NCBI GenBank assembly: GCA_947561715.1
Contig: OX387198.1
Coordinates: 4,526,001-4,590,000 of the forward strand
Direction: 5' to 3'
DNA from: Ascidia mentula
Taxonomy: Eukaryota > Chordata > Ascidiacea > Phlebobranchia > Ascidiidae
DNA: 64,000 bases
The notes under the pieces were generated by a model. The model did no database searches and was not told the origin of the DNA. It saw nothing but the letters and a program-made list of their open reading frames with translations. Position numbers and translations under genes: made by a program. Within the stretch, counting starts at the first letter, position 1. The number at the start of each line of letters is the position of its first letter. Of this stretch, positions 1 through 64,000 are shown in pieces.

Positions 1-356
1 CTTTGAAGATACAATTTCCTTAAAAGGTAAAAATAAGGAATCGTGTGAGACGGTTTTAGTAAGAATGATGAAATTCTTCCCGTATTCCAATGCATGCAAT
101 AAGTTGTATCATTAGTATAAAATAAACTTCACAAAGCACACGGGATTAAACAACACGCAGTTTTCATGCAACTGCATGCGCCTTGCCTGAACTAATAGTT
201 CATATCACGTACCAGTCAAGCTTGGGAAGTCTTAATGGCACAGGCTTTAAGGTCTATACAGGAACACCATAAATATGGTAATAATAGTAAGGAAATTATG
301 AGTGACAGAAAGCATTTTAACAAAAAACGTTTGATTTGATTGTTTGTTTAACTAAC

Positions 357-874
357 CTGAAGCGGTTGACACCCCCGTCCTGCAAGTTGTTATTCCGGTG
401 GGGCATGTTTGGGTGTAAGACGATGCAAGGTTAGGACCGTAACAACTCTGACCATTGCCTATTGTACTGACGCTATTGTAACTGCATTCATAGCACTGAA
501 TGCAAATACCTGGAAAAATGTTTTATCAGAATTACTTACACCTGCATAACAGTTCTGTTCATAGAACTGGGCCATACAGTTGAAATAAATAATTGACATG
601 ATTTTGGCCATCTTTGCCATCAAACTTGTGCCATCTTCAGTGAAATAAATGGCGTTGCTGGTTTAGCTATGATTTTAAAAACATTCACGAACATTTCATC
701 AGTTAAACTTACACTTTAACATACTAGAAACAATCTTCCTGGAAAATTCTTCATTACATAGAAATTCCATCAAAATTTAACGTGGTGTTTCACACAAACA
801 ATTTTACAAACGAAAGGGATATTACCTTCTGCAACCAAAGCTAAAAGCAGTACAGCAATTAGTTTGCAATCTAT
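357..874 (-). CDS. Ly6/uPAR-like protein, 5' part, start codon apparently lost
   Basis: Two exons are visible: 826..874 and 357..509 (49 and 153 nt), the same lengths as exons 1 and 2 of the paralogue at 2.8-5.1 kb. The first encodes a hydrophobic signal-peptide core (KLIAVLLLALVAEG). The second opens the three-finger domain with C-x2-C-x2-C spacing and further cysteines. Exon 2 ends at a GTTAGT donor in phase 1, and the remaining exons should lie beyond the left edge of the window. At the position where the paralogue has ATG this copy reads ATA (872..874), and no in-frame ATG lies close upstream. It is either a decaying gene or one using an unseen upstream start exon. The family is usually secreted or GPI-anchored. 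Domain call is firm; functional status is not. Confidence 0.6.
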
Positions 875-2842
875 ATCAAGATGTCGTTGTTTCCACAGTT
901 TTCTTGTCGCAATTCCACTCTGGATTGTCGGGAGCAAATGACATGAAATCTGCCAATGCGCTGGGTTTAGTAACGCCTTTTTCTTTACATTTTGTATCCA
1001 CGGTAACAAACCTTATGGGTGCGACGACTTTTCAAGTTTCAAAGTTTGTCGTGAATTACTTATTCCCGTTGCATTGGTTAGTGAGCACGATAATAACTTA
1101 TCAAACGTTTGAGAAAGCCTGAAAATGATATCTTAACGTGTACATTGTTTGCATCAATTCAATACAGCAGGTTGTTACGTTAGTACGAAGTAAAAGTTTA
1201 CTTGCAAATGTGATGGTAAACTGGCATGATTATTCTGTTCATTTTTCTAATTTGCCGGCTTCATGATGAATAAATTACTTGAATCACATCGTGATAAAGA
1301 GATTTTAAACAACTTACATCTGCAAAAACACCCCACAAGTACAACTGCACAACTACTGATGCGAATATCACGTGACGTCACAAACATCCACTGAGCGGAT
1401 ATTCATCAAAAAATGGTCCTTGGTAACGCTGATCTCATCATGATATCCAGGTGCAATGAAATCCTATGTTACAATTTAAAGTTGTATTCACTGCACAACG
1501 AAGGCAACAAGCTGCCTTTGTAGCATCAAAAAGTGTACCCATAAGTCTTACCTTTGTACCATTGTTTGGAAAATCGCTCCTTCCAAAGCAGGAATAATTT
1601 CCAAAACGAAGGGATTTTAACGTCGCTCAAATTTATGGTTTGAAGGCTTATGTCCATAAATATATACATATATGTCGAAGGATGGCGCGTTTCAGCAACG
1701 GCAACACCAGCCAAGGTGTACGAAACCTTTACTAAACAGTAAACATGTTCGGGATTCGTGGCTAAAACAGCGTGGGTTCGAATCCCGGTGCGGCAACGAA
1801 TTGGCTTCATTGGGGACAGGGGGTTTGCAATATTGGTTAAGCAGTCCGACCAGTATATCAAGCACAAAACATGATTGGGATTCAAAAATTAACCTTCAGA
1901 AAATATCGGGTTTCATTCCAGATTAAAATCCGAATCTACAATCCTGATGTGAAAGGAGAATCTTGCATAAAAAGACGTAAACGGCTTAGGTGACGAGTGA
2001 TTTGTTATTAAAAATTCGAACGTTGTCGCACGAGTTGTTTTCAGTCAGGGTATTGGAAACCAACCAGTTTGAATCTCCACGTTCTTTTGTTGATCTTTCA
2101 TAGGTAAACAAACCGTTTCAAAATTCGTATTGTATTCCGTTGTCCCAAAGGAAAACTACTGGAACTTTTTAATTAACCTCACTGACGTTTTGCGCAAAAC
2201 TTGAATGACAACAAGGTGCTCTGGCAACGTTTCAGGCGACAACAAACTGACCCTTTACTACTTGCAATGCTGTTTAAAACGTTGCTATGATTATGTGTTT
2301 GCACTTTAAGTCACCGAAGAAGGTTTTTCTTTTTGAAATCGTACACTACGACGGCACCTGGAAAATCTATAACAGAACTCATGATTACAGCAAAGTCCAT
2401 TACGGATTGTAAATATGATTTTATATACGTAATGTGTGCAACTGTATTTAAATCCATGTTATAAGTGCATCTTTTTGAGAATGCCGCTTACCGCTGTTTT
2501 TAGAATGCCAAGAAAAGATCAGCGGAAGCACTTCATGGGAATATTTGCTGGCGGGTAAATAAAAGACCGGAGAATTCGGACATAGGATTGTATTAGCACC
2601 AGAAAATTTTGATGAAGAAAAGCTCATATGGTTTCATTGCATTTAAAGTTGAAGCCGAACGATTGCTCGTATTTTGGATTGATTCAATTACATGATGTCG
2701 ATGCATTTAATCTAACGCCAATCGAAAAATGTACAGGATTACAACAACATTACTACAAGTTATTTTCAACTGAAGGATTTCGAAACATAATTACAGCAAA
2801 ACTAATACCTATACACATTGATTGTATACAGCGCATCTATGT
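875..2842. other. Intergenic region between two Ly6-like genes
   Basis: No convincing coding exon was found on either strand. The ORFs here are short, have no domain character and lack paired splice sites. The one structured element is a tRNA-like B-box near 1770, listed separately. Confidence 0.5.
1738..1792 (+). repeat. tRNA-derived (SINE-like) fragment with a perfect B box
   Basis: Contains GGGTTCGAATCCCGG, matching the RNA polymerase III B-box and T-arm consensus, followed by TGCGGCA where a tRNA acceptor strand would be. No complementary 5' acceptor strand (TGCCGCA) and no good A box are visible at tRNA distance, so it is not an intact tRNA. A tRNA-derived SINE or a tRNA pseudogene is the best reading. 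Confidence 0.35.
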
Positions 2843-5098
2843 TTAGAAGGCTAGCTTGAACAAAGCAAGGATTGTTACACAAAGTAGGGTGGGTGCGTAG
2901 GCGAGTTTTCCAGATCCATTTCCAGTGTTGCAATTGTCTGTTTGAACAATAACATAGAAATCATAACATACCGGGGCTTTTTCTTTTCAAGCTACAAAGA
3001 CGTGTCCGAGTTATTGAAAGTAATTGCGTGTGTTCAAATTTTACAAATTAATTTTCAACAGCATTTTGAAAACCAGCGAACAGACGAAAGCAATTTGCAT
3101 GTTTTTAATGCTGTTTTTCAAGAACTTTTTGAAGTAAATTTTGCGTTACCTGTGCTACAAGAGTAAACACATTGTTCTCCATTGAAACCGAGGAAAGTTC
3201 CAGAAGCACAACCGTTCAGACTTGCTCCTGCTACGCTGCAAGTTCTAGATATAATTGTCCCACCTTGGCCGGCTGAGTCTATAAAGAGAGAGGGTTGAAC
3301 ATATTTCTCAGAACATTTGAACCGCCACTGTAAATTCGAGGCAACCAATCGTTTCTTTGATTTTAATGCTTGTATGAATTCGTTTAGTGTTTGTATTTTT
3401 TACATTTACTTGACCGCGAATCACATTTATTCATGCCCTTTCTTTTCATAATCTCTAGAATAGAATTTTCTTTTGTCCAGCCTCCAAGCAAAAAAATGTG
3501 TTTCCCGATGTAGCAAACATACTTTGTGAGTTTTCTCCCACGTCCATTGTGTGCTTCCAGTCCAGCGAGGAAAAAATACAATGGGGGCGACATATATGGT
3601 ATACCCGCGTCCCCATTTTTCCCCGCTCATGTTTGCTCAGATAAACGGGCGTATTTTTTAACCAAGGCTTTTGAAGGAGTGGATGCGTGGGTGGATTTGT
3701 TGTGGATGGAAATTTTTTCGGCCCTTTCCAGATGCGTGTCTACAAGACGCCCCCTCGTTTCTTGAATGGGCCAAATTTGACTTGAGCCGATTATATCGGT
3801 GTCCATTCACAGTAACTATGGAAATTTGAAGTGCGAGGACCCGAACCAATCCGACAACGTCGTAGAAAAAACAAACGCTTTTCTGATTTTTGTGACGTTA
3901 TCCTTGCAGAAGGGTTGCCTGGCAAACAAGTTTTTCGGGAGTCCAATAACCTTTGGAATACAGCGCAGCATAAATAATTGCATGGTGGAAATTCTGTGCT
4001 CTTCAACTTCCGCAAATTACATTCTGTGTATAATTGGCTTCGCAGAATTTTCGTCGAAACCAATCAACGAGTTATTATGAAGGATATGTATGTGCCAGCC
4101 CAAAGAATGACTTTTATCACATAAAATTCCAAGTTCAGTTTTTGGTTGTGACGAGTAGAAACAATTTCATTTTTGGTGTAGTTAGGCGACACACCAAAAA
4201 TACAGCCAACTTAAAGCCAGCATATTTCAATGCTAAAATCTTCCATTAGGTTTGCGGTTTGCCGTTTGTCCAACTGTTGTCACGTGAAAATTAGACCAGA
4301 ACAAAACAAGTCTTCATGCGTTATATGTTTCAGTTACTTGGCGGCACACCCAAAAATCGCTTCACGCCTTACCGGTTGTGAAGCGCCACTGACCTAACGG
4401 GGGAGTAAATTCTCAAAGCACTCGTATGTTGCTGTGTTTTCCGTTTGCCGGATAACTCTAATTCATGCAGCCGTCTAACACACTTATTACGTGTTAGGAA
4501 AAAGAGTAAAGCGCTTTGTGTTTTTGTGACTACGGTTATTTCTTTATTTAAGTTAATATACAGATATATTAATGAGTTCATGTTTGCACCCTTGACAAAG
4601 GTTCCCGCTTTGCAAATCTAACGTTGAAAAAACGTTTTTCTATTTTTTTGTGACGAACCATGGTCTAACTGACATGGGCAAAGAGTTAGATATGAAGTAA
4701 TATTCTGTGCTTATAAAACAAAGTACACGTCGTAATTACGGTCAAAAATAGGTTTCCGTGGTTCGTGCTGACAATTTTTTAACATTTATTTTTCGTACTT
4801 ACTTGTTCCGCTTAACACGGAGGTGATACAGGACGTGACACCAGTGGCGCAAGTCATACTATGGGACGCAGAAACATTGGGACCATTGCAGTCCTGACCT
4901 AAAGTTGCACCACCAGAAGTTGAGTATTGGCAGGTATAGCACTGAAGGCAAATACCTAAACAAATAACGATGAATAAAAAAACAAAAAAACTAGATTTTG
5001 TAATACGATGACGCAAAAATTTTAATCAAAATGAATAACCGCAGATTACCTTCCGATACCAAAGCCAAAATCAGCACAGCAATAAGTTTAAGTTCCAT
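2843..5098 (-). CDS. Ly6/uPAR (three-finger) GPI-anchored protein
   Basis: Four exons join cleanly: 5050..5098, 4803..4955, 3150..3278 and 2843..2937 (426 nt, 141 aa). Exon 1 starts MELKLIAVLILALVSEG, a signal peptide. Exons 2 and 3 carry the cysteine pattern of an LU domain, beginning C-x2-C-x2-C. Exon 4 supplies the hallmark terminal Cys-Asn (DNCN), then a glycine/serine linker and a hydrophobic tail ending in TAA, as expected of a GPI-attachment signal. All introns are GT-AG and phase 1. Family members are small extracellular ligands or surface proteins, so it likely sits on the outer plasma membrane. It lies downstream of a paralogue on the same strand, indicating tandem duplication. Ligand or partner cannot be told. 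Confidence 0.85.
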
Positions 5099-7556
5099 TT
5101 CCAATTCTGATAAGTTTTCTTGACACTCTATCACGTTTCTCAGGCGCAAATCAAAGAGCAAACTGCTGAGGCGCTCTCATTTAAGTTACACCCTTTTTTC
5201 TTTTCAGCGTGGTCTGAAAAAAATAACGTTTCATTCGAACGATTTTAATTATTTGTTCCTGAAGTCAAATTGGTCATTTTTAACTGGAAAGCACAGCAGT
5301 ATAATAGCTATACTTGCTTTTGTATGTGTAACTTATCATTAGAGACTGCGATACTGTTCAAAAACGATGATTTATTTGGTAATGATTTAAACGAACGTTT
5401 CTGTCTAAAACATTAACTTCCTATCGGATAAATTGTTGTCGCTGGTAGGAAGACAACGTCCAGTATATTCTTTCAATGCAACTTGGTGATTTTTTTAATA
5501 TAGATATATTTAACAAATACGCCAGCTATTATGAAAGAGTTTTCAACAGACTGAATTGCTTTACTTTGTAAGTATATGCAACAATTTTACGTAATTTCGA
5601 CGTAAATTTCATGTTGCGTTTTTTTCTAAAACTGCGTAGTGTCAGAATGCGTTTTGACGAAAATCTTAAAATTGGCATTCTTACGCTATTAACAGAAGAA
5701 ATAATGATGCTTTTAAACCAGAAACAAAACAAAGATTTTCCTGATATTACAGTTCGAAGAAATCCGCTCTATTCATTGATTTGCCATTGATGTAAACTTC
5801 CCCGCTTTGTTTTTATTCCTAAAATAATTCTTCAGGTCAGTCCTATAAAAACGCGTAGCCGAAGCAAGTCGGCCGAGGTATAATCTCACTATAGCCTAAC
5901 TCACCATCCAAGTAGTTTAAAAAAAATTTAAATTAAAAAATCGAATTTGAAATTTTTTTTTTTAGTGAAGATGACTATACGCAGTTGCAACATACGTCAC
6001 AGAAACCAGTACTTATATTGCGTAATGTTTTGTGTGTAGCATTGTACAAGTATTGCATAATCCCATACTGTGACTCAAATTATTTAGCCATTGTTCTCAA
6101 GAAATGTGATTCATTCAACATCCTGTTAAACACACAAAATGTTCTCCTTTGCCTATGTCACACCACACGTATGTTCTCGTGTTATATTAACCAAAGTGAT
6201 GTATACGGCACGTGACTAAACCAACCAATAAGCTTCCGATGATCCAAGTATAGATGGTCATGTGCGCCTGTTAATTGAGTTCTTTGCATTGGTTTTTTTG
6301 CTTTGGACTTTTTGCATTGGGCTCGACTCTACTCGATTTGGAATCATCGTTCTATCTTCGATCTTCGATTCGGTGACAAGACACTGCTATTATTACTGAG
6401 ACTCTACAAGCTATTCGCCGGCTTGGGATTTATTCCCACAGCCTGATAATAAACTGTTTACTCGGATTCAACGGTTTGCTGGTGAGTTCGGTAAAACCTC
6501 ACACAGTCATTCGGAAGTTAGAACGTGTTTATGCGTTCTGGACAATAAACAAAAAACTAATGAATTTTGTTTCAAAAGCTTTTTCGCAGCGTTTATGCAA
6601 AATACCACGAAAGTAAAAGGTCCCAACTCAAATAAACAAAATGTATAAATTTAAGCAGGACTTCATAATTTTTACTATAATCTTGTGACAGTGTAAGTTG
6701 TGGAAAAAATACATTCCTACTAAACCCCGCGTTAATAAACGTTCTACTATAAATACAATCCGACGTATGATGACGTAGAATAAAGATTTATAATTTGTAA
6801 CTCAACGTGTTTTGCTAACGTTTTACGCGAGTAACACCGAATTGTTTAAGCTGTGTATTTGTATTGCATTTAAAACAGCCGAAAAACGTAAGATTTGCAA
6901 GCAGTATAATAGAATAAATACAAAACTAAATAGATTCACAAAAAGCAAGTACTCAATGCAGTATAATGTTTTTTTTTAATTGAACTGTATTTTAACACCA
7001 ACAAACTCTTAAAAATCTGGAGCAAGCTTGAGAGCATAGGATGTCAAAAAGAACCAAAGTCAGTAAAACTAATTGGAGCAAATCCAAAACAGTATCATCA
7101 TGTGTCATTTGAAAAAAAATTCACTTAAGAATGCACAGAAATTTTCTAAAATGAAACAAAACAACAAAGTGGATGCCAGTGAGGTTTGAAACTACAAATT
7201 AGAATCAGTTTGGTTTGGTAGAAATGTGACTGGCTATGAAAATAATAATTATATATTTACTGAATAAAAAGCACCAAGTGGTGAAAAAGAGCAGTGGTTT
7301 GTTACACTGAGTAACTACACGAACAGTGACTGTGACGAATTAAGAGTTGGGTATTATAAAATTGTAAGGACATTCACAAATGAGAATAAGTTGTTAAAAT
7401 GCAGTACCTTAGGAACTGAAGACAGATTGAACCGTTTAGCTTTGACTTTAAATACATTAATTTAGTATAGTTTTGCTGTGAGATTGTAAAGCTTCAGTCA
7501 GCCCACCCGCAAAATTCCAACATAAGATAAAACAAGAGGCATCACTGGTGCAAAAA
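5099..7556. other. Intergenic, no gene seen; possible LTR remnant
   Basis: AT-rich and without plausible exons on either strand. Around 6240-6515 there is a segment of different texture, more GC-balanced with simple internal duplication (tcttcgatcttcgattcgg) and an AATAAA near 6449, ending in CACACA. It resembles the R-U5 part of a solo LTR, but no TG start with a matching target-site duplication could be fixed. The rest includes the promoter side of the Ly6 gene and the 3' flank of SLC35B2. Confidence 0.3.
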
Positions 7557-10500
7557 TCATGCTTTGGCTGAGCTGCTGGTGTTCACCAACTTCTTCAACT
7601 TTGCTTTGCGGCTTCGAGCATAAATTCTTAGAAAAAGTGCAGCAAAAACGATGAGAACGCCAAAGAAACCCAGTAGGCCAATCGGATGTCCATAAATCAA
7701 ACAGGATAACAGGATGGCAAAAGCTTGTCTCAGAGTCATTATAATTGTGAAGACAACAGCTCCATATTCCGAAATTGTGTAAAAAATAAACAGTTGACCA
7801 ACAGCGGAGCATATCTGCAAAACAAAATGGTACCGTCAGATTTGGCACAAACTAACAGTACTTTACATCTTAATATTATTATAAACTGCTAGTACCCTTT
7901 ACCCTGGGTTCCGCGAAATCATAAAGAGGCACTCCAAGGGGTTCGGTCAACTCTAAGGGTTTCGAACAAGTCATTAAATCATGACATTAAACAACATAAA
8001 ATACTACTGCATTACACTAAACAAATCTATTGAACTCCAATGCATTAAATTATGTGGATTGTATGAATGAAAAACACATGTTTTTGTGTAGGGTGTAGAA
8101 GTGTTTCATTATTTTTATTTGCCAAGTTGGTACGAAGTGCACCAATAAGAACTAAAAGCTTATTTTTTCTAAACACAACTCACTGATAAAATAACAGAGT
8201 GGATTCCAAAGTCCCAATGCCTTGTGATAAATGAAAATGCTTCAAAAAAAGCTCCTTGTTCCAACAAAGAACATGTTGTAAAGATGCAAGAGAAGAGGTT
8301 TACACCAAACATCATCTGGATCGATGACATCTTGTGTGTTTTGAAAAGCTCACCCTGCATAGGCACACATGAAAATAAGTTTGAGTGAAAGTTAACTGTA
8401 ATCTGGTATTACCCAGTTCAGTAAAAATTGCTATGTATAATTGAATAATTTAATGCAAAATTTTGTGTGTTGAGCTAGTAGTTTACAAACTGCACTACAA
8501 TAAATAGATTAAGTATTTAAAACGCAATGTGCTTAGTTACACATAAACACAGGAATTTAAATCAGTGTATATCCTGTATAAATGTTTCCTGTCACACAAT
8601 AGCAGCACACTAATCACATTACTGATTTCCCAAGCTCTGTGATACATATAGTGGGATGTTTTTTTGCTTAATAGCAAGCAGGAAAGGACTCAGTTTAAAT
8701 TCAGGATTCCAACTTATAAAATAACCAGATATCTTGAACTAAACCTTGTACATGTATATTGATACATACTAAAACTTAGCCAAAGTGATAAAGCTAGTAA
8801 TAATGCAAATCTTTTGAATATGATTATGTTTATTTACAAGGTTGTAATAATACGTTAGCTTTGACTTATTAAACATCCATATTACAGATCATACACTTTC
8901 AAGTATATATGTTGAATCATAACCAAACCATATATTTGTGTAGTTTTCAGAGGGTTTGTGGCAACATCCAAACCTGTGTATCACAGAAAAAAACATACAT
9001 CCTTTCAACTATATATATACCTGCCAATTTGAGGTGAAACTATCAAAAGCCATGTAGCCAAGCATGAGAATAAATCCAGAGAGCAGAATATACATAGTTG
9101 GGGAATCAACATCCCCAGTACTGTGTGTATGGGAATCCCCCTGTGACAGAAGAAACACGCTGATGCCCAAAGACAGCATCCCCGCTGTGATCCATTCATA
9201 CATTTCATACACATTCCCAGACACAACCTTCCCCATCAACATCACTGGTATAACTTTGCATGCCTTGCCAAGAACCTTGGTGGAAATAATAGTGTGATTA
9301 CTAACCAACATTTCACAATAAAACAGAAAAAACATAGATTAGCAGTAATATATATGTGATGATTATGTGACATAAATGTGAATAAACAATTAGTATCAAA
9401 CAAGTTATAAAATGCACAACTGTTATCTTATTATTATTATTTGAGAGTCATTTAAACATAATTTAATAAAACAGCATGCCAGTACTTCAAGAGAGAATCA
9501 GTTCTATTGTATTACTGTGAAAGAGTTAAATTCAAAGCAACAAATACGTACCTGAGTAGGAAAAGAGACGAACTTAAGTGCTTCATATTGAAACCAACTG
9601 CTCATTATGTTGGAGAAGGAGCAAAAAGAGAACTTGTAGAGGGGACAACCATGGCGTGGTTGCCTTGTTGTCATAATGTAGATTCCAGCAACACAAAACG
9701 CCAGCAACCTTCACGTAAAAAGATAAGTTAACATATACAGACGCATGTAGACAAAACGTCTACTTCCTGCTATATACAAAGGTAAACTGAAAAAATTGAA
9801 TATTCAGAAAAATACCTGTTGACAAAAACGAGGAATTGTGAGTTGGTGAACTTCTCCCCAGGAGAATCATCAGTCTTTCCATATTCAAGAGTCATAATTC
9901 TCTCTTGTATCACTCCCCAGGTTAGATATGCAACCTGAATCAACGGGACCACAGCAAAAGTAGTTAATGTTAGCAGTAGCATTTTCATTTAAAAAGATAA
10001 CATGATTAACATTTACCTGCAAACCAAGAGCGCATACCACCAATACAATTGCTTTCGTTTGAAAAGACTTTTCTGCTTTTGGTGCATCTGAAGAAGTCTT
10101 AGATTGTTCTGACACAACATCTTCACCAAAGACGCATGTCTTTATGCAAGGATACAAAACTCCACTTCCTGCAAAGGTTATACTACACTATAATCTGGAG
10201 TCTTCTCATGACATCAACATTGACCACAGAGAATATAATTCTACTTTCAATGCACAACATTAAGGAAAAACACTTATATCAATGTCCAAACATATGTATA
10301 GCCCAGATTGGACTATTTGTAAATTGTACACATACATATTAACGTTTTTCATATTAACCTGTTAACACTATATACTTTTTGCTCAGATTGTCGGCAAATT
10401 TATGCACAACGTTTTTCCTAATCTGCAACCATTATACAAATACAAGCCAAAAGTATAATTCTTCACCTCTTTCATTGTACTTCACCTTCCTAAGGTAGGA

Positions 10501-10692
10501 TATTAGAATATACGCTGGTACAACGACTGAGGCATATCCGAACAAATTGAAAATAAGACGAACCAGCCAAAGATCGCTGTATACTGACGTTGGCCCTTCT
10601 GCGGGTACAGGAGGGGCACGAACTGTATAAAAAGTAGCCACAAATAGAAAGAACAAAATACTGGATATATGCTTCATTATGTACTGCTTCAT
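7557..10692 (-). CDS. SLC35B2: Adenosine 3'-phospho 5'-phosphosulfate (PAPS) transporter 1
   Basis: Seven exons: 10467..10692, 10017..10168, 9816..9934, 9552..9708, 9021..9275, 8184..8354 and 7557..7814 (1338 nt, 445 aa; the human protein is 432 aa). It carries PAPS from the cytosol into the Golgi for sulfation of glycans and proteins. Matches to the family as recalled run through the whole protein: [65 protein letters not shown], and [14 protein letters not shown] followed by [16 protein letters not shown] in the last exon. About ten membrane segments are expected. A second Met at residue 6 could also serve as start. The start codon lies only 36 nt from the target-site duplication of the giant foldback element, so the native promoter has been displaced. 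Confidence 0.93.
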
Positions 10693-10728
10693 TGTTCATT
10701 CATACTCCTAACAATGAGTATCGTTGCA

Positions 10729-10736
10729 GCTTTTTC
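10729..10736. repeat. Target-site duplication, left copy
   Basis: GCTTTTTC directly abuts the left end of the foldback element and recurs exactly at 22879..22886 beyond the right end. Because the next terminal base pair is complementary, a 6-bp duplication (CTTTTT) with a one-base-longer terminus is also possible. Confidence 0.85.
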
Positions 10737-12093
10737 ACCACCCTCATTCTGGCAGAATTCTGGCAGAATAATTTTGCAAATTTGCCACATTCTACAAGGT
10801 ACAACAGGCATTTACTCAAAAATTGTTTTTTTTGGATTAGAATCAAATTACAGAGATGAGCAAGCAGATCAAACCTCAAAAAACATTTAAACAACATTTT
10901 CCGCAGCTGTATCAATCAAAAAAATCGCGAATTAAAAAAATCGCCTGGTTTTGCGATTCAGCATAATGGCGGCATGCGAAAAACTAGTCTAATACAAAGA
11001 ATTCTGCTCGGCGTTCTGGCAATAGGTGCCAATATTGACCAATATCAAGAGAACGGAAATTTAATTCTCTACAACATGCAATTAACAAATTTGAAATTAA
11101 GGTGCCGGATGACCTTCAAATCGCCGATTGAAGACGACCCGCTTTGAGCGAATCAGCAGCGTAATGGCGTAATGTCGGCATGCGAAAAACTTCCCTATTA
11201 AAACAATTCTGCTCGGCGTTCTGGCAATAGGTGCCAATATTGACCAATATCAAGAGAACGGAAATTTAATTCTCTACAACATGCAATTAACAAATTTGAA
11301 ATTAAGGTGCCGGATGACCTTCAAATCGCCGATTGAAGACGACCCGCTTTGAGCGAATCAGCGGCGTAATGGCGTAATGTCGGCATGCGAAAAACTTCCC
11401 TATTAAAACAATTCTGCTCGATGTTCTCGCAATAGGTGCCAATATTGACCAATATCAAGAGAACGGAAATTTAATTCTCTACAACATGCAATTAACAAAT
11501 TTGAAATTAAGGTGCCGGATGACCTTCAAATCGCCGATTGAAGACGACCCGCTTTGAGCGAATCAGCGGCGTAATGGCGTAATGTCGGCATGCGAAAAAC
11601 TTCCCTATTAAAACAATTCTGCTCGGCGTTCTCGCAATAGGTGCCAATATTGACCAATATCAAGAGAACGGAAATTTAATTCTCTACAACATGCAATTAA
11701 CAAATTTGAAATTAAGGTGCCGGATGACCTTCAAATCGCCGATTGAAGACGACCCGCTTTGAGCGAATCAGCGGCGTAATGGCGTAATGTCGGCATGCGA
11801 AAAACTTCCCTATTAAAACAATTCTGCTCGGCGTTCTCGCAATAGGTGCCAATATTGACCAATATCAAGAGAACGGAAATTTAATTCTCTACAACATGCA
11901 ATTAACAAATTTGAAATTAAGGTGCCGGATGACCTTCAAATCGCCCATTGAAGACGACCCGCTTTGAGCGAATCAGCAGCGTAATGGCGTAATGTCGGCA
12001 TGCGAAAAACTTCCCTATTAAAACAATTCTGCTCGGCGTTCTCGCAATAGGTGCCAATATTGACCAATATCAAGAGAACGGAAATTTAATTCT

Positions 12094-12448
12094 CTACAAC
12101 ATGCAATGTGATTAGTAAATCAAATCTGGATCAAAAAAACCAAAGGCCCCTGGCAGGCTGTCGATCGCACACCGTATCAATAATAATGTATTAAAATCCA
12201 AACACAGCAATCTTCAGACAGCTCAGATCGATTTATTTAGAGAAAAATATATTTCGCCTAAAACGGCATCATCAGTTTCTCCATTTACCAAAACTGCCTT
12301 ATTGATTCTATTTGAATAAGGCAGTTTTGGTAAATGGAGAAACTGATGATGCCGTTTTAGGCGAAATATATTTTTCTCTAAATAAATCGATCTGAGCTGT
12401 CTGAAGATTGCTGTGTTTGGATTTTAATACATTACTACAACATGCAAT
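12094..12448. mobile_element. Nested insertion carrying a perfect 118-bp hairpin
   Basis: A 327-bp insertion (12108..12434) interrupts the left array and is flanked by a 14-bp direct repeat of array sequence (12094..12107 and 12435..12448). Its last 251 bp are a perfect inverted repeat: arms 12184..12301 and 12317..12434 around a 15-nt loop. A 76-nt unique leader precedes the hairpin. Long, variable target duplications and inverted terminal pieces suit a Penelope-like or other target-primed retroelement rather than a cut-and-paste MITE; this is inference. Confidence 0.7.
12343..12366 (+). ncRNA. Hammerhead-ribozyme-like core (mirror copy on the minus strand at 12252..12275)
   Basis: The sequence CTGATGA, a short GCC/GGC stem with a six-base loop, then GAAA matches the conserved core of a hammerhead ribozyme (CUGANGA, stem II, GAAA), with one extra U before stem II. 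It lies in both arms of the hairpin. Hammerhead motifs are known from the terminal repeats of Penelope-like elements. Stems I and III were not resolved, so this is only a candidate. Confidence 0.3.
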
Positions 12449-14282
12449 TAACAAATTTGAAATTAAGGTACCGGATGACCTTCAAATCGCCGATTGAAGA
12501 CGACCCGCTTTGAGCGAATCAGCAGCGTAATGGCGTAATGTCGGCATGCGAAAAACTTCCTTATTAAAACAATTCTGCCCGGCGTTCTCGCAATAGGTGC
12601 CAATATTGACCAATATCAAGAGAACGGAAATTTAATTCTCTACAACATGCAATTAACAAATTTGAAATTAAGGTGCCGGATGACCTTCAAATCGCCGATT
12701 GAAGACGCCCCGGTTTGAGCGAATCAGCAGCGTAATGGCGTAATGTCGGCATGCGAAAAACTTCCCTATTAAAACAATTCTGCTCGGCGTTCTGGCAATA
12801 GGTGCCAATATTGACCAATATCAAGAGAACGGAAATTTAATTCTCTACAACATGCAATTAACAAATTTGAAATTAAGGTGCCGGATGACCTTCAAATCGC
12901 CGATTGAAGACGACCCGCTTTGAGCGAATCAGCAGCGTAATGGCGTAATGTCGGCATGCGAAAAACTTCCCTATTAAAACAATTCTGCTCGGCGTTCTGG
13001 CAATAGGTGCCAATATTGACTAATATCAAGAGAACGGAAATTTAATTCTCTACAACATGCAATTAACAAATTTGAAATTAAGGTGCCGGATGACCTTCAA
13101 ATCGCCGATTGAAGACGACCCGCTTTGAGCGAATCAGCAGCGTAATGGCGTAATGGCGTAATGTCGGCATGCGAAAAACTTCCCTATTAAAACAATTCTG
13201 CTCGGCGTTCTCGCAATAGGTGCCAATATTGACCAATATCAAGAGAACGGAAATTTAATTCTCTACAACATGCAATTAACAAATTTGAAATTAAGGTGCC
13301 GGATGACCTTCAAATCGCCGATTGAAGACGACCCGCTTTGAGCGAATCAGCAGCATAATGGCGTAATGTCGGCATGCGAAAAACTTCCCTATTAAAACAA
13401 TTCTGCTCGGCGTTCTGGCAATAGGTGCCAATATTGACCAATATCAAGAGAACGGAAATTTAATTCTCTACAACATGCAATTAACAAATTTGAAATTAAG
13501 GTGCCGGATGACCTTCAAATCGCCGATTGAAGACGACCCGCTTTGAGCGAATCAGCGGCGTAATGGCGTAATGTCGGCATGCGAAAAACTTCCCTATTAA
13601 AACAATTCTGCTCGGCGTTCTCGCAATAGGTGCCAATATTGACCAATATCAAGAGAACGGAAATTTAATTCTCTACAACATGCAATTAACAAATTTGAAA
13701 TTAAGGGGCCGGATGACCTTCAAATCGCCGATTGAAGACGACCCGCTTTGAGCGAATCAGCAGCGTAATGGCGTAATGTCGGCATGCGAAAAACTTCCCT
13801 ATTAAAACAATTCTGCTCGGCGTTCTGGCAATAGGTGCCAATATTGACCAATATCAAGAGAACGGAAATTTAATTCTCTACAACATGCAATTAACAAATT
13901 TGAAATTAAGGTGCCGGATGACCTTCAAATCGCCGATTGAAGACGACCCGCTTTGAGCGAATCAGCAGCGTAATGGCGTAATGTCGGCATGCGAAAAACT
14001 TCCCTATTAAAACAATTCTGCTCGGCGTTCTGGCAATAGGTGCCAATATTGACCAATATCAAGAGAACGGAAATTTAATTCTCTACAACATGCAATTAAC
14101 AAATTTGAAATTAAGGTGCCGGATGACCTTCAAATCGCCGATTGAAGACGACCCGCTTTGAGCGAATCAGCAGCGTAATGGCGTAATGTCGGCATGCGAA
14201 AAACTTCCCTATTAAAACAATTCTGCTCGGCGTTCTCGCAATAGGTGCCAATATTGACCAATATCAAGAGAACGGAAATTTA

Positions 14283-15644
14283 TTTATTGTTTCCTAATAC
14301 ATATTTTGCTATATTTATGTGTAGCTGATGGATTGTTTTCTTCATTTCTTTGTCATGTGCTGTTCAGATAAAATTGCAAATGGAACAAAATAAAAAGGTA
14401 TGTAAGATGCACAATGCTTTATGTTGGTTTATTACATAAGTTACACACTTACTAAAATATGTTTATTGGTGTAATAACAACTTATTTATGTGTTGCATTA
14501 TTTTTTGGGGAAAACAGACCTGTACAGTAAAACCTGCTGAATGCATGAACCAAGTGTAGCACAGTCTGGACTGAAGGACCAAACTTGATTACACCATAAG
14601 CCTTCTAAATTTATAACTTTGGCAGTATGCAAGTACAACATGTGTTCAATCACATTTGCACATATCAGCAAACTTGGCAATAATACACCACTTTATTTGT
14701 AAAAAATTGTATTTGTTAAATTCCGGGGCCGGGCCACGTAGCAGCCTTCGACATGCTACAAAATGTTGATTTGCGGACTGCAGTTTGTACACCCTTGGTG
14801 TAAACAAATACAAAACATTTTTGCTACATGTTTAGATGATGGATTGCTTTCTACATTTCTTTTTCATGTGCTCTTTGGATAAAATGGCAACAAATTTTAG
14901 AGGTATGTGACATATATAACGCTAAATACTATTTTTTCCAATACACACAAACATATTTATTTACTGTTTATCCTGTGACATCTGTTGCATAATTTATTTC
15001 TGTGACAAAATACTTTAAAAAAAATATGCTCTATTTTCTGTGCAGGTCGTGATTCATTTCTTCACTGTTCAGTTCGAAAAAAAAGGAAAAGTTGAATTGT
15101 GATGGTTACTTTTGAGGAAAAAAAAAATTGAAAATGTAGTGTAATTCATACTACACCTGACAAATTCCTGCAAATGTGTCATTGATAGGGGAGTCAGGAG
15201 ATAATAGGAGGGAGGTTATTAAAAAATTTTCATGTTAGGTACCACGAATCCATACGGGTTGATAAACTTTTCGGTATCTGAGATCAAATCCTAATAGAAT
15301 GCAACAGTACGGTCAAACGATAACGCGCGAAATATGTCCTCATCAACGTCAATGCGTCATAAGGGACAAACAAAAAGAAAGGCAATCTTCGACCAAAACG
15401 AATTTCAATGCCAGGACCAAACTTTATTTTATGAAAATAGGACTAAAGACCGCATATCAGCAACTCTATTAAAATAGTTTTGCCCGCGGGGATTGCCCGT
15501 CTTGTACTCCTGCGTCATAGAGATTCTCAGTTTCGTCACAAGGCAACCGGTGATGCATTGGGGTCAATTTTCTGGTTGAATGAGCAAGAAGTCACGTGGT
15601 ATAGCGATTTTCAGCGTGTTAGGTGCAGTTTTAGTGCATTTTTT
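14283..15644. other. Unique central spacer of the foldback element
   Basis: AT-rich and non-repetitive, with no ORF that looks like a transposase or any known domain. The last part (about 15480-15640) is more GC-rich and runs into the right array. It includes TGTACAGTAAAACC-type and poly-T stretches but no recognisable gene. It would form the loop if the two arms paired. Confidence 0.55.
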
Positions 15645-18600
15645 GTTTTAATAGGGAAGTTTTTCGCATGCCGGCATTACGCCATTACGCTGCTGATTCG
15701 CTCAAAGCGGGTCGTCTTCAATCGGCGATTTGAAGGTCATCCGGCACCTTAATTTCAAATTTGTTAATTGCATGTTGTAGAGAATTAAATTTCCGTTCTC
15801 TTGATATTGGTCAATATTGGCACCTATTGCGAGAACGCCGAGCAGAATTGTTTTAATAGGGAAGTTTTTCGCATGCCGACATTACGCCATTACGCTGCTG
15901 ATTCGCTCAAAGCGGGTCGTCTTCAATCGGCGATTTGAAGGTCATCCGGCACCTTAATTTCAAATTTGTTAATTGCATGTTGTAGAGAATTAAATTTCCG
16001 TTCTCTTGATATTGGTCAATATTGGCACCTGTTGCCAGAACGCCGAGCAGAATTGTTTTAGTAGGGAAGTTTTTCGCATGCCGGCATTACGCCATTACGC
16101 TGCTGATTCGCTCAAAGCGGGTCGTCTTCAATCGGCGATTTGAAGGTCATCCGGCACCTTAATTTCAAATTTGTTAATTGCATGTTGTAGAGAATTAAAT
16201 TTCCGTTCTCTTGATATTGGTCAATATTGGCACCTATTGCGAGAACGCCGAGCAGAATTGTTTTAATAGGGAAGTTTTTCGCATGCCGACATTACGCCAT
16301 TACGCTGCTGATTCGCTCAAAGCGGGTCGTCTTCAATCGGCGATTTGAAGGTCATCCGGCACCTTAATTTCAAATTTGTTAATTGCATGTTGTAGAGAAT
16401 TAAATTTCCGTTCTCTTGATATTGGTCAATATTGGCACCTGTTGCCAGAACGCCGAGCAGAATTGTTTTAGTAGGGAAGTTTTTCGCATGCCGGCATTAC
16501 GCCATTACGCTGCTGATTCGCTCAAAGCGGGTCGTCTTCAATCGGCGATTTGAAGGTCATCCGGCACCTTAATTTCAAATTTGTTAATTGCATGTTGTAG
16601 AGAATTAAATTTCCGTTCTCTTGATATTGGTCAATATTGGCACCTATTGCCAGAACGCCGAGCAGAATTGTTTTAATAGGGAAGTTTTTCGCATGCCGAC
16701 ATTACGCCATTACGCTGCTGATTCGCTCAAAGCGGGTCGTCTTCAATCGGCGATTTGAAGGTCATCCGGCACCTTAATTTCAAATTTGTTAATTGCATGT
16801 TGTAGAGAATTAAATTTCCGTTCTCTTGATATTGGTCAATATTGGCACCTATTGCGAGAACGCCGAGCAGAATTGTTTTAGTAGGGAAGTTTTTCGCATG
16901 CCGACATTACGCCATTACGCTGCTGATTCGCTCAAAGCGGGTCGTCTTCAATCGGCGATTTGAAGGTCATCCGGCACCTTAATTTCAAATTTGTTAATTG
17001 CATGTTGTAGAGAATTAAATTTCCGTTCTCTTGATATTGGTCAATATTGGCACCTCTTGCGAGAACGCCGAGCAGAATTGTTTTAATAGGGAAGTTTTTC
17101 GCATGCCGACATTACGCCATTACGCTGCTGATTCGCTCAAAGCGGGTCGTCTTCAATCGGCGATTTGAAGGTCATCCGGCACCTTAATTTCAAATTTGTT
17201 AATTGCATGTTGTAGAGAATTAAATTTCCGTTCTCTTGATATTGGTCAATATTGGCACCTGTTGCCAGAACGCCGAGCAGAATTGTTTTAGTAGGGAAGT
17301 TTTTCGCATGCCGGCATTACGCCATTACGCTGCTGATTCGCTCAAAGCGGGTCGTCTTCAATCGGCGATTTGAAGGTCATCCGGCACCTTAATTTCAAAT
17401 TTGTTAATTGCATGTTGTAGAGAATTAAATTTCCGTTCTCTTGATATTGGTCAATATTGGCACCTATTGCCAGAACGCCGAGCAGAATTGTTTTAATAGG
17501 GAAGTTTTTCGCATGCCGACATTACGCCATTACGCTGCTGATTCGCTCAAAGCGGGTCGTCTTCAATCGGCGATTTGAAGGTCATCCGGCACCTTAATTT
17601 CAAATTTGTTAATTGCATGTTGTAGAGAATTAAATTTCCGTTCTCTTGATATTGGTCAATATTGGCACCTGTTGCCAGAACGCCGAGCAGAATTGTTTTA
17701 GTAGGGAAGTTTTTCGCATGCCGGCATTACGCCATTACGCTGCTGATTCGCTCAAAGCGGGTCGTCTTCAATCGGCGATTTGAAGGTCATCCGGCACCTT
17801 AATTTCAAATTTGTTAATTGCATGTTGTAGAGAATTAAATTTCCGTTCTCTTGATATTGGTCAATATTGGCACCTATTGCGAGAACGCCGAGCAGAATTG
17901 TTTTAATAGGGAAGTTTTTCGCATGCCGACATTACGCCATTACGCTGCTGATTCGCTCAAAGCGGGTCGTCTTCAATCGGCGATTTGAAGGTCATCCGGC
18001 ACCTTAATTTCAAATTTGTTAATTGCATGTTGTAGAGAATTAAATTTCCGTTCTCTTGATATTGGTCAATATTGGCACCTGTTGCCAGAACGCCGAGCAG
18101 AATTGTTTTAGTAGGGAAGTTTTTCGCATGCCGGCATTACGCCATTACGCTGCTGATTCGCTCAAAGCGGGTCGTCTTCAATCGGCGATTTGAAGGTCAT
18201 CCGGCACCTTAATTTCAAATTTGTTAATTGCATGTTGTAGAGAATTAAATTTCCGTTCTCTTGATATTGGTCAATATTGGCACCTATTGCGAGAACGCCG
18301 AGCAGAATTGTTTTAATAGGGAAGTTTTTCGCATGCCGACATTACGCCATTACGCTGCTGATTCGCTCAAAGCGGGTCGTCTTCAATCGGCGATTTGAAG
18401 GTCATCCGGCACCTTAATTTCAAATTTGTTAATTGCATGTTGTAGAGAATTAAATTTCCGTTCTCTTGATATTGGTCAATATTGGCACCTGTTGCCAGAA
18501 CGCCGAGCAGAATTGTTTTAGTAGGGAAGTTTTTCGCATGCCGGCATTACGCCATTACGCTGCTGATTCGCTCAAAGCGGGTCGTCTTCAATCGGCGATT

Positions 18601-21600
18601 TGAAGGTCATCCGGCACCTTAATTTCAAATTTGTTAATTGCATGTTGTAGAGAATTAAATTTCCGTTCTCTTGATATTGGTCAATATTGGCACCTATTGC
18701 CAGAACGCCGAGCAGAATTGTTTTAATAGGGAAGTTTTTCGCATGCCGACATTACGCCATTACGCTGCTGATTCGCTCAAAGCGGGTCGTCTTCAATCGG
18801 CGATTTGAAGGTCATCCGGCACCTTAATTTCAAATTTGTTAATTGCATGTTGTAGAGAATTAAATTTCCGTTCTCTTGATATTGGTCAATATTGGCACCT
18901 ATTGCGAGAACGCCGAGCAGAATTGTTTTAGTAGGGAAGTTTTTCGCATGCCGACATTACGCCATTACGCTGCTGATTCGCTCAAAGCGGGTCGTCTTCA
19001 ATCGGCGATTTGAAGGTCATCCGGCACCTTAATTTCAAATTTGTTAATTGCATGTTGTAGAGAATTAAATTTCCGTTCTCTTGATATTGGTCAATATTGG
19101 CACCTCTTGCGAGAACGCCGAGCAGAATTGTTTTAATAGGGAAGTTTTTCGCATGCCGACATTACGCCATTACGCTGCTGATTCGCTCAAAGCGGGTCGT
19201 CTTCAATCGGCGATTTGAAGGTCATCCGGCACCTTAATTTCAAATTTGTTAATTGCATGTTGTAGAGAATTAAATTTCCGTTCTCTTGATATTGGTCAAT
19301 ATTGGCACCTGTTGCCAGAACGCCGAGCAGAATTGTTTTAGTAGGGAAGTTTTTCGCATGCCGGCATTACGCCATTACGCTGCTGATTCGCTCAAAGCGG
19401 GTCGTCTTCAATCGGCGATTTGAAGGTCATCCGGCACCTTAATTTCAAATTTGTTAATTGCATGTTGTAGAGAATTAAATTTCCGTTCTCTTGATATTGG
19501 TCAATATTGGCACCTATTGCCAGAACGCCGAGCAGAATTGTTTTAATAGGGAAGTTTTTCGCATGCCGACATTACGCCATTACGCTGCTGATTCGCTCAA
19601 AGCGGGTCGTCTTCAATCGGCGATTTGAAGGTCATCCGGCACCTTAATTTCAAATTTGTTAATTGCATGTTGTAGAGAATTAAATTTCCGTTCTCTTGAT
19701 ATTGGTCAATATTGGCACCTATTGCGAGAACGCCGAGCAGAATTGTTTTAGTAGGGAAGTTTTTCGCATGCCGACATTACGCCATTACGCTGCTGATTCG
19801 CTCAAAGCGGGTCGTCTTCAATCGGCGATTTGAAGGTCATCCGGCACCTTAATTTCAAATTTGTTAATTGCATGTTGTAGAGAATTAAATTTCCGTTCTC
19901 TTGATATTGGTCAATATTGGCACCTCTTGCGAGAACGCCGAGCAGAATTGTTTTAATAGGGAAGTTTTTCGCATGCCGACATTACGCCATTACGCTGCTG
20001 ATTCGCTCAAAGCGGGTCGTCTTCAATCGGCGATTTGAAGGTCATCCGGCACCTTAATTTCAAATTTGTTAATTGCATGTTGTAGAGAATTAAATTTCCG
20101 TTCTCTTGATATTGGTCAATATTGGCACCTGTTGCCAGAACGCCGAGCAGAATTGTTTTAGTAGGGAAGTTTTTCGCATGCCGGCATTACGCCATTACGC
20201 TGCTGATTCGCTCAAAGCGGGTCGTCTTCAATCGGCGATTTGAAGGTCATCCGGCACCTTAATTTCAAATTTGTTAATTGCATGTTGTAGAGAATTAAAT
20301 TTCCGTTCTCTTGATATTGGTCAATATTGGCACCTATTGCCAGAACGCCGAGCAGAATTGTTTTAATAGGGAAGTTTTTCGCATGCCGACATTACGCCAT
20401 TACGCTGCTGATTCGCTCAAAGCGGGTCGTCTTCAATCGGCGATTTGAAGGTCATCCGGCACCTTAATTTCAAATTTGTTAATTGCATGTTGTAGAGAAT
20501 TAAATTTCCGTTCTCTTGATATTGGTCAATATTGGCACCTATTGCGAGAACGCCGAGCAGAATTGTTTTAGTAGGGAAGTTTTTCGCATGCCGACATTAC
20601 GCCATTACGCTGCTGATTCGCTCAAAGCGGGTCGTCTTCAATCGGCGATTTGAAGGTCATCCGGCACCTTAATTTCAAATTTGTTAATTGCATGTTGTAG
20701 AGAATTAAATTTCCGTTCTCTTGATATTGGTCAATATTGGCACCTATTGCGAGAACGCCGAGCAGAATTGTTTTAATAGGGAAGTTTTTCGCATGCCGAC
20801 ATTACGCCATTACGCTGCTGATTCGCTCAAAGCGGGTCGTCTTCAATCGGCGATTTGAAGGTCATCCGGCACCTTAATTTCAAATTTGTTAATTGCATGT
20901 TGTAGAGAATTAAATTTCCGTTCTCTTGATATTGGTCAATATTGGCACCTGTTGCCAGAACGCCGAGCAGAATTGTTTTAGTAGGGAAGTTTTTCGCATG
21001 CCGGCATTACGCCATTACGCTGCTGATTCGCTCAAAGCGGGTCGTCTTCAATCGGCGATTTGAAGGTCATCCGGCACCTTAATTTCAAATTTGTTAATTG
21101 CATGTTGTAGAGAATTAAATTTCCGTTCTCTTGATATTGGTCAATATTGGCACCTATTGCGAGAACGCCGAGCAGAATTGTTTTAATAGGGAAGTTTTTC
21201 GCATGCCGACATTACGCCATTACGCTGCTGATTCGCTCAAAGCGGGTCGTCTTCAATCGGCGATTTGAAGGTCATCCGGCACCTTAATTTCAAATTTGTT
21301 AATTGCATGTTGTAGAGAATTAAATTTCCGTTCTCTTGATATTGGTCAATATTGGCACCTATTGCGAGAACGCCGAGCAGAATTGTTTTAGTAGGGAAGT
21401 TTTTCGCATGCCGACATTACGCCATTACGCTGCTGATTCGCTCAAAGCGGGTCGTCTTCAATCGGCGATTTGAAGGTCATCCGGCACCTTAATTTCAAAT
21501 TTGTTAATTGCATGTTGTAGAGAATTAAATTTCCGTTCTCTTGATATTGGTCAATATTGGCACCTATTGCCAGAACGCCGAGCAGAATTGTTTTAATAGG

Positions 21601-22650
21601 GAAGTTTTTCGCATGCCGACATTACGCCATTACGCTGCTGATTCGCTCAAAGCGGGTCGTCTTCAATCGGCGATTTGAAGGTCATCCGGCACCTTAATTT
21701 CAAATTTGTTAATTGCATGTTGTAGAGAATTAAATTTCCGTTCTCTTGATATTGGTCAATATTGGCACCTATTGCGAAAACGCCGAGCAGAATTGTTTTA
21801 ATAGGGAAGTTTTTCGCATGCCGACATTACGCCATTACGCTGCTGATTCGCTCAAAGCGGGTCGTCTTCAATCGGCGATTTGAAGGTCATCCGGCACCTT
21901 AATTTCAAATTTGTTAATTGCATGTTGTAGAGAATTAAATTTCCGTTCTCTTGATATTGGTCAATATTGGCACCTATTGCGAGAACGCCGAGCAGAATTG
22001 TTTTAGTAGGGAAGTTTTTCGCATGCCGACATTACGCCATTACGCTGCTGATTCGCTCAAAGCGGGTCGTCTTCAATCGGCGATTTGAAGGTCATCCGGC
22101 ACCTTAATTTCAAATTTGTTAATTGCATGTTGTAGAGAATTAAATTTCCGTTCTCTTGATATTGGTCAATATTGGCACCTATTGCGAGAACGCCGAGCAG
22201 AATTGTTTTAATAGGGAAGTTTTTCGCATGCCGACATTACGCCATTACGCTGCTGATTCGCTCAAAGCGGGTCGTCTTCAATCGGCGATTTGAAGGTCAT
22301 CCGGCACCTTAATTTCAAATTTGTTAATTGCATGTTGTAGAGAATTAAATTTCCGTTCTCTTGATATTGGTCAATATTGGCACCTGTTGCCAGAACGCCG
22401 AGCAGAATTGTTTTAATAGGGAAGTTTTTCGCATGCCGACATTACGCCATTACGCTGCTGATTCGCTCAAAGCGGGTCGTCTTCAATCGGCGATTTGAAG
22501 GTCATCCGGCACCTTAATTTCAAATTTGTTAATTGCATGTTGTAGAGAATTAAATTTCCGTTCTCTTGATATTGGTCAATATTGGCACCTATTGCCAGAA
22601 CGCCGAGCAGAATTCTTTGTATTAGACTAGTTTTTCGCATGCCGCCATTA
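15645..22650 (-). repeat. Right-arm 205-bp tandem repeat array with higher-order structure
   Basis: About 34 copies of the left-arm unit in reverse complement, marked by GCATGCC at 205-bp spacing (15666, 15871 and so on). Three diagnostic sites (a/g/c ttgc g/c ag; tttta a/g tagg; gcc g/a g/a catt) sort units into types A-E. In order from 15.8 kb they read A B A B C D E B C B A B A B C D E B C D E B C D A B A D C A D A B. The nine-unit block A B A B C D E B C occurs twice, 2,050 bp apart, and a four-unit B C D E period recurs. This is the signature of unequal exchange or segmental amplification. Confidence 0.88.
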
Positions 22651-22878
22651 TGCTGAATCGCAAAACCAGGCGATTTTTTTAATTCGCGATTTTTTTGATT
22701 GATACAGCTGCGGAAAATGTTGTTCAAATGTTTTTTGAGGTTTGATCTGCTTGCTCATCTCTGTAATTTGATTCTAATCAAAAAAAAAACAATTTTTGAG
22801 TAAATGCCTGTTGTACCTTGTAGAATGTGGCAAATTTGCAAAATTATTCTGCCAGAATTCTGCCAGAATGAGGGTGGT

Positions 22879-22886
22879 GCTTTTTC
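22879..22886. repeat. Target-site duplication, right copy
   Basis: GCTTTTTC, identical to 10729..10736, immediately follows the inverted terminus ending gagggtggt. Confidence 0.85.
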
Positions 22887-23529
22887 TACTTGTCGTACAT
22901 CTACTATGTGTCTGCTCATGCATGACGTATGTTGTGACGTACGCTAGTCGTTGGAGCGTAGAATAATAGTACTTTTTTGATGAAAAGTAATAGAAATTTT
23001 TTTGCATAAAAGCGATGTCGTACAGCCTTGTCAATTGTTTCAATTCATATTCTTCGTTATTTAATTGTAATTTTAACTCTTTAACTACTTAAAAGCGCCT
23101 GTCTCAAAAAAATTTGGTGGTTGCTAACTTTTCAAGCATAATGGGTGATTCCAATGTTGGCAACCTGTTCATTGTATTCATCAATTAACCTACTGTATTG
23201 TTATTTAAGTTTACTTTATCGTTTACAAACCTATCTACGTGATGTATTTAGTTACATCGATTTTTAACTAAAGTCAAGAACTTGCGAGATCGTTACAAAC
23301 CCCTAAAGTTTTCGAATTTAGCCATATTCCGCAGTACAAATGCATTATCTTATTGCACGTATTTTCATTTAAAGATTTAAATTTAATTCAAAAATTTGTA
23401 GTCGTTTGATAAAAGTAACTTTTGTGTTAACGGTGCTTGCGTGACCGCGGGTGCTTTCCCTGAACGGAATTTGAAAAAAAATGATAAAGAAGAAAACATG
23501 TTTATGTTTTTGCCATAATAACATTCAGT
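22887..23529. promoter_or_regulatory. Former bidirectional promoter region of SLC35B2 and LIPT1
   Basis: Before insertion of the foldback element the start codons of SLC35B2 (minus) and LIPT1 (plus) would have been only about 690 bp apart, so this stretch plus 10693..10736 probably formed a shared divergent promoter. It is AT-rich and no unmistakable TATA box or other site was identified. It now serves LIPT1 directly, while SLC35B2 is separated from it by 12 kb. Confidence 0.5.
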
Positions 23530-25077
23530 ATGTTATTCAAAGTGCGGTCGCAAAAACTATTTAGCACTGTGCTCGCTGCGTCACCTGCAATTTTATCCTT
23601 ACGTGGCTTATCCCAAAAGAAGTGTGTTATTTACCACACCGGAAATGTGAATCCCTACGAAAATCTTGCGTTTGAGCAATGGTTGTACGAAAATGAAAGT
23701 TTTGTCGAAAAGGACGGTCTCTTTGTCTGGAGAAATGAGCCTTGTGTGGTGATAGGCCGACACCAAAATCCATGGAAAGAGACACATGTTCCATGTATGC
23801 TGTGAATAAGTGATGCATCTGTAGATACAAGTTCCCTAATTTACTTTAGTAATCCTTACAATACCTTTGTGGGCATTGTGAGTATATGTTTAAGTGCTTG
23901 CATTTTTTCTGATTAGTTTTCTGATATTAGGTAATGCTTACATTGCTTACAACGCAACAGGATTTTGGATGGAGAGCATTACTAACTGTCTGCTGTATAG
24001 TGAACATAGAATATGCATTTGCTGTGTAAACTATTTTGTTTATGCTGTACTAAGTCAGTTATATCTTTACAGTACTCAACAAGGACAATGTCAAACTGTG
24101 TCGTCGTAGCAGCGGTGGTGGGGCAGTTTATCACGATCTTGGAAATGTCAACTTCACTTTTTTCACTGACAGAGCAAGTTACGTCAGAAAACCAAATCTT
24201 CAAACAATTGTTGATGGAATTTTGAACAAATGGCCCCACACCGATCTCTCCATTAATTGCAGACATGACATCATGTTGAAAGAAATGTATGAGTACACTG
24301 GAGTGTGTTTGAGAATAGTAAAGAGATAAACCTGAAAGCCTACATAACGCATGTTTTCTTGGTATTAGAACAACAAATATGAACAGTTAATGTCCTTATA
24401 AAACCAACAAAAATGATACACTTCCGTTTAACTGGGTTTTACAAAATGTACTTTTGTTTTCTAGTTTCAAAATATCTGGATCTTCGGCAAAACTGGGGCC
24501 GAAAACTGCTTACCACCATTGTACATTGCTAGTGAACTCGGACAAAGATAATTTGTTGAAATACCTGACCAGCAAACCTTTCAGTTTCCATTGCAAATCA
24601 ACTGAAAGCATCAGGTCTTCTGTATCGAATTTATGTGACGAAAACCCTTTGATAAGTTTCGAGGATGTGAGAAACTGTGTGTCGGAGAGTTATGCCTCCA
24701 AGCATGTCGAGTCACAAGTTTTTGCAGTGGAAGACATGTATAAAGATCCAGTGGTGCAAAAAATTTCAAGCACACTACAAGAGTGGGACTGGCAGTTTGG
24801 CAAGACGCCTTATTTTAGCATAGAAAAAGAGTTCTTTTCAGATAAATTAGGTTTGATTGCCATATTGGTCTCAATTAAACATGGAATTATAGATGATATA
24901 TCAATAAAATCAACTAAACTAAATGCTGATATTACAAGGGATTTTTCGGAATTGTTAGTTGGTGTTCGGTTTTCATATAGTGATGTTTTTAGTGTAATGA
25001 AAGACAATGAATTTGGTATCAATCCACTTAAACAGTTCAATTTTTTATCTAAAGCTGTTATGCAGTTTTTATGTTAA
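23530..25077 (+). CDS. LIPT1: Lipoyltransferase 1, mitochondrial
   Basis: Three exons: 23530..23794, 24073..24286 and 24465..25077 (1092 nt, 363 aa; the human protein is 373 aa). It belongs to the lipoate-protein ligase A/B (BPL_LplA_LipB) family, which transfers lipoyl groups to the E2 subunits of 2-oxoacid dehydrogenases in mitochondria. The N-terminus is basic and serine/leucine-rich, consistent with a targeting peptide. Family motifs in order are NPYENLAFEQWLY, VVIGRHQNPW, the RRSSGGGAVYHDLGNVNFTF lipoyl-binding loop split across exons 1 and 2, FKISGSSAKLG, TAYHHCTLLV and WDWQFGKTPYFS. Exon junctions align with the human protein without gaps. An AATAAA lies at 25180, about 100 nt past the stop. 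Its gene is divergent from SLC35B2. Confidence 0.93.
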
Positions 25078-26822
25078 AGTTAAATTTGTTGTGCCAATAT
25101 CCAACATTTTTTGTTTGTTGCATTGAGTAGAGTTCATGTTTTCTTTAGTTACACAAATTAAAGTGTTTCTGATTTTCATAATAAAGAGTTTTTTATACTG
25201 TTTATCTTTCAACAATTTTTTGTACTTCTGGTGCTTTGAAAACTGGCCATTTCCTCTAATCTTGCCAAAACCCAATTTCACCTCCAAGTTTGAAATTTCA
25301 TAGATAAGAAAACATTTACACGTTAGTGAACATAAACAAATGTAAAAAAAAAACTTCTGCTATATATTGGCACATTTTCCAAAATGATAGTTTTTATTTT
25401 CTGTTAGTAGCAACAGTCTCCTGCCAGAGGATGTTAGTTGCGAGGCAATTACACAAAGAAATGACCTTGTCAATGGACGAATGTCATCATAAACACAAAA
25501 GAATAGGAGAGACATGTACAATATGACATGGGTGCCACTTGTTGGCAAAAGATATACATGTTTTAGAATGAAAAAAAGGAGCTGTACAAAAAAAATTAGG
25601 CGCTGACCAACAAGTTGCAATGGGAGAATTTTTTTTTAATCGTTTGAAATCATGAACTGGTGAAAATCGACAGAGAATTTCCCACTATTACTTGGATACA
25701 AAAAAGTCAAAAATTCATACCATTTTAAAGGAAATAATTACAGCATTTGTCCACGTGAAGATAAAATCTGAACATTTGTGTCACTGTTGGCACCCGTCCG
25801 CCAGTGTTAGGTCGTTGGCAAGAACATGTACAGCACTTAGCACCACAAATGATAAACTTATATTATAACTTATATCTTGTATGTACAAGTACAAAACACA
25901 GAATCCCGGGATCGAATTACATTGGAAGTAATACTGCCTAAATGGCACAAGTTCTAATGTGACTAAAACATGCAATGTTTATTGGGGCAATATCAGAAAG
26001 ACTATCATTATTTAGCATGGGTAGATCAAATATTGTAATACGTCGTGTCAGGAGCAACAACACATATTCAAAGTCTCACAATTTTCTGTGGCACTTTTTG
26101 GTTGACCACAATGCAATCACTAGACTCACAATGAAAGAAGTCATTTTTACCGATGATCTAAGCTCAATAAACGTGGACTGGTTCGAATAAAACAAATTAC
26201 AATAAGAGATTAAAAACATGGGCGGCCATATTGTTGGGATACACTCTTTGCAGTGATAGAATTTGGCTTTCTACAAAAACGTTTGCAAGTACAACAGCAA
26301 AATAATAAAAAAGGCGGCAGATTTCCAGTGGAAAATGCAACTTCTTCAAAAAACAACAATAGTTAGTGATGACAATAATTAGGGAGCAGAAAAGGTAAGG
26401 AACAGATAAACTTGTGTGGTTACGATGTCACAAGGTGGAGACCCCTTCCAAGCCATCTGTTAAAAAATACATTCTTAGTGTCACTTTCCGTACAATTTAC
26501 CTTCCCCTTTACTGGCGTGGTAAAAGTTTTTCATGATTTAACTACTAGTTATTGTATTATACAAGCCGGCCATATTAAGTTAATACCGATGATTTAAACC
26601 AAGTATTCAAGAATACATGAAAATATGAAATATATGTATTGAATTGTGAAACTAATCCGAATCTGCTAGTACCAGGGTATATATTTCTGTGTCAGGTCAA
26701 AATACTGATTGTACAGACAGCTCAATTGGTTAAATGTAACAAAAACATAACACATCACAATATTGATAAAAACTGTGGTTATGTTTTGTGACAAACTTGT
26801 GCTTTTGTCAAACATATTTGTT
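25078..26822. other. Convergent 3' region between LIPT1 and SAMD4
   Basis: Holds the LIPT1 3' UTR (AATAAA at 25180..25185) and the presumed SAMD4 3' UTR. No independent gene was found. A possible alternative last exon of SAMD4 lies near 26380..26456 and is listed separately. Confidence 0.5.
26381..26456 (-). other. Possible alternative terminal exon of SAMD4
   Basis: A good acceptor (ttttttaacag) precedes ATGGCTTGGAAGG, which repeats the opening ATGGCTTGG of SAMD4 exon 13 and its upstream polypyrimidine run. Read in phase 0 from exon 12 it would give MAWKGSPPCDIV and about 13 further residues before a stop. It may be a duplicated, decayed or alternative exon. Without transcripts it stays a suspicion. 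Confidence 0.2.
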
Positions 26823-29800
26823 TCAACCATGCAACAACAACACATCACCTGCTAATGCATGTTCGGCAACACTTAAACAAAGAGAATCGAGCCTTGTATT
26901 GAGTTCACTCGGTGCTTCGTCATTGTCAGTGAACATCCTGTCCAGAAACATACACAAAACTTAGGCCATTGATTCTTTTTACAGTTGCTAACCGGCTTAT
27001 AATAAAAACTTTTTAAAAAAAGGTTTGGAAACATTGATTTACACTAAAAACATAGTGAATCTGTAGAGGTGAAGTCCAAACTTGGGTGCAGTTTAAAAAA
27101 AAAAAATACAGCAAATTCATTAGTTTCTGAATTGATACATAACAACCCCGAGAAGGATGAAATCTGTTACTATTTCTGTGTGTGATATACCACCACGAAC
27201 ACAGATAAATATTCAGATCATAGTTGATACCTTTGTCCTAACCGCGGATCGTACGAGGCAGCTTTCCTTGATGGGTCAATATTACCCAGGTGATTCCCTC
27301 CTGCCCCCTGTCCATTTCCATACCAAGCCATCTGCTTAAAAAACAAATGCAATTACAAACCTGTGGATATATTACATATAATAATTTACACAATTTTCTC
27401 AGTATAGTTTTTCGATAAAATGACTGAGTTATAAGCGATTCAAAATTTACAACATATTTGTGTTACTTCCAACTAATGTAAATAATGTACAACATACATT
27501 TTGTGACTGAAATCCAATTCCCATGGGCCTCAACGGAGGTGAATTGAGGGGATTAAGTGGCCTTGGGGCAGCTGCAAGGTGGGGGTTAAATGGGCCCCTC
27601 TGTCTTCGTTGAACTGAGAATCCTGTGCCTTGCGGTCTACACATAAAAAGTGGTTGATGTTTACTTTTTGCTTTTTTGAAAATGGGCAACATTGACAGGT
27701 GAACCTAATTCTTGCCTTTGTTGCTTTTATGATGCTTTTGACAAAGCGAAATAGATTTGTCTAACTAAGCAAGACTGACAGATTTCAGCCTGAAACTGAA
27801 GTTTCTGAGATAGTGCAAATTGAAAGTACATAGATAGGACTTACATGGTTAAAAAAGTCGGCCTAAAAAAATATATAAAACATCAATATTTTGCACACAT
27901 GTGCAAATTTTTCACTCAAATTTCCATACCGTTGTGGTCCTGGTGGCCTAGTATTCCTGGGCAGTGATCTGTACATTTTATTTACTTGCTGTTTCCATGT
28001 TCGAAGGCGTCGTTTGTGCACTTCAGTAAATGCCTAAAGTTCAAGAATAAACAAGTATTGTGCTTGTACATACTTGATTAGAAGATTTATTACAAATGGA
28101 AATATACAGGTAGGATTTGTTGCAACCATCAAAGGTTACTTTCTAACCACACATGTTTTTGTTGCTTTTCACTAAGAACCAAAAAACACAACAAGATTTA
28201 AAATAACATGAGCTTAATATGGTCAAGGTTTTGGGTAATTTCACTGATTTTTTACAAGTATTTTGACAGCATTGAAGCAAATTAGAAAAACTTCCAACTT
28301 ACCGGGTGTTGAAAACATCTTTCAATCAACTTCAGATAAAGTGTTATATTCTCCTCATCAGGTTTGGAAACCAAGAGTTGAGTGCAAGCTTATAAAAGAA
28401 ATTACAAATTAGCAACAATACCACAGCTTCCTCACAAACTCACAGACCACGTGAGTATTTTATACATATAAGCATTTTGGTTGTCACAGCCAAACTATGA
28501 TGGACTTTAGTCACAGTACGTTGGGTGTTGCTATTGGCATGTGTCATGTGCCACAAAACTCTGGCGACATGCATTAAGTAGAAAATATCATTCACATTGA
28601 AAGGCTACAGATTGAGATACAATTTTCAAAACAAATATTCCCCTTGTACAAATTACATCAGGTTTTTAAGTGAATTTCCCACCTTTTCCCATAACTTTTG
28701 TGAAAAGTGCAGGGATATCCCCTTCCTCAATAACTTCTTTCTTTGTACTCGCGTTCGACTCATCCACTTCTGGAGGTTTCTTCAACTCAAAACGTTTAAT
28801 TGGTGTTTGGATTATTGTTTTCAGTTCAATGAGTGCAGCGCGCAATGAACCACCACCCAAAATTTCCTGTAAAACAAGATTTTGCAAAAGCAGGAATTTC
28901 GCATGTTCAGAAACATGCCAACTTACGTTTTCAAGAGCCTGAAGTTGTTTGAACCTTTCATGAAGTTTTCTGATACTGAGGATGATTTTGTTTCGCGCTC
29001 CCTTTGTCACATTCTAAAGCAAGCATGAAGAAAAATGTAAACAATGATCGTTGTCACCCACAAAAAATACTGCATAGCAGAAGTTTTTGGGGAATATTTC
29101 TGAAATTTTCTTTATACAACATGTGAGTATACTTTCCTGCCAAAACCTAATACAAAACGAACAGTACTAAGGACAATTGAATTTGCTCATAACAACCAAA
29201 TCATATTTATAACAACATGGGTAATATGTTAAAAATTCCAGTTTATCCAAAAAACAAAAGTGGTTAAAAATGTTTGGTGATGGCGGACTGAATAGTAGTC
29301 ACGTTTAAAGTGGCATTTCTGTTTGCCTAAAACTATCAGCGACACAATAGAAGCAAAAGGGCATGTTTCACAGTACAATAGTCACGAATTGAAATTCCTG
29401 GGACCCCATTTGGGCACCCCAAACACGCCAGCCATCCAAATAACAAGGAACACCCAACAACCAGTGTCAGATTTCTCATTTTGACACATGGCAGTTTGTC
29501 AGAGAGGAAGAGGAAAAAACAAAAAATGATTGAACATTTTTCAATCAGTTGTTTTGGGGCAGTTTTACACGGGGGCAAAAACAGACCCCTAAGGGGCCTT
29601 GGGTACGCTTTACAAACACAGCAGATCTGCATGACTGAGAGTGAATGAAAGAATGACAATAAAAGATTCCACAGCACGGTTCACTGAACAATGCACTCAG
29701 TGATGTCACAAAGGCAATGAAAAATCTTGGAGAATTTGGGCTTTTGAACTATATATACCAAGTTGTTGGACTTTAAACACTTGTATAATAAAATGTGTTG

Positions 29801-32800
29801 CTTGCTTAGCACAGCAAGCAGTAATCAAGCCTATAATGCTTCAAATTAATGTGCTGCTTTTTAAAGGTAAATATGTTTATCATCACCATCTGCTGTATTA
29901 TGACAAGTTGCAAACACTGTTAAACCACCAAGCAGTGAAGAAATGATCCTGTTAAATATATATCTGTTAAAAACCTCAATAAATTCCAATCAACCCATGT
30001 CATGGAACAAGCATTATATGTAGGCAGATAAATATGTAAGATTTGTCACTGAAACTGTTTTCAATAGTCACAGGCATGACAAAACACACACAACAGAGTG
30101 GGGTTGGGATTAGAAGAAAAGCTCTGTTCAATAAAATCAGATCACACAATTTTAGGCATTTGTGTGGGTGGCATGTCTCTTAAACAGAGCAGTGACCCAC
30201 ACCCAGTGACACCCAACCAGCAATCAGCATTAAATTAAGCCTAAAAAGCCACAATCTAACTGTAGAAGCGTGGGAATAGGTGTTTGTCGTCGCCCAATCA
30301 TTGAAAGATTAGTCACCGGTAAACCAGTGATGTCATAGTTACGCCTGGTCGAAAATTGAACAATGTTTTTAAATATCAAGTTTCACTCTGCCATTCCATT
30401 GACTGGTTTCTATCAATGCTAATTAGGTGACCCAGGAAAAAATTACCATCAAAGAACAGCAGTATTAAATAACAACGTAATCAGCAATGCAAAGTCCTAT
30501 GTAAGTACGCCATCAAGACAAGATACACATTTACTATGACTTAGCACCTTTTTGACAAAAAATCTGAAGCTTTCTGGGGAATTTTTGTTTAAGGGCGTGA
30601 ATACTCTACACTTCAAAAGAATTTTTTTGGCTGATAATAAAACATCATTCAATTGTTGGAAAACGTTAAGCTGTACAAACATTTAATGCTTGACATAACA
30701 TTTTTCATACCTTTTCATCAAGTTTATCCGGTGTCAGTTCCATCATATCTTCATATGTCATTTGCGAAAAAAGATATTCATATTTGTGCAAGCGCAAGGA
30801 TTTGAGCCACGCTCGAACATCTAAACATAACAAATTTGAGAAACAATTAACAAACAACTAACTATTAATCTATTTGAACGAAATGTTCATTTTGGAAATG
30901 AACTGCATTTAGACAACGTCTTTTTATACTGTAATTTGAAATATAAGTAAGTTTTGGTGATGTTATGTTGGCACTAAACACAGACTCCTTTTAACAGTAA
31001 GTTTGTCAAAATATAATCCTACTGGCTGTTTGGCAGGCAAGATCATCAACAATACGTATATACACCATGCTGCACTGATGTGATATAATAGGTTGAAACA
31101 GTGACTTTTTGTCTGCAACTGGCATAATGAACGTGGACTTCACCTGCCATTCCTTCAGCAAGTTGTTCGTTTCCACTGCACGATGGGGTGGCTTGAAGTG
31201 AGGTGTCTGGTAAGGAGTTAGTGGCTACGCTTGAAGGGGATGAGATATCGGACTGTGATGCGCAGTGTGTTGCAAAGTCTGCACATAGAGAGTGAAAATG
31301 CACTTTTTTGCTTCGCTATATTTTTTAGAATTCGTAGGTTTTATGTTAAACAACCAGCAACATACTTTTGTAATAAAAATTTAATTTATTATGCTGCATT
31401 ATACTTTTGGTGTATTTACAATTTGTGTTTTTTTCAGGAGTATGTATGTCTGCTTGTACATAAACATAATTTGTTGGACGGAGGTACAAAACAATAATTA
31501 GGAACAGATTAAGCTTATTAAAAAGTTAAGAACTACTGACCTAAATCTATACGAGCAACTACAGGCAATACCAACAAAATAAATACAAAATCTTCACCTT
31601 TGAGGGAATTGGTCAAAGAAGTTGATTCTTCCCCGACGTTGTTGTGGTTCCAATCACTTAAACCGTTTGCTGTAGCTCCTAGCTCTAGCGAGTTGGTGTC
31701 TGCTTAAACATGAGGTTTCACATCTTTTAATCACCGTCAACTTATAACTTTCACGTGGGAACAAAAACAACTATAAATTCCTTGTATAAAATCATATTTG
31801 ACGATATTTCTTTAAAGGAAAAAATACTATCATGGAACGAAAATTGTCTCAGTCATCCTTTTAAATTGGTTTACTTTTTATTATTTACTGTGAAATGAAC
31901 AAAAAATAAACAAATTTAAAATTCCCCAAAGACAAAATTTGAACCTATGTTGGAAACCTACTTAAATAATAAAATCCACTCACTAGAAGAAACTTCCGGT
32001 GACAAATCCCCTTGTGAGGTTGGTATCGCATTTTGACCGGACATCTGGCCGTCCAGCCCAGACATCCAAGAAGTTAATAGGTTTCTTTCCTTATTATCGA
32101 AGGCAGGATGGATGAGGGAGTAGGAAAGAAGTTGTCGAGACTAATTCGCAAAGCGTCAAATATTTAATTGCATTTTTATGCAAAATTGTACAAATTTGTA
32201 AGTTCTACTTATTTAAGCCTCTACAAACTTTCCAACAAACATTTGTATATGTATACAAAGTAATGACTGATAACTCAAATTTTTTATTACAAGATGGCGA
32301 AAGCCGCAAATCCAAAAATCAACAAGATATTTAATTGTTACTTATTACAATTTATAAAATTGACTCCACACAAACCTCTTCAAGGTACTCTGATCTTTCA
32401 ATGGCAAATGCAAGCACCATGGGTAAAATCTGTAGGTAGCGGTGCTTGGCAAGTTCATTGCCAGGTCTTAGCAATGGAAGGTGCCTTAAAAGTTGGTCAA
32501 TGACAGTTGCCTTTTGAGGTTCAGTGAATAGTCTGGTGACAAATTCTGTGACAGAAATGGCAAGTTATTTTTTTTTAAAAAACTAACTTTAATGACACAC
32601 ACATATAGGTTTCCTTGGCATAAATAATGTCGTAAATAACATTAGGAAAGACATTTTTTTGTATACAATCATTGCACAAATTAAAATTTTAGGTCAACTT
32701 ATGCATAAACATAAAGATTGGTTTAAACATTTAAAGGACAAATTGCAAACAAAAAATGTCTGAAGATTTTCTCCAGACGGTCCAATTACAGAGGTCAAGT

Positions 32801-33681
32801 ATCGAAGCAAACTGAACAAATGATACATTGTCAAGTGGCCGCACCAGGTCAGTAATTATATAACCAGGTGCGTAATTTTTGTGGCCACCAACAATTAGTG
32901 ACATGCAGTGAGAAGTATTTGACACCTGGCACACAGCTCTGTGTCATTGAGAAAATTGTGGTGAAATTTGTGGCATTGTTTCTTGGAAGTCGGTCATTAT
33001 GTCAGACATTATCTTGCAGATTGTAGAATGACATATGTAACATTAGGTGATTTTCAAGTACAACAGTCATCAAAAGTCTTCTAACTTAAAAACACATTTT
33101 TGTCAGGCAACAGCTGAACATTTTTGTAAATTAAATGCAACTTGATATAAATTTACCCATCATCAATAGGATCTAGCCATGAACAACAACAATAAATCAA
33201 CACATGTATACATACTTTCATAATGTTCAAGACATTACAAAAGATTCCAAACAAGCCCAATAACAATCAATATACTGCATTTATTTTTACCGTGATCGTT
33301 GGCCTCCTCCTCAATGGGGTAAAGTTCATCACAGTCGTTCAAACAATGTTCAAGACACCGAGCAAGAAATTTTGCCTGACACTTTTTGACGCGCTTTAAC
33401 AACGAATAAAGGGCAACAGTTTGCTCACATTCATTCCAATTCTTGAACCATGTCGCCAAAACCTCAACCTAAAATGTTTTTTTATAAGTTTAAATATGTG
33501 TTGTCTCAAAATTCAAAACCTCAGTCTTTGACTAATTAAAATAAATATACATTTCGGGAAGTTATGATGTTATACATGGAAAAAGGCTGGCAATTTCAAT
33601 ACAGGGTAAATGTATTTTTACACCTTTTTGCAAAATTAGAATAGTTAAATAGTGCACACTTACCTGATCAGCAAAGAGCAT
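26823..33681 (-). CDS. SAMD4: Smaug homologue, SAM-domain RNA-binding translational repressor
   Basis: Fourteen exons: 33664..33681, 33291..33468, 32376..32545, 31984..32140, 31598..31699, 31144..31278, 30711..30820, 28927..29013, 28683..28866, 28303..28388, 27930..28033, 27498..27636, 27231..27334 and 26823..26937 (1689 nt, 562 aa). Smaug proteins bind stem-loop elements in mRNAs through the SAM domain and recruit deadenylation and repression factors in the cytoplasm. Seen here: the N-terminal Smaug region ([20 protein letters not shown], then [11 protein letters not shown]), the SAM domain in exons 7-8 ([20 protein letters not shown], then [20 protein letters not shown]), the pseudo-HEAT (PHAT) part in exons 9-11 ([27 protein letters not shown]), and the conserved C-terminal [14 protein letters not shown]. 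Exon 1 codes only MLFADQ. Exon 13 has a NAGNAG acceptor (CAG at 27332..27334), allowing loss of one Gln. Confidence 0.93.
27845..27862 (-). other. Candidate 18-nt microexon in SAMD4
   Basis: Between exons 11 and 12, a stretch of exactly 18 nt lies between a T-rich acceptor (tttttttag) and a perfect GTAAGT donor. Included, it would add six residues (PTFLTI-like) without changing frame, giving 568 aa. The strong donor is the main evidence. Confidence 0.35.
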
Positions 33682-35615
33682 ATTTCCAGGTTAATACTTA
33701 CAAAACATAAACAAAACACAACGATCAATTACTCAGATGCTGAGCAGAATAAGTAGGTCTATACCATGTTATCTACATACGATCCAGTCCATGTTCTGCA
33801 ATACACAATTAAAATTTTGTTTACTTCGGTGCCAAATTGGAAAGGATTTTTTTGGCAAATGATTTCTAATCAACAGGAATTTTTCTACATATATTTAGAT
33901 CTAAGCACCTGCGGACTAAATTTTGCAAATATTTATCTTGGAAAAACATACTTCCAATAAGTTTGGCGAAATTTAAGTTTACGACCGTGTTTACAAATGT
34001 TTTTACTAAAGTTGCAAAGAAAGCATTTAAAAAAAGGATATATATTGATGCTGAACCATTTGCAGCTAACAATGTTGTTTGCTAAGCCTGTTGACTTTGA
34101 TCAATACTGCTATTAACTCAAATACTGTATTAAAACCTTAAAAACTTTTTTACACAAAACCAAATTCAACAACTTGTCAACTGACTGGAACAATGAACGA
34201 GAGAGTAGTTTAAACTTTAATCCGGGGCATTAGGGTATTTATCAACTCCATTGGTATCCTAAACTTTCTTCTTTTGTAGAAAGGGTTCATGTTTAAAGCA
34301 AATTAATAAACTTGGTTGCAAGAAAATTGTTACGTTAATATGACTTCAATACAGGTAGTTCCGATAAATAAGTTCGGGTTGCAATAATAATTAAAGTTGA
34401 TTTTGTGTAAAATAGTTTTGCAATTTAGGTCATTTTAGACTATTGGGCAATCTAAGCTGATGAGAAACCTCAAGTTTGCTACATTCTTAGCCACATTAGG
34501 ACAGCACAGGCTATTAAAACCCACAACAAGAATGACTGAGAGCCGCAGTAGGCAATCACCACCATGCTTTGTATCATAGTAGACTATGCCCCAATACATA
34601 AACCTCTGAACACTCGGTCAATGTAAGTGACAGAAAAAAGGTTTTTCACTTTTAGCCGGGTGTAATGTCACTTACCCTGGAGTCAGCTCATGGCAACTGT
34701 TGGCAAGCTTTATTGTTTGTCAAGACATGATTTAGCGCCGCATTTCCTTCTGTTGATACGGTCTCAGTAGTAGCCTGATGAAAACATGTATGACTGGTCG
34801 AAAAATAGCAGGACCCCCTTGTAATTGAAAGGGCTATGAGCCATTTTAGGACAATAAGAAATAAGACCGAAATGTTACGACACTGCTTAGTCAACATATG
34901 TAAACCCAGCAAAAACAAACCGAGATACAATTTTTACGAAGCCTCATTTTAAAGGGTGTTTCAGTACTTTTGGCTAATCTTGTGGGGTTCAAATCAATTT
35001 TCTAATGCAAGTAACGTTATGTTGTAAGCCAAATGCCAGATGATGGCCCGCACTTGCGTTCGCCCATAGCACGATCGGCGGTCCCTGGACAAGTTTGTGC
35101 GGAGCACTAACTAGAAAAGATAGCCTATTAACTTACAAACAACTTTATAAATCCATAATTTATGCGATTCAGCAATATATGGCTAGTAAGTTGTTCAAAT
35201 AAGACATTCACGTCGTATGTGGGTCATTTTTTGCGAAGTGAAAGTGCAGAACATGCTTTTGGCATTAATTTTTGGCATTGTTTCAAACCCCTTTTGCTAC
35301 GTAACCGGAGGTTTTCCACTTTTTGTTGTTCCTTGTCACGAAATTTTCACTTTCAGATAAATCGTTGATAATCTTTGTTTGTTTGTTTCCAGTTCTGATG
35401 AATTGAATGACATGAATCACAATTCCTTGTAAAGTGGCAACTGGATTCCGAAACTGAGTTGCAGAGCGGAATGTTGCTGTTACGTCACTTTACGTGACAT
35501 TACAATCAACGCTATCCATTCCCCAAACACGTTTACTCCGCCGTTATAAAGCAAGAAACTCGCCTGCAAGTCGTTACAGTTGTTGTGGTAGGCATATAGC
35601 TTGATTGGTGTGACA
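33682..35615. other. Intergenic region between SAMD4 and the first CUB-sushi gene
   Basis: Contains the upstream regions of two divergently oriented genes. No plausible exon was found. From about 35362 the sequence is homologous to 38628 onward, marking the left edge of the tandem duplication that made the two CUB-sushi copies. Confidence 0.5.
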
Positions 35616-38088
35616 ATGTTAAGTGTAAAATTGCTTTTTTCTGTGCTGGCATTGCTGTTTGTTCCAGGTAAGCTTTTGTTTTATTTTGTTGCGTAACAAT
35701 CGTTTAGATTAGAATGCTTTCATTGTTGTTGTGTAAACTTTGGTTTAACAGAGTTCTTGCTATGTTTTTTGCACACAACAAACTCGTGATAATGCCATTG
35801 CATATATTGTAGCTTACACAATATCATTTGGTACGCTGCAAGCCATAAACTACTTGACACAGACCCCACGGGCGGGGTTACAAACGAAACGACGCACCGA
35901 GACCCTAATAAAATGGGACATTGCTTGGGTAAACTTAGGCTTGGCTTCCAACTAAATCTAATGTGATCTTAAAAAAAGGTCTACGCGGCGACACTTTTTC
36001 TCCTAAGGGCCATGACTTGACAGAATTGTTCTCATACCGATGTAAATTAATAAGATCACTATTAAACAGATAGTCAATTGTAAGAATATAAATTCTAGGG
36101 TCAAGTGTTACGGATGGTTGATTCCTTTACTTGATTCCTTTATAACTCGATAGCAATTTCACCGTAATTGGTTTGCAGGTTTGGCAGCAAAATGCAAACC
36201 GAAACGATTTTTCAATCTTGATGGAGGATACGTAAGCAGCCCAGGTTATCCAAACTACTATGAGAAAAACCTGCAATGTCAATTTTCGTTCAGACCAGGG
36301 CCAGGTTACATCGTGGCGTTAACCTTTATAAGTTTTAAAACTCAAGGAATGAAAGATGATCTGCTGACTGATTATGTCCGGGTTAGTTAATTGTTCTACA
36401 TTTATACACGATATATATCATCATGGTGTATCAGCATTTTTCTGTACAAGTACTAATTTTTAATTTTCAAGCTATTGAAAATTAATTGTTGAAAACGTAC
36501 AAGTAATTTGAAGTACTTCCAATATTCCAATGGTTCTTGTTTGAATATTTTAATTTTTATAATCCTACAGATATTCGACGGGCCAAAATCAGCGAAACCC
36601 GATCCGGTGTATTTCTATGGTAACCCTGTTACGCCCTTTACCTTTATGTCCAAGACAGACAGAGTGCGAATGCGATTTAAAACCAATTTCGATGTCCATA
36701 AAACTGGGTTCAGAGCCTCATACAAATGTAAGTCAAGTGACATGTTGAACTGATTGCGTATACGGTTTAGTAATGGGTTTCTACAAAGTTAGCATGCCAC
36801 CTAACACACATGCAACATGTAACCTGGCTTTGTAAAAGATCTCAAATGGTATAAATTATGGTAACGACATTTCGTAAAGGCCAAAAATTCTTTTTGAGCT
36901 CCCAAATGTTCCCATTCCTTATCAAAAGTGTATTCTATCGCAACAGTCATCAACACAAGAACACATTGTGACGTAACAACTATTTCGAAAAATTCCACGA
37001 ATGTGACGTCATGTACAAACCTCACTTCGGGTTACGCCAGTGAATGCACGATTCAATGCAAGTACGGCTACAAGCTCATCGATCCAGACAAAAACGTGAC
37101 CAGATGTGAGAACGGTAAATTTACGAAGAGCTGCGAAATAGATCTGGCAGTGATGGTAGATGATTGCCAAAATAACGGAATGGTAAGTTTCGAAATGCGT
37201 TTATGTTTTGCATGAATCTGCTCGTATTTCAGAAATATGATAATCTGGTAGCCCTGCATAAATATATGGAGAATCGCTGTTAATACGTTTGTTTCGGCAG
37301 CTTGGCGAACTTTTGTACATGGTCCCTGAAGGTGCTCTATACAGTTATATATCGAGGGGGTCCACAGGACTTTCCCATACAATAATAATGTCAGTTTTGT
37401 GAAAACCCTGATCTTAAAAGTTATGGAAGTTTTAGTGGACATTTTATATTTCGAAATTGATGGACATGCAGCGCCAATATCGTGGAGTCCATATGACCTT
37501 TGAATTATACATCCATTAACAGTGGGCGAGTGGCAAGCAAAAATAAGTTCCACGAGCTGTGTTATTATCACTGTTTTCTTTGTTCAGGAGAACTGCCCTT
37601 TAACTAAGGATGAATTAAAGGAATTCTATCAGGCCAACCCGGTTAATGGCAGCGAGAAGGAGAAAGAAAGGGCGTACTTACTTAACGGGGAGTTAAATAA
37701 TAATGGGACATTTGTTCGAAGTAAGGCAGGCAGGGGAGGACCCCTTCCATGTCACCCCGAATTCTGCCGAAAAGAAAACAAATCGTTTACGCTTAACTGT
37801 TCACTTATTCCACAATGTGAGTTCGCTTATTTTCAAAAAGATATTTTTAAGGTATTTAAGCAGTGGGTAATTGATAAATGTTATGCGAAACTAAATTGGA
37901 AAATTTGGAATGAATTCGATACAATATTTTTTTTTTCAACATCGAGTTGGTTCCATTATAAATGCTTTGTAGCAATAATAAATTTAAGGCATATTTCATA
38001 TGTTCATTTAGTCTTCTACAAGTACCTGTGCTTCTACTGCCGCATCACCGTTAACTGCTACAAGAAAGGAACTACGGGCTTTGTTTAA
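35616..38088 (+). CDS. Secreted CUB-sushi protein with cysteine-rich C-terminal module (copy A)
   Basis: Six exons: 35616..35667, 36179..36381, 36571..36727, 36947..37182, 37588..37816 and 38012..38088 (954 nt, 317 aa). Exon 1 is a signal peptide (MLSVKLLFSVLALLFVPG). Exons 2-3 form a CUB domain (GGYVSSPGYPNYYEKNLQC, then IFDGP, FKTNF, GFRASY) that keeps only the first disulfide pair. Exon 4 is a sushi/CCP module with its CxxxxGYxL core and final CENGKF...SC. Exons 5-6 carry a module with seven cysteines (NCPLTKDELKEFY, then PCHPEFC, LNC, YLCFYC, VNC) that I do not recognise from named families but which recurs in three other genes here. Several N-glycosylation sequons are present. It is likely extracellular; function unknown. 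Confidence 0.85.
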
Positions 38089-38878
38089 ATCCTGCTCCAG
38101 CTGAGGCAAAATTTTCGAGGAAATTTATTTGTAAAAAATGACAAAATAATTTTTTGGATTTAATTGCTTGGATTTCCCAATCTAATGGGTGTTCTGTTTA
38201 TGTAAAATACGTATTTAAAATATTTGTCTTGGATAAACTTTGATCCAGCAATGCTGTGATGACGTCATGCAAAAGGAATACATGATGCAGCAAATTTCTA
38301 CCTTATTAAATGTCTGTACGTGACGTCGCACGATTCATTTGCAATATTTCTAGTGGGACTTTTATGTTTTTGCTTTGATTTCCGGCGAAAACAAAACTTC
38401 AAAATCTGCATTCTGTTTTGTGTGAATAAAAATGTAAACATTTTTGTTTTTACGTGAGTTGCTCACAAATCAGAGTGAATCAACGTACGGCTTTGATTTG
38501 TTTGTCGTACATTCCAGGCGGTCACTGGACAATTTCTTATAGAGCCTTACATAACATTACTGACTACACAGATGGATTTTTCGCGGTTCAGATATAAATA
38601 GCTGCTACCTGTACAACTAAGACATGAGTTGATAATCTTTTTTGTTTGTTTCCTGTTCTTATGAAATGGAATAACATACATCATACATACTTGTAAAGTG
38701 GCAACTGGATTCCGAAACTGAGTCGCATAGCGGAAATGATGCAGTTACATCACTTTACGTGACATATTTGTACGTGGCTTACCATACTCCAAACTCGTTT
38801 ATTTTGCCATTGCAAAGCAAGAAACAGGCTTGCAAGTCTATATAGTTGTTCTGGTAAGCGAATAGTTTAGCGGAGACC
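38089..38878. other. Spacer between tandem CUB-sushi copies
   Basis: The first part (to about 38520) is the 3' flank of copy A and is duplicated after copy B (about 43270-43720). The last part (from about 38628) is the promoter flank of copy B and resembles 35362-35615. No separate gene. Confidence 0.6.
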
Positions 38879-39797
38879 ATGTTAAGTGAAAAACTGTTTT
38901 TTGCTGTGCCTGCATTGCTATTTGTTCATGGTAAGCTGTTTTGTTTTGTGTTGTTGCGTAACAATCGTTCAGATTGGAATGCTTTCATTTTTGTAGTATG
39001 GCATTTGTTTGCACAAAATTGTTTGCTTGCAATATACTTTTTCGGGTAGGTATGAACATGAACATTGGAATGGGGCGCATTGTTCGGTTTAGAGGTTAGA
39101 GATTTTTACCGCAAGGCCTTGACTCCCAATACATTTTGATATGATTTCAAAGAGGTTCTCGCGCATAGTAAAAATACCATTGGGAATTGTACATCAAAAT
39201 ATTACATAAAAAATGTTTAATATTTGATAACATGAGAGAAGCTTCAATCACTCGATACCAAAAAATTTCATTCAGGTTTATTGGCAGCAAAATGCAAACC
39301 GAAACGATTTTCCAATCTTGATGGAGGATACGTAAGCACCCCAGGTTATCCGAGATTTTATGAGAACAACCTGCAATGCCAATTTTCGTTCAGACCAGGG
39401 CCGGGTTGCATCGTGGCGTTAACCTTTTTAAAATTTAAAACAGGAGGAAAGAGAAATGATCTGCTGACTGATTATGTCCGGGTATGTTAATTGTGCTACA
39501 TTTAAAACCACGTATGTTACACACGCTTCTATGTATAATATTCTGTATAAAAACAAGTTCTAAACTTTTAATGAACCTTATTTCAAGCTGTTGTCCGAAT
39601 ACCAGCCTGCATAATTATTTATTTTTGAAACGTGCAGTAATTGAAGTACACGAAATATTTCAATGGTTCTTGTTTAAAACGTTTTAATTTTTTATAATCC
39701 TCAGATATTCGACGGACCAAAATCAGCGAAGCCCGTTCCGGTGTATTTCTATGGTAACCCTGTTACGCCCTTCACCTTCGTGTCCAAGACAGACAGA

Positions 39798-39805
39798 GTA
39801 CGAAT
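39798..39805. repeat. hAT target-site duplication, left copy
   Basis: GTACGAAT precedes the element terminus and is repeated exactly at 42039..42046; in intact copy A the sequence at this spot reads straight through. Confidence 0.9.
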
Positions 39806-42038
39806 TAGTGATGTGTTGCACCGGATCCGGGTACCCGGACCCGGCCGGATATTGACCAATTTTTAATACCCGGACCCGGCCGGATAATACAGTTAATTTT
39901 ATCGGATAGTTGGGAAAGCATTTTTGTCCTAAAAGCGGACAAACATTTCGCAAATTACTCGTTTTTGGTACCCAGTCTGTTATACTCGCCGTGGGCACCA
40001 ACATTCGAATTGGTGCCCACGAGCGTGTCTTTTGCGTTTTTGCAGAAGTTTTGTTGTGTTTGGTAAGTTGGAAATTGTTTTTCAACTTTGGAAGGTTTCA
40101 CACAGGTTGGTTTTGTTGTGTTTTTAACTGTTTTAGCGTAATTTGTCATAAAAATGGAGAAATTGGCTTCCGTTTTTTCTTCTAATAAGTCTGCTACATC
40201 AAATGCAGACACGGGTGATTCATTGGTTGAACAAAAAGGTAGGGCGCAAAGTTATGTTTCTGAAATAGAGCGTTTGAATGATGAATTGGCGTCGTTAAAA
40301 AAGTTTCAAAACGATCATATGCACGCTTTGGAAAAGTCTCGTATGTTGGCAAGGGATATGGAGGAACAGTTGCGCTTAGATAATAGGGCGCAAAAGGCTA
40401 CTGAAAACGCTAAGAATGCCGAATTAAAAGCTTTGCAAAAATTGTTGAAGAATAATAGTGAGGTGCGTACTTCGACATTGGTTGCTCTTGGCACAAGGCC
40501 CGTTGGTAATGTTCCCGAGGTTAATGATATTTCGTCAACTGAAGTTCCCAATTCTGACCCTGGAACTTCGGCTCCGCCTTATGAGGTCCCTTCTCCACCT
40601 TATGAATCGCATTTATATCCTGATTTGTCAACAGTTTCGCATGAACAAACGACAGCGCCAGATGTTAAACCGGTTCTCATGACAGGCGATGAGACCGAGA
40701 TTTTGACGCCACCTGAGTCGGCGCATTTTTCTGGCGGGCTAATGAATCCCGGCCGGCCGTCGGGTTTTCGCTTGACTACACCGGTGTTGCGGAAAGACAA
40801 ACAGGGACCGTCACAGACGTTAAGAATAGATAATTCAACAAAGAAGCGTGTTGACTTGGCACAGTTGATACGTGCCACTCCTGGGAAAGAGCGGACGTGG
40901 CTTGAATTCAATGTTCGCGCATTGCGTCAGATGGGTTTAACGACAGAGAATTTGTTAACAACTTTAATGGCGACGGCGGAAATGCATTCGTCTTTGCAGA
41001 GTTATCTTCATGCGTTACTTGTCAATGTGAATATGTCTCCTGATGAAAAGTTAGTTACTTTACAGTCGCATGTTGAGGCTACTTTTCGAAAGTCTCATTT
41101 GTCGTTGATTCAGCAGTTGCGTTCTATGTTGGAGAATATCAGGTTTGATAGTACTGTAATTTCTCCTGTGCAGGCGATAACGAATGCCTTCGCACAAGAA
41201 GGAATCTTGTTGGATAATTTGAAATCCGATAGTCCATATCTTCGTTTGATTGAGGAGATTTTGTTGCGTAAATTACCAACGAGTGTGGCAATGCAGATCG
41301 AAGGTATGTTATGGCCGGATATTCAAAAGGTTTTGCATAAAATGTTCACTCTTGCTTCGGCACGTGCGAGTGGTTCTGACCCTGCACGTAAGGTTATGGT
41401 GGCTCAATTTGATGAGGGTAAGTCTTCAATGGTTAATAATTCTGTTCAATTGAAGGATTTGTCTGATAAAGTGTCGGAATTGCATGGTCTTGTTTTGCAA
41501 AAAACGTCTGATCGTGGTCAATTACAAAAGTGTGCAGACTCGAGGGGCCAGGTTCCCACATCGTCAATGCCTAACACTAACACTCAATCTTGTGCTAAAT
41601 GTTTTTTTTGTCAAAGGGAAGGTCATTTTGCTACGACTTGTGATCTCAAGCGTCTCATCCAGGAAAACGGTTGGCATCTGTATTCCGATTCGGGGGAGGA
41701 GATTCATTCTACAATGCCTCGTCGTGGTGGCGGCGGCGGCGGCCGTGTCAGAGGCGCTACAATGACTGGCCGAGGTGGACAATTGGTAAGATTTTTCTGT
41801 TATTTGTTATGAAAGTTTTTCGTGACGTGTTATACCATATTAATAAATGCCCACGTTTATTTGTTCCACTCATGACAGGCTAACCTTAACATAGCATTTT
41901 GTTTGGCAATCAAACATTTTTGCCATAATAAACGAATCGGCGTTAACAAACTGCCGGATCCAAATTATCCGGCCGGATTTGATTGACAACTATCCGGATC
42001 CGGCCGGGCCGGATAATTTGGAACTGGGAACATCACTA
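39806..42038. mobile_element. hAT-type DNA transposon carrying a Gag-like gene
   Basis: The 2,233-bp element has 8-bp target duplications and short inverted ends (TAGTGATGT...ACATCACTA), both features of the hAT superfamily. Subterminal regions are GC-rich and repeat CCGGCCGGAT/CCGGATCCGG motifs at both ends, as is common for transposase-binding sites. The only long ORF inside encodes a Gag-like protein and not a hAT transposase, so movement would need an enzyme supplied elsewhere. No LTRs or reverse transcriptase are present. Confidence 0.85.
40154..41812 (+). CDS. Gag-like protein with zinc knuckle inside the hAT-type element
   Basis: An uninterrupted 552-codon ORF. Residues about 35-105 look like a coiled coil (IERLNDELASLKKFQ and following heptads). 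A proline-rich stretch follows (PPYEVPSPPYE). Residues about 230-410 are helix-rich and capsid-like. Near residue 485 is one CCHC zinc knuckle (CFFCQREGHFATTC, spacing C-x2-C-x4-H-x4-C). The tail is glycine/arginine-rich (RRGGGGGGRVRG). This order is typical of retrotransposon Gag. A GTAAGA donor sits in the ORF at about 41787, so the last residues may be spliced away. No protease or polymerase follows. The element encloses it completely, which points to gene capture. It could instead be a host Gag-derived gene. Confidence 0.7.
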   Translation: MEKLASVFSSNKSATSNADTGDSLVEQKGRAQSYVSEIERLNDELASLKKFQNDHMHALEKSRMLARDMEEQLRLDNRAQKATENAKNAELKALQKLLKNNSEVRTSTLVALGTRPVGNVPEVNDISSTEVPNSDPGTSAPPYEVPSPPYESHLYPDLSTVSHEQTTAPDVKPVLMTGDETEILTPPESAHFSGGLMNPGRPSGFRLTTPVLRKDKQGPSQTLRIDNSTKKRVDLAQLIRATPGKERTWLEFNVRALRQMGLTTENLLTTLMATAEMHSSLQSYLHALLVNVNMSPDEKLVTLQSHVEATFRKSHLSLIQQLRSMLENIRFDSTVISPVQAITNAFAQEGILLDNLKSDSPYLRLIEEILLRKLPTSVAMQIEGMLWPDIQKVLHKMFTLASARASGSDPARKVMVAQFDEGKSSMVNNSVQLKDLSDKVSELHGLVLQKTSDRGQLQKCADSRGQVPTSSMPNTNTQSCAKCFFCQREGHFATTCDLKRLIQENGWHLYSDSGEEIHSTMPRRGGGGGGRVRGATMTGRGGQLVRFFCYLL

Positions 42039-42046
42039 GTACGAAT
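42039..42046. repeat. hAT target-site duplication, right copy
   Basis: GTACGAAT, identical to 39798..39805, after which copy B exon 3 resumes in frame. Confidence 0.9.
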
Positions 42047-43269
42047 GCGATTTAAAACCAATTTCCATGTCCGGAGTTTTGGGTTCATTGCCTCATACAA
42101 ATGTAAGTCAAAAGTGACATGTCGAATTGATTGCTTATACACCGAAAATACGGTATAATTATATGTTTCTGCGAAGGTATTATGTCGTCCAGCCTAAACG
42201 CATCATTTGAACCTGTGTTTTTATAAGCTCCTTAATATATGTATTATGGTTATACATTCAGTGAAGTCCAAAAGTTTTGTAAGGTTCCAAATTTCCCCAT
42301 TCCTTACCAAAAGTGTAAACTTCTATCGCAACAGTCATCAACACAAGAACACATTGTAATATCACAACCATTTCCCACAAGTCTACGAATGTGACGTCAT
42401 GTACAAACCTCACTTCGGGTTACGCCAGTGAATGCACGATTCAATGCAAGTACGGCTTCAAGCTCATCGATCCAGACAAAAACGTGACCAGATGTGAGGA
42501 CGGTAAATTTACGGAGAGCTGCGAAATAGATCCGGCAGTTGTGGATGATTGCCAAAATGAGGTAGGCACAAGAGCTTTGTGATGGCTCTACGTGAATGAA
42601 CTTCATTGATGGAAGCATTATTTTGTTGGGAAATCAATTAGACGCTCTCGTTCTAGACCTCTAGTGGTCTGTAGACCGCAGTTAAGAATCCTGATTTGCA
42701 TTATTAAGGAAAGTGGGGATGCGGCACCACTTGTACAAACAAAACGAAACAATCAGATAAAACTGTGCACGTTAATCTCACGCATGCTGAAAAGACGACC
42801 GTGTGTATTCTTTGCTCGGATGTACCCTTTTACTTTGGTTGAAATATTGGAATACTAAAGGCCAACCCGGTTAATGCAAGTGAGAACGAGAAAGAAAAGG
42901 CAAAATTGTTTTACGAAGAAATGATAAACGACTCGAGTTTAGTTTCTTCTATGTTCCATCGCGGGAAAGGACAGCTTCCATGTCACCCAAAATTCTGCCG
43001 AAAAGAAGAAAAAACGTTTTCGCTCTGTTTACTTATTCCACAATGTGAGTTCATATGTATTTTACTTAAACATATTAGGTAATTGTATCAATGAATTCGA
43101 TACAATATTTTTCCCAGCATCGAGTTAGTTTTTTCTCATTATAGATGCTTTGTAGCAATACTGAATACGACATGTTTCATATTTTCATTCAGTCTTCTAC
43201 AAGTACCTGTGCCTCCACTGTCGATGCATCGTTAACTGCTACAAGAAAGGAACTACGGGATTTGTTTAA

Positions 43270-44114
43270 ATCCTGCTCCAGATGAAGCAAAATTTTCGAC
43301 GGAAATTTGTTTGTAAAAAACGACAAAATAATTTTATGGATTTAATTGCTTGGATTTCCCAATCTAATGGGTGTTCTGTTTATGTAAAATACGTAAAATT
43401 TAAAATATTTGTCTTGGATAAGTTTTGATCCAGCAATGCTGTGATGACGTCATGCAATAGGAATGCATGATACAGAAAATTTCTACGTTATTAAATGTCT
43501 GTACGTGACGTCGCACGTTTCGTTTGCAATATTTCTACTGGGACTTTTATGTTTCTGCCTTGATTTCCGGCGAAAACAAAACTTCAAAATCTGCATTTTG
43601 TTTTGTGTGAATAAAAAATTTAAACGTTTTTGTTTTTCCGTGAGTTGCTCACAAATTAGAGTGAATAAGGCGTTAGGTTTTGATTTGTGTTTTGGCTGCA
43701 CGTATGTCGTACGATTCCCAGTCATAATTTCCTGTCTAGACAAAATTGCTGAAAGGACGTTCACTACAAAATACGTCACCGAGACACAATTTGTCAATTA
43801 TTAAACTCAAATCTCATCTCAGCGTAATTTCCAAGCAAGTATTTTATGGACAAATCAAACAACGATTTTTTATTGTTCAAAAAATAAGATCGATTATACA
43901 TTTACCTCAACCAGCTGATTGGTCGCCATATTTGTACAAATTAAAACAATGTACAGAGGTGCGAAAAAATTGGAGTCAATTACACGGAATTTTCCATTTC
44001 CATTAAAACAATGTTGTAAGTCGATGCATAAACATTCATGCACTAAAGTTTGAAATGCGTCTGCTATTGTTGTATTTAAGTGAAGAAGAAACACTTGTAA
44101 TTTAAACGGCAATT
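43270..44114. other. 3' flank of copy B and intergenic spacer
   Basis: 43270 to about 43720 is a diverged duplicate of the 3' flank of copy A (38089-38520), including the gtgatgacgtcatgcaa and aaaacaaaacttcaaaatctgcatt stretches. ORFs here are chance. The rest precedes the last exon of the minus-strand phospholipase gene. Confidence 0.55.
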
Positions 44115-47100
44115 TTACAAACACTTTTTGCCACGCTGCAAAATCATCATAAAAATCGCTTCCGCTGCGACGGCTGCTCCGAGACCAATAGTTGTTCCGG
44201 TCGCCCAACCTGGAATTTTGTTGCACTCTTCATACACGCAGGGTGACTCAGCTCTTTCCTCTATTACGTCACGGCGGTTTCTTTCGTATTTTGTTGTTTG
44301 GCTATTACTAAGCGTAAAGATGTACGGATTGTTCTGAAAAGGTATTCACTAGTTTATTTAGGAAGTTATATTTGAACACGACAAATATGATGTTTTTGTT
44401 GCTGCCAGGCATATTGTAACTTAACAATCTGTTCTTCTGGCATATATAAAACGTAACTTTATTCACCGACGTTTCGCCTGTTATTCAACAAGGCTTCCTC
44501 AAGGTAATGAGACAGGTACAGCACACAACTAACGCCAAAAAACGTGCCAGGACAAATATGTTTGGCGTCACATACGTATGAAATAACCTAGTGGTTCTAA
44601 ACCTTTTTACTTCCGCATCCCCCTAATATCATCCCCCACAAATACAGATGTTATCCAACAATATATTTGACCAAACCAAAAAATTCGGTCTCCAATCACC
44701 CCCATTTAAATTTTAATATGTGTAATGGAATATTTACCTGGGTTGGACACTTGAGGTCGTTAATTCCCCATTCCGTACTCTTTTCTCCGACCGGCTCCAA
44801 CTGAAATAGGAGCGGAAATTTATTCGTAACAACACAAGACTGAAAACACAGTTAAAGATTTGTTTCCTTGTAAAATATCGGCACTAAAACCTGTCTTCAT
44901 ACGAGAATAAAAGCCTACATGCCACTACGTTTTCGTATCCACCATTCACTGGAGTGTCGACAAGCGAATGCTGATTACGAAACTGTACTTTATTGATCAG
45001 CGCAAGGCGCTTACAAGATAACATCTCAGAATTATCAGCAAAACCTACCATGTTGTTCCACACGTTCAGCGCGCCCAACGCATGACCTTTCGAGCTAAAG
45101 TGGAAGCAATCTGGAGCGAAATAACTCGCGTCCACTTTTCCGTTCTGAAAAGTTCAGTAAATCGGGTAATTGTTATTTCTGTGCTTTGAGAATTTGCCTG
45201 GAACCGTTCCTTGTTTTCGGTAAAGCTTGGGTGGATGTATTTTCTTAATAAAGAAGCTTTCAAGGCGTATATCGGTAAATGTGAGTGTATATATGCATCA
45301 AAATGTACAGGGAAAGTAAGTGTCACAGTTTCTAGCGCACTTGCACCTACGCTTGTATATTCTCGCCACGCTTCAAACCTGGAAAAGATAATTGATAGCG
45401 TACCTCTGTTACGGGCAGTACAGTGTCCTGGAAAAATGGTTGAAGCACTACAGTGAAATCGTCTCGTGTGTCATAATCTCCACTGTTGATCAAAGCAGCC
45501 AACTGGACCTAAAACAACAAAGGCAGTGTTGGACTTAGAACGTATCACTTGGAAGTATCGATTTGACAAAAGCATCACATTTGAAATCATAAAGGTGAAA
45601 ATTACAGAATGACAATCTCATGCTGCCTTGCTCTGCAAAAATTTCCAGGAAAGGGTTTACTTTGGGGCAATCATGTGCGACCGTCATATCAGCACGAACA
45701 AGACATAAATCAAGCGACTTTTAACGATGTTTGAGGTTGTCAAATTGTGTACACGCCTGTGTATGGCACCAAGGATCGCTATAAGTACACGGTCGTTAAA
45801 CCACGAGGTAACAAAATGCATTGCTAAAAAAATGGAACATGCGAATGTGTTGGAACCGATCAATCAATGTGCATTCGAACTGAATGAGACTGAAATCAAT
45901 GCCAGAGGCTGAAATTTGTTGCAACCAAAATGCCATCCACCCTCTTTTAAGTTATAAGGTAGAATGCATGAGAAATAAAAATAAATGCGCTGCGCATTGA
46001 ATGTATTTATTGTCTGTGTTGCTCACTTGTGATGCTTGAAAGGGACATGTAACAACTTGTGCTAATTACTCTTCTATACTATAAGATTGGTAAAATGGTT
46101 CAAAACCACTAACAAATTTCAGCATCAATCTTAAGTCAAAATGATGCCTGAAAGGGACATGTAATTATTTGTGCTATTTGCACTTCTATACTATGGTTGG
46201 TGAATTAACACCAAAATTTTGACATGTTAAGACACCTGATACGCCTCGTTGATCGCCCGCAGTTCCGCTTCGTTGCGATCTTGAACCACGTAACCACAGA
46301 ACAATCGTTGTGTGAGGTTGCAGAACGGTGGGGTATTTTCGCCATAAGGAACTTGCTTTAGAAGGTAGATCTCCATGATCTGGATAACTTGAACGATCGT
46401 CCGCGGCAACTTGAACAAACACGAGACACGGGTAATATGGGGAAGATAAAATGAAATACTGCAGAACCACGAGACTGGCCCATATTACGGAAAAAATTTA
46501 CATGATTTTTTTTTCATTTTAACGTTTCTGCAAAAACTGATGTCATCATTAGTGTTGTATACCGAAACGTCTGAAATAAATAAAACATTGAATGTTTTCT
46601 TCATTATGGGTCAATGTCTTATGGCCCATTTGTTCTCAATACTATATGAGCAATGTGTTGTAAGTGTTCCTAAAGTGAAACGATTTGGGTATAATTTAGT
46701 TATTGTGGGGTAGAAGATATTTTTATTATTTTGATCACATTAAATAAATAACGTAAACGTAAGGACAGTATTTTTATTATTACGGCTAAATAAACTTCAT
46801 ATTTGTGGTTTTTACCTCGGCGTGAAAGTAATCAAGAGCTTTCTTGATTTCTGCAACATAAGCTTCCGGTGTCGTCCCAGATGGATCGCCGCCGATCGCA
46901 CAAAGGTCGTTACCGCCGATGAAAATTGAAATCAGCTTCCAGTCGTTATCGAAGCTCGTTCTCTGTGGTTTAATGTGCAAGTTTGCCATGGCAACAAATA
47001 TTTGTAGTTCAAGTGTGTAAAGAAACTATGATCACGTGCTTCAAAAAACAAACAAAAAACGTTCACGTGAACTAAAACGTAGACATTTTCTTTCTATTAC

Positions 47101-49288
47101 TGCCCAACAGACATGTTTTCTAAATTGGCTTTGATTTTACGCTTTTTCCGCTTTTTTCGGATTTCCTGTCTTACCTATGTCTTTGCAGCGGTATATATTA
47201 TGGTAATTACCCTCGTGCTCCAAAATACAAAGTCACAAAAGTATAGATTTGGAGTCTTAACTTTAAACGATGGTCCACAAATGAACAGGTTTGTTTATTT
47301 TCGGGTCTACACGGTGGAGGCAAGTAAACTCCCAAACGCATGTACAGGATTGGGTCGCAAAGGTTGACACAAACACCTGTAATGAGTGGTTTTGTGTCGC
47401 TTACCGAGTCGTTTTTCATGATGTTGACGAGGTTCGTAGCTTGATCCAACATATCACTACAATAAAAATCACTCCAATAACCTCAATTTGTTGTTGACGC
47501 TACTAGGCAACAAATTCAATACCTCAAGGCTTTTCTGGCAAAAATTATTAGTTTGAACGACATTTCGGTAGAGGGGGGACTTTTTGCCTTTACACGCGTT
47601 ACTATTTATCGTCGTGTTTGCGTCTTGTTTATTTGTCCTCTGTTGCACAACGACCGAAACGTCGACTGAAACTAATAATTATTTGCCAGAAGAGCCTTGA
47701 GTTATTGAATACCTCCGAACAACTCTTAAACGGAGTTTTATTACAACAGTGGGGTTTATTACAGACTTACTGGGCCCTGCCTCCGGGTACAGCGGCGTTG
47801 AACCAATCTTCTTCCCTTGATGCATAACCGATCCCGTTGCCCACCGAGTAACCCTTGATATCGGGGTTAAATTTGCGCAGTATCGCTGTAAACAAAACGT
47901 TTCGGTACTTGAGATATGGCTCTAAGACAGCAAAGTGTATAATGACAGTCTATGGATTGAAGTGTTTATTTGTTGCATAAAGTTATACTAAAGCAAATTT
48001 ACGGCTTATTAACATTGTTATACGTAACTTATTGTATAAACTACAATATTGGCCTCGTTAGACATCTATAAACTTGGCAACAACCCTTGAAGCAAATATA
48101 ACATAGAAACTTCGCAAACCTACTTGTTAATGTGAGAGAGGATTCAAGGGTGTTATCCCCACCAGCCAACCAGGAAATGCCGCGAAACTGAATTGCGATA
48201 CCGGGTAGAGTCCACGCTCCAGCCCCTGTTCCAGCCTATACGTGTATGGTTATAGCATCTAACTTTATTTCTCAGTTTTCAGCTAATAACGAACGAACAA
48301 AACATTTTAGGAAACGTACGCAAACATTATTGAACAAAACGTAATTACAGACACAAAAATGAACATTGGTTCCAGGGAGGGGTGAAAGGGCTATGGTTAC
48401 TCCCTAACTGTGTAAGTTGTTGCAACTTTTTTGTTGAATGACTTACCATCGAGAGCAACCAAAGCAGTTTTCTGCGTTTTCACGTGATAATTAAGCAGTT
48501 TTGTCTCAAACTCACCGTAAGTGAATCACCCAATGCTCCAAGTGAATCGATATCATGGGGCGTGAGAGTATGAACTACAATAAAACAGAATGTTTCACGC
48601 AACAAGGTAAAACTTTAAGAATTGTTTGATGCAACGAGTAAAAATCGTTAGAAATGTTGGTTACTTGTCTTTTTCACGGGTGGTGTTTCGAAGTCGACTT
48701 CGAAAAAGCGCTCTCGTGTCGTCTTTCTACTTTCTTTGTTCTGCGTAAATGGTTCAAATGCAGCATATTAAGAATTCTGTGCCACCGCAAGTAGCACGGT
48801 CAACTTTTAGCGTTAGTACGGTCATCGCTAGTAACATAACTTTATGTCTCTTTTGCAAAAAAATTTTATTGTAATTACTAAATCCTTGCATTACTTTGCG
48901 TCTTTGAATGTAATAAACCCATAAGTGTGTCTGGCATGCGGCATTTTTGAAGCAAAGTTTGTTATCTGCATATTTACTCTCGTTATACTATACCACCACA
49001 AAGTACCTGGGGCTCGTCTTCGTTTGGTATTTGAAGCTCTTTCAATCTCTCCAAGTATTCGTTCCAGTTTTGTACTTGCTCCACAACTAAAATACAAAAC
49101 TTCACGATTGTATATCTGTTCATTTTGCCTTACAAAAGGTTCCCAAAAATGATTTGAAATCATTTTCAAAACCAAATCAATGTTGTGGAGAGCGGATATT
49201 TCTTAACATTAACTTAAATTTTACCTTCCAATGCGAATCCTGTTTGTGCTGTTAAGCAACAGAGCAATGTCAGCAACACGATTTTCAT
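44115..49288 (-). CDS. Phospholipase B-like SGNH/GDSL hydrolase, membrane-anchored (copy 1)
   Basis: Thirteen exons: 49225..49288, 49007..49086, 48665..48722, 48516..48574, 48124..48235, 47771..47885, 47405..47456, 46816..46962, 46236..46409, 45404..45508, 45049..45144, 44738..44800 and 44115..44333 (1344 nt, 447 aa). It matches one catalytic repeat of animal phospholipase B (PLB1), which removes acyl chains from glycerophospholipids. Visible motifs are a signal peptide, GALGDSLT (catalytic Ser block), [17 protein letters not shown] (block III Asn) and [12 protein letters not shown] (block V Asp and His). The last exon adds a transmembrane segment ([16 protein letters not shown]) with a short basic tail, giving a type I ectoenzyme. 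Human PLB1 has four such repeats; this is a single-repeat form. It is head-to-head with copy 2. Confidence 0.88.
44471..44502 (-). ncRNA. Hammerhead-like motif in a phospholipase intron
   Basis: On the minus strand TGAGGA, a stem formed by GCCT/AGGC with a loop, then GAAACGTC resembles the hammerhead core seen in terminal repeats of Penelope-like elements. The first core base is displaced by an extra T, so activity is doubtful. It lies in the last intron of copy 1. Confidence 0.25.
47514..47710. repeat. Inverted-repeat insertion in a phospholipase intron
   Basis: Arms of about 55 bp (47514..47568 and 47653..47710) match in opposite orientation: attcaatacctcaaggctttt with ctggcaaaaattattagttt against the reverse complement of the right arm, with a few mismatches. 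Both arms end with ccgaaacgtc-like sequence facing the centre. It is an apparent MITE or Penelope-related remnant in the intron between exons 6 and 7 of copy 1. Confidence 0.5.
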
Positions 49289-49993
49289 CTTGTATTTTTG
49301 TCCAGTTTTCTGTAGTAGAATTACTCTCTGAATAACGACATATATGCAAAAAGTAACACTGTATGCTGTACTTTGTATCGTAGATCAGTAACACAATAAT
49401 GACTGTAGGTTTCCATATAAGTAAAATACGTAAAGAAAAACCGTACCTGAGTTAGTAATGTCACTGCTAATATCTGCACTGTTATCAGAGTTGTTGGTGT
49501 ATACACCTATAGGTTGAGGAAAACACGCTTTACGACCTGAGGTTTACGAGCGTTTATTTCTGTACATGATAGATTACGATTTGATGGTAAACAGCGATAT
49601 GCAAACTCATCTGTGCAAATGCATGAGAATTCCATTATAAGAGGTCATTGACCCCACAAATAGGTTACCACAGGTCAAAGGTCTCGTGCATAGAAATTTT
49701 AGCGGTTAGAAAAATAACTGTGGTTTGTTTGCAAGTAATATAGTGGTAATGGGAAAGTTGAAGTACATCCAGACGGCTGCGAAGCGTTTGCATAACGTTT
49801 TGAAGGTTGAACAGTTGCAAATTGGTGAAGCTTAAATTGAACTGAATATTTTTGCACAAAAAGAACATGAACGTGTATGAACAATAAAATATTGCAACTT
49901 TGAAATGGTAAAATTTATATTCAAAATTACAATTTTGTTCAAATGTGTAACATTCATAGCATAGTGATTTAATTAAGATTGTGAAAGTGAGAA
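49289..49993. promoter_or_regulatory. Divergent promoter region of the two phospholipase genes
   Basis: The 705 bp between the two start codons must hold both promoters. It is AT-rich. No certain TATA box or other defined site was seen, and short ORFs here have no domain character. Confidence 0.5.
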
Positions 49994-52900
49994 ATGAAGA
50001 ATTCACTATTTTCATTGCTTTGTGCTGCGTTATTATTACATTTCGGAGAAACAGTGCAAGGTGAGGATGTTTTATATCGCATTATTACGTCTGGTCAATA
50101 TAGTTACATATAGCTTTGCATAATAAACGATTGAAAACTCCGTTTCAAAATACGTTCGCTTATTTCGTAAGGTTCGGTGTCAGTTTTGGAATGGAAAAAC
50201 TACTTGAAAACGTTAGAAGCTCTACAATCACATCACGAAACAACGTACAAGGTATAAAAACAGAACACACTAGAAGTAATTCTCTACGTGAAATGTTGAA
50301 CCGCGAGAGAGGCTTTTATATACATTACAAAAACTTATTTTCGACTTGCAATACTGCTTGTGTTTTATTGGCTCTGTAACAATTTTTTACTCGCAGCATA
50401 AACTCAGTGCAATTTTCAGATACAAAATCCCTCAAGAACTCCACGAGAAGCTTTTTTCAATGTTAGTTTTGAAACGCCACCAGTCAAGAAAACAGGTAAA
50501 ATGTGTATTTTTGGTTAATTGATTGAGCAAGCAACTTTTTTTCTGATGTTAGTTCATAGGCTGAGACCTCAGGACATCGATGTGTTGGGAGCCATGGGCG
50601 ATTCTATTACGGTAAGAAACCAATGAACGGCAAATCGGTTAGGAAGTTGAACTCTTAGTGAACATCTTTAATCAAATCCCAGTGTGGTAAGAAGTATATC
50701 ACATGAAATTTACTAAGAACTCCCATCTTCTGCTAACGAAATTTTCTAACTTATCACACGACGAAGGTTAAAACAACTTCTACAATCAGGTTAAAGTTAG
50801 GAAGTGTTTCGTGACTTGCGCTATTTCTCACAAAGGTCATGAAAATTTTGGTTTAACTTCATTTTTCTTTACGTAACATGCTCGATATGTGCAAAATCCC
50901 CTGTCAAAACATGTCCCACTGAAACTACTTACGAACTACCGACATTTGATATTTGTGCCAGGCTGGAACAGGTGCAGGAGCACTCAGATTTGGAGGTGTT
51001 GGAATACAATTTCGCGGCATTTCGTGGTTAGCTGGCGGGGACGAGGAATTGGAAAAACAAATAACACTTGCAAGTAAGTTAAAAGTGACTTGTTGCGCTT
51101 TATTATGTTTTAAGCGATTCAGTCGGATGGCCATAACCATCTTAACACAACTGTATGGTCATAGGGGCATAAATTAAGCTTTTAATAGCTAAAGAAATCA
51201 GGTTACTGTTTGGCATGTCACAAAAAATCAATGCCCTACTAAACGGCCCTTTAGCGCCCTCCAACTGTTTTATCACACACATGTTTCACAGCCATACTAC
51301 GAAAGTTCAATCCGAAAATCAAAGGTTACTCTTCGGGGAGTGCATTGGGAACCACTATAAGAACGGAGGAAGACTGGTTCAATGTGGCCGTACCTGGAGA
51401 TAGAGCTTTGTAAGTTAATGGATTGTGTAGTAAATCTTTTGGTTAATTGTGCAGTCCAAAAGCAATGTAGGGGAATATAATTTTATGCCCAAATGAACCA
51501 AGTTTTTATGTCAGCGAACATGTGGTTTTATTCAATTCTTGATTCAATCCTTTCTTAGTGACATGCTCTACCAAGCCACGCGCCTCGTCGATTTGATAAA
51601 AAACGATTCGGTAGGTTTTTTTCATAAGCTTTGAGTCTGTATATATCTACAGCCAGTTACATTTACGTGTATCTCGTTTGGCACGAATTTATTCCACCAA
51701 ACTCAACAAAATAGTTAAACTTGGTTCTTATCTGTTTAACTCGAAGAGATCAAGTCTGGACAACGACTGGAAACTGGTTTCAATTTTTATCGGCTACAAC
51801 GACTTATGCGCAGTGGACCGTGACCCAGATGGAGCAACCCCGGAAAGTTACGTCTCAGAAATAAAAAAATCTCTTGATTTTCTCCACGATCAGGTATCCA
51901 TAAAAATACTTCAAAACACTCGCAATTCAAAGGAATGCTGTTGACATGCGTTTCGTTGCACTTTACAGTTGCCACGAGCTATCGTACAAGTTGTCCAAAT
52001 TCTGGAGTTGTACCGTTTGATGGAATTGCCGCTGGCAGAGAACACACACCCCTTGTGTAATACCACACTGCGGCTCTTCTGCGGCGCAATTTCAAACGGA
52101 TGGAGGGACGACGAAATGATAGAAATCAACAGGCAATATCAGGTTCCCCATACGTTGTAGTTTGCGTATGAATTGACGTAAAGTCACATGGATTGAGAAT
52201 GGGCATAATTATGGAAGTTCATGCTTTTTCATGCTTTCATTGGCTCTGAGTATTGTAATTATCAGTTGTGTAAAGAAGCACTATTGTGTATAAGCGCATA
52301 CTATTCGAAGTGTGGTTACTGTCAACAAGCATAGTAAACCAATGCAACCTTGCAGAAAATACATTTTATCCAGGTCCAATTGAAGGAGCTTATTAACAGC
52401 GGCATATACGACACTCGCGATGACTTTACCGTCGTCTTGCAGCCTTTCCTGGAGAACACTGTGCTACCTGTTACTGAGGTATTCACTATACCTTGTTTGG
52501 TGTCAACCAAGTTTCTCCTGTGCGTTGTTTGTAGGAAGGAAACATAGATGCCAGTTACTTTGCTCCAGATTGTTTCCACTTTGGATCAAAGGGTCATGCG
52601 CTGGGTGCAATAAGCGCGTGGAATAATATGGTTGGTGTGATAATACACTACAACTCTTGTAATTTTTACAACTCTTGTAATAAACTCTAAACCACTAAAG
52701 AAGACATGTGTAAATTTATTGCACCATAGTAACTTTATTTTTGTATTCTTACTTTGCGTACCAATATAGTATTATTTATAATATATTTGTGCATCAGTGA
52801 TGTAATTTTGTTTAGTGTTTGTTCATGTATTCTTAAGCTAGAGCCTATCGGAGGAAAATCAACTCAATGGTCTATTGATAACCTCAAGTGTCCCAACCAG

Positions 52901-53454
52901 GTAAGTCTACTTTGTATGGAAAGAAATGTATTTGTTTTCTATATTCTTCAAACAACAGTGCCCCAGAATCCGAAAAGAATTACTCCCAAGTAACACAAAT
53001 TACGTGAATTTAAACACACAACTGTGTATTTATCAGTTGCGATACCGCGTTACGTTCTGTTTAGCGGAGGCTGAACAAATGAAACAATTTTCACTTTGCT
53101 GATTTTAAAACGGTTAAAAACTATTTGTTCAAAGACAAATGTATATTACATTTGAAAAATTTTAGGTCAGTCCATCTCACAGTGGGCTACACCACGTACA
53201 AATGATTGCTTTTCAAAACCACACTAACAAATTTAAAGGAAAATCCGTACATATTTACATCTGGCAACAGTCTTCACACCAAGCATGGAGAAGGTTGTAA
53301 CGTAATAGAAGAAAAGGCTGAGTCACCCTGCGTGTATGAAGAGTGCAACAAAATTCCAGGTTGGGCGACCGGAACCACTATTGGTCTCGGAGCAGCCGTC
53401 GCAGCGGAAGCGATTTTTATGATGATTTTGCAGCGTGGCAGGAAGTGTTTGTAA
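49994..53454 (+). CDS. Phospholipase B-like SGNH/GDSL hydrolase, membrane-anchored (copy 2)
   Basis: Thirteen exons: 49994..50060, 50172..50251, 50420..50495, 50553..50611, 50962..51073, 51292..51409, 51559..51610, 51747..51893, 51969..52142, 52374..52478, 52535..52630, 52838..52900 and 53239..53454 (1365 nt, 454 aa). Eight exons have the same length as in copy 1, and all junction phases agree. Motifs: signal peptide ([17 protein letters not shown]), [37 protein letters not shown] (the second Gly of copy 1 is Tyr), [25 protein letters not shown] and the transmembrane tail. The catalytic Ser, Asn, Asp and His are all present, so it should be active on phospholipids outside the cell. The exon 9 donor (GTTCCC) is weak. 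Confidence 0.88.
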
Positions 53455-54549
53455 AACATTTTTTTTCCTCTTTAGTTGAAATATTTAAAAAGATAAATTT
53501 TGCGCTGATTAAAGATGTGAAAATGTACATGGTAACAAACAGTTTGTATTGAGTTCGGTATAAGATATTTACAGCAAACTGGTTGGCGTGGTCAAGGTAT
53601 ACTTGTGTTATCGGGGACATTTAAACCTTTACCTTAGAAAAAAAATCTTGACATAGAAAAAAAAAATTCAGTATTTTGTTTACTTTGATGGATGACCGGA
53701 GGACCAACATACTAGTCACGTGATCGTAATTTCTGCGCCAAGATTCAAAATTGTATCTAGTCGACATGAGTTATTTATAAGAAGTAAGCTTATGTTTGCA
53801 TTTCTGTTAGTGCTGCGGCTATTCGGTGCGTTCATTGTTTAAATTTGTTTGTGTGTGCGTCTGTAGGTTTTATGCTGTGTTTACTCTGTGAAAACACAAA
53901 ACCTAACTATAACTCCAAAAAGACTCCAACACTGTGCAATTAGTAATTACTGGGTTGTATTAAAATTAGTAAGACATTCGAATACTCACAATAAAAGATG
54001 CAATTTCAATGACGAAGATCGAGTAAATCCAATTGGCGTTGAGACAGTACAAATGTTCAATGTTACGTTTTCAGAAACTGTCTGGCTTTACAGCCCAAGC
54101 AGTCAATTATAACGACTAACTTTCAGGCATGTTGACCGGGTAAAAATGTCATAAAACAAACGTAGATTACATAAAAATCATAAGGCTTTGGTCAGCGGAA
54201 AAGTCCGTTGTTACTAAGCTGACCAAGATGAATTTCTCTCACGTGCTAGAGCGGGCTTATCAGATTTATAACGCACGAGTATCATGACTTGGCGAATTAA
54301 AGAGTGACGTGCGTTAATGAACGAATGTTGGTTAAACAAACAAAAGCGATAACATACAATTTTCATTATCTTCTACACGTCTAAGTTTGCTAGTTACTTT
54401 ATAGCAAATACGTTTGTGACAATGTTTTTATTGAGTGACAATATTTTTTGCTAAACTATACAAACATAAAGCTACGATGAAAAACAATTACCAAACAATA
54501 TTTTTCAGAAATTCAGTTTAAAATTAAAGTGAATGTGATTGCGTTTGAA
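53455..54549. other. Convergent intergenic region, no gene seen
   Basis: Lies between the plus-strand phospholipase copy 2 and a minus-strand CUB-sushi gene, so it should hold both 3' UTRs. No exon or repeat was recognised. Confidence 0.5.
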
Positions 54550-56298
54550 TTAATTCCATCTCATGGCTGGATCACCTGCTAAAATGGAACAAACCCAACA
54601 CAAGTTGGTGTATAGTATCGAAGATACAAACAAGTATTTTTATGGTCATCTGCAGAAACAAGTAACATTTAAAGTAAAGTAATTATACATTTTGTAAGGC
54701 ATTTTACCTCCAAAGTTTCCGCATGCATATCTGTGAATTCCATCGTCTTTTGCACAGAGCAATGTCAGAAACTGTTGCCTTCTGATCTCTGCTTGCTAAG
54801 TAGGTACCAACGATGTTCATTAGTTGTCTTTTTGGTAAAACAGAGAGTACCAACCTGCTGATTACTCAGTTGAAGTCTTCCGGAGGTCAAATCATTTGGT
54901 GGAATTATCGGTATTTCATTTCCAATATTTGCTTCTTCAATTTCAAAAAAACTGAGGAGTTCTGAGGTGTCATAAGGACACTGTAACATAATTAGTATGA
55001 AAAATTGCTTCACTAATACAAGAATGTTAAGTTGTTATAAATTAGATTTCCTATTTAACGGTCAATGCATGCATATTCATATTACTCTTCCACAACAAAT
55101 CAATACTCAAACTCAACTGTTTCTTCATTTGTGAAACACAGATCAACCAAACTTGATTTAGGAATGCAAAGTTGTTTTGCTCGTTTTTTCCACTGTTTGG
55201 ATCTAAGAGGAAAATAAGTTGACGAAATATTGGTGGTTTTAGTATTTTTAGATAAAAGCCAGTCAGTTGGGATAGGATTGTACATAATTTGCTGAGTCAG
55301 ATCTGGTTGCAATTAACAACTTACCCACATTCCACAAACTGTTGATTTGTGTTCTTTGTAATGTAGTCTGGGACTTTACAAAGCAACACACAAGTCCTAG
55401 CATTGCATTGTTTTACCAAAGCATCACTGTTTGGATTGCATGTTTGTGGGTTGGTCTGTCTTCCTCTGCCTCTTCGCCCTACATAAAAAACATATTTGTG
55501 ATATGTTGTATATAAAACATCTTGGTGCAGCTGTGATTTGATTTTCTAGGCAAAGCACACAAGCAAAGCATCCAAATATTGTACACACTATAGCACTACA
55601 CACAAAAAAACGCTGCTCTAATTTAGCCATGACCTTACTTTTGATATTGTAATTTGCTTTGAATTGTTTCACACTGCTTGGCACTACAACAAGCAAAAAA
55701 TTATTTGGAGATTTGATCGTCAGATTATAGTTTTTGACAGATCCAATCCGTTTTAGAATGCGATATCTCTGGCTTGCAGTTTTCTTTGTTTTTATCTTCA
55801 ACAAATTTAAGCACAGTTTTTAAATTCCTGTATGCTTGGTTTGATACAAATAGTGTCCAAAATCTGCTTAAAATTTATAACACAATGCACTATGTATTTA
55901 CTGACCAAGATTTTTTCCTTTCCAGTTTTTGCCTTATTGATTGTCAATACTAACGCAAACTTAGCTGTGATCTTAAGTTTAAAAACAGAATTGGTACAAT
56001 TGTACTGTTGACTCAAGTTGAGATCTCCCTCCTTGGTTATGATGTTGTGCTTGCAGTCATTTTGATCTGAATTTGCAACCCATAATAAACATTGCTTAAG
56101 CAAAGCAAAAAGTAAGCCATGACAAAGCAAGGCTCTTTCATGCAAAAATTAGGCAGCTTTTTAGATATTTTTATTGCCATCAATACACTTTCTTTTCCAC
56201 AATACATAGTCACACTTACCAGGTCTCGGCCTTCTCATTTGTGCCTCTGTTACAGACCATGCAAGACTGACAAACAGAATTAAATACAAATATTTCAT
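54550..56298 (-). CDS. Secreted CUB-sushi family protein (copy C)
   Basis: Eight exons: 56220..56298, 55906..56066, 55639..55795, 55325..55478, 55118..55202, 54855..54980, 54708..54771 and 54550..54578 (855 nt, 284 aa). Signal peptide MKYLYLILFVSLAWSVTEA; a diverged CUB domain (CKHNIITKEGDLNLSQQYNC, ending FKANYNI); a sushi module (CVLLCKVPDY, VECGSKQWKKRAKQLC); then the shared C-terminal module, shortened (CPYDTSELLSFFEIEEAN, LCAKDDGIHRYACGNFG) and with only three of the seven cysteines. Exons 4 and 5 have the same lengths as in copy D (154 and 85 nt), which supports the unusual GTTGAG donor of exon 5. If that donor is not used, reading through ends at TGA 55100..55102, giving 217 aa. Function unknown. 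Confidence 0.75.
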
Positions 56299-57298
56299 GA
56301 CTTATGCAATAAAACAACCTTCACTGTTTTTGCCACAAAAAACAAACATACAACAATATTTGCTTTTAGGTTTTAATTAGTCATTGAAGCTTTTCATCAC
56401 ACCTAAAAAATTGCTTATTACCCCAATATTACTGCCCTGCTTGCTTTCTAAACAGTTTTGGATGATAATTCTGCAGTGCTCTGTGCCCAAAACACGTCAT
56501 AATGCTGATGTCTTACATGAATGTAGAGTGCTAAATAAATTTGTCTTGTGGCTAAAGCAAACTGTTATGAATGAGTGTTTTGCTGAACTATTTGCTCTTA
56601 CTCAGACTGTTTGCCTTCCCAAAGTGATGAAATCACTGATAGTGCCATCAAACTTTCCTCGAGAGAAAAGCATTCCATTAACTTATATTTATTAATTTTG
56701 GCGCAGATAAAACAAACAAAATAACATATGCACACAAAGGTGTATGTTTGTCAAGATATGACTGATGACTTTTCCTGTTAGTGGTTTGCAAAAGCATTTC
56801 AAGTAAAGCCTACATGTTTTTTTAAAGATATGCACAATTGCTACAAGAAGTAATAAAACATTTCAAATGTTTTCAAAGAAAAGGAACTTTCTAATAGCAT
56901 AAAACAATCAAATCCACAGGTATACAATCTGTATTGTGTATTCCAGTGCTTTTTAAAAATGTACAGGCTAAAAAATGCTATGTAGATGGAGTGACTCACC
57001 CATGTAAGTTCACATAAAGTTTAAGGCAACTTTGTGTTTTGTGAAAAGGTTGGTGATCAACGTGTAAATCTACACACCGGGCTAGTGCAGAGCTAATTGG
57101 AAAAACAGGCAAAAGTTTTAGTAAACAGCCACCCTTGCAGTACACGAGACAAAAGAGGTAATTATGATACTTTGAAAAAACGGCTAAAAACACACTAAAT
57201 ATTTGTAATTTGGTCATAATTACGTTTTAAAAATGCTCTGCTATTATGACCTTTCCTTAAAAAAAATCACCGACCTAACATAAACGTTGAATCGTAGC
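56299..57298. other. Intergenic, nothing recognised
   Basis: Between two same-strand CUB-sushi genes: 3' flank of copy D and promoter of copy C. A 103-codon plus-strand ORF (56384..56695) has no domain character or splice support. Confidence 0.45.
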
Positions 57299-60200
57299 CT
57301 ATAACGCTTTCAAAAACGTGTCACATGTCATTGTGAGGAATCTGCATATCATACAAAGCTTCTGTACGAATCCATCGTTGGCTGCAAAACAATTGCAATC
57401 TGTTATGATGTTTGCTAAGCAAATGCGTGCAAGGAGGAGAAAGTAAACCTGACCGACTTCTAATGAATTAAACATTCACACGGAAGATATAGCATTGCCA
57501 CAATGCTTGGATATTTCGCACTTTTTTTTTTTTTTTGGCCTCCCTCTCTGACCACGCCACTGGTAAAGAATAGCAGTTATCTGAAGAGAAACAACTATAC
57601 CGGGTTACCTGCTGAAAAACTTCCGCAAGTTGCAGTGAGGTAGATCTTCGACTTGGATGAGATCCTTTGGCACACAGGTTCGTACTGACAATATTGACTC
57701 CAATCAATAACTACTGTTACTTGAGCTGCGGCTACAGGTGGTACGGGAGCAAACCTTCCCTCCACTCCATCTGGGAAAGTTTGTAAACTTGGTGGTGGAG
57801 TTTGGATAACTACCGGTGGTGGAGGTGGAAGGAAAATTAATCTTCGAGGCTGAAAGCAACAAAGGGGTTTCTTTCAATATTGTGAGGGTAGGTCAAAACA
57901 ATGCATATATGCTCTCATACGCCAGGGCGGAATCGCTTTCACTGCGAAGGCCTTTTTTGCGATCTCAGTTAGCATATGTCAATCACAAGGCTCGGTACAA
58001 TCGTAGACAAGCTGCTTTACAGTCATTGTTTTATTTGTTTTAACATGTCTGTGATACCAGTGGAGCGATCCTTGGTTCCAAAATGGTGCGCGTTGTTTTT
58101 AAAAGACATTGGATGAATTTTATTTGCATAAAAATAACTGCATGAACCTTCAACCGTTGCACAGATAGAAAAAAATGAATTAGTTTATCGCACTACGCAA
58201 GTGAATTCGTCTCCCAAAGAACTATCAACACTTAATTGCGATTAAACACAGAACATTTGTTTGTAAAGTTTTTTTTATCAAATAAAACTTACTGCGTTCG
58301 CAGTCAATTGGGAATCCGACTCCGAAAAGAACGTCAGGAGTTGATCTGGTGTGAAAGGGCATGTCTGCAAAAAGTAAGTATGTATTTTAGTTGAGATTCC
58401 CTAATTAAGTGAATATATTTACTAAACTACAGGTTGTTTTATTTCAAACACCCAATAAAAATAATGTTTTCGTACACGAGCGTGTTTAACGTGACGCGGA
58501 TAAACTGTTATTGTCTTGTACGGTGTTTCTATAGTCGGCTATGAAGGCGAGTAAAAAACAAGTTTAAACACCAAAAAACTTATATATATATGGTCCATAT
58601 ACTGAGCAACGCAACTGTAAAGTTTGCCACGAAGGCTAAGGAAAAAGTTAATAAAAACTGGTAAGTTTGCAATGAAAACCTCGTACATCATTTTGTTGGT
58701 AGCACAACCTCTCCAACTCCGACAGAGGCATGCATTTTAGAGTGGGGTCCGGCTTCCACTTTCTGTTGCCCCTGTGTAGATAAGGAAGCTGTTAGTTTAC
58801 CTTAGCAAAAAACTAATACAATTGATCAGGGTATAGGTAGACCATGAAATATTGTTATCGAAAGTGTAATGCAGAATTTTCGTTGCATCCACCTTTACAG
58901 GATGGGGTAAAGATTGAACATGTCCTTATTCTGCAAATCGATCTCCCAATCAGTGAGATAATAAAAATTCGCCGGTATAATGACCCCTGTTTGAGGATCA
59001 TATGATCGAGAATAACAGGGGGACTATAAGACTTTGCAATGGAAATCTCTTAGTTTCAACTCAAACAGTAATGTTTATGGCCCCTTATTAATGGGTCCTC
59101 TATAGTATACTCATATGAGACTGTGGGGCCTGCTCCTAAAATTCTAAAGCTGGGAATGTTTCGTCTGATTTCGGTATATCAGAACGAACAATACGTCCGA
59201 TGCCTTCGGGTTTAAATATAAATAGTAGCGAATATTAATGTTGTTCGTAACCAACTTGATTGCCATCCTTACTTGCATGTGGAGTTGGATGGCATCATGT
59301 ACTCTGGCCTTCGTGGGAAATAGTTTGGTCGGTGGCACTGGAAGGAACAAGTGGAAAATTTTGAGTTGAAACCTCCCGTGCAACCCATGTTCGTCACTTC
59401 CGGTCCAGGTATGGGGCAGAAGTAAACTTTAAAAGCAGTTTATTGTTAAATCGGGTTTTTTTAAAATAGGGTTAGTGCCTTACGAATATCTGTCTTATTA
59501 TCGTAAGTTCATAGAGTGATTCCACTCAATGATTCCACTGGGTCAAATCGAGTGTAGAAAAGTTTATTTAGTTGTTATTATTATTTATTAGAGATAATAA
59601 AGTGTCACAGGTTTTTTATTATAGTACATGCGAGTGTTTACGTTTCCAGGATTTCAAATCGTTAATAAGAACCTTGCATCGTGACCGCGTTTTTGTTTTG
59701 TCATAATACAGAAGCGGGCGTTCATAGCGTTACCAAGATTTAGTTTGCAACTATGAACCTATACCATGTTTCATAATACAAATTAATTGCAAAATTGTTG
59801 CAAATGCAAAGAGAGGTTTCGAAACAAATAACCGAACGGTATTGTATCAAACTTAAAAGACACTGCAGCGAAGCAGCGAAGCAGCGAAGCAGTAATAATG
59901 TACAAATAACTCATGATTTTGCCAATACATCCGTTCAAAAACTACATAGCGTACAGTGAAAAGTTTGCGAACTTGTTGCTTGCAAAATTTACCCCAACGT
60001 AAGTCGAATTTACCCAACGACCTAGGTTGAAAACCAATTACCTTGACCTACAGCATAGCTTAGTATCCAACCATGAACTCTTACCGTCGTAGACCGCCGT
60101 AAAACTAACAACGTCTATAGCTCTGACGATAGAAAACTTGTATGGCGACTCTATCACTGCTTCCATGATGGTTGTGTTTCGGTTAAACACGTGACGAGTG

Positions 60201-61680
60201 ACGTAGGGTTGTCGTGCCCATTTCTTTTGCTTTATCTGTCGTGGAAAGAATTTATTTGACGAAATTGTTGTATGAGCAATATGCAATTTACGGTCAAAGC
60301 AAGTTAACGTAAAAAACAAGTGTAATGAATAATGGTATTTTGTTTGGTTGAATTAATAAGGGTGGCCTTGTGTGTCTGTGAGGACAGCTTTCCGGCCGCC
60401 ACAATTGAATCTGCAAGTCGCCCATATCAGCCAGTATCAAATAAAATGTGTCTAGAAAAGCGATTATCGGAAAATCTCGCCAAGCATTTTGTAACCAACA
60501 GTGCAGTGGCTTGCGGCGTTTTTTGCACTGAAAAGCAGTCTAATTGCAAGCCTATATCCATCATTCAAATGGTGGTTGAGGTGGTTTTGCAACCAAAAGG
60601 TGGTCAAACTGCATTGTCGGCTGTTGTAAAGGTTAAAAGTGGGATTTTTGAATGCGCTTTTTCTCATCAGACAACCTTAGTGTTCTTAAACGCCTCCATT
60701 AGCTCTATACAACATTTCAAAGTGTTTGTTCCTTCCAGTAAAATCTTTATTCTACCCATGCATGTGTGTTTAAATTTAAACACATTGGAACTAATCGCCC
60801 GTGACATTTTAGTCAAATATCGCAACTTACCACCAAAGAACCGTTTCCCAGATCAAGATTGATAAAAGTGTATCGAACTGATTGCTTCCTGTTCATTCGC
60901 AACTCCCAAGCTGGAACTTTGCCACACGCTTTGTGATTGGGGTAGCTGAAAGTTCCTCGTCTGCGTGGGAGTTTGGTCTTACATTGTGCCTCGCCTTTAA
61001 AGTAAAAATAAAGCTTTGTTTATATATCAAGTATATTCACAAGTAAGCGACACAACTCGATTATGTTATATGTTACACGTTACGTCAAAATTCCATCAAA
61101 GGTTGCAGCAATGTATGTATATACCGTAACGCGTATAAATGTGGTGAAAGCAAAAATTATCTTTAACTGAAACGATTGAATTTACACGAAAATATAATAA
61201 GATTTCTCATAAGTGATCCTGATAACTATTTGTGATGTACTACCTGTTCAATGTTTACTGAACGAAGTACCAACTAAATTTCACCACTGCGTAAGGGTGA
61301 AGTTATCGGTGATTCACGATTTATCAAAGTGCGGTTTGAAGCTTCGTGGGGTGCTCTTTGTTTCGGAATGTATACTCTTAATTTTAATACACAACACATT
61401 TATGTATAGTATTACTGATTATGCCGATAGCACTACGAAGCAGTTTCTCTTGTACTTTGAGTAAGTCGTATTGGTCTTGTGCTACCAAACTGATTTTTCT
61501 TATTGGTATTACTGTAAAAGACTTTTTAAACACGAGCCTTCTCGAGTTTTCCTTTGCTTCATGAGGTGTAAATCAGACTGAACTCAGCACATTTGTGAAA
61601 ATAAACAAGAACTTACCAGTGTGCAGGTGACAGCTCAGCGCGAAGATGAAAAGCGGCAGAAACGTCTTGGTGAGAAACAT
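57299..61680 (-). CDS. Secreted CUB-sushi protein with cysteine-rich C-terminal module (copy D)
   Basis: Eight exons: 61617..61680, 60831..60994, 60085..60235, 59273..59426, 58687..58771, 58293..58364, 57609..57849 and 57299..57381 (1014 nt, 337 aa). Signal peptide MFLTKTFLPLFIFALSC; CUB domain (GTFSYPNHKACGKVPAWEL, ending VSFTAVYD); sushi module (CSFQCHRPNYFPRRPEYMMP, then KGNRKWKPDPTLKC); then the shared C-terminal module with all seven cysteines (TCPFTPDQLLTFF, YCQYEPVC, TATC, LCMIC, MTC). A proline-rich insert (LPPPPPVVIQTPPPSLQ) separates the first cysteine from the rest. Exon order and phases follow copies A and C. Probably extracellular; no catalytic residues are evident. Confidence 0.82.
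59865..59892. repeat. Short tandem repeat of GCAGCGAA
   Basis: Three and a half copies of the 8-bp unit in an intron of copy D. Confidence 0.8.
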
Positions 61681-63368
61681 TGTTTTGAGGTTTACAAACA
61701 AGCTACAGTTGCTATGGAACAAATACAAACACAAGGTAATTATAACCACTTGTAGTTGCCGCAACTTTCCTGTTTCGAAACCGGTCCTGGATAATTAATT
61801 ACAGGCCGGTTATCAATTTTCCGTAATCAATCTTAATTGTAATATCGTACCGCACCCTGCGTCCCGTTCGTTGAAAGCCACCTGGGTCATGGTACAGCTT
61901 AAACAATTTGTGATTAATTACAGGAAAAAGTAAAGATGTAAGTGGTTAGTGGTACGCCTATACTTAAAATTGTTACCGTGTTTTAGGAAATCGGCTAGAT
62001 ATGTCTATGAATCAGAGACCCACAACACGAGGAACGCGTGCCAAAAATTGTACGTGGGCTGATTTTGACCCATAGAATATTGGAAAATATTGTCCAAATG
62101 TCCTCCTTAATTGTATGTTGTTTTGTATCCAACAATGTTAAATCAGGCTTCTTGATTTTTTTAGGCCAACGTGTATTAAACCTAAAATCCGCCACACAAT
62201 TGTTAGAGATAGATAGTAGTCTATACGACTATTATGGCTCATATAACTGTTGCTGCCTCTCTGTTTCTTGAAACAAACGAATATTATGGAAACCTAAAGT
62301 ATGTGGGCCTACACGTGTACTTTACGTACTTAACACAATCTACTCATACAACGCAGTAATGTTTCATACAAGGCAGGATCGCCCCACTGCGCTGATCCTT
62401 TCTTGGCGATCACGGCTATCGTATAGAGATAATTAAGGGCTGCGAAGCCTGTAAACCTAATCAACTCATCCATGGTTAAAACAGGGTTAATTATACTCCA
62501 CCTTTCTTAAATATATTTTTCAAAAGCATTAACTGTAAGGCGGAGCAAATCGCGCGAAACTTCCACGGAAACCAACCAGCATTCCATATTTATAAACCTC
62601 CCGACCGGAAACTATCGCTTTCCCCAGGAAAGATTGTTGCATGCAAAGTCACAATATCCCGGGAGTTATTTTGCATCGAATTCCATCTGAAACTCTATCC
62701 CTCAAAGCGAACCCAACCGTTGCCGCAACTTCCAAGCGGACGCACCGCAGCCTCACATCCTTATCTTTAAATTACCTGCTGCACAATATGCCCTTTATAT
62801 CAATTCTGTCTCGTGCCCCGCGGCGATCTTTACGGTTGGTTTGAGACGAAAATTCTTCGGTGATTCAGCGGCTTGCCAGCCACTGGTAATTGATTTAAAA
62901 TTGGCAAGCATGCTAGATATATGTGAGTCAGTTTCTTTAGGGTTGTTGTTGCACAATTGCGTTGCGAAGATAGCGATTCTTGTTGGAATGTAAATTAAAG
63001 TACCAAAACATTCCCAGTGTACTTAGTAAAACTTGCGTTTGCAAATTTTTTCCGTGTTTGCAGGTGTTTTCGAAGTGTAGCAAGTTATCTGTAGCACATG
63101 ACCAGCAGTACCTTATATAGCAATGTAATTTCTCCCAACAGAATTCTCAAAATATGGATCATTATCAGAAGGATTTGTTACGAAATGCGTTTAAAGTTAT
63201 TTTAAGAATAATAGGTAACGGTACATTGGGGCAGTTCAAAAGCTGTTTGTGAGTAAAAATTGTGTAATTGTTGTTTTTTATCTCAAAGAAAGTTCCTTTT
63301 CTAGCTGAGTCATTGTTTTGCGATGATTCATAATTAATTACTGTTTTTACGTCAACTTTAATCACGTG
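61681..63368. promoter_or_regulatory. Divergent upstream region of copy D and the right-end gene
   Basis: No convincing exon was found. It should contain the promoters of two divergent genes, but no specific sites were identified. Short ORFs lack domain features. Confidence 0.4.
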
Positions 63369-63947
63369 ATGGGTTACGCACTGTGGCGCCTCCGTAATTG
63401 TGTGATCCTTGTTGTTTTCGTTCAAATCTTCACTTTCCTGGTTTTCTTCAAGCCTTCTGGAAAAACAGTGCGAAAGAGGAAGGTCCTCATGACTGGTGAG
63501 ACGTTGGATTACAGGTAAGTTCGCGTCAACCCCACCCGAACGTCTGCTGCTATAATTAGTTCTATGTAACAACGCAGAAGTGTATCATATGGTCTCATGA
63601 CAACACAGGTCCGGCATTCTGCCAAAGCCCTTATACTTGGACTATACGTAGATGTGAAGGTCGCCTGGCAAGTTGAAACCACCAGTGTAGTTTAACCATA
63701 ATATATTCCCACTATAGTCATTGAGCTCCCGTATAGCTCAAACGGTAGATTGTTTGTCCTGGTTAGCCCTGTTTCGTTAGTTCAAACATCACCGGGAGCT
63801 TGTTTTTTTTGTCTCGCTCCGAAAGTGGCTTTGACTCAGCTCGGCTGCGATGTCAATGAATCCAATGTGTATTTTGGTTGTAGCGGAGAGTACAGAATAG
63901 TTCGTTTCTACAAGTCTGATGGCATTTCAGACGACTACACATTTCAC
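63369..63947 (+). CDS. Probable type II membrane protein, 5' end only
   Basis: Two exons fit: 63369..63495 (ending in phase 1 at GTGAGA) and 63826..63947 (phase 1 in, GTGAGT donor). Exon 1 begins MGYALWRLRNCVILVVFVQI and continues hydrophobic (FTFLVFF), then turns basic (KTVRKRKVLM). This is a short cytosolic tail, a signal-anchor and a stem, as in Golgi glycosyl- or sulfotransferases. Exon 2 reads VALTQLGCDVNESNVYFGC and ends SDGISDDYTFH, with two cysteines and one sequon; I do not recognise the domain. The gene runs off the right edge. An alternative is a secreted protein with an uncleaved anchor. Confidence 0.5.
63725..63800 (+). tRNA. tRNA-like sequence, probably a pseudogene
   Basis: A 76-nt stretch opens GCTCCCG and closes CGGGAGC plus one base, a perfect 7-bp acceptor stem at tRNA length. 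TAGCTCAAACGG matches the A box and AGTTCAAACAT partly matches the B box. A run of eight T follows at once, as in a polymerase III terminator. Two extra bases before the D arm, a mismatched T stem and no clear anticodon arm argue against a working tRNA. It lies in the intron of the right-end gene. Confidence 0.4.
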
Positions 63948-64000
63948 GTGAGTATTCGTACGGGTTTTAACATGTGTGGCAACTTCCCCTACATAGAAAT

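What the first reader, a model, noticed from the sequence alone, without database searches (positions are those of the whole stretch)
10737..22878. A 12-kb foldback transposon built from inverted 205-bp satellite arrays
Seen directly: near-identical inverted unique ends, opposite-orientation arrays of the same 205-bp unit, a unique spacer and a perfect 8-bp duplication of flanking sequence. This joins satellite DNA and a mobile element in one unit and could seed satellite arrays elsewhere. Foldback elements are known (FB, TU), but I know none with a 205-bp unit and these termini. The family assignment is open.
Basis: partly seen in the sequence, partly recalled or inferred. Interest (0 to 1): 0.9.

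Follow-up and report, generated by a model that had tools for sequence, protein, structure and literature searches.

The report
Sea-squirt jumping gene carrying satellite arrays
A 12-kb stretch of a sea-squirt chromosome is one of dozens of copies of a non-coding jumping gene whose two mirror-image arms are satellite-like arrays of a 205-base unit; it belongs to a known kind of element, but is an unusually large and clear case of satellite-like DNA living inside a mobile element.

Summary
Window 10737-22878 is a non-autonomous foldback DNA transposon: inverted 230-bp ends, inverted arrays of a 205-bp unit (about 15 left, 34 right), a 1.36-kb middle and an 8-bp target duplication (GCTTTTTC). 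The genome matches Ascidia mentula kaAscMent1.1. Pairing tips by hand gave 55 copies (1.7-26.4 kb) on nine chromosomes. Of 30 examined, 22 have perfect 8-bp duplications and 2 perfect 9-bp ones. Joined flanks from 5 of 12 copies match sites elsewhere that lack the element. Two corrections: the spacer is shared with many copies, and the units have not visibly seeded free satellites (about 1401 expected inside elements, 1436 counted in the genome). Units differ by about 1.4-1.6% within an element, opposite arms included, but by 4.6% between elements, so arrays are homogenised locally. One copy has arms with the same variant order from both tips. No copy read encodes a recognisable transposase, and no hit of five transposase families lies inside a paired element, so the superfamily stays open. 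Closest known are Tetris (Drosophila virilis, about 220-bp units) and Galileo. It is a new family of a known kind.

The parts
10729..10736 (.). target-site duplication, left copy, GCTTTTTC
   Evidence: sequence; identical to right copy; family-wide 8-bp duplications
10737..10966 (+). left 230-bp unique terminus; tip ACCACCCTCATTCTGGCAGAATTCTGGCAGAAT
   Evidence: tip pattern found 57 forward and 47 reverse in the genome, reversed-pattern control 0
10967..12107 (+). left array, outer part, about 5.6 units of 205 bp; first unit is an edge variant
12108..12434 (.). 327-bp secondary insertion with internal inverted repeat, flanked by 14-bp duplication CTACAACATGCAAT; not taken as part of the family
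12435..14282 (+). left array, inner part, about 9 units
14283..15642 (+). middle domain (spacer), 1360 bp, no stop-to-stop frame of 70 aa or more; shared with many other copies
15643..22650 (-). right array, about 34 units in inverted orientation; contains a multi-unit block duplication
22648..22878 (-). right terminus, inverted copy of the left one
22879..22886 (.). target-site duplication, right copy, GCTTTTTC

Best explanation
It is a non-autonomous cut-and-paste DNA transposon of foldback structure. A transposase made elsewhere recognises the ACCACCCTCATTCTGGCAGA tips and inserts the element with an 8-bp (rarely 9-bp) staggered cut. The 205-bp arrays are the inner part of the long inverted repeats. 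They grow, shrink and are homogenised within each inserted copy by unequal exchange or conversion, including exchange between the two inverted arms. Shown: tips, duplications, copy number, empty sites (as continuous matches through the junction), within-element homogenisation, and one multi-unit block duplication. Inferred: a transposase acting in trans, a cut-and-paste mode, and exchange or conversion as the homogenising process.
For: Tip pattern 57+47 matches, control 0; shortened tips add partners (30 matches, control 3). 55 tip-paired copies of 1.7-26.4 kb, median 5.7 kb, on 9 chromosomes. Duplications: 16 of 20 perfect 8-bp, 6 of 10 further copies perfect 8-bp and one perfect 9-bp; 0 of 380 in mismatched pairings. 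Joined flanks of 5 of 12 copies match through the junction elsewhere, 20 of 40 scored rows (181 candidates). Unit divergence over 312 units: same arm 1.4%, opposite arm of the same element 1.6%, different elements 4.6%; nearest unit in the same element for 0.63, against 0.09 with shuffled labels in the smaller set. Mirrored variant order of both arms in L021, 0 of 1000 shuffles. Block duplication in the right arm of the window, 4 of 1000 shuffles, one of 13 arms tested.
Against: No recognisable transposase in any copy read: the middles have short frames and no Pfam match above cut-off, and none of 49 MULE, 21 P, 39 hAT, 6 KDZ and 50 Merlin rows lies inside one of the 55 elements. Mirrored order was clear in only 1 of 8 testable elements, weak in a second (23 of 1000) and absent in six; units at equal distance from the two tips are hardly closer than other cross-arm pairs (0.98% against 1.05%). 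Averaged per element, within-element divergence is higher, 2.0% (same arm) and 2.1% (opposite arms). Own opposite terminus is joint nearest in only 7 of 20 copies. Of 30 copies 3 have no duplication (5 of 8 positions or fewer) and 3 an imperfect one.
Confidence: 0.9

Rival explanations
1. The arrays are ordinary satellite DNA that happens to sit between two short inverted-repeat elements, or that captured the ends, so the 12-kb unit never moved as a whole.
For: Array length varies freely and arms are unequal in 20 of 21 copies by unit-hit counts; arrays are homogenised locally as in satellites.
Against: Units are almost all inside tip-bounded elements (expected about 1401, counted 1436). Duplications flank the outer tips and empty sites lack the whole unit. 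The order tip, array, middle, inverted array, tip recurs in the 21 copies read, except that L019 and L023 have practically no middle and L034 a truncated right terminus. It remains possible that single copies grew their arrays only after inserting.
Confidence: 0.03
2. The palindrome is an assembly artefact (false inverted duplication).
For: Long inverted arrays are hard to assemble; L021 has arms with identical variant order.
Against: The two flanks differ and share an 8-bp duplication in most copies, the middle is asymmetric, arms differ in length and, in most testable copies, in variants, and there are no Ns in the window. PMC11109543 (passages) reports a PacBio SEQUEL II plus Hi-C assembly of QV 64.9. 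Exact unit counts could still be wrong.
Confidence: 0.03
3. It is a P-superfamily (Galileo-like) foldback element mobilised by one of the P-type transposases present in this genome.
For: P-type transposase frames exist, one of 479 aa. The duplication length fits P elements (recalled) and Galileo of D. willistoni (7-8 bp, PMC4168063, passages). Galileo also has about 210-bp repeats in the inverted repeats of one subfamily (PMC3573991, passages). One P hit lies about 8 kb from an old middle-domain relic and another 2.4-2.6 kb from a copy; this may be chance.
Against: No tip within the two P loci read, which reach 1.5 kb either side of the hit; terminus similarity to them negligible; no GTANTAC-like duplication consensus; two duplications of 9 bp (L028, in a GT repeat; C72:4142654).
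Confidence: 0.25
4. It is a Mutator- or Merlin-type foldback element (8-9 bp or longer duplications).
For: 8-bp with a few 9-bp duplications and no clear consensus, like Tetris, 8-10 bp, and Tm1, 8-10 bp; both transposase families are present in the genome.
Against: None of 49 MULE or 50 Merlin rows lies inside a tip-paired element, the nearest being 98 kb and 37 kb away.
Confidence: 0.35

Closest known systems
Tetris (Drosophila virilis and D. americana), PMC4079207 (abstract and passages read)
   Same: Non-autonomous foldback; outer flanking domain, then about 220-bp tandem repeats, then an inner domain and a variable middle; 8-10 bp duplications.
   Different: No match to the four primers printed in the paper, a small test. 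The paper reports three structurally complete copies, against 55 tip-paired copies here. In its assembly 44 of 69 contigs with units lacked the flanking domain; here nearly all units stay inside tip-bounded elements.
Galileo (Drosophila, P superfamily), PMC3573991 and PMC4168063 (passages read)
   Same: Foldback-like; inverted repeats with about 210-bp tandem repeats in one subfamily; unequal arms; the longest repeats are in non-autonomous copies; longest D. willistoni copy 9,021 bp.
   Different: 7-bp (7-8 bp in D. willistoni) duplications with a consensus; transposase-bearing copies known. Here mostly 8 bp, no clear consensus, no transposase copy found, up to about 34 units in one arm of a copy read.
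Tm1 (Meloidogyne, Mutator/Foldback), PMC3169594 (passages read)
   Same: Composite inverted repeats with variable tandem-repeat number; 8-10 bp, mostly 9-bp, duplications without consensus.
   Different: Repeat unit about 14 bp; some copies encode a putative Mutator-type transposase.
FB of D. melanogaster and TU of sea urchin
   Same: Long inverted repeats made of tandem repeats.
   Different: Much shorter units; compared from memory only (a search for TU papers gave none).

Membership tests
Foldback-type (FB-like) DNA transposon, structural class | Long terminal inverted repeats able to fold back, with internal tandem repeats | tested here: met
Foldback-type (FB-like) DNA transposon, structural class | Mobile: dispersed copies with target-site duplications and empty sites | tested here: met
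   empty sites for 5 of 12 copies queried, not for the window copy; seen as coordinates and identity, not as letters
Foldback-type (FB-like) DNA transposon, structural class | A partner element encoding a transposase with the same ends | tested here: inconclusive
Tetris | Sequence homology to Tetris flanking domain and TIR-220 unit | tested here: inconclusive
   only four primers printed in the paper were compared; they match no better than chance; full Tetris sequence not compared
Galileo / P superfamily | 7-bp (7-8 bp) duplication with GTANTAC consensus | tested here: not met
   8-bp, no clear consensus among 16 perfect duplications, occasional 9 bp
Galileo / P superfamily | THAP-type P transposase in a related copy | tested here: inconclusive
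   P transposase domains present in genome (21 rows) but not in any tip-paired copy
Mutator superfamily | MULE transposase in a related copy | tested here: inconclusive
   49 MULE rows, none in a tip-paired copy
Merlin superfamily | IS1595-type transposase in a related copy | tested here: inconclusive
   50 rows, none in a tip-paired copy
Satellite DNA family | Large arrays independent of other elements | tested here: not met
   unit count fits elements alone; unassembled arrays cannot be excluded

The most novel reading that the evidence does not exclude
Each insertion works as a private satellite nursery: a short palindromic founder (old relics have about one unit or less per arm) inserts, and its arms are then rebuilt at the new site by arm-to-arm copying of the hairpin, giving mirror-ordered arms (as in L021) that later expand by block duplication (as in the window copy), so that nearly every insertion ends up with its own unit variants.
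Probability: 0.25. Interest if true: 0.7.

Novelty: new member of a known kind. Interest (0 to 1): 0.45.

Why it matters
It supplies, in one long-read genome, dozens of separate arrays of the same unit, each bounded by recognisable tips and most by a duplication. That makes questions about how tandem arrays start, grow and homogenise testable with natural replicates, and extends the link between foldback transposons and satellite-like DNA, described for Drosophila, to a tunicate. It also differs from Tetris: arrays of tens of units have stayed inside elements with intact ends.

Tried and rejected
Autonomous partner: family searches with MULE, P, hAT, KDZ and Merlin models gave 49, 21, 39, 6 and 50 rows; a script comparing all 165 with the 55 element intervals found none inside. 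Two P and two MULE loci (about 1.5 kb either side of each hit) hold no tip at up to 5 mismatches of 19. The seven copies fetched because they at first lacked a partner tip mostly proved to have shortened or diverged partner tips; no partner was found for L042 and L044. One (L040) holds a retrotransposon-like insertion (my reading of its frames).

Transposase-binding motif: the tip word TTCTGGCA also occurs in the 205-bp unit, but 162 of 2000 dinucleotide shuffles share as many 8-mers, and only 53 of 227 units carry it, so I do not claim it.

Coding potential of the middles: frames are short, and 6 translated fragments (5 from middles like that of L025, 1 from the spacer type) gave no Pfam family above its cut-off; one weak match (Ocnus, 14.6 bits, cut-off 23). 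My impression that one looks like a reverse-transcriptase remnant is not supported by that search.

Unit divergence: a first version took units by an anchor word and so dropped diverged units (227 kept, for example 2 of about 22 full units in the right arm of L025). It gave 0.8-1.0% within an arm, 1.05% across arms, 4.2% between elements. One search repeats it on 312 units found by BLAST and gives 1.4, 1.6 and 4.6%; I report those. The order tests and the shuffled-label control still rest on the 227.

Free satellite: rejected on counts. Middle lengths of copies not read were estimated from search coordinates, so 1401 is approximate. Tip listings were capped: one search listed 100 of 104.

Literature: foldback, satellite DNA, transposon, tandem repeats (28 papers, 15 listed); ascidian genome papers (5, 4 listed); foldback with ascidian and transposable element (0); (23 papers, 15 listed); TU elements (0); Ascidia mentula with transposable element and repeat (1, not read); (0 each). 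'Not described before' rests on these searches only.
Full report
What was checked. The window is bases 4,526,001-4,590,000 of contig C2 in a 195.8-Mb genome of 79 contigs. The copy held is slightly smaller (195.8 against 197.0 Mb, 79 against 95 scaffolds), and C70 is 21,170,000 bp where the paper prints 21,171,019 for a scaffold of that rank. The species name rests on that match.

The element. From outside in: duplication GCTTTTTC; a 230-bp terminus starting ACCACCCTCATTCTGGCAGAATTCTGGCAGAAT; an array of 205-bp units; a 1360-bp middle; a longer inverted array; the inverted terminus; GCTTTTTC again. The outer 579 bp of both ends agree at 575 positions. The left array is interrupted by a 327-bp insertion. 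The 1360-bp middle has no stop-to-stop frame of 70 aa.

The family. The 33-bp tip with up to 3 mismatches occurs 57 times forward and 47 reverse, the reversed control 0; 100 of the 104 places were listed. A shorter pattern that excludes the main tip form found 30 places (control 3), mostly tips with one instead of two copies of an 11-bp repeat, which supplied partners for apparently single tips. Pairing by hand gave 55 elements, 1.7-26.4 kb, median 5.7 kb, 422 kb in all, on nine contigs that correspond to the nine chromosomes. I read 21 of them in full (20 plus the window); others in part. All 21 have the order tip, array, middle, inverted array, tip, except that L019 and L023 have practically no middle and L034 a truncated right terminus. 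Two subfamilies show: A, with termini about 1.1% different between elements, and B, with about 5.5%. Middles come in at least two unrelated types, with recombinants.

Transposition. Perfect 8-bp duplications flank 16 of 20 copies (the 21 read, less L022, which was scored later). The four others are L023 (5 of 8) and L026 (1 of 8), L030 (6 of 8), and L028, which sits in a GT repeat where a 9-bp repeat fits. Of ten further copies, six are perfect at 8 bp, one at 9 bp (C72:4142654), one 7 of 8, one 8 of 9, one 5 of 8. In sum 22 of 30 are perfect at 8 bp and 2 at 9 bp, 3 are imperfect and 3 have none (5 of 8 or fewer). Mismatched pairings gave 0 of 380. Joined flanks of 12 copies were searched in the genome (40 of 181 candidates scored). 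Matches run through the junction for five copies: L032 (4 places, 96-97%, same length), L034 (1, 98%, same length), L024 (1, 96%, 4 bp shorter), L020 (12, 82-85%, about 14 bp shorter) and L033 (2, 82-83%, about 5 bp shorter); 20 of 40 rows. Seven more rows cross the L021 junction by only 7-19 bp and are not counted. I saw coordinates, lengths and identity, not the letters of those sites, so where the small gaps fall is not known. For the window copy no empty site was found.

Where the units are. A 34-bp word of the unit, up to 3 mismatches, occurs 1436 times (control 0). The 55 elements should hold about 1531 units, of which 91.5% are detectable by the rate seen in the copies read (301 of 329), that is about 1401. 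The exact places that were listed (a capped list, all on contig C1) lie inside known elements. So free satellite arrays, if any, are small or missing from the assembly.

How the arrays evolve. In 312 nearly full units from 21 elements, mean divergence is 1.4% in the same arm, 1.6% across arms of one element and 4.6% between elements (3.3% within A, 3.1% within B, 5.7% between A and B); averaged per element it is 2.0% and 2.1%. Of 161 distinct unit sequences 8 are shared between elements, and the nearest unit lies in the same element for 0.63 of units. In the smaller anchor-based set the last figure is 0.69 against 0.09 with shuffled labels. Arms are unequal in 20 of 21 copies. In L021 the order of unit variants from the tip inwards is the same in both arms over all 15 shared positions, 0 of 1000 shuffles; L019 shows a weaker sign at the inner end (23 of 1000); the six others tested do not. 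Over all elements, units at equal distance from the two tips are hardly closer than other cross-arm pairs. The window's right arm contains a repeated multi-unit block (lag 14 units, 4 of 1000 shuffles; one of 13 arms tested). This fits formation of mirror arms followed by independent growth and turnover in each copy. It does not prove when the arms were copied.

Old relatives. L065 is a 673-bp palindrome with the same kind of tips, flanked by GAGCTTTT on both sides; its arms of about 336 bp leave room for about half a unit beyond the terminus, and its termini are 73-83% like the modern ones. L063 is a similar relic. They suggest a short ancestor, though decay of longer copies is possible.

Partner transposase. 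Not found. Rows: MULE 49, P 21, hAT 39, KDZ 6, Merlin 50; none lies inside the 55 elements. P transposase frames are present, with upstream frames that look THAP-like (the THAP reading is mine, no family search was run). Two P rows lie near family sequences (2.4-2.6 kb and about 8 kb); this may well be chance.

Comparison. Tetris is the closest in design: flanking domain, about 220-bp units, 8-10 bp duplications, no transposase copy found, and a proposed role in satellite birth (abstract and passages). Galileo has about 210-bp units in one subfamily and a 9,021-bp longest copy in D. willistoni (passages). Neither is shown to be the same family: the Tetris primers do not match (a small test) and the Galileo duplication consensus is absent. 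Works like: a foldback element of the Tetris/Galileo design. Member of: a sequence family that my literature searches did not find described, superfamily open. What stands out is the number of copies with intact ends, the arm length, and that the arrays have stayed inside the elements.

Noticed in passing
G000 C67:901883/904707, C69:20459405/20461437, C70:13360173/13362619, C72:6932638/6935084, C1:15138481/15140127: Merlin/IS1595-type transposase fragments occur as inverted pairs 1.6-2.8 kb apart, as if another palindromic element carries transposase sequence in both arms.
   Followed up: no
window 12108-12434: 327-bp insertion with an internal inverted repeat inside the left array, flanked by a 14-bp duplication.
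   Followed up: partly
L026:4164-4239: A tRNA-Thr (GGT) gene-like sequence, with a partial inverted copy, in the middle domain of one copy.
   Followed up: no
L070 (C67:15339450-15342650): Four tips in the same orientation within 3 kb and no inverted partner there: apparently a tandem duplication of element ends.
   Followed up: partly
window 35401-43636: Blocks of 64-239 bp duplicated at spacings of 3.1-5.4 kb (80-92% alike), with a gag-like 556-aa frame at 40142-41812 bearing a zinc-knuckle match below cut-off.
   Followed up: no
window 24391-25077: Open frame of a lipoyl protein ligase family gene, near the element's right side.
   Followed up: no
C1:13353096-13370068: Two copies lie side by side about 70 bp apart; the second has a perfect duplication GAAAAATG.
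   Followed up: partly
L023 (C2:2513146) and L060/L061 (C2:2473159): These two copies share both flanks at 95-97%, so the region was duplicated; L023 has lost its clean left junction.
   Followed up: partly
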